Origin: Apostichopus japonicus
Lineage: Eukaryota > Echinodermata > Holothuroidea > Aspidochirotida > Stichopodidae
NCBI RefSeq assembly: GCF_037975245.1
Contig: NC_092577.1
Location: 1,958,501-2,022,500 of the forward strand
Direction: 5' to 3'
Length of the DNA: 64,000 nucleotides
The translations under genes were made by a program, and so were the position numbers. Shown in pieces: positions 1 through 64,000 of the stretch (positions are counted from its first letter, which is position 1; each line of letters begins with the position of its first letter). A model generated the notes under the pieces. That model had not been told where the DNA came from and made no database searches. It saw nothing but the letters and a program-made list of their open reading frames with translations.

Positions 1-1220
1 AGGCAGGTGTGGTGGGAGAACCATCCCACTTGTTGGGTTGGAAGGGCATCCCACAGAATAGCTAGAACAGCACACTCGGTACATACAGTAGGCTGCTGTT
101 GGTGAGTAACTGATTTCTTTATATTTTCATGAAAGTCAATGGTTATTTCATGCAGCAGAGGTCCGATTGCATAAAAATTTGCAACATCACCAGTTCGCTC
201 TTTCTATTGGTTAAATTTTTGGGCAAATCTTTAATCCCACCTCTCCTCAAATCAAAGTGGGCTTCTATACGTGCACATGCCCACCATGCAGCACACTGGT
301 GAATGTGGTTTACATTACTGAAAATCCTTATTAGTTTTTGTAATAAATCATTTGTAATCATTGCCCAGCTCAGATGAACGATAATAGCTTTACTTAATAC
401 ATACATGATATGTAATTAATAACCATTAAGTCAAGGACAACGCCCCTCCTCCTCCCCCTCTCCCCTCCCCATTCACACACTATGCACTGCTATCTGACTT
501 TAAATATGGTTCAATCAAGAACGAAAAAGCTTTGAGTTCAAGATTGGAAAACTGTCTGTCAGTTCAATCGACATGAAAACTACCTTTTGCTGTATGGTCC
601 AGTCTTTGCATGTGTTGCATACTCTTTGTTACTTAATTCCCATAACAAAGACCTTCCGTAGCCTGCATTTCAGGGATATTTTTTTTTAACTTACACCATC
701 AGTATTTCACTGTTAAATATTCCAACCTCTAACACCACTTAGTTATTTATTGCCACACAAGCTTGTGATCAAGTCTCCCTTCATTTCATGTAAGAATTAT
801 CTGAGAGTTATTAGTTTCCATTGCTTCCCCTCAGTGAACCCTATGATCCCATTATGTATCATCACAAGGACATTGCATCATTTTTGTCATCACTTCTGAA
901 ATCTATACCAAATTGTACTGACCTGTTTATCTTAAATCTTATTTAAATTTTAGCCTAGCCATTGACAAAACAGCTTAATTTCTTGTGAGGTAAAGTGTCT
1001 CGCCATCCCCATACATAGACCACTATAAAAATATTAATTTCAGGGTTAATAACTGTATTGGTCAAACTGCCACACAGCTTGCATTGGGCTGATCATTATG
1101 ACACATTCGTTGCACTTTGAGATGAGGACTTGTAGCAATATAGTCCTAACCATTGCAGTAGGTGGGGTCTTAGTTTGTAATAGGGTCATAGTTTTGCAGT
1201 TGATAGGGTCTTAGCTTTGC
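1..1220. other. No gene seen
   Basis: AT-rich non-coding sequence. The ORFs here are short, lack splice context and show no recognisable protein motif. No tRNA-like or array structure was noticed. Confidence 0.5.
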
Positions 1221-1710
1221 AGGGGTTACATCTCTATGTTCTGACATCTCTATGTTGCAACATCTCTATGTTCCGACAATTTTTTTTGACCAAAAGTCTT
1301 GACCAACATGTTTTCGGACCAAGTTTTTTCGGACCAAAATGTTTTTGGACCAAAATATTTTTGTGATCCAACATTTTTTTTTACTCTAAAATTTTTCATG
1401 ACCAAATTTTTTTTCGGACAAGCACTTTTTGGGTCATAACAAACTTTGGGCCCTTTTTTTTTGTGAAAAAACAATTGGTGGGTCCTAACAAGTCACGTCA
1501 GAAAAAATGTTGGTCCAAAAAACATTGAGTCCCCCCAAAAAATTGAGTCCCAAAAACTTAAGTCCCCCCCAAAAAATTGAGTCCGAAAAATTGGGTACGC
1601 AGAAATGTTGTTAAAAAAAAATTAGTCCAAAAAAATTATCGGAATGTATTCCTCGGAACATAGAGACTTCGGAACATAGAGACGTCGGAAAATAGGGATG
1701 TCACCTTTTT
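1221..1710. repeat. Long imperfect palindrome (foldback element)
   Basis: The left end carries three spaced copies of a 'tctctatgtt' motif (1230-1275). The right end carries the reverse complement 'aacatagaga' twice plus a decayed third (1656-1702). Between them the left half is T-rich with repeated 'ggaccaa' words and the right half is A-rich with 'ttggtcc' or 'gagtcc' words, so the two halves can pair across a centre near 1450-1470. The arms are about 200 bp or more and imperfect. This is seen directly; whether it is a foldback transposon or an expanded inverted repeat is unknown. Confidence 0.6.
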
Positions 1711-1792
1711 TGCAGGTCTTAGGTCTTTGTTTGTAGACACCCCAATGTTCAATGTTAACCATTACAGTGTCCCTCTTTTTGCTTGTTGCAAG

Positions 1793-1956
1793 CACATGCT
1801 GGCCACTATAGCTACTATGGCCACTATAGTGTCCCAGTAAATAGTCTTACCAGACAAACAGTAAGATCTGCATAACACACATGCTGGCCACTATAGCTAC
1901 TATGGCCACTATAGTGTCCCAGTAAATAGTCTTACCAGACAAAAGGTAAGATCTGC
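1793..1956. repeat. 85-bp tandem direct duplication
   Basis: The segment starting 'cacatgctggccactata' at 1793 recurs at 1878 with only a few differences and ends in 'gtaagatctgc' at 1956. Each copy holds internal short palindromes such as 'ggccactatagc' and 'gccactatagtg'. There are just under two copies. Confidence 0.85.
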
Positions 1957-2280
1957 TTTTGATAGGAGTATATCACTTAATACTGACTTGGCTTAAATTC
2001 CTTACTTTTAAGTACCTGCACATGACTTAATATCAAACAATATGCTCCATATCTGGATTATTTCTTTACTGAAATGTGAAGACGCAATGACAATTGGGGT
2101 TCAAACCAATAGCCTTCTCTCCCAATGATAATTTTTATTTCTATTTTGATAAAAACTGTTCTGAACTGCTAATTCATTCATCATAAAACTTGATTGCTGT
2201 TTCAGGAGCATTAATTTAGGTAATAACTATATCTACTATACCAAACTTGTTGTGTAAATACATTGCTTTTGTTTCTTTTG

Positions 2281-2469
2281 ATCCTCCATCTAGGTGCAGG
2301 ACACAATGAACTGAACAGCAATAAAGACCTTCCAACTGAATACATTGAGCTGGTCATCTGTTGCTTGGAGCTCAATAATGGAAGCAGCTCCCTGGTGGAA
2401 GCCATTCCCAAAAAGATGGAAATTTATTTTGCTCCATGGAAGCTGTTTGACTGGTTAAAAGAAGCATGA
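2281..2469 (+). CDS. Possible orphan terminal exon, unrecognised
   Basis: An open frame runs to a TGA at 2467-2469. It is preceded by a plausible 3' splice site: a pyrimidine-rich tract 'tttcttttgatcctccatctag' in two parts, then the frame from about 2294. The peptide starts AGHNEL and includes LVEAIPKKMEIYF and WKLFDWLKEA; its composition looks protein-like, unlike the surrounding repeats. GAGHN-type motifs surround the catalytic His in some alpha/beta hydrolases, but the rest is not recognised, so no function is assigned. There is no genuine ATG in the frame, so if real it is a 3' exon with its partners upstream or outside the window. Confidence 0.3.
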   Translation: MLHLGAGHNELNSNKDLPTEYIELVICCLELNNGSSSLVEAIPKKMEIYFAPWKLFDWLKEA

Positions 2470-2739
2470 GGCATTGTAGGCATGTGTAGCTGAAAATCAT
2501 CCATATGACTTAGCCACCAAATATGGGCAAAAATAACTACTTGGAACAGTTACAATGTCATTTATTTGAGCTGGATGAGAGTGGCTATGGACGGCCATTA
2601 CCACAAAAACAGGAACAAAAAGTAAATTCATTACATTACATTACACATTACAGAAATTTTCTCCATAGAAAAGAAAATTTCTTCATAAAAAGAATTACTT
2701 GGATATCAAAAATAAATTTACTCCATCAAATATAAATTT

Positions 2740-3650
2740 ACTAAATCACATCAAAACTTACTTTACTCTTCAAAATTACTCTCCAAAATTACTCTTCGAA
2801 ATTTTCTTCATCAAGGATAAATTTACTCTTGGAAACTAAGTTCACCTCACACATATTAGATCTACCCCGTCCAATATAAACTCATAGCTCATCCCGTCCT
2901 AACCAAAAAAAATCCCCCAATTCATTAATTGGGAATCAGGACAATGTATCTGTTGGAAAAGATATTTGACCCATTATTGTACAAACTGATGCAGATGATA
3001 TTGGAAGAGACTCTTCATGTTGGAAGAGTGGAGATGGAGATGGTGGCATATCGATAACCTATTGTAGGTCTCTCAGGACTGAATAAATTAATGAATTAAA
3101 GGTGAAGGGATTGGGGAAAACTGGTGCAAATGAAGTTGTTTTGTGCCAAAATTTAAAATTGATATTTTTTATATAGACATATGTCTCTCATTGTGGTGCA
3201 AATATTTCAATTGGACCATAACCTTTATCCCCTGTCATTTTTGCATATATATATGTCATTCATATTAATGAGTGATTAATGTCCGATGATAACATATTGA
3301 AAGATCGTCATATGACATAGTTATATTTTTGCCTAATGTATATGGTCCTTTTCCTACAGCATGTATTATGTGGTGCAAAGGAACTTTTGAACAAATTATA
3401 TGTCAGTAGGATTATGCATATTATTAAACTAGTGGGCAGAGCTTAGTCAACATCATACATTTGAATGAATGCAAAGCTGAAAGTTTGATTGCTATAACTG
3501 TGTTAGTAAGACTAGTAAATATTGGGTATTGAGGTGAGCAGGGAGGGGCTTTGGGGACAGGCAGGGGATTAAATTGAGTGCAGGTTTTCACTATATATTT
3601 TGCTGTAGATGACAACACCATTGGTGTAGTCTTGCCCATTCTTTGTTGTT
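2740..3650. other. No gene seen
   Basis: AT-rich sequence with short 'aaatttact' reiterations around 2690-2830. No supported coding region. Confidence 0.4.
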
Positions 3651-3880
3651 GTTCATATCAGTTTATATTTTGAGATGTAGTACTTTATTTTATTAAATGT
3701 TTTAATGTTCAATATCAGTTTATATTTGAGATGTAGTGCTTTTTTTATTAAATGTTTTAATGTTCATATCAGTTTATATTTTGAGATGTAGTGCTTTTTT
3801 CCATTAAATGTTTTGATGTTCATATCAGTTTAGATTTTGATATTTTGAAATGGTAGTCCTTTTTTATTCAATGTTAATTA
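3651..3880. repeat. 56-bp minisatellite, about 4 copies
   Basis: The unit begins 'gttcatatcagtttatattt' and recurs at 3651, 3707, 3762 and 3818 (spacing 56, 55, 56). The last copy is diverged and truncated. Confidence 0.8.
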
Positions 3881-4079
3881 AAACAAGACCAATGTCCTGT
3901 GTTCATGTGTAACACTGTACTTCTTTCATTCTATTTAACCTTTGTAAACTATTTGGAAGAGATAAACCAACTTAAAGCAACCTGATGATATTTGTTGTGT
4001 ATGATCTTTTTCTTGGTTTTTCTTTTGCTTTGCTCAAGAAGAATTTGAAGGCACAAACATGGTTTATGTGTCGTAAACC

Positions 4080-4220
4080 TTCGATACAACTCCTTTTATA
4101 TTAACATCTTTGCTAAGCAATTCGCTTCGAATATATATTATCGTGAGTATACGAGAGCATTGTGTGGACAGTCCACAAATCTTATACACGTGATCTTGAA
4201 TTATTAAATAAGCCTAACCA
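4080..4220 (+). repeat. Isolated diverged copy of the satellite palindrome box
   Basis: Contains 'gtgagtatacgagag' followed by 'tgtggac', a mismatched centre, 'gtccaca' and 'cttatacacgtgat', in the same order as the palindrome box of the 330-bp satellite, but decayed. It marks the left edge of satellite-related sequence. Confidence 0.6.
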
Positions 4221-5227
4221 AAACTATTTGAAGGTGTCAGAAATTTATCATGCGAGGGAGGAAGTCAAAATGGCGCTGCTTTCGACACGAAAAAAAAATT
4301 CCATGTAAAATGTCTTTTATAAAGGTTCTGTAAATTTCACATTGTTCTCTGCTTCCTGCTCTACGCTGTCAGAGAGTTACAACATAACTTATTCCTATAT
4401 TTAAAAAGGTAGCAAACATAACACGTGACAATGTCGAAGAGGATAATTATTCAACCACCATGACAGCAGTATCGCTAACGAGTAACGACCAACACAAACG
4501 ACATTGCACAGCCGCATATAAGTATATATAGTACTGCAAATGTTCAATCTTGAAATTTATGATGTACAATTTTTATATTTTTTGACAGTCTTTGATCAAT
4601 AATAAGCTTGCAAAATGACAGAAATGGAATGCATGCAATGTTTTCCTAAATGTTGATGATAAATACAGTGATCATTGTTTGTATATTTTTTCGTTACACC
4701 TTTTTTAGTATTTATTGGTTCAAAATGTGCCTGAAAGTTTGCAACCAACCAAATATGCATGTGCATTAACGTGTTCGTGGCATTGGCCCCTTAAAGCACG
4801 CTATCGTTAGGGAAGTTTCGTAAAGATTTCAAAAAATTACTAATTCCTGGAGGTCTGGACTCTCCAAATTGTTTTCAGACATTCTAAGTAAAGCATACCT
4901 TTAACCTTCTTTTTTTTTCTTGCCCCATCTAAACATAAAGGCCTATATAAATAAACAAACAATTAACAATACTTCGAATTTCGAGTAGATATAAAAGATG
5001 TCTTGAAATTCAAATGATGTTGTCAACATGAAAATCGATGTTTACTTGGTGTTTTTTCTAAAAGCTTATGTTTGTAACTTCATATAGTTATATAACAGGC
5101 ACACTCAATCTTCATTGTTCGCATCGAAAATAAAGAATGAAGTAACACTTTCTGGGGGAGGGGATTGATACCTTTTCAGTATATTTACTGCTTAAATTTG
5201 GGCAAAACCTTTTCCAACCACCTACAA

Positions 5228-5249
5228 CCCCCCCCCCCCCCCCCCCCCC
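5228..5249. repeat. Poly-C tract, 22 nt
   Basis: Uninterrupted run of 22 C residues. Further C-runs of 8-15 nt occur at 5736, 6490, 6841, 8250 and 10741, several of them inside the satellite block. Confidence 0.9.
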
Positions 5250-5589
5250 GCTTCAAATGTTCTCTCTTACGATTCCCATTGTCCATTTCCTTTTTCAAAG
5301 ATTAGTCAGAGATAGATTTAAACAGTCCGTTTTTTGCACTGCCGATTTCTTTGAATAAGCCGTCAAGTGATATTCGTAGAAAGTATACTAATGGCCCAGG
5401 CTATATCATGCACGTATAGCGATGAATCGCACGTTAAAAGTCGACAAATACCCATCGCAATATAATGTAGGATACAGAAAAGTATACTGCTTACTATAAA
5501 TACCATTTCCAGATAACCAAACACGTAATTGAAAATATTACACATTTATCAACTACTATAATTCACAACAAGAAGAATCTGGGAGGGAC

Positions 5590-5740
5590 GCCCACCCATA
5601 AAATCTCGATATTCTACAGGAAGACTTAAACCGGTCAAATATGGGACTGTTAGTATCCTTTATTAACCGAACTGGTAGATCTGTTTAATTCATGTATCAT
5701 TGAGCATAAATAGATTCAAATTAAAAATAGATAACCCCCC
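5590..5740 (+). repeat. Isolated satellite 'box A' copy
   Basis: Holds 'ggtcaaatatgggactgt', 'cctttattaaccgaactgg' and 'agatctgtttaattcatg' in satellite order, ending in 'aaaaatagataa'. No palindrome box follows within 300 bp, so it is a partial monomer. Confidence 0.6.
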
Positions 5741-5789
5741 CCCCCAAAAAAAAAAAATCTTGGTCAAACTGACGATACTTGGAAAATTT

Positions 5790-5847
5790 GAGTGCGACAG
5801 TCTGAATTTCCGACTGTCGCACTCTCATTTTTCCGACTGTCGCACTC
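5790..5847. repeat. 13-bp perfect hairpin with duplicated right arm
   Basis: The arm gagtgcgacagtc (5790-5802) is followed after 9 nt by its exact reverse complement gactgtcgcactc (5812-5824). That right arm is repeated at 5835-5847 in a 23-bp direct unit, so the left arm could pair with either copy. Confidence 0.8.
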
Positions 5848-6398
5848 TCATTTTCACATATTCTTGTAATTTGTGAGTGAACTAAAATTTTCGGTCAAAA
5901 TTGACCTTCAATCAGTCATTTTTACCACGTTTTCCTTGTCACATTGAGAAATTCTGTCACGCGATCTTAAACTCCACCATACAAAACTTCGTATGATTTT
6001 GAATACTCCCAGTTCGCTAGCTTCAAGTAAGTTCAAGATATACATTGTCTCTATGTATACAAAAAACGCTGAATGCTAATCTACGGAAGCTTAAAAGTAC
6101 CATCAACATAACAAAAACTTTGGCCCATAATTTGACATTTTTCAGTAACAAGATAAAATGTTATCAAAAATCAGAAAATGTTGGATTGCTCAGTTGCTTT
6201 AACTGATCAATTGAACAATTTTCTGAAAAATGTTTAATTGATAACTTATCATTATCTTGTCAGTTTGACATTTTTCTGCAAAATTTCCGATCGTTCACTT
6301 CATTCCATCTGAGCAATTGAAACATTTTCTGCAAAATGTTCAATGTGTTTAATTGCCAACTTATCGTAACTCGTCAACTCAACATTTTTCTGCAAAAT

Positions 6399-6454
6399 TT
6401 TTAATTGTTCACTTCATTCCGAATGATCAGTTGGAATGAAGTGAACAATTAAAA
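6399..6454. repeat. 22-bp perfect inverted repeat
   Basis: Arms 6399-6420 and 6433-6454 are exact reverse complements (starting ttttaattgttcacttc), separated by 12 nt. They sit in a 6140-6460 region full of shorter repeats of 'catttttctgcaaaat' and 'gttcacttcattcc'. Confidence 0.85.
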
Positions 6455-7333
6455 CATTTCATATGAGTAATAAATATCCCCCACCCACCGCCCCCCCCCC
6501 CCCCAAAGAAAAAATATTAAGCGTGCCAATAAAAGCTCTGTATTTTTGGTAACTCACTTTGCCGTCGAATATAATTTGTTGAAAATAAAAAGGTTTTCCC
6601 CTTTCTTACATTAACATAGCTTTTGTAGTCAGTAGTCTATAAAGCCTTCAAACAGATAACTTTACTTAGTTGCTTACCTGCTTTGCTTAACCAGAGTGTT
6701 TATAGAAGTTTGTGAATTGAGGGCCAGTGGTATTCAATATGTGAATGTTGGCGAGTAGAGCAGGGGGGGGGTGGGAGAACAAACAACAGCCGGAATTTTA
6801 TGGCTCCAAAACCTATCCAGTTGGAATTTCAGCCACTACCCCCCCCCCCCCAATGATCAGGCCTTAGCTACGTCCCTGATTTCATGGAATCATCACTCCG
6901 TCAAACATGGGTCTGTTTATATCGTTTATTTTCCGAAGTTGTAGATCGGTCTATATCATGTGTCATTGAGCGTAGAAAAACTCAAATTCAATATAGATAT
7001 ATAAATGTTTCACTTAATCATCACTCCGTTAACAAGGGTCAGCGTCTGTTTATATCCTTTATTTTCCGAAGTTGTAGATCTGTGTATTGAATGCATTGAA
7101 AGTAATCACATCGTATTAACGCCTTTTTGTTGTTGTAACACAGTAAATTCAATTGGAATATATACTCGTAAGTGTATGAGCGGATTCTGTGGACCGTCCA
7201 CATAATCTTATACACATTTCATTGTATTATTTATTGATGATAAACCAAAATTAGGGTTGAAAATTGATGAACTCTATTAATTCAAAATAACTGTGTTCTA
7301 AGGAAGGACCCCGCACCAAATATATGCAGATTC

Positions 7334-9175
7334 AGGAAGGAATCAACCCGTCAAATATAGGTCTGTTTTATATCCTTTAATTACTGATTACTTATTCGTA
7401 GATCTGTTTAAATCATGTATCATTGAGCATATAAAGATTAATTTTAAAAACAGATAACTTTATCAAATATATATTTTTTGGCATGTCATACGGTTTACCT
7501 TTAGGTTAATATATTCTTAACAAAACTTTATTTAGGAACATTGGGAAGAAAAAATGTAAGCAAGCATCAACAATCCTCGTTACATGGGTTAGGATTATTA
7601 TAGGAAACCCGAAAGAATAACCCTAATTTTTAACCCTTAATATTAGTATGATAATACTGTTGACCGTTCACATAATAATTGTCTTAAAAGCAGCTTGTTA
7701 AGAAAGATCACAACCTAAATATTTTCTTTTGGTCTATAGAATGTATTTGGATAGTAGTATTAACGTTTTTTATTTAGTAACACACGTAATCTCAATTGGA
7801 ATATATAATCGTAAGTATATGAGCGTATTATGTGGACCGTCTACATAGTCTGAGACACATGATATTGTATAACATATTGATTCTTAAGCAAAGCTCCTCT
7901 TGAATATATTCAGAAATGATCAGCTAATCTAATTAACACTGACAGCCTTCTGAACAAGGGCCAAATCCTCAAATCTCGAAATATTTCAGTTAATCATCAC
8001 TCCGTCAAACAAGGGTCTGTTTGTATCCTTTATTTTCCGAAGTTGTAGGTCTGTCTATATCATGTGTCATTGAGCATAGAAAAATTGAAATTAAAAATAG
8101 ATAGCCATATCATATTAAATGAAAGTCGGCTTACCTACATTGTAATGAAACTTGATCTCAACTTTAATTGGGAACATTGGAAATGAACCACTCCTGTCAA
8201 CTGACCTCAGTGACCACCGGTGCACGGGTTATGGTTGGCATTGGTGCCCCCCCCCCCGCACCCTTACCCCCCGACTTAAAAAGAAAAGTGAAAATAAAAC
8301 TTACTATTACCCTTATCCTGTAAGATAATACTCATAACCATTCAAATATTAATTGTTTAAAACGAAGCTGTTAAGAAAATAGTGTGTATTAGGATAGTAG
8401 TGTAACGTGAATGGTTTTTATACTCATCCGTAGTAAGCTGTGCATTGAGCTACATAGCCAGCCATGTCATGAATATTTATAGTCAAGTGGTATGTAATTT
8501 AGGAGGGTTAAATGCTTATTGATGTGTTTTATAGTCTAATTAAGAGAGTTATGGGTTAAGTAAATCGGTATAATCAGTGAGTTAAATGTCTACAACATAT
8601 CTGCATATGTTTAGGGGGATAATGTTGTTGTTGTTAATGAAATAGTTAAAGAGATTTTACGTCACATGTTGTATTGTTTTATTGCTCATTATATATATAC
8701 CAGAGTGTCCCCACTTACAAGATTGTGAAAATTAATTTACATTGTAAACTCGCATTCACATAATTTAAATTCTTGTACGCAGAGATTTTTTTTATTTTCT
8801 TGTAATTGTAATATGGCCTGGTCTCTATTTACTACGATTAACTGATACACAAGCTAACCACGACATTTCCATAAAGGAACTTTTGACAGTATTCTCTGCT
8901 GTGCTAATGGGCCCCCGGAATGCAACAGTAGTATTGACGTTTTTGTTTAATAACCCACGTCATCTCAATTGAAATATATAATCGTAATTGTATAATCGGT
9001 TTATGTGGATCGTCCACATTATATTATACGTATGATGTTGTATTGTTTATTGATTCTAAACCAAAACCGTATAATTGAAAATATTAAAAATTAATCAAGT
9101 GCATTAATTCACAATAACGGTCTTCTGAATAAGGGCTACACACCCTCATATCTTGATGTGTTTCAGGTATAGGAA
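7334..9175 (+). repeat. Higher-order block copy 1 (~1.84 kb)
   Basis: Diverged, longer segment within the satellite. It opens with a box A variant continuing 'cctttaattactga', then unique sequence ('gcatgtcatacggtttacc'), a box B variant at 7826-7850, a second box A variant ('catcactccgtcaaacaagg') at 7995, a C-run with 'cacccttaccccccgactta' near 8260, and a third palindrome variant at 8996-9020. It recurs at 9832 and 15012. Confidence 0.9.
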
Positions 9176-9345
9176 TCAACCCGTCAAATATGGGTCTGTT
9201 TCATATCCTGTATTTACAGAACTCGTAGATCTGTTTAAATCATGTGTATTGAATGTATTTAATATATTCATATAGAAGTATAAACGTCTTTTTTCTGTAA
9301 CACACGTAATCTCAATTGGAATATATAATCGTAAGTGTACGAGCG

Positions 9346-9370
9346 GATTATGTGGACCGTCCACATAATC
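9346..9370. repeat. Representative conserved palindrome of the satellite
   Basis: GATTATGTGGAC, one central C, then the exact reverse complement GTCCACATAATC. The same 25 bp recurs in nearly every monomer (for example 11837, 12515, 12851, 13186, 13519, 13855, 14191, 14859, 17010, 17343, 17674, 18335, 18671, 19007, 19341, 19672, 20003, 20334, 20664, 20994, 21324, 21655, 21986, 22317, 22646, 22979, 23309, 23640, 23972). An AT-rich 'atatataat' lies about 20 bp upstream. Confidence 0.95.
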
Positions 9371-9831
9371 TTATACACATTTCATTATATTTTTTTATTG
9401 ACTATAAACCAAAATTAGGGTTTTAAATTTATCAACTATATTAATTCAAAATAACTGTGTTCTAAGGAAGGACCCCGCACCAAATATCGACAGATTCAGT
9501 AAGGAATCAACCCGTCAAATATGGGTCTGTTTTATATCCTGTATTTACCGAACTCGTAGATCTGTTTAAATCATGTGTATTGAACGTATTTGATATATTC
9601 ATATAGAAGTATTTACATTTTTTTTTTCTGTAACACACGTAATCTCAATTGGAATATATAATCGTAAGTGTACGAGCGGATTATGTGGACCGTCCACACA
9701 ATCTTATACACATTTCATTGTATTGTTTATTGATTATAAACCAAAATTAGGGTTGAAAATTGATCAACTCTATTAATTCAAAATAACTATGTTCTTAGGA
9801 AAGACCCCGCACCAAATATCTACAGATTCAG

Positions 9832-11664
9832 GAAGGAATCAACCCGTCAAATATGGGTCTGTTTTATTTCCTTTAATTACTGAACTCATAGATCTGTTGA
9901 AATCACGTATCATTGAGCATATAAAGATTTATATTAAAAACAGATAACTTTATCAAATAAACATATATTTTTGCATGTCATACGGTTTACCTTTAGGCTA
10001 ATATAGTCTTAACAGAACTTTATTTGGGAACATTGGGAAGAAAAAAGTGTAAGCAAGCATCAACAATCCTCGTTACATGGGTTAGGATTATTATAAGAAA
10101 CCCGAAAGAATAACCCTAATCTTTAACCCTTAATATTAGTATGATAATACTGTTGACCGTTCACATAATAATTGTCTTAAAAGCAGCTTGATAAGAAAGA
10201 TCACAACCTAAATATTTTCTTTTGGTCTATAGAATGTATTTGGATAGTAGTATTAACGTTTTTTTTTTAGTAACACACGTAATCTCAATTGGAATATATA
10301 ATCGTAAGTATATGAGCGTATTATGTGGACCGTCCACATAATCTGAGACACATGATATTGTATAACATATTGATTCTTAAGCAAAGCTCCTCTTGAATAT
10401 ATTCAGAAATGATCAGCTAATCTAATTAACACTGACAGCCTTCTGAACAAGGGCCAAACCCTCAAATCTCGAAATATTTCAGTTAATCATCACTCCGTCA
10501 AACAAGGGTCTGTTTGTATCCTTTATTTTCCGAAGTTGTAGGTCTGTCTATATCATGTGTCATTGAGCATAGAAAAATTGAAATTAAAAATAGATAGCCA
10601 TATCATATTAAATGAAAGTCGGCTTACCTACATTGTAATGAAACTTGATCTCAACTTTAATTGGGAACATTGGAAATGAACCACTCCTGTCAACTGACCT
10701 CAGTGACCACCGGTGCACGGATTATGATTGGCATTGGTGCCCCCCCCCCCGCACCCTTACCCCCCGACTTAAAAAGAAAAGTGAAAATAAAACTTACTAT
10801 TACCCTTATCCTGTAAGATAATACTCATAACCATTCAAATATTAATTGTTTAAAACGAAGCTGTTAAGAAAATAGTGTGTATTAGGATAGTAGTGTAACG
10901 TGAATGGTTTTTATACTCATCCGTAGTAAGCTGTGCATTGAGCTACATAGCCAGCCATGTCATGAATATTTATAGTCAAGTGGTATGTAATTTAGGAGGG
11001 TTAAATGCTGATTGATGTGTTTTATAGTCTAATTAAGAGAGTTATGGGTTAAGTAAATCGGTATTATCAGTGAGTTAAATGTCTACAACATATCTGCATA
11101 TGTTTAGGGGGATAATGTTGTTGTTGTTAATGAAATAGTTAAAGAGATTTTACGTCACATGTTGTATTGTTTTATTGCTTATTATATATATACCACAGTG
11201 TCACCACCTACTAGATTTTGAAAATTAATCTACATTGTTAACTCTCATTCACATAATTTAAATTCTTGTACGCAGAGATTTTTTTTATTTTCTTGTAATT
11301 GTAATATGGCCTGGTCTCTATTTACTACGATTAACTGATACACAAGCTAACCACGACATTTCCATAAAGGAACTTTTGACAGTATTCTCTGCTGTGCTAA
11401 TGGGCCCCCGGAATGCAACAGTAGTATTGACGTTTTTGTTTAATAACCCACGTCATCTCAATTGAAATATATAATCGTAATTGTATAATCGGTTTATGTG
11501 GATCGTCCACATTATATTATACGTATGATGTTGTATTGTTTATTGATTCTAAACCAAAACCGTATAATTGAAAATATTAAAAATTAATCAAGTGCATTAA
11601 TTCACAATAACGGTCTTCTGAATAAGGGCTACACACCCTCATATCTTGATGTGTTTCAGGTAGG
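9832..11664 (+). repeat. Higher-order block copy 2 (~1.83 kb)
   Basis: Near-identical to the block at 7334-9175 by eye, offset about 2.49 kb; the two normal monomers between them are also duplicated. Small differences include the length of the C-run and T-run. Confidence 0.9.
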
Positions 11665-14600
11665 AATCAACCCGTCAAATATGGGTCTGTTTTATATCCT
11701 GTATTTACAGAACTCGTAGATCTGTTTAAATCATGTGTATTGAATGTATTTAATATTTTCATATAGAAGTATAAACGTCTTTTTTCTGTAACACACGTAA
11801 TCTCAATTGGAATATATAATCGTAAGTGTACGAGCGGATTATGTGGACCGTCCACATAATCTTATACACATTTCATTATATTTTTTTATTGACTATAAAC
11901 CAAAATTAGGGTTTTAAATTTATCAACTATATTAATTCAAAATAACTGTGTTCTAAGGAAGGACCCCGCACCAAATATCGACAGATTCAGTAAGGAATCA
12001 ACCCGTCAAATATGGGTCTGTTTCATATCCTGTATTTACCGAACTCGTAGATCTGTTTAAATCATGTGCATTGAACGTATTTGATATATTCATATAGAAG
12101 TATTTACATTTTTTTTTCTGTAACACACGTAATCTCAATTGAAATATATAATCGTAATTGTATAATCGGTTTATGTGGATCGTCCACATTATATTATACG
12201 TATGATGTTGTATTGTTTATTGATTCTAAACCAAAACCGTATAATTGAAAATATTAAAAATTAATCAAGTGCATTAATTCACAATAACGGTCTTCTGAAT
12301 AAGGGCTACACACCCTCATATCTTGATGTGTTTCAGGTAGGAATCAACCCGTCAAATATGGGTCTGTTTTATATCCTGTATTTACAGAACTCGTAGATCT
12401 GTTTAAATCATGTGTATTGAATGTATTTAATATATTCATATAGAAGTATTGACATCTTTTTTTCTGTAACACACGTAATCTCAATTGGAATATATAATCG
12501 TAAGTGTACGAGCGGATTATGTGGACCGTCCACATAATCTTATACACATTTCATTGTATTGTTTATTGATTATAAACCAAAATTAGGGTTTTAAATTTAT
12601 CAACTATATTAATTCAAAATAACTGTGTTCTAAGGAAGGACCCAGCGCCAAATATCGACAGATTCAGTAAGGAATCAACCCGTCAAATATGGGTCTGTTT
12701 TATATCCTGTATTTACCGAACTCGTAGATCTAATAAAATCATGTGTACAGAAGGTATTGAATATATTCATATAGTAGTATTAACGTCTTTTTTTTCTTTC
12801 TGTAACACACGTAATCTCAATTGGAATATATAATCGTAAGTGTACGAGCGGATTATGTGGACCGTCCACATAATCTTATACACATTTCATTGTATTGTTT
12901 ATTGATTATAAACCAAAATTAGGTTTGAAATTTATCAACTACATTAATTCAAAACAACTGTGTTGAGAGTAAGGACCCAGCACTAAATATCTACAGATTC
13001 AGTAAGGAATCAACCCGTCAAATATGGGTCTGTTTTATATCCTGTATTTAAAGAACTCGTAGATCTAATTAAATCATGTGTACTGAAGGTATTGAATATA
13101 TTCATATAGTAGTATTAACGTCTTTTTTTTCTTTCTGTAACACACGTAATCTCAATTGGAATATATAATCGTAAGTGTACGAGCGGATTATGTGGACCGT
13201 CCACATAATCTTATACACATTTCATTGTATTGTTTATTGATTATAAACCAAAATTAGGGTTTGAAATTTATCAACTACATTAATTCAAAACAACTGTGTT
13301 GAGAGTAAGGACCCAGCACCAAATATCTACAGATTCAGTAAGGAATCAACCCGTCAAATATGGGTCTGTTTTATATCCTGTATTACCGAACTCGTAGATC
13401 TAATTAAATCATGTGTACTGAAGGTATTGAATATATTCATATAGTAGTATTAACGTCTTTTTTCTTTCTGTAACACACGTAATCTCAATTGGAATATATA
13501 ATCGTAAGTGTACGAGCGGATTATGTGGACCGTCCACATAATCTTATACACATTTCATTGTATTGTTTATTGATTATAAACCAAAATTAGGGTTGAAAAT
13601 TTATCAACTATATTAATTCAAAATAACTGTGTTCTAAGGAAGGACCCCGCGCCAAATATCGACAGATTCAGTAAGGAATCAACCCGTCAAATATGGGTCT
13701 GTTTTATATCCTGTATTTACCGAACTCGTAGATCTAATAAAATCATGTGTACAGAAGGTATTGAATATATTCATATAGTAGTAATAACGTCTTTTTTTTC
13801 TTTCTGTAACACACGTAATCTCAATTGGAATATATAATCGTAAGTGTACGAGCGGATTATGTGGACCGTCCACATAATCTTATACACATTTTATTGTATT
13901 GTTTATTGATTATAAACCAAAATTAGGTTTGAAATTTATCAACTACATTAATTCAAAACAACTGTGTTGAGAGGAAGGACCCAGCACCAAATATCTACAG
14001 ATTCAGTAAGGAATCAACCCGTCAAATATGGGTCTGTTTTATATCCTGTATTTACCGAACTCGTAGATCTAATTAAATCATGTGTACTGAAGGTATTGAA
14101 TATATTCATATAGTAGTATTAACGTCTTTTTTTTTCTTTCTGTAACACACGTAATCTCAATTGGAATATATAATCGTAAGTGTACGAGCGGATTATGTGG
14201 ACCGTCCACATAATCTTATACACATTTCATTGTATTGTTTATTGATTATAAACCAAAATTAGGGTTTGAAATTTATCAACTACATTAATTCAAAACAACT
14301 GTGTTGAGAGTAAGGACCCAGCACCAAATATCTACAGATTCAGTAAGGAATCAACCCGTCAAATATGGGTCTGTTTTATTTCTTGTATTTACCGAACTCG
14401 TAGATCTAATTAAATCATGTGTACTGAAGGTATTGAATATATTCATATAGTAGTATTAACGTCTTTTTTCTTTCTGTAACACACGTAATCTCAATTGGAA
14501 TATATAATCGTAAGTGTACGAGAGGATGATGTGGACCGTCCACATAATCTTATACACATTTCATTGTATTGTTTATTGATTATAAACCAAAATTAGGGTT

Positions 14601-15011
14601 GAAAATTTATCAACTACATTAATTCAAAATAACTGTGTTGAAAGGAAGGACCCAGCACCAAATATCGATGGATTCAGTAAGGAATCAACCCGTCAAATAT
14701 GGGTCTGTTTTATTTCTTGTATTTACCGAACTCGTAGATCTGTGTGAATCATGTGTATTGAATGAATTGAATATATTCATATAGTAGTATTAACGTCTTT
14801 TTTTTTCCTGTAACACAGGTAATCTCAATTGGAATATATAGTCATAAGTGTACGAGCGGATTATGTGGACCGTCCACATAATCTTATACACATTTCATTG
14901 TATTGTTTATTGATTATAAACCAAAATTAGGGTTGAAAATTGATCAACTCTATTAATTCAAAATAACCGTTCTTATGAAAGACCACGCACCAAATATCGA
15001 CAGATTCAGGA

Positions 15012-16836
15012 AGGAATCAACCCGTCAAATATGGGTCTGTTTTATAACCTTTAATTACTGAACTCGTAGATCTGTTTAAATCATGTATATAAAGATTTAT
15101 ATTAAAAACAGATAACTTTATCAAAAACAAAAATATATTTTTGCATGTCATACGGTTTACCTTTAGGTTAATATATTCTTAACAAAACTTTATTTGGGAA
15201 CATTGGGAAGAAAAAAATGTAAGCAATATCAACAACCCTGGTTACATGGGTTAGGATTATTATAGGAAAACCCGCAAGAATAACCCTAATCCTTAAGCCT
15301 TAATATTAGTATGATAATACTGTTGACCGTTCACATGACTGTCTTAAAAGCAGCTTGTTAAGAAAGATCACAACCAAAATATTTTCTTTGGTTAATAGAA
15401 TGTATTTGGATAGTAGTATTAACGTTTTTTTTTTTAGTAACACACGTAATCCCAATCGGAATATATAATCGTAAGTATATGAGCGGATTATGTGGACCGT
15501 CCACATCATCTGAGACACACGATATTGTATAACATATTGATTCTTAAGCAAAGCTCATCTTGAATATATTCAGAAATGATCAGCTAATCTTATACCCACT
15601 GACAGCCTTCTGAACAAGGGCCAAACCCTCAAATCTCGAAATATTTCAGTTAATCATCACTACGTCAAACAAGGGTCTGTTTATATCCTTTATTTTCCGA
15701 AGTTATAGATCTGTCTATATCATGTGTCATTGAGCATAGAAATATTGATATTAAAAATAGATAGCCATATAATATTAAATTTGTGCATGGAAGTCGGTTT
15801 ACCTACATTGTAATGAAACTTGATCTCAACTTTAATTGGGAACATTGGAAGTAAACCACTCCTGTAAACTGACCTCAATGACTACCGGTGCAAAGTTATG
15901 GATGGTATTGCTGCCCCCCCCCCGCACCCTTACCCCCCGACTTAAAAAGCCTGTGAAAATAAAACTTACTACTACCCTTATCCTGTAAGATAATACTCAT
16001 AACCATTCAAATATTAATTGTTCAAAACGAAGCTGTTAAGAAAATAGTGTGTATTAGGATAGTAGTGTAACGTGAATGGTTTTTATACTCATCCGTAGTA
16101 AGCGGTGCACTTAGCTACATAGCCAGCCATGTCATGAATATTTATAGTCAAGTGGTATGTAATTTAGGAGGGTTAAATGCTTATTGATGTGTTTTATAGT
16201 CTAATTAAGAGAGTTATGGGTTTAGTAAAACGGTATAATCAGTGAGTTAAATGTCTACAACATATTTGCATATGTTTAGGGGGATAATGTTGTTGTTGTT
16301 AATGAAATAGTTAAAGAGATTTTACGTCACATGTTGTATTGTTTTATTGCTTATTATATGTACCAGAGTGTCACCACGGCATCAATTTTTGAAATTAATC
16401 TATTATATAAGTTGTATTCACATTTACTAAATATTTGTACCCAGAGATTTTTTATTTTCTTGTTACTGTAATATGGCCTGGTCTCTAGTTACCACGGTTA
16501 ACCATGCAGGTAAAAACAGAATCTAACCACGACATTTCCGTAAAGGAACATCTGACAGTATTCTCTGCTGTGCTAAAGAGCCCCCGGAATGCAATAGTAG
16601 TGTTGAGGTTTTTGTTTAATATTCCACGTCATCCTAATTGAAATATATAATCGTAATTGTATAATCGGTTTATGTGGATCGTCCACAGTATATTATACGT
16701 ATGATGTCGTATTGTTAATTGATTATAACTAAAATCGTAATTGAAAATATTAAAAATTAATCAACTACATTAATTCACAATAACGGTCTTCTGAATAAGG
16801 GCTACACACCCTCATATCTTGATATGTTTCAGGTAG
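15012..16836 (+). repeat. Higher-order block copy 3 (~1.82 kb)
   Basis: Same order of sub-blocks as copies 1 and 2 but more diverged, with small indels, for example around 15085 and 16375-16440. It separates the 10-monomer array at 11665-15011 from the 22-monomer array at 16837-24010. Confidence 0.9.
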
Positions 16837-19800
16837 GAATCACCCCGTCAAATATGGGTCTGTTTTATATCCAGTATTTACCGAACTCGTAGATCTGTTT
16901 GAATCATGTGTATTGAATGTATTGAATATATTCATATAGAAGTATTAACGTCTTTTTTCTGTAGCACACGTAATCTCAATTGGAATATATAATCGTAAGT
17001 GTACGAGCGGATTATGTGGACCGTCCACATAATCTTATACACATTTCATTGTATTGTTTATTGATTATAAACCAAAATTAGGGTTTAAAATTTATCAACT
17101 ACATTAATTCAAAACAACTGTGTTGAAAGGAAGGACCCAGCACCAAATATCTACAGATTCAGTAAGGAATCAACCCGTCAAATATGGGTCTGTTTTATAT
17201 CCTGTATTTACCGAACTCGTAGATCTGTTGAAATCATGTGTACTGAATGTATTGAATATATTCATATAGTAGTATTAACGTCTTTTTTTTTCTGTAACAC
17301 ACGTAATCTCAATTGGAATATATAATCGTAAGTGTACGAGCGGATTATGTGGACCGTCCACATAATCTTGTACACATTTCATTGTATTGTTTATTGATTA
17401 TAAACCAAAATTAGGCAATAAAAATTTATCAACTCTGTAAATTCAAAATAACCGTTCTTAGGAACCACCCCACACCAAATATCGACAGATTCAGTAAGGA
17501 ATCAACCCGTCAAATATGGGTCTGTTTTATATCCTTTATTTACCGAACTCGTAGATCTGTTTGAATCATGTGTATTGAATGTATTGAATATATTCATATA
17601 GTAGTATTAACGTCTTTTTTTTCTGTAACACACGTAATCTCAATTGGAATATATAATCGTAAGTGTACGAGCGGATTATGTGGACCGTCCACATAATCTT
17701 ATACACATTTCATTATATTGTTTATTGATTATAAACCAAAATTAGGGTTTAAAATTTATGAACAACAATAATTCAAAATAACTGTGTTCAAAGGAAGGAC
17801 CCCGCACCAAATATCGACAGATTCAGTAAAGAATCAACCCGTCAAATATGGGTCTGTTTTATAACCTTTATTTACCGAACTCGTAGATCTGTTTGAATCA
17901 TGTGTATTGAATGTATTGAATATATTCATATAGCAGTATTAACGTCTTTTTTTCTGTAACACACGTAATCTCAATTGGAATATATAATCGTAAGTGTACG
18001 AGCGGATTATTTGGACCGTCCACATAATCTTATACACATTTCATTGTATTGTTTATTGATTATAAACCAAAATAAGGGCATAAAAATTTATCAACTCTGT
18101 TAATTCAAAATAACCGTTCTTAGGAAACACCCCGCACCAAATATCGATAGATTCAGTAAAGAATCAACCCGTCAAATATCGGTCTGTTTTAAAACCAGTA
18201 TTTAACCGAACTCGTAGATCTGTTTGAATCATGTGTATTGAATGTATTGAATATATTCATATAGTAGTATTAACGTCTTTTTTCTGTAGCACACGTAATC
18301 TCAATTGGAATATATAATCGTAAGTGTACGAGCGGATTATGTGGACCGTCCACATAATCTTATACACATTTCATTGTATTGTCTATTGATTATAAACCAA
18401 AATTAGGGTTTAAAGTTTATCAACTACATTAATTCAAAATAACTGTGTTGAAAGGAAGGACCCAGCACCAAATATCTACAGATTCAGTAAGGAATCAACC
18501 AGTCAAATATCGGTCTGTTTTATATCCTGTATTTACCGAACTCGTAGATCTGATTAAATCATGTGTACTGAATGTATTGAATATATTCATATAGTAGTAT
18601 TAACGTCTTTTTTTTCTTTCTGTAACACACGTAATCTCAATTGGAATATATAATCGTAAGTGTACGAGCGGATTATGTGGACCGTCCACATAATCTTATA
18701 CACATTTTATTGTATTGTTTATTGATTATAAACCAAAATTAGGTTTGAAATTTATCAACTACATTAATTCAAAACAACTGTGTTGAGAGGAAGGACCCAG
18801 CACCAAATATCTACAGATTCAGTAAGGAATCAACCCGTCAAATATGGGTCTGTTTTATATCCTGTATTTACCGAACTCGTAGATCTAATTAAATCATGTG
18901 TACTGAAGGTATTGAATATATTCATATAGTAGTATTAACGTCTTTTTTTTTCTTTCTGTAACACACGTAATCTCAATTGGAATATATAATCGTAAGTGTA
19001 CGAGCGGATTATGTGGACCGTCCACATAATCTTATACACATTTCATTGTATTGTTTATTGATTATAAACCAAAATTAGGGTTTGAAATTTATCAACTACA
19101 TTAATTCAAAACAACTGTGTTGAGAGTAAGGACCCAGCACCAAATATCTACAGATTCAGTAAGGAATCAACCCGTCAAATATGGGTCTGTTTTATTTCTT
19201 GTATTTACCGAACTCGTAGATCTAATTAAATCATGTGTACTGAAGGTATTGAATATATTCATATAGTAGTATTAACGTCTTTTTTCTTTCTGTAACACAC
19301 GTAATCTCAATTGGAATATATAATCGTAAGTGTACGAGCGGATTATGTGGACCGTCCACATAATCTTATACACATTTCATTGTATTGTTTATTGATTATA
19401 AACCAAAATAAGGGCTTAAAATTTATCAACTACATTAATCCAAAATAACTGTGTTGAAAGGAAGGACCCCGCACCAAATATCGATAGATTCAGTAAGGAA
19501 TCAACCCGTCAAATATGGGTCTGTTTTATATCCAGTATTTACCGAACTCGTAGATCTGTTTGAATCATGTGTATTGAATGTATTGAATATATTCATATAG
19601 TAGTATTAACGTCTTTTTTTCTGTAACACACGTAATCTCAATTGGAATATATAATCGTAAGTGTACGAGCGGATTATGTGGACCGTCCACATAATCTTAT
19701 ACACATTTCATTATATTGTTTATTGATTATAAACCAAAATAAGGGTTTAAAATTTATCAACAACAATAACTCAAAATAACTGTATTCAAAGGAAGGACCC

Positions 19801-20004
19801 CGCACCAAATATCGACAGATTCAGTAAAGAATCAACCCGTCAAATATGGGTCTCTTTTATAACCTTTATTTACCGAACTCGTAGATCTGTTTGAATCATG
19901 TGTATTGAATGTATTGAATATATTCATATAGTAGTATTAACGTCTTTTTTTCTGTAACACACGTAATCTCAATTGGAATATATAATCGTAAGTGTGCGAG
20001 CGGA

Positions 20005-21340
20005 TTATGTGGACCGTCCACATAATCTTATACATATTTCATTGTATTGTCTATTGATTATAAACCAAAATGAGGGTTACAAATTTATCAACTACATTAA
20101 TTCAAAATAACTGTGTTCTTATGAAAGACCCAGCACCAAATATCGACAGATTCAGTAGTGAATCAACCCGTCAAATATGGGTCTGTTTTATATCCTGTAT
20201 TTACCGAACTCGTAGATCTGTTTGAATCATGTGTACTGAATGTATTGAATTTATTCATATAGTAGTATTAACGCCTTTTTTTCTGTAACACACGTAATCT
20301 CAATTGGAATATATAATCGTAAGTGTACGAGCGGATTATGTGGACCGTCCACATAATCTTATACACATTTCATTGTATTGTCTATTGATTATAAACCAAA
20401 ATTAGGGTTACAAATTTATCAACTACATTAATTCAAAATAACTGTGTTCTTATGAAAGACCCACGCCAAATATCGACAGATTCAGTAGTGAATCAACCCG
20501 TCAAATATGGGTCTGTTTTATATCCTGTATTTACCGAACTCGTAGATCTGTTTGAATCATGTGTACTGAATGTATTGAATTTATTCATATAGTAGTATTA
20601 ACGCCTTTTTTTCTGTAACACACGTAATCTCAATTGGAATATATAATCGTAAGTGTACGAGCGGATTATGTGGACCGTCCACATAATCTTATACACATTT
20701 CATTGTATTGTCTATTGATTATAAACCAAAATTAGGGTTACAAATTTATCAACTACATTAATTCAAAATAACTGTGTTCTTATGAAAGACCCACGCCAAA
20801 TATCGACAGATTCAGTAGTGAATCAACCCGTCAAATATGGGTCTGTTTTATATCCTGTATTTACCGAACTCGTAGATCTGTTTGAATCATGTGTACTGAA
20901 TGTATTGAATTTATTCATATAGTAGTATTAACGCCTTTTTTTCTGTAACACACGTAATCTCAATTGGAATATATAATCGTAAGTGTACGAGCGGATTATG
21001 TGGACCGTCCACATAATCTTATACACATTTCATTGTATTGTCTATTGATTATAAACCAAAATTAGGGTTACAAATTTATCAACTACATTAATTCAAAATA
21101 ACTGTGTTCTTATGAAAGACCCACGCCAAATATCGACAGATTCAGTAGTGAATCAACCCGTCAAATATGGGTCTGTTTTATATCCTGTATTTACCGAACT
21201 CGTAGATCTGTTTGAATCATGTGTACTGAATGTATTGAATTTATTCATATAGTAGTATTAACGCCTTTTTTTCTGTAACACACGTAATCTCAATTGGAAT
21301 ATATAATCGTAAGTGTACGAGCGGATTATGTGGACCGTCC
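20005..21340 (+). repeat. Recently homogenised run of 330-bp monomers
   Basis: Palindromes at 20334, 20664, 20994 and 21324 are exactly 330 bp apart, and by eye the monomers between 20400 and 21320 are identical, including the private variants 'acgcctttt' and 'cccacgcc'. The same variant reappears near 23085-23280. Confidence 0.85.
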
Positions 21341-24010
21341 ACATAATCTTATACACATTTCATTGTATTGTTTATTGATTATAAACCAAAATTATTGTTA
21401 CAAATTTATCAACTACATTATTTCAAAATAACTGTGTTCAAAGGAAGGACCCCGCACCAAATATTGACAGATTCAGTAAGGAATCAACCCGCCAAATATG
21501 GGTCTGTTTTATATCCTGTATTTACCGAACTCGTAGATCTGTTTGAATCATGTGTACTGAATGTATTGAATATATTCATATAGTAGTATTAACGTCTTTT
21601 TTTCTGTAACACACGTAATCTCAATTGGAATATATAATCGTAAGTGTACGAGCGGATTATGTGGACCGTCCACATAATCTTATACACATTTCATTGTATT
21701 GTTTATTGATTATAAACCAAAATAAGGGCTTAAAATTTATCAACTACATTAATTCAAAATAACTGTGTTGAAAGGAAGGACCCAGCACCAAATATCGATA
21801 GATTCAGTAAAGAATCAACCCGTCAAATATGGGTCTGTTTTATATCCTGTATTTACCGAACTCGTAGATCTGTTTGAATCATGTGTATTGAATGTATTGA
21901 ATATATTCATATAGTAGTATTAACGTCTTTTTTTCTGTAACACACGTAATCTCAATTGGAATATATAATCGTAAGTGTACGAGCGGATTATGTGGACCGT
22001 CCACATAATCTTATACACATTTCATTATATTGTTTATTGATTATAAACCAAAATAAGGGTTTAAAATTTATCAACAACAATAACTCAAAATAACTGTGTT
22101 CAAAGGAAGGACCCCGCACCAAATATCGACAGATTCAGTAAAGAATCAACCCGTCAAATATGGGTCTCTTTTATAACCTTTATTTACCGAACTCGTAGAT
22201 CTGTTTGAATCATGTGTATTGAATGTATTGAATATATTCATATAGTAGTATTAACGTCTTTTTTTCTGTAACACACGTAATCTCAATTGGAATATATAAT
22301 CGTAAGTGTGCGAGCGGATTATGTGGACCGTCCACATAATCTTATACACATTTCATTGTATTGTCTATTGATTATAAACCAAAATGAGGGTTACAAATTT
22401 ATCAACTACATTAATTCAAAATAACTGTTCTTAGGAAAGACCCAGCACCAAATATCGACAGATTCAGTAAAGAATCAACCCGTCAAATATGGGTCTGTTT
22501 TATATCCTGTATTTACCGAACTCGTAGATCTGTTTGAATCATGTGTATTGAATGTATTGAATATATTCATATAGTAGTATTAACGTCTTTTTTTCTGTAA
22601 CACACGTAATCTCAATTGGAATATATACTCTTAAGTGTGCGAGCGGATTATGTGGACCGTCCACATAATCTTATACACATTTCATTGTATTGTTTATTGA
22701 TTATAAACCAAAATTAGGGTTACAAATTTATCAACTACAATAATTCAAAATAACTGTGTTCAATTGAAAGACCCCGCACCAAATATCGACAGATTCAGTA
22801 AGGAATCAACCCGTCAAATATGGGTCTGTTTTATATCCTGTATTTACCGAACTCGTAGATCTGTTTAAATCATGTGTACTGAATGAATTGAATATATCCA
22901 TATAGTAGTATTAACGTAGTTTTCTTTCTGTAACACACGTAATCTCAATTGGAATATATAATCGTAAGTGTACGAGCGGATTATGTGGACCGTCCACATA
23001 ATCTTCTACACATTTCATTGTATTGTCTATTGATTATAAACCAAAATTAGGGTTACAAATTTATCAACTACATTAATTCAAAATAACTGTGTTCTTATGA
23101 AAGACCCACGCCAAATATCGACAGATTCAGTAGTGAATCAACCCGTCAAATATGGGTCTGTTTTATATCCTGTATTTACCGAACTCGTAGATCTGTTTGA
23201 ATCATGTGTACTGAATGTATTGAATTTATTCATATAGTAGTATTAACGCCTTTTTTTCTGTAACACACGTAATCTCAATTGGAATATATAATCGTAAGTG
23301 TACGAGCGGATTATGTGGACCGTCCACATAATCTTATACACATTTCATTGTATTGTTTATTGATTATAAACCAAAATTAGGGTTACAAATTTATCAACTA
23401 CATTATTTCAAAATAACTGTGTTCAAAGGAAGGACCCAGCACCAAATATTGACAGATTCAGTAAGGAATCAACCCGCCAAATATGGGTCTGTTTTATATC
23501 CTGTATTTACCGAACTAGTAGATCTGTTTGAATCATGTGTATTGAATGTATTGAATTGATTCATATAGTAGTATTAACGACTTTTTTTCTGTAACACACG
23601 TAATCTCAATTGGAATATATAATCGTAAGTGTACGAGCGGATTATGTGGACCGTCCACATAATCTTATACACATTTCATTGTATTGTTTATTGATTATAA
23701 ACCAAAATTAGGGTTACAAATTTATCAACTACATTATTTCAAAATAACTGTGTTCAAAGGAAGGACCCCGCACCAAATATTGACAGATTCAGTAAGGAAT
23801 CAACCCGTCAAATATGGGTCTGTTTTATATCCTGTATTTACCGAACTCGAAGATCTGTTTAAATCATTTGTATTGAATGTATTGAATATATTCATATAGA
23901 AGTATTAACGTCTTTTTTTTCTGTAACACACGTAATCTCAATTGGATTATATAATCGTAAGTGTATGAGCGGATTATGTGGACCGTCCACATAATCTTAT
24001 ACACATGATG

Positions 24011-24560
24011 TGGTATAACATATTGACTCTAAAGCAAAGCTCCTCTTAAATTTATTCAGAAATGATCAGCTAATCTAATTCACACTGACCATAACCATGC
24101 TAACCACATATTTCGATAAAACGAATATACTTCATTTTAACTTTGGTAATTGTTTTTTGTGTCATACATATACACTATTATGGCAATAAGTGAGTACATT
24201 ATAAAGGGTCAAAAGGCTTATACCCATATCATTAACATTTCCCTTACATTGGGTAGATTGCATGGGTATTGTCAGTACTTTATGTCTGTATTTGGTGTGT
24301 GGCGATTAGATATGCCTGCTATGTATAATGTATATAAAGTTAGTATACAGGGGGATTATGGGGACTGTCCACATAATAATGTCCACACTATCATGTATAC
24401 CGACTTTTCTCTCAATAAATAAAATTGCATTTCTGAAGGTATAGATAGCTCCACTCACCATAACAGCAGAAACCACTTAATTTTTACGGGCCTAGCTTGT
24501 GTACATCTAGTAGTCCCCGTAACCCTGTCATATGCCAACGTCCACATAACCCAGGTAATA
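24011..24560 (+). other. Satellite edge and degenerate palindrome; no gene
   Basis: The array ends in a higher-order-block tail ('taacatattgactctaaagc'). A decayed palindrome box ('ggattatggggactgtcc') lies at 24353-24375. The ORF at 24150-24422 spans this decayed repeat and is not considered a gene. Confidence 0.5.
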
Positions 24561-24565
24561 TATGT

Positions 24566-24568
<3 letters not shown>

Positions 24569-24610
<42 letters not shown>
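24569..24610. repeat. (TA)n microsatellite
   Basis: About 21 TA repeats, uninterrupted. Confidence 0.9.
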
Positions 24611-24611
<1 letters not shown>

Positions 24612-24859
24612 CAACCCTGACAATACACCGGCTTTTACGTAGGGGAATCGTGTAGTGGTATGCCTATAATATAAACAAGAACATTTAATGATGAAACCTT
24701 TAATTAATATACAATAACAAAATGACTGTCAAATAGCGAAGCGAGAAATTTGGCCGTAGACTAGTTACCATATATGCAGGCCTGGACGGCATACAATGCA
24801 AACTGCTGTAAGGTATACAACTAAAGTGTGTATGATAATGTTATAGGCTATGTATATAT

Positions 24860-25190
24860 GCTGATGTGAATTGTCGGAAATCAAGTACAACTACTGTAGT
24901 GTCTAGAAATAATGCCAGCATTAAAATACGGCACTAGTCAACTGATTTAAGTGAACCATTAAATGTTACGTGCACATGCCGTGAATATCGAAATCAAGTA
25001 AAACGACTTAATCTAGACCAAATGCCAGCATAAATATACTGCACTTGTCAACCGATTTAAGTGAACCATTAAATTATGCGTGCATATGCAATGAATGTCG
25101 GAAATCAAGTAGAACGAGTGTATAGACATATAGTACCAGCAAAAATATACTGTACTTATCAACTGATTTAATTGGACCATTAAAAGAATA
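24860..25190. repeat. ~110-bp tandem repeat, about 3 copies
   Basis: The unit carries 'gccagcat..aaatatac', 'gcac..gtcaac.gatttaag', 'gaaccattaaat' and 'cggaaatcaagta'. Copies begin near 24910, 25020 and 25133 with moderate divergence. Minus-strand ORFs over this stretch are repeat frames. Confidence 0.75.
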
Positions 25191-25384
25191 ACGAAGACAG
25201 GGATCATATTTAAAAAATATAATAAAACACCCTCCTGAAATTTGTTGTAGAAACAGGGTGGTACTAAATTTCTTGTAAAACAAATAATCAGATTTTTTCT
25301 ACATAACACTTTTGAGATATTAGCTGTCAAGATGACCTCGCTTTGTACAGAGATACATTTACAACCTCTGTACAAACACTGCAC

Positions 25385-25735
25385 AATATATTCTCGTATT
25401 AATAAGAATATATACCGTCGCGTATTAATACGAATATATACGCGTATTAATACGAATATATACGCGTATTAAATCAGACAATAACTGGCATGTCTTATAT
25501 AGCTTTCACCCACAATTAATACGTGTTTATATTCGAATTAATACGTGTATATATTCGAATTAATACGTGTATATATTCGAATTAATACGTGTATATATTC
25601 GAATTAATACGTGTTTATATTCGAATTAATACGTGTATATATTCAAATTAATACGTGTATATATTTGAATTAATCCTCATGTGTATTCGTATGAAGACCT
25701 GTTTATTTTCGAATTAATACACGGATATATTATAT
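25385..25735. repeat. 22-bp minisatellite in two opposing orientations
   Basis: Left block (25395-25470) repeats 'cgtattaatacgaatatata'. After a ~45-nt spacer the right block (25517-25735) repeats 'attaatacgtgtatatattc' about nine times, which is the reverse-complement type. Each unit contains the palindrome 'attaat' next to a purine/pyrimidine alternating 'acgtgtatat' stretch. The whole can fold into a long hairpin. Confidence 0.8.
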
Positions 25736-25781
25736 AACATTTTAAAACCATCCAATGAAAATGTCTTTAAAAATGTTTTAA

Positions 25782-25880
25782 TATGCATTACAAAAGTAAA
25801 AACTGAGGATATGTGTAATGCCAACTCCCAATCCAGTTGTTGGGATTATACATTTCCTCAGTTGTTACTGTAAGCATAAT
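25782..25880. repeat. ~100-nt imperfect hairpin
   Basis: The arm from 25782 ('tatgcattac') through 'aactgagg' (25801) and 'gtgtaatgcc' pairs with the arm ending 'cctcagtt' (25856-25863) and continuing 'gttactgtaagcata'. The inner loop is about 10 nt around 25827-25835. Pairing is imperfect, with small bulges. It resembles a pre-miRNA-like fold or a short MITE; expression is unknown. Confidence 0.6.
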
Positions 25881-26018
25881 ATCACATGCTACAGATTTTT
25901 CAGCAAAACTCCAGTATTTACTGCGGTATACAGAACTTTACGACTGACAGTAGTTACTGTAATCTCTGTATATGAATCGGCTGACTCCTGATATCTCTGC
26001 AGAGGCGGACAGGGGAGG

Positions 26019-26388
26019 CAGTGGCGGAGCGTCCATACAGGGGCGGATGCCCCCCCCCCTGACGGACTCAAATGGACTGCTGGCGCCCTTTTCAGCTTTT
26101 TACCACTTTTTACTTATTCGCGATTATTGACTTTTTATTGCGCTCTCATCTACCTATTGACATTTGTCACATTTTGTTGGTGTAATTTTTTGACTCCTAT
26201 TTATTCTTCGTTTATCTGCAAATTAGCAAGGCCCGGAAAGGGTCATTTCCGGCGATCTAGGGAGTATCTTTACTCAAAAAAAATATGTACGCTCCGCGCC
26301 AACCTGTTGTGGCGCTCCGCTTAGATAGTGTCGAAAGCGCCCCTACAGACCATTCTCGCCCCGACTAATACCCCTAGCTCCGCCACTG
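26019..26388. mobile_element. hAT-like non-autonomous element (370 bp)
   Basis: 12-bp perfect terminal inverted repeats CAGTGGCGGAGC / GCTCCGCCACTG. They are flanked by near-identical 8-bp direct repeats, aggggagg (26011-26018) and cggggagg (26389-26396), one mismatch. TIRs starting CAG(T/C)GGCG with 8-bp duplications are typical of the hAT superfamily. No transposase is encoded. Confidence 0.8.
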
Positions 26389-26396
26389 CGGGGAGG

Positions 26397-26765
26397 GCGC
26401 GGGTTGGGGCGAAAAGTTCATTCCTAGTAGCAACAATTACCCTCAAATGTAAGGGATATAACATCATTATTTGAGAAGCAAATAATCTTTTGATGATATG
26501 TATCCCTGTCTAGCCATAACGCGACCTACAATTTTCTCTCAGATAGTCCAAGTACAGTCTAGGGCTATGATTTTACACCCATCGCGAGCATTGCTATATA
26601 ATAAGCCCGGGTAAAATATGTTAAGACATATAAATTGACAAATGGCTATTTCATAGCGAGTGGCTGTTGAACATAGACCCGTTCTCATACCAATAACAAC
26701 AACGTTCTCTTAAAAAATATCCGTGCAATTTGTCAACGTTTGTTTCGAAAATTATCTCGATAATT
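26397..26765. other. No gene seen
   Basis: Mixed-composition spacer between the MITE and the 42-bp array. No coding or RNA signal noticed. Confidence 0.4.
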
Positions 26766-29364
26766 ATGGAACGCCAAAAGGACCACGGTGACATGTACCA
26801 CTACTAATTCGAAGTGTACTACATCTAAAATGTCGCGTACTACTACTAATTCGAAGTGTACTACATCTAAAATGTCGCGTACTACTACTAATTCGAAGTG
26901 TACTACATCTAAAATGTCGCGTACTACTATTACTTCGAAGTGTACTACATCTAAAATGTCGCGTACTACTACTAATTCGAAGTGTACTACATCTAAAATG
27001 TCGCGTACTACTACTACTTCGAAGTGTACTACATCTAAAATGTCGCATACTACTACTCATTCGAAGTGTACTACATCTAAAATGTCGTGTAACTACTACT
27101 AATTCGAAGTGTACTATATCTTAAAGAACTACTACTAATTCGAAGTGTCTACATCTAAAATGTCGCGTACTACTACTAATTCGAAGTGTACTACATCTAA
27201 AATGTCGCGTACTACTACTAATTCGAAGTGTACTACATCTAAAATGTCGCGTACTACTACTAATTCGAAGTGTACTACATCTAAATGTCCCGTACTTCTA
27301 CTAATTCGAAATGTACTATATCTAAAATGTCGCGTACTACTACTAATTCGAAGTGTACTACATCTAAAATGTCCCGTACTACTACTAATTCGAAGTGTAC
27401 TATATCTAAAATGTCCCGTACTACTACTAATTCGAAGTGTACTACATCTAAAATGTCCCGTACTACTACTAATTCGAAGTGTACTACATCTAAAATGTCC
27501 CGTACTACTACTAATTCGAAGTGTACTACATCTAAAATGTCGCGTACTACTACTAATTCGAAGTGTACTACATCTAAAATGTCGCGTACTACTACTAATT
27601 CGAAGTGTACTACATCTAAAATGTCGCGTACTACTACTACTTCGAAGTGTACTACATCTAAAATGTCGCGTACTACTACTAATTCGAAGTGTACTACATC
27701 TAAAATGTCGCGTACTACTACTCATTCGAAGTGTACTACATCTAAAATGTCGTGTACTACTACTAATTCGAAGTGTACTATATCTTAAAGAACTACTACT
27801 AATTCGAAGTGTCTACATCTAAAATGTCGCGTACTACTACTAATTCGAAGTGTACTACATCTAAAATGTCGCGTACTACTACTAATTCGAAGTGTACTAC
27901 ATCTAAAATGTCGCGTACTACTACTACTTCGAAGTGTACTACATCTAAATGTCCCGTACTTCTACTAATTCGAAGTGTACTATATCTAAAATGGCGCGTA
28001 CTACTACTAATTCGAAGTGTACTACATCTAAAATGTCCCGTACTACTACTAATTCGAAGTGTACTACATCTAAAATGTCCCGTACTACTACTAATTCGAA
28101 GTGTACTATATCTTAAAGAACTACTACTAATTCGAAGTGTCTACATCTAAAATGTCGCGTACTACTACTAATTCGAAGTGTACTACATCTAAAATGTCGC
28201 GTACTACTACTAATTCGAAGTGTACTACATCTAAAATGTCCCGTACTACTACTAATTCGAAGTGTACTACATCTAAAATGTCCCGTACTACTACTAATTC
28301 GAAGTGTACTACATCTAAAATGTCGCGTACTACTACTAATTCGAAGTGTACTACATCTAAAATGTCGCGTACTACTACTAATTCGAAGTGTACTACATCT
28401 AAAATGTCGTGTACTACTACTAATTCGAAGTGTACTACATCTAAAATGTCGCGTACTACTACTAATTCGAAGTGTACTACATCTAAAATGTCGCGTACTA
28501 CTACTCATTCGAAGTGTACTACATCTAAAATGTCGTGTACTACTACTAATTCGAAGTGTACTATATCTTAAAGAACTACTACTAATTCGAAGTGTCTACA
28601 TCTAAAATGTCGCGTACTACTACTAATTCGAAGTGTACTACATCTAAAATGTCGCGTACTACTACTAATTCGAAGTGTACTACATCTAAAATGTCGCGTA
28701 CTACTACTAATTCGAAGTGTACTACATCTAAATGTCCCGTACTTCTACTAATTCGAAGTGTACTATATCTAAAATGGCGCGTACTACTACTAATTCGAAG
28801 TGTACTACATCTAAAATGTCCCGTACTACTACTAATTCGAAGTGTACTATATCTAAAATGTCCCGTACTACTACTAATTCGAAGTGTACTATATCTAAAA
28901 TGTCCCGTACTACTACTAATTCGAAGTGTACTACATCTAAAATGTCGCGTACTACTACTTCGAAGTGTACTACATCTAAAATGTCGCGTACTACTACTAC
29001 TTCGAAGTGTACTACATCTAAAATGTCGCGTACTACTACTAATTCGAAGTGTACTACATCTAAAATGTCGCGTGCTACTACTAATTCGAAGTGTACTACA
29101 TCTAAAATGTCGCGTACTACTACTAATTCGAAGTGTACTACATCTAAAATGTCACGTACTACTACTAATTCGAAGTGTACTTCTACTAATTTGAAGTGTA
29201 CTACATATGAAATGTCACGTACCACTACTAATTTGACATGTACTACTACTAAATTCATGTGTACTACATCTAAATTGTCACGTAATACTACTGATGTCAA
29301 TACCACTACCTCTAAAACGGAAGCTACTACTACTAGACCAATTAAACGCGAGAAATACACCTGC
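26766..29364 (+). repeat. 42-bp minisatellite array, ~57 copies
   Basis: The unit reads 'actactactaattcgaagtg' then 'tactacatctaaaatgtcgc' and 'gt'. As 42 is a multiple of 3 and the unit has no stops in several frames, at least four of six frames stay open: 14-residue repeats MSRTTTNSKCTTSK and CPVLLLIRSVLHLK on +, SSSTRHFRCSTLRI and VVVRDILDVVHFEL on -. A variant 'tatatcttaaag' recurs at 27115, 27779, 28107 and 28562, showing block amplification, and one-base losses ('tctaaatgtcc') shift the frame. The 3' end decays into NLTCTTTKF-like and TEATTT-like sequence before 'cgcgagaaatacacctgc' (29347-29364). Coding status is doubtful. Confidence 0.9.
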
Positions 29365-29849
29365 AATCCTGCATAAGATATAATCATAACAAAATTAAAT
29401 GTTCAAAATGTCATTTGAAATAGATGAAAAAGTGGAGGAATATGTGAAGATGGGAAAAAAAAATGATATCCTTTGAGGCTCGTATAAATGACAACTAATA
29501 AATTTAAAATATGGATTGAACTAACAGGTCTACCTTCAGCTAAACCTAGCCAAGTAAATGAACACCCAAGATGACTGAATATTCCAGTGAGGTAAATTTG
29601 CTCCAAGGTAATAAAAACAGTTTAAGAATTTTGACCAAAGGTGACCATATTTGGATATCTGGCATATTTGGGGCCAATACAGCATACGTATTATATTAAC
29701 TTAAGCCTAGCTTATAGGCCTAATTAAATAAGGTTAGCCTATTTGCTTTTGACAAATGACAGTGAAGTGCTGAAAGTAGGATTTAGCTAATGCCTACATT
29801 TTCTCGGTTTATTAGACAAGAAATGTCTTATAAGATCCCCTACATGATT

Positions 29850-30130
29850 TTAGAGCCTATATGGGTACACTGTGCAGTGATGTCGATTGGGTGCCTTGGC
29901 CTCAATATTTGAGAAAGTGGTCAGATGCTGGGGGTACACTCTCGTCCGTCGGATGGGGCGTTAAATGGCGGTCCCGGGAGCAGGAATGGGAACGAATTCA
30001 CACCCCTGCCTCGTTATCCTCTGAACACTTATCGAAGAGAGAAGGCTTGAAATAAGCCGGTGTTCATCCACGATCTAACAGGGATAGGGTCTCAATTAAG
30101 CTACTGTAAAGCTTCCTGATCATTGGATTT
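29850..30130 (+). mobile_element. SINE-like fragment
   Basis: Contains 'gggggtacactctcgtccgt' and 'cggatggggcgttaaatgg', 'cggtcccggg': word patterns common to short retroposons in marine invertebrate genomes. It is GC-richer than its flanks. A triplicated 'aatctcaacta' (30140-30175) follows. No A/B box pair was resolved, so the class is uncertain. Confidence 0.4.
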
Positions 30131-30352
30131 CTAAACTAAACAATCTCAACTAATCTCAACTAATCTCAACTAAACTAATGTGACGCTTATATATAAATTG
30201 ACATTTGTGTCTAAAATTTAATTATGCAAGTGTCGGCAAAAAGAGAACTCACACTGTCTTGATTTACTGCTCAGCAAGTATGCGTAGTACTACAGGCTAC
30301 CGCAGCATATACATGCATACTTTCTCAAATTTGCGACCTTTACATAGATTAC

Positions 30353-30620
30353 GCAGGTGTATTTCTCGCGTGTAGTCATTGGGTCAATGTTGTCGATAAG
30401 TTTGCGTACTTCGGCACATAGATTGTGCATAGCGCCATCGCTCCAATTTAGTAGTAGCAGCTTCCGTTTTAGATGTAGTACACTTCGAATTAGTAGTAGT
30501 AGCCTACGCCACATTTTAGATGTAGTACACTTCGAATTAGTAGTAGTACATGTCAAATTAGTAGTAGTATATGTCAAATTAGTAGCGGTACATGTCACTC
30601 TGGTCCTTTTGGCGTTCCAT
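30353..30620 (-). repeat. Inverted short sister copy of the 42-bp-array unit
   Basis: Read on the minus strand it begins 'atggaacgccaaaaggacca' exactly like 26766, carries only two or three 42-bp-type repeats, and ends 'cgcgagaaatacacctgc' exactly like 29347-29364. So the two copies share both ends in opposite orientation but differ in repeat number (about 57 versus 2-3). The minus frame contains TTREKYTC and LCAEVRKLIDNID, which could be ancient coding sequence. Confidence 0.75.
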
Positions 30621-30624
30621 AGAT

Positions 30625-31388
30625 AATAGGATATTGATAATGGTTACCATTGGTTTGTTTCGTAAATTCCAGGTTAATGGGAAATTTCATGTATAAAGAT
30701 TGACCCTTCCAAGTTAACACAGATGTTATTATTGCAATAGCATTGAACACATTGTATACTCTATGTACAGGGAGTGTATCACTAGATTAGCCCACAAAGA
30801 TTTCTTGATACACTTCCTTTCACAACTTTCAATAACTCTCTGTATTCGCTACAATTGATGTATATGTGTTGTGCAAAAAACAAATAAATAAACGAAGTTG
30901 ATTCAATTAGTGCCGATATCGTTCAACAATCACACAATACTGTAAGGGGGTCGTCCTCTTCGATCTCATGAGGGAAACCTTCAAAGTCCTTTTTAACTAT
31001 CATCACCACTGTCCCTGACGATACAGGGACAGTCCCATCGTCGCGTAAAGAACCAACCTTTATGCACTTCAAATAAAAAAAGTCATTAGTGTTATTAATG
31101 TCATTACTCGATGCATAATATTCAGAAAAAAAAAACTACTGGTTATCGATCAATAATTTATGGATACTTCTTACAGCGTCAGTTTGAAGAAAATAAAGTT
31201 GTAACCATTTACAAGAGTCTGCTGGAAATTAAAAAAAAAATATATGACTATAGCGTTCATTTGGAACAAAGTAATAAGTTAGTCTGCTTTAAGAAGTCTT
31301 AATTATTAAAACTCAGGCAAGGTTCCTTTTAAGCACATTTCTATATAGAAATCAAATATAATCCTAACTTATGGTTTTATTTTCACAG
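30625..31388. other. Upstream flank of gene A; exons 1-3 not seen
   Basis: AT-rich sequence. I looked on the + strand for counterparts of gene B exon 3 (the KDWLHDGLL segment) and exon 2 (WAEEFRDSGS) and saw none. Confidence 0.45.
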
Positions 31389-38058
<6,670 letters not shown>

Positions 38059-39310
38059 TGGTCAAGACCAGTGGTGACGTCACACTTCAAAGTACAAATT
38101 ACTCCTCCATTATCATTGCAGAGGTTTTCTTTGTCGGTACATTCATGAATCTACAGTTCGAACCTCATCAGACCAATGAGGTGTTAGATAACCCGCCCCT
38201 CCCCCTCTCCCCTACCAGGCACCTCTTTGTAGAGGTTAGTCAATATACCAGTTTTGAAATCCACACATGTTCTTTCCCATCTTCCCTAAGTATCATCTTC
38301 GTGAGATTTTATAAGCATTAAGTGATGCCACACTTGAAACAACCGTATATTCAATCGTCAGGCCTAGCGAGAGCGGGAGGGGGGGGGGGGGTCAATTGGT
38401 AGATACATGTCGCTAAGTCAGGGGCAGTTATGGGGTCTGGTGAAATATTGATGAAGGATAATGTAGACTCATTTTCGTAATGTACTTACGGAAACTGAAG
38501 ATTTCAAAAGAGGGTCCAGTGAAGTAATTATCTCCGTAGCCCGACATGGCTCTCGAAATCACTGAAATCCATCACCACTAGCACTAATGTTCATCAACTG
38601 GAATGTTATATACGTCACGGTTTAAGTCATCCCTACCTTTATCCAAATATAATGATTATTACCAGGGTGTGAAACACATTACACTTTACCCCTCCTGTAC
38701 CCGCCTACCCGTCCCACCACCTTATTTGTTTTTGTTGTTTTAGTTGGTTTAATTTCTGTCATTTTGTAACCATAATCCGTTTGAAAAACAAATTGAAGCA
38801 AGAGAGGAAAGAAAAGATGAGAGGAACGGGTGATGGGAGGAGGGGTGGGGGAGACGATGGGGCAAGGAGGAGAGCGGAGGACATTTGAGATATTGCAGCA
38901 GTTTCAACTTTTAAAACTAACCTTTAAACTAAGTCTTTGTTGTCTATTTTGTTTTATGTTTGTTGTTCAGTTATTTTTACAAGATTCCTTGTTTAATCGT
39001 GTCTAAATAAACACAAGGGAAGCCGGCTGGCACACCAGGGGCGGCGGGGCCGACGGGCACAGAGTGACAAGCTTCAATTTGTCTTATAAATTCAAATTCA
39101 TCCCAGGAAAATACCCCTTTCCGTATCCCTTTTGATTGTTAGAAAGTACCACTCTTGGACTTTTACATTTCAAAAGTGTCCTTCTGTTACTTCAAATGCT
39201 TCAATTTTGTTGAAAAAATACACAAACTTGTTATTAAGAAGTTTCCTGTCATTTACAGAATGAAAAGAGAATGAAATTTGAATTTCAAATAACGGAATAC
39301 TGCCTCTCAA
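38059..39310. other. Downstream of gene A; no further gene seen
   Basis: Likely 3' UTR followed by intergenic DNA. No close polyadenylation hexamer was pinned; an AATAAA lies at about 39005. Contains G-runs at 38380 and 38830-38880. Confidence 0.4.
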
Positions 39311-39319
39311 TGTTCATAC

Positions 39320-39402
39320 ACCCCCTCTCCCCTCTCCCCTCTCTCCTCTCCCCTCTCTCCTCTCCCCTCTCTCCTATCCCCTCTCCCCCTCTCCCCCTCT
39401 CA
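39320..39402. repeat. CT-rich simple repeat
   Basis: Iterated 'cccctctc' and 'ctcccctct' words. Confidence 0.9.
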
Positions 39403-39799
39403 TGTCGGCTGATAAGGAGTTGGCAGGGCAGCAACCACCAATGTTGGACTGCGTGAAGTTGAGCTCTTAATTCGTCGAGCGGAGGGGTCTAATGTGTGGG
39501 ATGAACCATCCCCTGTGAGATACTTAAGTAAAAATGGAGGTTCTTTATACACAAAACGGTTCTATAGTCTGCAATTTTTGAAACAATGTAGACAACTTTT
39601 CGACAACTGCACACCTGCGATTAATACATGTTCCTCAGATTTTACGTAATATTCCTCCTGCCAGTGAGGATGGGAGGGGTCAGGGAGGTCCCCCTGATTT
39701 TATTCATGGAGGTTAACGCTTTCCAGAAGTACACGTGGATGTAGGCGTCTACTGCCGAATGACATTCTCTTAACAAAATTAACCTAATTCATTCTAAAC

Positions 39800-40095
39800 A
39801 CTCCATGGGAGTGACTACGACTTCCAAGACACGACAAAGAGCTAAATTAGTGTCAAATGGACTTCCGATCTATGGATTGCAGATTCGGGTCCTGGCCAGA
39901 TCAGTACGTTATGTCACTTGGGCAACGCACTTTATCTCCATAACATCTCTTTTTCTAGGGGTATTGTTAATACTGTTAAGTGCCCTGCTTGTTTGAATTG
40001 TGCACACTTTATGACCAGAGTTCAGTGTTGTAAAAGTCGTACGAGAAGGCCTTGCCTTGCCACAAGACTGTAAATCTTCTACTTTACTTCAAACT
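39800..40095 (+). mobile_element. tRNA-type SINE-like element
   Basis: A B-box-like 'gattcgggtcctgg' lies at 39891-39904, followed by 'cttgggcaacgcactttatc', a phrase found in several animal SINE families, and a 3' part ending with pyrimidine-rich 'cttctactttactt'. The ORF across it is not a gene. Class assignment is inference. Confidence 0.5.
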
Positions 40096-40099
40096 CTAA

Positions 40100-41235
40100 A
40101 CAAACATTGTCCTTTACATCACTGATTCGAAGGGCCAGGGCGGCCATTTTGTAGTCATGTGAGGTGCCTTAGTGACACTATAGAGATCACAACGATTACG
40201 TTTCAGTTGGTTTTCTTTTATTTTTTTTAAAGATGAATGTAAACTGTGTTGTTGATAAAAGTAATGTCGAAGAATAGTTCATTTATACCTGAGGATATCA
40301 ACATTGACAAAACTGCTCATAACTGTATAAAGATGAATAATGGATGTAATAAAGAGAAGTGCACAATAATTTGAAGAACAGATATTTCGATGGATGTCAT
40401 ATTTAGACTTGTTCAAGCATCAAATCTCCTCATTAAAACTATAATAGTTTGATATAATGTCATAGATTTTACTGAGGTCGTGTGGGTGAGTTGGTCCTAA
40501 TCAACAAAGGGTCTATCATCTACAGATCACCCGGGTATTCAACCATTTTATTTTGTTGAGACAACCACAATTTTTCACCTGTATTATCTTGGCGACCCTC
40601 AATTGACTGATGTTGTGGGATGGGGAATGGATATTCAGGGAGCAAGCAGGCTTCTTACCCTTCAAAATTCATACCCTCTCGTTTTGTAAATTCTTACCTA
40701 TGATTAAAGGTGATTTGCTGCAAAAACGTTTGAAGTAATTTGTGTTCAAGATGTTTTCCACAATTCCTCGGGAACCTCCAAAAGCTTTTGGCGACCCCCA
40801 TTTTGAGTACCAGGATTCTACCACATAGCCTAATGTAGTTTGAGCTTGAATCTCTGTTAACATATTAGCAATTATATAAATACGGTTACCAAACATCCAG
40901 ACTTTTCCTGACGTGTCCATGTTTTCTATCTTTCGAGCGAAAGAAAACATAAACGAAACGAATTGTTCAGGCAGGGCGTATAACGTTGCAATTCATAAAA
41001 AAAAAGGAAACTTGTTGGAAGGTGATGTGCCATTCCAATTTGAGCAAAGCAAGGCAATAAATTCCCAATAGTCAAAATCCTTCACAAATTATGTTTTTAC
41101 AAATCATTTGGAAAGTTTCGTTACCACTCCCCATGCAGGTCGATAAAGGAAAGAGGGTGGTCCCCATCCCCCTCTCCCTCACCATGTCACAACAACTTGT
41201 TCTCCTCACGTCAGATCAGATGTGGTAACGCTTTT
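40100..41235. other. Intergenic, no gene supported
   Basis: A 93-codon minus ORF at 40669-40950 has an ATG but no family resemblance or neighbour support, so it is left uncalled. Confidence 0.4.
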
Positions 41236-42159
41236 CTAGAAATTAAATTTCAGATCGAATGAGAACAATTTTCCAGAATCTAATGTAGCAACAAGGAGTG
41301 ACCCTTTGTCATCTTCTTCTAATATACTCAAACAATATGAATCTTTGTTGACTGGTTTTGATGAAACTCTCCGGTGACCAACTTGGCTATATTTTAACAC
41401 GACGCATTGCCTTCCATCTGCTCTATATCGAACCCACAGGATATATATAAATCCGCTTTTATCTTTGCACACACTGATCGGTATCCAATCGGGCTCATCT
41501 GGGTCTGGTGATGACAAAAAATACTGTTTTCCGTACAGCCTACCTCCTCCTTCCTCCTTGGTGACTGAAAGAGCTGTTTTCTTCTCATAATCACAGACCA
41601 AGAGTGCATTGCTAACCACCGCCATATCAAATAGAGACCTGACCAGATATGGTAGTTTCATAGTGTGACAAAACTTCAATTTATAATCAAATACAAACAC
41701 TTTTCTGCAGTTCGTACCAACGAGGATTTGCTCCTTGACGAGATCAGTGGCTACACAGCGTACACACATATCGTCATACCAATTGGTCGTAATATCAGGG
41801 ATGGTCTTCTTTGTATATAATCCATTGCGGACATCGTACATACCTATTTCACAAGGTGCCGCAACGGTTGCAACCTTAGAATGTGGCAGAATGGCACAGT
41901 ATCGATGGGGATGATGTGGGTACCTGTCATTAGACCTACTCCTAAACGTATCCTGCCGTAACAGTTCTCGCCTACTCCTAAACGTATCCTGCCGTAACAG
42001 TTCTCCGTTTTGATTTAGAACAGTAACATGTGATTGGTCATCTGAGGCCAAACCAGAGACAACTATCCTTCCGCCATGGCCAGTTGTGATTCCGTTGACT
42101 AACCATTCTTCAGGGTTGAATCCTTTGATATTGATGACGGTCTTACCTCCTACTGCCAT
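41236..42159 (-). CDS. Beta-propeller protein, NHL/TRIM-tail-like (single ORF)
   Basis: 307 codons from ATG (42157-42159) to TAG. The sequence shows repeated blade-like patterns (GRIVVSGLA...HVTVLNQNGEL; ILVGTNCRKVFVFDY; GFIYILWV...VVLKYSQVG; GSLLVATLDSGKLFSFDL). This spacing and the 'hydrophobic strand, Gly, aromatic' rhythm match the C-terminal propellers of NHL or TRIM-like proteins. No RING, B-box or coiled coil is present in the frame. An acceptor-like 'ccttgtag' precedes an open TLLDVT before the ATG, so this could be the last exon of a longer gene; an in-frame TAG falls exactly across that AG. Residues near 56-80 hold a perfect 12-residue tandem duplication. Function unknown; a scaffold or ligand-binding role is only an inference from the fold. 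Confidence 0.65.
   Translation of the reverse strand: MAVGGKTVINIKGFNPEEWLVNGITTGHGGRIVVSGLASDDQSHVTVLNQNGELLRQDTFRSRRELLRQDTFRSRSNDRYPHHPHRYCAILPHSKVATVAAPCEIGMYDVRNGLYTKKTIPDITTNWYDDMCVRCVATDLVKEQILVGTNCRKVFVFDYKLKFCHTMKLPYLVRSLFDMAVVSNALLVCDYEKKTALSVTKEEGGGRLYGKQYFLSSPDPDEPDWIPISVCKDKSGFIYILWVRYRADGRQCVVLKYSQVGHRRVSSKPVNKDSYCLSILEEDDKGSLLVATLDSGKLFSFDLKFNF
41935..42005 (-). repeat. 36-bp in-frame duplication inside the propeller ORF
   Basis: The 36 bp starting 'cctactcctaaacgtatcct' at 41935 is repeated at 41971. It doubles ELLRQDTFRSR in the protein and keeps the frame. Confidence 0.9.
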
Positions 42160-42249
42160 TGTTACATCAAGGAGGGTCTACAAGGAACCTCCTTGGTTAC
42201 ATCATAAGAGAACAGTTACGGTAGAAGAGATCTGAAAGAAAGCATTGAT

Positions 42250-43240
42250 TCTTAAGTTATGGCGGCTATAATCAACAACAGACAGTGGCGGAATAAACAA
42301 CAAGAATTACCACGCAACAACAAAAAGAAACAGCAACAGCAACGAATACAATAATAATTGCAACAGCGAATTCGACAAAAAAAAGAAGAAAAAACGAGAT
42401 GCCAACACTTAGCAAAGCAAAACACTATGGAATGAAGCAACACTGATGACGAAAAGGCATCGACATCAATAACGACGACAGAAACGTAAAAATAGATGGT
42501 GAAAACATTAACAACGACAACGACGATGGCGTAACGACGTCAGACGACCATAATGAAGTGGGGTGCACAGGATTCTGAGGTGGGGCGAATTCAAAATTAC
42601 TTCCAACTGATTACTAAGGTAAGGGGATGAATCTTTATTATGGAAGGGTCATATGGCGTATGTAGGATAGTTTAATGAAGGGCTACTGCCATGGGGTCAC
42701 TGAAACCGACTCTCATATGTAGGGGTCCCCCCCCCTCCGAAAAAAGTAAACGTCAAATTGTGCGCTCTGAGACATATTTAGACTATGAACTAGATCTGTA
42801 TTTAAGTAACCTTACACGCAAGGGTTCAGTACGTTGCATGAGGTTGACGTCAGGGATGGGGGAGGGTTTACCCATAGTAATGGTTCAATTTATTCCCGTT
42901 GTATGCATAAGCGCCCGTCAGCTATTTTCCCCGACTGACGATTGGAGGTTGGGCAGTAACGACCATCCCTATACCTGTGTGCAAGACACTACAATAATGA
43001 TAACAAAGACATCAAACCAAACACTACAGATATTAACCAAACCAACAACGATGACAACAAAAACGTTCATAATAACGGCAACGGCGACGAAGACATCTGT
43101 GACGGTTGTAATAGATCCCAACGACGACAACAACGATAACAAAAAATATGTAGAAGTATGTCGTCGATAAAGAATACGAACTAAATGACAAAGACACGAG
43201 ACAAGACTGAAAAACAATACAGTTAATAGCAATAGCTTCA
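42250..43240. other. CAA/GAC-rich spacer, no gene supported
   Basis: Strong bias to 'aacaacaa' and 'gacgacaa' words on + gives long open frames on both strands that look Leu/Val/Cys-rich on -. These are compositional, not genes. Confidence 0.6.
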
Positions 43241-43249
43241 GCGATGACG

Positions 43250-43605
43250 ATGACAACGGTGGCAATGCCAACGGTGCCAATGTCAACGGTGACAATGCCA
43301 ACGTTGACAATTAAAACGGTGACAATGCCAACGTTGACAATGAAAACGGTGACAATGCCAACGTTGACAATAAAAACGGTGACAATGCCAACGTTGACAA
43401 TGAAAACGGTGACAATGCCAACGTTGACAATGAAAACGGTGACAATGCCAACGTTGACAATAAAAACGGTGACAATGCCAACGTTGACAATGAAAACGGT
43501 GACAATGCCAACGTTGACAATAAAAACGGTGACAATGCCAACGTTGACAATGAAAACGGTGACAATGCCAACGTTGACAATGAAAACGGTGACAATGCCA
43601 ATGAT
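43250..43605. repeat. 30-bp minisatellite, ~12 copies
   Basis: The unit is 'gacaatgccaacgttgacaa' plus 'tgaaaacggt' or 'taaaaacggt'. The two variants mostly alternate, giving a 60-bp higher-order period. As 30 is divisible by 3, several frames stay open (MPTLTMKTVT on +, VGIVTVFIVN and ALSPFSLSTL on -). Confidence 0.95.
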
Positions 43606-43911
43606 GACAGATGACAAAGGATATTGCTAGCCCAGCAAACAGCGGCGATAAGAATAGCAGTACCGCCATCTCCAATGAGAATAGTGAAGACGACAATAAT
43701 GACAACGAAACGGGACAAGATAGAAAAGCACAATAGTCACTGGCGATAACATCAGCGATGGCAACGTGGACGGGTGACAATGACAAAGCCGACGGCAGCG
43801 GTGAGTTTAAGAACAGCAAACAGCAAACAGCAACGATAACAACAGGAATATTACCATCGTCACTAAGGATAGTCAAGACGACAATAATTAGACAGGATAC
43901 CAAATACTATA

Positions 43912-44035
43912 GATAATGACAACAGCAACAGCTACAACAACAGCAACAACAACAGCGACAGCAACAGCGACAGCAACAGCAACATCTACAGCAACACCTA
44001 CAGCAACAGCTACAGCTACAGCAACAGCAACAGTG
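43912..44035. repeat. CAACAG/CAGCTA hexanucleotide repeat
   Basis: Iterated 'aacagcaacagc' and 'acagctacagc' words, imperfect. Confidence 0.85.
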
Positions 44036-44239
44036 AAGACAACCCAATTTAGAAAGAGAGTCACGATAAAATAGCGAGGATGACGACAGACAACTCTGCA
44101 AATCATGTGACAAATATACACAACAAAAAACGGTACCAGCAACTGTGACGACAGTGTTGACAATAAACAAGAATAATAGGCAGTTGTTTTCCTCATAGAA
44201 CCAAAAGCTGATGTAACGAGAAACATCAACTTCAATTTA

Positions 44240-45120
44240 ATAAAATAGAAACGTAAATATTTTTCAAGTAATTCTTAAAAGGTACTTGAAGATTGTAGAA
44301 ATGAAAATTTACTTTGATGTGAATGATACTAAGGCACGTTGTTTATTTGTCGGCTGTGGTACCCTCATATAAATCTACAATATTTAATGCGGCAATGTCA
44401 AGAAGACTTACCTATCTATTTTACGTAGCCATTATGTCCATAACCCTTGTTGTTCAATTCATATACAGCGAGTGCACATCTTAGTTTATATATATACAAA
44501 ATATATACGATCTGTTGTACTTTACCCAATGGCTCTGTATATGCTCTTCTTATGCAAACATAGAGATAGACTTTGATATTACAAAACTCTGTATCGCTTT
44601 GTGTTTGCTTATAATCTTCAATCTCTATTCAAAAGAAAATAATTAACATACAGGATATAACACAAATTTCTTGCATTGATATCATGTTGTGTAGGCTTGG
44701 AACTTAAAATACTAAGAATTAGTATCTTTAATGCCAAGGGAAACCGGGAGCGGGGATGGTAGGTGGTTGGTTGGGGGAGTCACTGAGGGAAATTTTGTGA
44801 AAACGTTAGCTTCAAAAGTGCCCCTTTCATAACTGCAAAGTGCACCAATTTCGTGGAAGTTCCATGTTTTACCGAAACCGGTAAGGAAGGTCGTAATTCC
44901 ACTGTAGGCGTTTTGTCACCTGTATCGAACAACACTAGTTCTGTTTTGGTTACATTTTTTGCCATACTCTAGAGATCAAACATGATGCTAACCAACTCGA
45001 AATCATTTGTGATTCCTAAAGCCGGATCTCGAAAGAGATACTTCTAAGGGACTTAATGTTAATGAAATGGAGGTAAACGACAAAGGCAAATGAATATATA
45101 TAATTGAAATCGTAGTGAGT
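44240..45120. other. No firm gene
   Basis: A 61-codon minus ORF with a genuine ATG at 44963-44965 (starts MAKNVTKTELVLFDTGD) looks protein-like but has no recognisable family. It could be a lone exon; confidence in that is low. Confidence 0.3.
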
Positions 45121-45139
45121 TGGAAAATCAAGAACAGTG

Positions 45140-45229
45140 AAAAAAACTTCCAACCTCCACCGGGAATCGAACCCGGGCCTCCCGCTTTAGGCCTATATGC
45201 GGACACCCTAACCACTAGGCTTTGGACGC
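45140..45229 (-). ncRNA. tRNA-like Pol III unit (tRNA pseudogene or SINE head)
   Basis: On the minus strand 45229-45153: GCGTCCA can pair with TGGAGGT in 6 of 7 acceptor positions. The A box is TAGTGGTTAGG (45207-45217) and the B box GGTTCGATTCC (45163-45173). There is a perfect 5-bp T stem, and an anticodon stem TCCGC/GCGGG whose loop is 13 nt rather than 7. A T7 run (45140-45146) follows as a Pol III terminator. The oversized anticodon loop argues against a working tRNA. Confidence 0.7.
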
Positions 45230-45286
45230 TGATTGTATGTCCAGAGGTTCGAAACCGGTGTTTTTATCGACAATTCCGAATCCTAG

Positions 45287-45372
45287 ACCGAGCCCTTGTG
45301 ACCGGAATCCGGTTCCGGCTTATCCGAGACCGAGCCCTTGTGACCGGAATCCGGTTCCGGCTTATCCGAGAC
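45287..45372. repeat. ~42-bp tandem duplication
   Basis: 'accgagcccttgtgaccgga' and following sequence occurs twice in succession; each copy holds the inverted pair 'accggaatccggt'. Confidence 0.85.
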
Positions 45373-45419
45373 GAGACCTGTGTTGAATACTATATATACA
45401 ACCTTGTTAAGTAACCTTC

Positions 45420-48400
45420 AGTTTTTAACACACCAATTTTTAACACACCAATTTTCAATATCTTAATTTTCAATCCAGACTCTTTCCGGACTCATTTAAA
45501 GAATTCCTTATACTAATGAGTTCTATGATTCGTGTGTTCATGATTGTTTTAATAAGCTACTTATTACATAACGAGCCAAGCAAGAATTGTTTTAAGGTGC
45601 TACATATTTTTTATTGTCCACTATACTCCATAACATAACCAAGAGACCGGAGTCGCCAGTGCGACTATAAGTGGTGGCGATATACACTAATGCAACAATA
45701 CAATGTTCATACATACACTATGATGAAGTGGATGAAAGTTTAATACTTATTTACTGAATGTCGTATTGAGATAAAACAGCTATATAGATTGAAAACAGTA
45801 AATAAAATGATGTTAATACACATACGGCTGTTTACTTAATTGATAAACATCAGTTTGAGACCCTTCCCGAGTTGAGTAAACTTTATTAATCTGATCGAAG
45901 CTGGTTGATCCAAAAGCGTGTGTAAAGGAGGGGGCAGGGGGTCCATCCCCAAACCTCCATCTGTCGGGTAAACACGTGTAGTCGTTTCCCCCCTTCAAAT
46001 GCAAAAGTATTTATCAGCACAAATTTGCATTAAGACCTAATTAGACATAATTTAGTGTGTAAATAATGTGCCTCCGAATGCACAACTTGACTTCTTAAAT
46101 TTGGAATTTGTTCCGGGATTGGACTCAATCACCCCCTATACATCCATTCATCCATTCATCACACAGGCACATCCTTTTATGTTATTTTCTTATTCTGCAA
46201 GAGCAGGCGCGTAAAGGCTCATGCTCTTACCGAAGCATCCGGGGACCCCGCCCCCACCCCCTCCTCCCCTCCAACTTTGAAATCCTGCATGTGTACATTA
46301 ATTGGGTGATCCTTCAAAAAAAAAACTGCATCTCGAGGAACACAAATCTGTTATGAAAAGTTGTTTTAAATTTTGTAGAATTGAAGCACACCGTTCAAAA
46401 TATTATTCTTAATTATCAAAATATTATTATTATTTTTTAAATGCACCAAAGAGCCACATAAGTGTGACAACTATAGGGATGTCTGAAAATCAGGGGAACA
46501 TCTCAAAGGAAGATTATTAGGAACATAAATGGGCGTAATATAGTAATAAATGTATATATATCATATCGTATTACATGGCAATTCATGTTACATCCATGCT
46601 TTGCCATATTTTACCGATTTTGTAACCGCTTTTCAATTAACACTGATTTCAAGTGATATTTACTATCAAATGCCCCCCCCCCCCCCCACACACACACACA
46701 TTTGGACAAAGAGTAGTGTCGTGGCTCTATTTGGTTAGGGCTTACACATCTCAGGATTCATATCATCGAATATTAGAAGTTTAGTTCTATGAAAAGTGAC
46801 CGAGATTTTTCACATCGGTAGACCTGAAACTTTGTCTGTTTGTCGCGACGAGCGAAACTTGAGATTGAAACCACAAGCTGTGTGCGGATAACGGTGCGGC
46901 CTGTACATATTTGTTGTTTAGTTGTATAAAGATGGTGTTTCAAAGACGGTGCCCGTTCCCTAATATTGGGGAAATGAAATAGGGAGCATATTCCGTGGCA
47001 GCGCATCCCATGTTACCTTGTTGTTGAGTGATACAGGAGTTTACTCCACAGTAAGAACACTGGGTACACGGTAATTACATAATACGCTCCGACCAGAATT
47101 CACCCGATTACCAGATGCAGATCCACCTAGCAACCGAGGTAACTTTCGTGAGGACTCCAACGAACAACCACTGATATTTTTTGATGCCTTCATCACTTTA
47201 GTCACCACTTACATGGGACCTATTCTAAGTCTGACAATACATGCGCATGTGTGAGGTCCTGAAAACATAATTAAAGTGGTTTGACTTGTCATCCTTGTTT
47301 CAAATTTCATAGAAATATATTCTTGTAGACCTAGCAAAACATTTAAACTGACACAGTCCCATTGAAAGTGTGTCACGGGTGGCATTACAAGTCATTGGTG
47401 GTTTAACATACTGGTGTATGACGACTTTTGGCCAAATTTGCGCTAAGCTCACTACACGAACTCGGATCTGGACTGTGCCTTATTAGTTAGTTATTTAAAA
47501 TAATAATAATGGCGTATGAGAAAATGCACCTTTTTGTCCGGGGACATTTTGGAACATGGTTCCTATAGGCCTATATCTGAGGCCCTGTGGTCATTCCTTG
47601 ACCGACTTTGGTGCAATATAATGTGCTCATTTCGAAGTAAATTTATTCACAGATTGTTAGTTGTCATGGGTTTGAACAAATGAAGGGTATTCTATACTGA
47701 AACATAGGACAAAATGGGGCTGGGGGTTCCAGTTCGCCACATCATTTGTCAACTTGCACTGGGTTCTAATGTTCATGTCAATTGGAATCATTAATGAAAG
47801 AAATAATCCACCAAGAATGAAGGTCGCATGAACTTTATTGCAGATTTCCTGAGTGACAAATTTGTAATTTTCTCCCGATATCACGCAACTGGATGGCTGC
47901 TATTCAGCCTGGAGGGTGCCATCTCCAGCGATCTTGCATGTATTGAAATCTGGAAATTTTCTTGGTACGCTGTGCGCCAACTGATGGTGGCGCTCCGCAC
48001 AGATAGTACTTACGGCTGGAATACTCGAATCGATTACGTCCCCCTACATTTCAAATCGGATCGACGCCTCTGTACGATCCTGTTATCTTTTACAAACGCA
48101 GTGCCACAGTAAGTTGCACGATGGGGGGGGGGGGGGGAGGGGGAACGTGCGCAACTATCGGTGCCACGTCATCGTGTACAAAAGATTCACAAAGTCGAAG
48201 GTCACAAATACAGTTTTCCTTTTTGAAATTGGTATTTCCTAAAATATTTGGAGCTCATCTAACTTCCATTTCTCTGGCTATGGGCCTGAATAATTCGGCA
48301 AAATTGTCGGTCGTTAATGTAAATATTTTTGTTTACGGTTAAAAGTTTATCACATTGTACAAGTAATCGAGAAACTTGTAAGAAAATTCTCTCTATAAGG

Positions 48401-48530
48401 AAGAACCTATTTACGTACGAAAAAGGAAAAAGGAAAACTTCCGTTATTTCACTTGACGTGCTAACTTGAATCTGAGGAATACTCGCATCTGTCTTACATT
48501 GTGACTACGGTATTTCTGAAGTACTCCTGA
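45420..48530. other. Intergenic, no gene supported
   Basis: AT-rich with C-runs at 46674-46688 followed by (CA)n. ORFs such as 47828-48112 (+) have no splice or family support. Confidence 0.4.
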
Positions 48531-48569
48531 AGTAAAAAAAATAATAATAATAAAAACAATAATAAAAAA

Positions 48570-48765
<196 letters not shown>

Positions 48766-49064
48766 ACAACAGACAATATTCTTAGCCATAAAAAGAACAC
48801 ATGAAATCAAAGTAACGCAAACTTTAGATATTTTAACTAGGCATATTCCTAAGCAATAGTATCAGTTGACATATATATATATATATATATTGTGATTTAT
48901 GAACAGGAGAGGTCCGTTTCAGATTTTTTTTGTTGTCCGTCATGATCACGTGGTTCTTTTCACAGACGTATATAAAGGGTCATGATATGTAAACTTTCAC
49001 AATTTTAATAGCCAGTCGTTAAAATATGTACTTTTGAAATGAAGCGTTGGTTAAAAAAAAATAT

Positions 49065-49496
49065 GAGATGGAATGTGAAAAGAGGTGACCCTTCTCATAA
49101 ACCATTGTAATCCTACTTTTAAATTGCCTCATGAAATTTAAACATTGTATCGTAAAACCTCCCAGGGCTTGACATTTTATTTATTGATTCTGATCGCAAG
49201 CTACCTGTTGTAAATAGTTCATGAAACAAAATATCGAGTATTCATCCGTTTTTTTCAAGTGCTCACTTGTTTTGAACTGGTGATGTTTTTTATTTTATTT
49301 TTATTTTACTCTTTGTACAGTACTTTTGATATCTACACAAGAACGTCTTTTTTTTTCTTTGTTTACATGGGAGTGTGAGGAAGATATGACATTTCTCATA
49401 AACCTTTAGAATCCTACTTTTAATGTGCTTCCTGAACTTTGAACATTTTAAATCCTCCCTGGGCCTGGCACTTAATTATTGATTCTGATCGCGAGG
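49065..49496. repeat. Diverged duplication, ~300-bp offset
   Basis: 49083-49200 ('ctcataaaccattgtaatcc', 'tacttttaa', 'attgattctgatcgc') recurs at 49393-49496 with substitutions. Confidence 0.7.
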
Positions 49497-49674
49497 AGTA
49501 TCGGATTTAGGTATAAGCTAAACAGCTTAGGGCCTCACATTCCGTATGGGCCTTAAAAAATTCCAATTTCAGATTTGTATTCTTTGGTGGGGGTGGTGGT
49601 GGGATGGTGGGGTTAGTGGGGATTGGTAGAGTGATTGAGTGGTCTAGGTGTGACCTCATGCACTGCGATCCCCA

Positions 49675-49835
49675 TCAGTCACGGAGTGAAATCTTGATAT
49701 GGATTCCTTTCGAGGCTCGCAGTATCAGTTCATTCACCAAACCCAATTCTTCGAATGTCTGAGTGGATGTCATTTTCACTTTTCTCAAAACTGATGCCAT
49801 CATAGCTTTCTGCTCCATCAGTGCAAATTTTTGTC
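49675..49835 (-). CDS. Gene B terminal exon 11
   Basis: 161 bp, stop TGA at 49675-49677. Encodes GQKFALMEQKAMMASVLRKV and ends HIKISLRD. An AATAAA-type cluster on the minus strand lies about 380 bp downstream near 49295. Confidence 0.93.
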
Positions 49836-52800
49836 CTGTGAATATCAAAAACAAAATCAATAAGCAAGAGTGATTTATGATCACGAAAGGAAAAAAATAC
49901 ATTAAAGGGTGTGAAGACTCGCGCAAAAAGAAACGTCTAATGCCGGTAATCTGACCTAGTTTCGAATGAGGTGTAACAGAAGTGTTAGACACCACCATCG
50001 ATCCCAAATAATACACACACACAGCTTGCTTGTATCGGTAATTAGACACTAGTGTACAGTCAGTACATACAGCTGCGGTCAATACCCACAGCACAGTGTA
50101 CGAACGATACAGCGATTGACATCTCAGGTCCAGCTAAAGATAACAAGGTATCACGTTCCTTTACTGTACAGTCTGCATTTTGTAGCGACACGAACAAAAC
50201 GTCACTTGCAAGTAACGGAAAGTTAACTTTTTCAGATGGCCGCAAGCGGTTTGAGGCGAGTCTTCAATGCCTTTAATGACAGAAAGGGGAACAACTTACG
50301 GTTCTTCTATGCGTATTATATATTAATAATATTAATAATAGTAATATATATTAATAATACGATTTTAAGTGATACGTGATTAAAAACATCATAATTTACA
50401 GTCACAACCCACCACAATAAAGATATCGTGGATTATTAATGATCCCACGCAACTTGACATAGCTTTTCTCTAAAAGTAACATTTACGCTCCACAAGAACC
50501 AAAAATATGATGGGTTATAAAGGCTTCCTAGTAAAACATACCATCACCGCTCCCTCTAAGGTTGTTTTTTAATTTTCAAACCTACCAGAGGAAAGCCATA
50601 AAATCTTCACGATTACGTTCCAGCAAAACAAAGACATCGTGTTGTAAATGCCCTCTAGCAACAACTACATCCCTCCCACCAAAATGTTTACCCCATAAAC
50701 TAATTTGTTGTAACCCACCAGAACAAAGACATCATGAGATCGATATATAATGGTTCCCTAGCAACACCTTCATATCTCCCTGTTCTTCTTATTATTTTTA
50801 TTTTATTTTTTTACATTAACAAAATACCAGAACACAGCCATTATGGGATACATATGCTTCCGACAGTAACATCTTAATAGCTTCCTCTGGAATCGTCCCA
50901 ATTGTAGTAAAGAAGAACCAACAAAATGCTTATAATGTACATGCACGTATTAATGAATATTGATTTAAGCTTTAAGAATCACGGTACGAAGCATTTACTG
51001 AGATAACAATTTGTTTTTGAAAACAACATCATCAAACCAAAATGACCGTTTCAACGAGTAACCGCCTAAAACGGTATAAATTCTGAAATGTTGACGTTTC
51101 ACACATTTTCCAATTACCTCGACAAAGCGTCAAATATGTAAATAAAACTGATGAAGAAATAAGCGTAGGCTATAGCTCTCTGACTGAGTATCACATTCTT
51201 TGAATCAACTATAAAACCTATTTGATTTTCTCAACATATTAAAAAAAAACTAGAAGCATGATGAGTCAGTATAGTACATCGAAGTATTAACTTAAACTGA
51301 TAAATTTTACCAACAAAGTAATTTTCTTCTTCTATTTCTGACGTAGGCAGGACGCAAGAATCATTAACTTTATGTACACCGATGTGTGTGTGTTTTGTTC
51401 TTGTTAGTACATTAGCCTTGAATTTCTTTTAAAAAAAAAAACTGTCATATCAGCTTGAAATATATATAAGACGAAAATTATGATGATTCCTTTGGTTGAC
51501 TAAACAGGCAGTTGTAACATGACGAAAACACTCACCGATACAGTTTCTGTGTCCAGCAGAAAATGGCAAGAACGTAAAGTTCGGTCGATCTTGAGAATTT
51601 GCTGGTAGAAAACGATCAGGGTCAAATTTCTCAGGATTAGGGAAATATTTGGGATCACGATGAAGCCAGTAGTATCCCATCCATACAGGAGTACCTTTTG
51701 GTAGAATGGTCCCGCCTGGTGGAATTTAATGTAAGAGAAGCAAGGAATTGCAGAAAATATACTCTTTTCGTTGTGGAAAATATAATCATAATCTTTTATG
51801 TCAATATATTAAAATGATCAAATATAACTGTCGTTAAAAGACCTGTTACTGATAATCTTTATACCGTTATTATTGAAGATGACTTTGTTAGAAAATCCAC
51901 TGCAGAGAGATTCGAACCACTGATAGTCAAAATGGAAAATTAATCAGCAAGCTGCATATTTGTTCGTTGTTTGTTTATTCCCTTTACTTTGCTGTAGTTG
52001 TTTTTGTTGAAGGGGCTGGATGATAAATACCGGCTTTATGCTAAGTTATATATACGTACACATATGTTTATCACTCTCGAGGTTTCGTCCAACATAGGGG
52101 ACAGTTGTCAGTACCCGTTGACATTCCTTCATCACATATCCGAGATATTCCAGCTTTTGAAGATCTTCCATCATTATCTTCTTGTCGCGATCATTTCCTG
52201 TTTCAAATGGAGGGGAAAAAAAAAACCCATCAAAGTTTGAATGAGAAATAAAATGTGTGGGTAGAGCTGGATTTTGGCAACAGCCATTTTTCATTAACAC
52301 ACCGACCGTGCACATAGGTGTAGGAGCCCAATTTGATTTGGGGGGGGGGGCTGTAACGACTTGCCCGAAAAGTATAACCAAACTTTTTCGCGCGCTCTGC
52401 GCACGTTCAACATGTTAATTTGCACATCATATAGGCATGCATTGGTTATTACATCGCATGCCAATTTGCACACAATCATTTGCCGTTTTATTACCCTTCC
52501 ATATTGGTTATCATTTTGGGGAAGTCGTTACAATAATAATTATAATAATAATAATATCAGTTTAACCATTGAAAAACACATTGCAATTTATTTTTCTTCC
52601 AGGAGGTGCCCGAAAATATTCTCAGCATACTGTCCGAATTTTCACAAAAATATTTGGTTGGGGGCGGCAGAAGCCAGCCCCCCCCCCCCGCCTCCTACGA
52701 CTATGCCCGTGCATGACTAGCTAGATTAGAGTAGACCCTAAAGTATTAAAGTAGTAGTTATTGATCTCTGTGTATCCACCCATCGTGCATAAGTAGGGGG

Positions 52801-55800
52801 ACTTTATGTTAGAAGTTATACGGGCGCAGTAACGTGACGTCACCAACAGAATGAAGTAGCTTAGAATTAGCAATAATTCTTGAGGAGCTGCTTAAATCAC
52901 GTGACACCTTCTCTACGGAATTCTTTCTTTGTATCGTATGTGTTCTTCACTCACCCTCAAAGTTTGAACACAAACACACATATAGATAGATGTCAATTTG
53001 GGGGTGGGGGGGGGGGGGAGATACATTACATGAAAACAAAATAATGCGGCAGGTACATTATGTTTAAGACGTAAGTTGTATTATGATGTGATGTACAGTG
53101 AGGTAACTGACCCAACACTAAATCCAACTCCTCGTGAACTTTCCGTTGTACTTCAGGGTTTCTGGCCAGTAAGTAGAAGGCCAACGCAACGGTGGAAGAG
53201 ATTGTATCGTGCCCCTGGAGTTTAAAAAGAAAAAATATAGCAACCCCTGTCAGAATAATATATACATAATTCAATAGTGAGGCCACGTGTTGGATACCGG
53301 GACAGAACTCTGTAATGTGACTGTTTCACATTACAATTATTATCTTTGATTGCAGTAGAATTCAGCTGTTCTGTGATGGCTGTCTGTATGTTATTCTCAC
53401 TACATAACACATACTGAAATATATTTATTTACTTGTAGCAGTATAATCTGCGAACATTGCCAGTACTCTAACGTAAAACACTCTGGATCTCGTCTCCCAC
53501 TATCTACTAAGTGAGTTAATAATACTGTATCCTTGAACAACTCTCAACTCAGTGTTTTTGGTTACTGTAACTGTAACACTTCAAAGCTCACCGCATCTAT
53601 CAGTTAATAGCCATATCTTTAGTTTCTCTATTTTTCTCGAACACGACGGAACTCACCTCAAACATGAATGTATCAACCTCTTCCTGGATTCCTTCGTCAG
53701 TGAGGTCGCTGTTCTGTCGCTGAGCTTCTATCAGTAGGTCCAGGAAAGCCAACTTGCGACGCTTCCGGACCTCTTGGGACATATCATCAATGGTGACGTC
53801 ATCGGTACTTCGCATATTTTCCAATTCTTTCTTTCTGTCCGCTATTACCTAAAACAAAGGCAAAGGGAAGAAAGGAACCAAAAAAAAAAAAAACCACGAG
53901 ACGATGGATTGTGCCTTCATGTGTAACAAATGGTCGTTATGAATTATTAGATAAGCTGGACGGTTCAAATGAAAACAAAAAACTGTTACCTTTTTCGTTG
54001 TATATTGTAGCGTTTTTAATGCTTTCATCCACTCCCTCCCAACGGATGTGCATCTAAAGAAAGTGTCATTCCAATACCATGGACATTGAGTTCGCTGAGT
54101 AAAAATGGTGCCCAACCTATGTGAAAGAAATATTATACATATATACATATATAATATAAATATATATATCCCACCCGGCCCCCTCCCCGTTACCCGCGTG
54201 ATATACAACTTACTTGTGCAATAGATGTTATGTAAAATTATACGTTTTGCAAAACTGAAAAACAAAACAACTTATTATGATTCATGTCCTTCCTTGTCTG
54301 TAGCAAGTTTTTATCGAGAAGCAGTGCAGGAATATATGTATGTTATTGCGCACTGTACCCCCTCCCCCTCCCGCTCCCCAACCCCTCCCGCTCTCCTCCC
54401 CTACCCCTACCCCTCCCCTCCCCTCGCCCTCCCCTTCCCCCTCCCCTCCCTTCCCCTCCCTTCCCCTCCCTCCCCTCCCCATCCCGATTTAAGACACCAG
54501 TGCCAGTCGCTCTTCTCGGGCAGACCTGCTTTAACATGGGGTACTCGATAATGCTATATCGAAACAACTATACATCTGTTCCACGTTTACTCACTAGAAA
54601 ATTTGCACACAAAGGTTGGCATCATAGGTATAATATTGTTACCTCTTCAAAGGATAACACTCGCTATTTGGGTAATATGTAAAGTAAAGTAAAGTAAAGT
54701 AAAGTAAAGTAAAAAAACAAACTTATAACGTGGATTAATAAAAAAATGGTGCAATAATGTTTGTCGACATAAAGCCATGAGAGTTTAGTAATACGTGGTT
54801 TGAGATATAAAGTAAATATATTTTCAAGTTGTATGAACTTCTAAAGTATCTTACTTGTGTACCGCCTCCATGTACTCTTGTCCTTGTCCTTTCTGAGATC
54901 GAAGGTCCACTCCCATGATAGTTTCTGAAAAGTAAAAATCAAACAATGACTTTCTTTAGAACATTGAAAATAAAGTTCAAACATCTTCCAACGAAATCGA
55001 ATTTAAAGTCTCCTCAATGTCAATAAAGTGTTTGCCCTTTCGGGCTTTTGGATTATGATTTCATATTAAGGGTTTCACCTGGTATTCATTTTGTGAGGTG
55101 ACCGCCTCTTTGTGGTTTTTTTTTCTCTCCTCCTTTTGCGACAGCCTCGCAAAAATATTACCGACATCGCCGCCTCACAGAGTAGGAATTAAAAAAGGTC
55201 AATGTGTGTAATCCAATTTTTTTATCCCATGCCATCATTTGACATTGACAAATTTGGTTGTGAACAATACATTATTGTAACAAATAGAAGTTCTTCTGGC
55301 TATTTAACATAGAATTTAATTTGTTTTTATCTACTTTATTGTTAGCATGCATGATTTACATTAGGATATTTATCACACTTTGTCCGGGTTGACCATGAAT
55401 AAATGAGACCACATTCATTACATGACACCAGTGGTTCACTCCTTTGTTGATTGGGGAGGGGGAGGGGGAGGGGAGGGGGAGGGGAGGGGAGGAGGAGGGG
55501 GAGGGGAGGGGGTTGGGAACCGTTACATACAGTGCCCTCTCTTCCTGGCCACGATGTCTTTGTGTCCTACCTATGTGAAACGGATATTAAGGTGGAATGT
55601 AGACAAAATTGTAGTCAACATACTTCATAGCTTCCATATAGCTATTCCGGTCGTTAATATCTTCAGTTTTTTTTTTTTTATTATATGCTTTATCGCTCGA
55701 GTGCTCCTTACATATCAACATATTATCCTGTCATGGTCTTTTGTTTGGAAGAAAAGTAACCCTGGATAAAGCCCGGACACGACACACACAAAAAAAATTC

Positions 55801-58800
55801 CCCCTCTTGAGCCTCCAGATGTCGCCTGACATAGAAACTGTAGCTGTGAAATCATGATAACGATATTTACGGCAATTGGATATCACAGGTCCCTTGGAAA
55901 GGTAATAAATACTACACATGATAAGGTGAAAGGTTGATCTATAGTGAATTCACATGATCACATGATCTTAACCTAAAGGAACATAAATCTCAGGTTATAT
56001 GACCATAAACAGCTGCCCAATACAGAACAAAGGTAGAAAAACATGTATGCATTACACCGTTGCAAAATGTCATGTTAGACGACATATTGTTTTATAAGAA
56101 CTTATTCACACATAGACAGCATATATAGCAGAACCTATGGTAGCATACACCCATAAAAAGCCCCATTGACTTACACACTAAATCACAAAAGTAATGTGGT
56201 CTCTTAGTCTAGATAGAAGTTCTCACTAGCTCACGCGCAGTTTTTTTGTTTGTTATTAGAGCCTCAAGTTTTCGTCACTTGCAAACAAACCTCTCCAGTC
56301 AGTAGTAAACAATTTTCGTACGCTGCTCCTTGGTAGGTTTAAAGGGGTCTAAACTTGCTTCAATTGACCCAATTTTTAGCACCACATGTACTTCCATTCA
56401 TGGATGCTCTTCAACATGTAAGCCTACCAATTGTCAGAGCTGATGCAACAACGCCTTTTCCATCCTCTCTATCGCTATCTTACTAATTTCTTTTGGTAAT
56501 GGAAAATGTGGAATGATTTGATCTTTCATGTTGCACCCGCCAAGTTGTACATCATTCACTGATTATACATTATACAAAGAAATTGTTAACATTTTTCTCA
56601 AGTGTATCAGACAAACGAATAAACGATGCTGGTGGCGCATTTCAAAGTCTTACCAAATATTGTATCCAGAGAAGTCATCGTTATAATTGGAATGATATCC
56701 ATTGCTGGACTATCCGATAAACCACATAGTCTGTCTGATAAACGCTGAGCGTGCTCGATCATGGTAGGGAGAAACTTTTCCAAGATGGAAAAATGAAAAG
56801 ATGGAGTTAAAAGCTTCCGTCTTGAGACCCATTTCGGACCTTTGCTGCATGGAAGAACAATAGGTCTATATTGATGAATTTTAATTGAATATGAATTAAG
56901 ATTATCGCAGCTGAATGGGATACAGTATAACTGACTATGCATTGTTATAAGTTATTTGTGGATACGTCGTTAAGTAAAATATAATACTAAAATTGTGACA
57001 AAATCCGCAGATGTTTTGTAAAGAGAAGTATTCTCACGTCGCCGGGCAGACCACGATTAAAGCCACATGCAAACAAAAAGACTGAACCGAATGATGTCAT
57101 TTATTATTCACTTATAAGAGGTTATCATTTTATTGGCTATAATTTTGACTATGATATGCTCATCGCAACAACCGTGCTTCTCCATACAACAGAGAAAGAT
57201 CAAAAGAAAAACCAGCCGTCTGATAGCAGTCTCAAAGGATATATGCTACTCTTATCTATGTCCATATCTGTCCATCTATGTCCATGCATGTCCATCTATG
57301 TCCATCCATGTCCATCATGTCTATGCTACTATTGTCCATGTCCATATATGTCCATATATGTCCATATATGTCCATTGATGTCCATATATGTCCATATATT
57401 TCCATACATGTCCATCCATGTCCATCATGTCTATGCTACGATCGTCTATGTCCATCTATGTCCATTGATGTCCATCTATGTCCATCTATATCCATCCATG
57501 TCCATCCATGTCCATCATCTATGCTACTATTGTTCATGTCGGTCTTGGAATCTACGCCTATAGTCTGCTACTAACTTTTAATATTTTACCTCATAAGCAG
57601 CCCATCATGCAGCCAGTCTTTCAACAAGTAATACTGGAACGCTTTCAAGTCTACACTAGTGTCACGAAGCACATTCTGCAAGAAAATATAACGTAGTAAA
57701 AATCAAGTCATTTCGAGTTTTAACTATTGTAGCGATTGACCATTGACGGAATTATGTAAAAATGGAATGCAGTCAATAATGTAAACAATGTAACTATGCG
57801 GTGTGATATAATGTAACATCACATCACATCAAATCGCATCGCATCGTACTGTATCATGACCCACTCAATCGATTATTACATACAACCTGTAAAGTCATTC
57901 TTTAGTAAAACCTTATACTTACAAATCCATTTTCGATCAAACCCCAACAATGAAACTGAATTGTTACAAGTGGAAGCCAGGCTTCCATTAGTTACCTCCT
58001 CATCTCTCTCATTGTAAACTATTAGCATAGGAGTCCATCCCATATACACAACAAACTGAATTGTTACATGTGGAAACGAGGCTTCCATTAGTTACCTCCA
58101 AATCCCTCTCATTGTAAACTATTAGCATAGAAGTCCATCCCATGTACATCACAAACTGAATTGTTACAAGTGAAAACGAGGCTTCCATTAGTTACCTCCA
58201 AATCCCTCTCATTGTAAACTTTTAGCATAGGAGTCCATCATATGTGCATCACAAACTGAATTGTCACAAGTGGAAGCGAGGCTTCCATTAGTTACCTCCA
58301 CATCCCTCTCATTGTAAACTTTTAGCATAGGAGTCCATCATATGTGCATCACAAACTGAATTGTTACAAGTGGAAACGAGGCTTCCATTAGTTACCTCCA
58401 AATCCCTCTCATTGTAAACTATTAGCATAGAAGTCCATCCCATGTACATCACAAACTGAATTGTTACAAGTGAAAACGAGGCTTCCATTAGTTACCTCCA
58501 AATCCCTCTCATTGTAAACTATTAGCATAGAAGTCCATCCCATGTACATCACAAACTGAATTGTTACAAGTGAAAACGAGGCTTCCATTAGTTACCTCCA
58601 AATCCCTCTCATTGTAAACTTTTAGCATAGGAGTCCATCATATGTGCATCACAAACTGAATTGTCACAAGTGGAAGCGAGGCTTCCATTAGTTACCTCCA
58701 AATCCCTCTCATTGTAAACTATTAGCATAGGAGTCCATCCCATATACATAACAAACTGAATTGTTACAAGTGAAAACGAGGCTTCCATTAGTTACCTCTA

Positions 58801-60558
58801 AATCCCTCTCATTGTAAACTATTAGCATAGGAGTCCATCCCATGTATATCACAAAGCTTCCAGAATCGCGAAACTCCTCTGCCCATTTCGTTATTGCCTT
58901 AAAGAAGTCTGAAAAATAAAAAAATAAAATAAACGAAAAATAAAGAAGTATACTTGATTAAGATGGTGATGATCATTATTTTGTATCTATAAAATGTATC
59001 TCTAATGTAACTAAAATGGGGAAGGTTCTAGGGGAAGTTCCCTAGGGCAGTGAGCATATGAAACAAGGGTGCTTATATGCAAAATGGTGCTATATTTGGT
59101 GACTTTTAAGCCAGTCAAAAACTTTGATTGAGAAGTATAAATCAACCAAATGGCTATTTGTCACATTTGAGATATCAATGTATATACAAGAAAAAATTGC
59201 GTTTTTTAAGACCAGTCTTCCCGATAGCCGGATACAGAAATCAATACCAAAAAAAAAAAAAAAGACTTGGTTGGTAAGGAACCTTCAGAAATAACCAAAA
59301 AAATAAATTTATGATTGACAATACACATTATTGGCGGAGCATATACTACACCTGTTGTGGCGTGCTTGTCCATTTTATATGTATATAGGAAAGGGGAACG
59401 TCCTGACCCGTCTCGAGTGCTACTGCAGGATGGTATTAGATTTGGATTAATAGCGGATTTGATGTTTAAAAAAGCTTCTATTTACTTTGGACAGATTTTG
59501 TTTAAATTACATGTCAATCAGATAAACACAGAAAGATTGCGATACAGACGGCGCCAATTGCCTCATGGGGTTGTGAAGGGTTTCTATAGTTTCAGTTCGA
59601 GGATCAAGATGTACGCTTGTTTAGCCCCATGACCGCCGCGGATGGAGCACAGAGGTGGTATATAGAGCAATTTATGACCCTGTCCGCCGCTAAACTTTAC
59701 CTGTTACACGTGCTTTACGCAGTAGATAAGCAGCTTGTTGAAGATGTTCTTCCTTCTCATTTATATTCTATAAACCAGACAAGATTATTTATTTCACGTC
59801 TCATCAAATTGTCTCTTCTCTATTAATTCATGTCAGATACAATATTGACTTTGTTATCCACAAATAATTTTCTAAACCATGTATATCTGGATCTAGATAA
59901 CTCCCCACATCCTTTAGTTTATGTTAAGGTACCACATCTTAGTGTACATCCGCTGAAACAAAAGAGAGCTTAAATGACCTAATAAGTAATGCTTGGTTTT
60001 AGCATATTATCAGTGATCATCAATGTTTGTTCTGCCGTAATGTGAAAAGAGCATAATTAAAAGTACAGATGGTGTGAAAATATGGAGGATTGAAGGTGAT
60101 ATAAACCATTATAGAAAATCTTTGGATAAATGTTGATATTACTCCGAGCGAGCAGACGGAAGGGTTGGGGTTCAGTATGCTAAAGTTGCTCCTCTTTTCT
60201 AAACGGTCATGATATGTCAATTGGCAAGTTCCATGACAGGCCAAGACCTCAGCTTCTCATGTGATGGGTAGGATATGTCAGTTGAAAACTTCTATCTATG
60301 CTTTGGCAGGTCTTGAAAGTGACGAGTTTAGTGTGTAAGTCAATGGAACAATTAATTGTGGTGCGACACTTTAAGAGTCGACTAACCTTCATTGTTGCTT
60401 CCAAGCTGTAGAAGGTTCCCGATAATAGGAAGCGGTGTAGGTCCCTTGATGTGTCGCAATTTGTACCGCCAAGAGTAATATTTCCATAAAGCAAAGATAA
60501 GTAAAGTAACACCGCTGACACCTATCAGCTGGAATCCTCCTTTAACTGTTAACATCAT
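49675..60558 (-). CDS. Cytochrome P450, CYP4-like, complete (gene B)
   Basis: Eleven exons on the minus strand: 60387-60558, 58796-58908, 57590-57675, 56654-56844, 54855-54924, 53990-54116, 53657-53848, 53112-53214, 52060-52197, 51536-51715, 49675-49835. They sum to 1533 bp, i.e. 510 residues plus TGA, with GT-AG junctions and matching phases. Residues ~9-25 form a membrane anchor; 39-48 the proline hinge GPTPLPIIGN; W129-R133 the WxxxR; E317 begins EGHDT of helix I; E376-R379 the ExxR; 428-433 FDPDRF; F449-G458 the heme signature FSAGHRNCIG with Cys456. Length is typical of CYP4. It is expected to be an ER-anchored monooxygenase; the substrate is not deducible. The start is the first real ATG after a TATA element. 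It lies tail to tail with gene A. Confidence 0.92.
51536..51715 (-). CDS. Gene B exon 10 (heme loop)
   Basis: 180 bp. Encodes GTILPKGTPVWMGYYWLHRD, FDPDRFLPAN and FSAGHRNCI. Acceptor 'ttccaccag', donor 'gtgagt'. Confidence 0.95.
52060..52197 (-). CDS. Gene B exon 9 (ExxR)
   Basis: 138 bp. Encodes MMEDLQKLEYLGYVMKECQR and VLTTVPYVGRNLESDKHM. Acceptor 'ttgaaacag', donor 'gtacgt'. Confidence 0.93.
52313..52705. mobile_element. hAT-like non-autonomous element (393 bp) in gene B intron
   Basis: Ends CATAGGTGTAGGAG / CTCCTACGACTATG (near-complementary), with 8-bp flanks accgtgca (52305-52312) and cccgtgca (52706-52713), one mismatch. Subterminal G-run left and C-run right pair with each other. 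The matching intron of gene A lacks it. Confidence 0.75.
53112..53214 (-). CDS. Gene B exon 8
   Basis: 103 bp. Encodes GHDTISSTVALAFYLLARNP and VHEELDLVL. Acceptor 'aaactccag', donor 'gtcagt'. Confidence 0.92.
53657..53848 (-). CDS. Gene B exon 7 (I helix start, Glu present)
   Basis: 192 bp. Encodes VIADRKKELE, FLDLLIEAQRQNSDLTDEG and ends EEVDTFMFE. The last codon GAG supplies the CYP4 heme-ester Glu. Confidence 0.93.
53990..54116 (-). CDS. Gene B exon 6
   Basis: 127 bp. Encodes LGTIFTQRTQCPWYWNDTFF and ends LQYTTKK. Acceptor 'ttcacatag', donor 'gtaaca'. Confidence 0.9.
54357..54484. repeat. C/T-rich (CCCCTCC)n tract in gene B intron
   Basis: About 128 bp of nearly pure pyrimidine; matching G/A tracts occur in the next upstream intron at 55458-55512. 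ORFs are shadows. Confidence 0.9.
54679..54712. repeat. (AAAGT)n pentanucleotide repeat
   Basis: About six 'gtaaa' units, followed by an A-run, in gene B intron. Confidence 0.9.
54855..54924 (-). CDS. Gene B exon 5
   Basis: 70 bp. Encodes ETIMGVDLRSQKGQGQEYME. Acceptor 'acttttcag', donor 'gtaaga'. Confidence 0.9.
55458..55512. repeat. G/A-rich (GGGGA)n tract
   Basis: Near-pure purine tract in gene B intron 4. Confidence 0.9.
56654..56844 (-). CDS. Gene B exon 4 (WxxxR)
   Basis: 191 bp. Encodes KGPKWVSRRKLLTPSFHF and SLDTIF. Acceptor 'catgcag', donor 'gtaaga'. Confidence 0.92.
57245..57535. repeat. 10-bp minisatellite in gene B intron 3
   Basis: Iterated 'tccatctatg', 'tccatatatg' and 'tccatccatg'. 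The His/Pro/Tyr ORFs over it are repeat frames. Confidence 0.9.
57590..57675 (-). CDS. Gene B exon 3
   Basis: 86 bp, acceptor 'attttcttgcag', donor 'gtaaaa'. Encodes NVLRDTSVDLKAFQYYLLKD and WLHDGLLM, the B-B' region (WLHDGLL is CYP4-like). Confidence 0.88.
57953..58858 (-). repeat. Nine 100-bp copies of exon 2's 3' half plus its splice donor
   Basis: The word 'ttagcatag' recurs at an exact 100-bp spacing (58022, 58122, ... 58822). Each unit holds the coding stretch for MGWTPMLIVYNERD, the donor context 'gag|gtaac', and about 45 nt of intron. The copy nearest 58850 is the real exon 2. Units differ by a few substitutions and two sub-types alternate ('catgtacatc' versus 'tatgtgcatc'). Confidence 0.95.
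58796..58908 (-). CDS. Gene B exon 2
   Basis: 113 bp, acceptor 'tatttttcag', donor 'gag|gtaact'. Encodes FFKAITKWAEEFRDSGSF and YMGWTPMLIVYNERDLE. The 3' part of this exon is the first of nine tandem 100-bp copies. Confidence 0.88.
59000..60100. other. Gene B intron 1, unannotated part
   Basis: ORFs at 59315-59632 and 59617-59826 (+) have no splice or family support and run opposite to gene B. Left uncalled. Confidence 0.4.
60110..60370. repeat. Gene B intron-1 segment, copy 1 of a local repeat
   Basis: Contains 'atattactccgagcgagc', 'aaacggtcatg', 'acttctatctatgct' and 'gacgagtttagtgtgtaagt'. The same order recurs at 61575-61800 and, split by a transposon, at 61835-61900 plus 62631-62710. 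Confidence 0.75.
60387..60558 (-). CDS. Gene B exon 1 (signal anchor)
   Basis: 172 bp, ATG ATG at 60558-60553, donor 'gaag|gttagt'. Encodes MMLTVKGG, a hydrophobic run to about Trp25, and the Pro-rich hinge. The frame extends upstream only through a TTG, so the ATG pair is chosen. Confidence 0.88.
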
Positions 60559-60601
60559 GATGTCGGTGTGCAATGTGTGACTGTTCTAGTTGTGTGCAAT
60601 G

Positions 60602-60609
60602 TTTTTATA
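60602..60609 (-). promoter_or_regulatory. Probable TATA box of gene B
   Basis: On the minus strand TATAAAAA lies about 45 bp before the ATG at 60558, which puts the start site about 15-20 bp before the ATG and leaves a very short 5' UTR. Sequence match only. Confidence 0.55.
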
Positions 60610-60619
60610 CGTAAAACTC

Positions 60620-61290
60620 CCTAAGCACCCACGTCATCGAATGTGCATTCTGCCGAACAATGTTGTTCAGAAAGTCATAACTTGAGATAGGAATACACTA
60701 GAGAACTTCCCATAGCCTGATTTTTTTTTTATACAGAAAACAGCCTGCACCAATAAACCAAATTTTTCAACAGTTTTTTGACAATTTTACCCCTTTTTTC
60801 AAAAAAATAAATATATATTATGAGACCAGCAAGGACCTTCAATCAACTAAGCAAAACAGTTAAATTAGCTAAGACATAACAGGACTGAGCCATTGTATTA
60901 CATGTAGGTCAACAAGTTTAGGGGGTAATTGATAAAGATAAATAAACTTGAAAAAATTACGATAATCAAGTATTTGAAAAGAGTATTTGGAGTTTCAGTA
61001 CGGTGGCATAATAAGGACATAGGGGGAACAGGGGTCCCCAAATCTCAAATTTTTGACATATGCAAAGTCGGCAGTGGCTATGGAACGTGGATCGCGAATT
61101 CGGTAATTACTATTACGGTTAGATTCGTGTAACACGGCAGCATACAGAAACGTTGTTTTCAAAGCCGAAGCCAAAGTGAATTAATCGGATCACACATCCG
61201 GAGTCTATGTATGCTAAATTATTCAATACCGCCCTCATTTGCTTTCGGGGAACATTTGATATTGTAGTTTTGATTACCATATTTGTCATT
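60620..61290. other. Upstream of gene B; nothing distinct
   Basis: Promoter-distal AT-rich sequence. No second gene is seen on either strand before the GTCC microsatellite. Confidence 0.4.
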
Positions 61291-61294
61291 GTTT

Positions 61295-61530
61295 TCGTCC
61301 GTCCGTCCGTCCGTCCGTCCGTCCGTCCGTCCGTCCGTCCGTCCGTCCGTCCGTCCGTCCGTCCGTCCGTCCGTCCGTCCGTCCGTCCGTCCGTCCGTCC
61401 GTCCGTCCGTCCGTCCGTCCGTCCGTCCGTCCGTCCGTCCGTCCGTCCGTCCGTCCGTCCGTCCGTCCGTCCGTCGGTCCGTCCGTCCGTCCGTCCGTTC
61501 GTCCGTCCGTCCGTTCGTTCGTTCGTTCGT
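61295..61530. repeat. (GTCC)n tetranucleotide microsatellite
   Basis: Around 50 GTCC repeats with a single 'gtcg' interruption near 61475, degrading to GTTC at the right end. The Arg-Pro-Ser-Val ORFs are repeat frames. It lies about 700 bp upstream of gene B's start. Confidence 0.95.
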
Positions 61531-61574
61531 TCGGAAATGAGGAGGATATAAATTTATTTAAAAGGATTTTGAGA

Positions 61575-61800
61575 CATTCTTTGTTACACGTGGATATTAC
61601 TCCAATTGAGAACACGGAAAAGGTGGGCTTCAACATATTATCCTTGCTCCTCGTCTAGCTCAAAATCAAAACGGTCATGCGCGTGGGTAAATTTGCATAT
61701 GACATGATTGGCCCAGCAATCAGGACATGCCAGTTGTAAACTTCTATCTATGCTCTAGCGACTTTGCGACGTGACGGGTCTAAAAGGTCAAGGTGATGAG
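61575..61800. repeat. Copy 2 of the gene B intron-1 segment
   Basis: Contains 'gatattactccaattgaga', 'aaaacggtcatg', 'aacttctatctatgctctag' and 'cgactttgcgacgtgacggg'. It shows the uninterrupted site ('tctatgctctagcgacttt') matching where the hAT element inserted in copy 3. Confidence 0.75.
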
Positions 61801-61900
61801 TAGGCTATATTTGCAATGTCAAATATGATAGATCAATCTATCAGATATAATATCGTGGGTAGCACAGGTCAGTGGAAAAATTTCTACTTATGCTACACAG

Positions 61901-62630
61901 CAGAGGTTCTCTAACTGGGGTGCATGACCCCCCCCCCAGGGGTTGCGTGAGTCCATCCCAGGGGGCTCGTGAGACGTTTCTGAAAGTCAAAACTAGAGTA
62001 CTTTTTGTTGAGCTAACATCTGATATGTCATATAATTTATTAATGTACAAAAGTCGTACCTATCGACAAACTCTTTTTCGCGTTCCATACGCAAAATGGT
62101 TGACATAGTAGTACCGTACCGCGCATGTGATACTTGATCTTTTACAAGGGCGTAGGAACCGGGGGGCTGGGGGGCGCCAGCCCCCCCAGTGAAAAATGTG
62201 GAGGGGCGGAAGTATCATTCCGCCCCCCCCCCCGGTTCGCAAGTCAGAAAACCCCTTTTTCATTTCCAAATGAGAAAAAAATCTCATTTGGAGCACCAAA
62301 TTGCATCTTAGGCCAGGTGAAAATACAAAATTAAGTTTACAAAATGGAGTGGGTGTTGAAGTGTGCTATATTGCACCAAATTGCATCTGAGGCCACCTGG
62401 AAATGCAAAAAATTCCAAAGGGGAGGGGACACCCCCTCCCCTTAGACCCCTCCCCCAGGCCGGCCATCAGTCTTCAGCCCCCCCACTCAAAAGTACCTTC
62501 CTACGCCACTGATCTTTTACGAAGCACTAATATAATAATGACTCAGATCGTGTCTCGAAAAGTTCGGGGCTCGTGGACAACTCTGACATCCACATAGGCT
62601 TCGTAGGGGGATAAAATTAGGCAAACCCTG
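61901..62630. mobile_element. hAT-like element inserted in copy 3, itself interrupted
   Basis: Left end CAGAGGTTCTCTAACTGGGG and right end (reverse complement) CAGGGTTTGCC follow the hAT pattern. The flanking 8 bp, ctacacag (61893-61900) and ctctacag (62631-62638), are a diverged target duplication. The paralogous copies of the flank have the uninterrupted sequence, which supports insertion. A second element (62145-62511) sits inside it. Confidence 0.65.
62145..62511. mobile_element. Nested hAT-like MITE (367 bp)
   Basis: Ends CAAGGGCGTAGGAA / TTCCTACGCCACTG, with a perfect 8-bp target duplication atctttta (62137-62144 and 62512-62519). Subterminal G- and C-runs ('ggggggctggggggc', 'gcccccccactc') resemble those of the 52313 element, suggesting one family. 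Confidence 0.85.
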
Positions 62631-62719
62631 CTCTACAGCGACTTTGCGAAGTGATGAGTTTAATGTGTTAAGTCTATTTAACAATCAAAGTGGTACGTAC
62701 GACACCCAGATGTCGGCGT

Positions 62720-64000
62720 TTTTGTGTGTGTTGAAGTTGCATGCTCAAGGGCACAACGGCTTACTGAGGCAAGAGTTCAATACACAGTGGAGTTATATAG
62801 CAGCTTAAAAAGCGCAATCAAGATAAGAAATTCTTCACCGTAATAGCCTAAGTTGACACTTTTTGAGAAAACATGTTCAGTTAACAAGATAATATGAAGG
62901 TGGAGGAGAGGGGGGGGGCTGGATGATGAAGAAGGAGGGAGTGATGGATGATGGTGGGAGGGGAAGGTTTAGTTGTTGCCTTCTTGGATGTTGAGACCAC
63001 GTGGTTGAATGGTGCGAAGGCGTTCATTAATTACGCTCGTATCGGAGTATCGTCAGTGTAACAGTTTGCCGCCAAGTAATGATATGCAGCAAAACTACAG
63101 ATAAAGATCTTAAACATTTTGACGGCACTCACACGTTTCCATATTTATTTTGTCCAATGTAAAGCTGGCGACCAATCTGAAACTGGCCGCCTATTCAGAT
63201 TTCGTATTCTGGTGATATGCCATGAGTTCGAGGAGCGAGTCCAAATTTATAGCAAGAAGTAGGAAAGTTGAAGAATGTACAGGAAAATTTGAAATTAATA
63301 TATATAGTACTGAGGAATTTTGAGATAAACTATCTCAGCATGTTGACTTTATTCGAGAAAATAATTTGAGAAATATGTCTAAATAAGTCTCAACAGTCGA
63401 AATATGAGGAAAAGGTTAAAAGTTTCACATAAAAAATTCGAGAGAAGAAGGTGTTAGGAATATAAAGGAAAAAAAGCAGCATTTTTGGGAGGATTGAAAT
63501 AGTCGAAATTATGACATAAAATGTGTCCTTGAAATTGTCTATGACCCATCTGGGCCACCGTAGCATCTACAGAAGTTAGTTTCTGCTGACTTAGTTCCCT
63601 AAATTGGCCCCCAGATCTTTGCCCCTGCACCCCCACTTTTCCAGCCCACATAATGATTGGGGGTGGGGGGGGGGAGGTTTCCCAACCACCCTCACGACGG
63701 AAGGTGGATTTACCTTTACCAAATGTGTAAAATGACCCCTTTATATTCGACTTTATTTATTATTTTGTTTGTTACGACAAACCATATTCGACTCACGAAT
63801 TTCCACACGACGAATGTACGGCTAGCTTCAGAAAGTGCAGCAAATATCTGAACTGGCCATATATTCGGTTGCACATTTAGCAGCACAGTGGCTGGAATCT
63901 TTCATCACGCAGCTGCATCTCTGTTAATTACTGAAGTCGATAAAAAAAATAGTCACAAAACATTCAAATACCAGTACAGCTTTACCATTAACACCTTCTT
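62720..64000. other. No gene seen
   Basis: Contains a common SINE-like phrase 'gctcaagggcacaacggc' at 62743-62760 and G-runs at 62910 and 63660. No supported ORF. Confidence 0.4.

Follow-up and report, generated by a model that had tools for sequence, protein, structure and literature searches.

The P450 gene and its paralog

The minus strand of the window (the whole 64,000-nucleotide stretch of Apostichopus japonicus DNA that was analysed) carries a P450 gene in which a tandem array covers the end of exon 2 and most of intron 2. Its 11 exons (60558-49675) were positioned manually, with homology and splice signals as guides. All 10 introns of the model have GT-AG ends, the shortest of them is 141 nt, and the P450 domain of the product was confirmed (Pfam PF00067, p450, E = 1.3e-104). 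The formal cut-off for a CYP family lies at about 40% identity. We call the gene CYP4-type from its nearest solved relatives rather than from identity to named CYP4 members; the top structures are the CYP4B1 chains 5t6q and 6c93, with 231 and 228.2 bits, and the next one reaches 147.7. The gene and the parts of it that concern us are listed below (here and throughout, a slash within a motif marks a splice site or a junction).

49675-60558, minus strand: P450 gene model, 11 exons, 510 aa plus stop, open frame (homology and splice signals)
58796-58908, minus strand: exon 2, 113 nt; unit 1 begins with the last 60 nt of this exon, and the donor GAG/GTAACT comes after 58796 (gene model; the paralog shares boundary and phase)
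57676-58795, minus strand: intron 2, 1120 nt, mostly array (gene model)
57590-57675, minus strand: exon 3, acceptor TTTTCTTGCAG/AAT (gene model)

Intron 3 of the same gene holds a 10-bp minisatellite (ATCTATGTCC) at 57254-57516.

A tblastn search of 314 kb of the contig, window included, found a second P450. Its exons 4-11 lie on the plus strand within the window and its exons 1-3 in L017, a stretch of the same contig; outside the window's own loci and L017, no further P450 match was found in the 314 kb.

31389-38058 (exons 4-11) and L017:4467-7192 (exons 1-3), plus strand: paralog, CYP4-type, open frame (tblastn and joining)

The two parts are separated by 74,196 bp, exons 1-3 being upstream of exon 4, and their order, strand, phase and homology suggest that they form one gene. 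When joined, they give a 508-aa open frame which is 75.7% identical to the host P450 over 510 aligned positions. Between the two genes, dN/dS is 0.23 and dS 0.62 (exons 4-11), which indicates constraint. The paralog's exon 2 ends in GAG/GTAAGA, in a single copy and at the same position and phase as in the host gene, and TRF found no 100-bp array in L017. Thus, copy number differs between the paralogs, nine versus one in the single paralog compared. The putative intron 3 of the paralog would measure 74,196 bp and holds large satellite arrays; a 331-bp satellite of about 37 copies lies within it at 11420-24006.

Anatomy of the array

Tandem Repeats Finder (TRF) described the array at 57953-58855 as 9.0 copies of period 100, with 93% matches and 0% indels. 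In the minus-strand register, unit 1 begins at 58855 and unit 9 ends at 57956.

57956-58855, minus strand: tandem array of nine direct, gap-free 100-bp units (TRF, register cut and column comparison)

Each unit consists of the terminal 60 nt of exon 2 followed by the initial 40 nt of intron 2, and the donor GAG/GTAACT is present identically in all nine. The 36 unit pairs, all of which were compared, are 87-100% identical, and units 3 and 7 have the same sequence. The array overlaps the exon-intron boundary, a boundary supported by the paralog, and is thus an internal tandem repeat that spans it. An earlier note on this DNA had described the unit as an exon tail with its donor and a little intron, repeated at exactly 100 bp, and both points agree with our results; its coordinates were right to within three bases, with the array ending at 58855 instead of 58858. 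When 209 array bases were searched as DNA against the own genome, four matches were obtained, every one within the array; this search is insensitive, for it missed exon 2 of the paralog despite 79.6% identity over 49 nt. The nine-fold array is real, and it is unusual in having nine identical donors together with matching acceptor-like sites.

Origin and growth of the array

Because the paralog has the same exon-2 boundary without the array, the array was most likely, and most simply, gained in one gene copy after the P450 duplication; it is less likely that the paralog lost it. At its front the array is flanked by GGAAGC/TTTGTG and at its end by ATTCAG/TTTCATTG. Joining these flanks at TTT would yield the unit junction, ATTCAG/TTTGT. 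We propose that, after the gene duplication, a 100-bp segment that straddled the boundary of exon 2 and intron 2 was duplicated in tandem at this short TTT match, and that unequal exchange would then have expanded the array to nine copies, with the clearest block copying at an offset of 400 bp.

58474-58700, minus strand: 227-bp block, repeated exactly at 58074-58300, offset 400 bp (self-comparison)

Only 0.515% of 20000 random unit orders contained an exact run as long as 227 bp at any offset. Shorter exact runs, given no separate significance test, extend over 147 bp at offset 100 and 151 bp at offset 300. Column 51 is A in unit 9 and in the paralog and G in units 1-8, and column 9 is A in unit 1 and in the paralog and G in units 2-9. 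These data fit an array that grew partly through block copying by unequal exchange, a process for which one assembly gives no timing. The earlier note had proposed ongoing exchange between copies; the 227-bp match supports exchange as such.

The nine donors and their read-through

Splice sites were scored with a small weight matrix built from those of the P450 gene itself, namely nine donors (that of exon 2 being excluded) and ten acceptors. The array donor scores 8.54, a value reached by 26 of the 3886 minus-strand GT sites of the window, the nine copies included. After the exon 2 donor at 58796, eight further donors follow at 100-nt steps (58696 to 57996). Eight extra, "nearly perfect" donors had been noticed before. 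They do match the real one letter by letter; the wording is generous in that position +5 is C in the array (GTAACT), where the paralog has G (GTAAGA). The exon 6 donor of the same P450 gene likewise has C at +5. Just beyond the array, intron 2 has another good donor, TTT/GTAAGT, at 57922 (score 6.34).

It had been suggested that some of the later donors would lengthen the exon in frame, by 300n nt, and also that stops occur in the read-through. The stops are there, and the in-frame idea fails because all eight later donors, used as the end of exon 2, run into a stop in unit 2, at codon 124. A longer exon 2 through the later donors in frame is thereby ruled out.

Units 2-9 as potential exons

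The unit junction, ATTCAG/TTTGT, contains an acceptor-like CAG which was absent from the earlier account. Together with the donor it frames the following candidates.

57956-58755, minus strand: units 2-9, potential 60-nt phase-0 exons (CAG/TTTGT...GAG/GTAACT; unit comparison and translation)

Units 2, 4, 5, 8 and 9 would be open to the natural stop, and units 3, 6 and 7 have an in-frame TGA. Use as a separate 60-nt exon is the only potentially frame-preserving use of a copy that we found here.

The junction acceptors score 2.27 (units 2, 4, 5, 6 and 8), 0.20 (units 3 and 7) and -0.11 (unit 9). All ten real acceptors are above every one of them (3.72-10.14, leave-one-out), with that of exon 2 at the top (10.14). 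Among the 3240 minus-strand AGs, 13.7-30% score as well as the junction acceptors. Unused AGs of intron 2 that beat them lie at 57911 (5.56) and inside units 4, 5 and 8 (2.36). The motif CTAAT, a yUnAy match, stands at donor +8 and 32 nt ahead of the CAG in all nine units; such matches are common, and the last 60 nt contain one in 9 of the 10 real introns. Pyrimidine content is 0.60-0.65 in the units versus 0.65-0.90 in the real introns. Neighbouring potential exons are 40 nt apart, and skipping one unit would leave an intron of 140 nt, about the length of the shortest real one. A donor-branch length below 50 nt is called critical in PMC11291888. By ordinary rules, a 40-nt intron with a donor-branch distance of 8 nt should not splice, yet it is not impossible, since human ultra-short introns of 37-65 nt are described (22 screened, 15 supported; PMC4463651).

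Constraint among the units

The nine units vary at 18 of their 100 columns. Conservation is no higher in the exon part than in the intron part (13 of 60 columns variable versus 5 of 40; Fisher P = 0.30). An invariant 9-nt donor is within chance, being expected in 16% of placements (P = 0.16), and the longest invariant run, 20 columns that include the donor and CTAAT (58-77), is not unusual (P = 0.21); selection on the donor finds no support in either value. Differences of the units from the consensus comprise 6 synonymous and 20 non-synonymous changes, counts which are not independent events as related copies share changes, and TGA in three units. With 20 against 6, and with TGA in units 3, 6 and 7, the copies do not each show the coding constraint that would mark an exon cluster. 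No coding or splice-site constraint was detectable among the nine units, though a comparison based on only 18 variable columns has little power. The results lean towards drift in the extra copies but do not prove it. No special RNA fold was found in units 1, 2, 3 and 9 folded whole (z-scores -0.80, -0.52, +1.30 and -0.95). A GGAAGC hairpin appears in eight of the nine folds of the unit's last 45 nt.

Interpretation

Our preferred reading, to which we give a probability of about 0.7, is that the array is a minisatellite at the edge of the coding sequence which spans the exon-intron boundary, is tolerated, and is spliced from its first donor. Unit 1 would stay the working end of exon 2. Units 2-9 would lie in intron 2 and most likely be removed along with it under normal conditions, because the strong exon 2 acceptor would pair with the nearest donor across the 113-nt exon. 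The downstream copies would drift and are probably near-neutral, three of them sharing one derived exon type with a stop. The gap-free units, the array-free paralog, the 227-bp block, the lack of coding-like constraint and the codon-124 stops all speak for this reading. Counting against it are the intact state of 9 of 9 donors and 8 of 8 junction CAGs, though for the donor this is within chance, the symmetry of the exon part (60 nt, phase 0), and the CTAAT placed 32 nt before the CAG in every unit. In addition, duplicated-donor experiments often favour the intron-proximal copy, so that the later donors would be predicted to be in use. Taken together, the evidence speaks more for a tolerated array than for a splicing device.

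Units 2-9, each of them a complete 60-nt phase-0 exon, might instead be a nascent cluster of cassette or mutually exclusive exons, a proposal we regard as unlikely. Because CTAAT lies only 8 nt inside the donor and the gap is 40 nt, neighbours would be unjoinable, so that at least one unit would have to be skipped, with a 140-nt intron; the product would either repeat the 20-aa FVIYMGWTPMLIVYNERDLE segment or run into a stop. The ATTCAG/TTTGT ahead of units 2-9, phase 0 on both sides, the frame kept to the natural stop in five of eight units and a CTAAT which in nine of nine stands at donor +8, 32 nt ahead of the CAG, all fit such a cluster. A steric rule of this kind also has precedent in human mutually exclusive clusters, where the donor-branch distance is below 50 bp in 57 (9%) (PMC5740500), in OGDH (PMC7969005) and in PMC11291888. 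However, every junction acceptor (-0.11 to 2.27) falls below all ten real ones and is equalled by 13.7-30% of AGs, and intron 2 offers better AGs elsewhere, at 57911 and inside units 4, 5 and 8. The pyrimidine content is low and yUnAy matches are common, there is no coding constraint among the copies, and the P450 fold would probably be disturbed if the segment were present twice. A more elaborate form of the idea is somewhat harder to credit: eight 60-nt phase-0 exons would stand ready in a row, the joining of neighbours would be forbidden, and copy number and the identity of the stop-bearing copies would set the output of isoforms and of NMD.

It is improbable, to our mind, that the array throttles the gene through NMD. 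Some transcripts would then be spliced from a later donor, or include a stop-bearing unit, and would be destroyed, and copy number would tune P450 output. The eight donors do equal the real one, and all of them, as well as units 3, 6 and 7 used as exons, would give premature stops; the invariance of the donor, however, is what chance would give (P = 0.16). We find it very improbable that the downstream AGGT donors form a platform that binds U1, as decoys or as helpers of a weakened +5C donor, or that they are silent recursive sites of dual specificity which leave no trace in mRNA. The nine copies of GAG/GTAACT and the +5 G of the paralog versus C here point in this direction, and human UBC makes use of tandem AGGT sites of dual specificity (PMC10809524). 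On the other hand, GAG/GT scores -7.5 as an acceptor, and 84% of AGs are equal or better; by this score alone, AGGT as a recursive or dual-specific 3' site is disfavoured. Since the exon 6 donor carries C at +5 as well, this base by itself does not point to a defective donor, and for U1 binding the sole support is resemblance.

Relation to known systems

As a tolerated boundary-spanning minisatellite, the array is of a known kind. Internal tandem repeats at exon-intron boundaries, able to change splicing, are described in primate segmental duplications (PMC2812944); the variable ones there average 30-bp units in four copies, and new introns can arise from those at boundaries. The present array resembles them as a minisatellite over an exon-intron boundary in a duplicated gene, and differs from the repeats as described there in its 100-bp unit, its nine copies, each with a donor and an acceptor-like CAG, and in being known from sequence alone. 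In the case described in PMC4974935 a tandem duplication likewise crosses a splice boundary and inherits its splice signals; there it was the acceptor side that was duplicated, giving a new intron, whereas here the donor side is present nine times and would form extra exons. The dual-specific array of UBC (PMC10809524) likewise consists of nine units in tandem, and AGGT recurs in it at a fixed interval. Its units are coding and its AGGT serves as a 3' site too, while here AGGT is a poor 3' site and units 2-9 are intronic. With the mutually exclusive clusters of PMC5740500 and PMC7969005 the array shares phase-compatible duplicated exons and a branch-like site near the upstream donor. Unlike the exons of those clusters, the copies here are half exons, three of the eight have stops, and their use is putative; copy 1 would not be swappable because the upstream half of exon 2 is fused to it only. 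Our literature search, mostly at the level of titles and abstracts, found no donor-spanning array in a P450, which does not show its absence from print.

The locus offers a natural nine-fold duplication of a donor in which identical sites recur at a fixed spacing; the array-free paralog serves as a control, and the reading frame provides a sharp test. Transcripts would show whether exon definition alone holds the first of nine identical donors, and also whether new exons can arise from a duplication that crosses a donor. Should the first donor alone be in use, the array is an ordinary intronic minisatellite.

Other features of the window

A 42-bp array of about 60 copies occupies 26795-29292, and related-looking units lie 1.2 kb away on the other strand, at 30475-30597. 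At 41236-42177 (minus strand) there is a 313-aa open frame with a 36-bp tandem duplication (100% matches) at 41935-42005, and at 43245-43614 a 30-bp array of 12.3 copies in which several frames are open. An Rfam tRNA match at 45152-45229 (minus strand; 41.1 bits, no ARAGORN call) may represent either a tRNA gene or an element derived from a tRNA.
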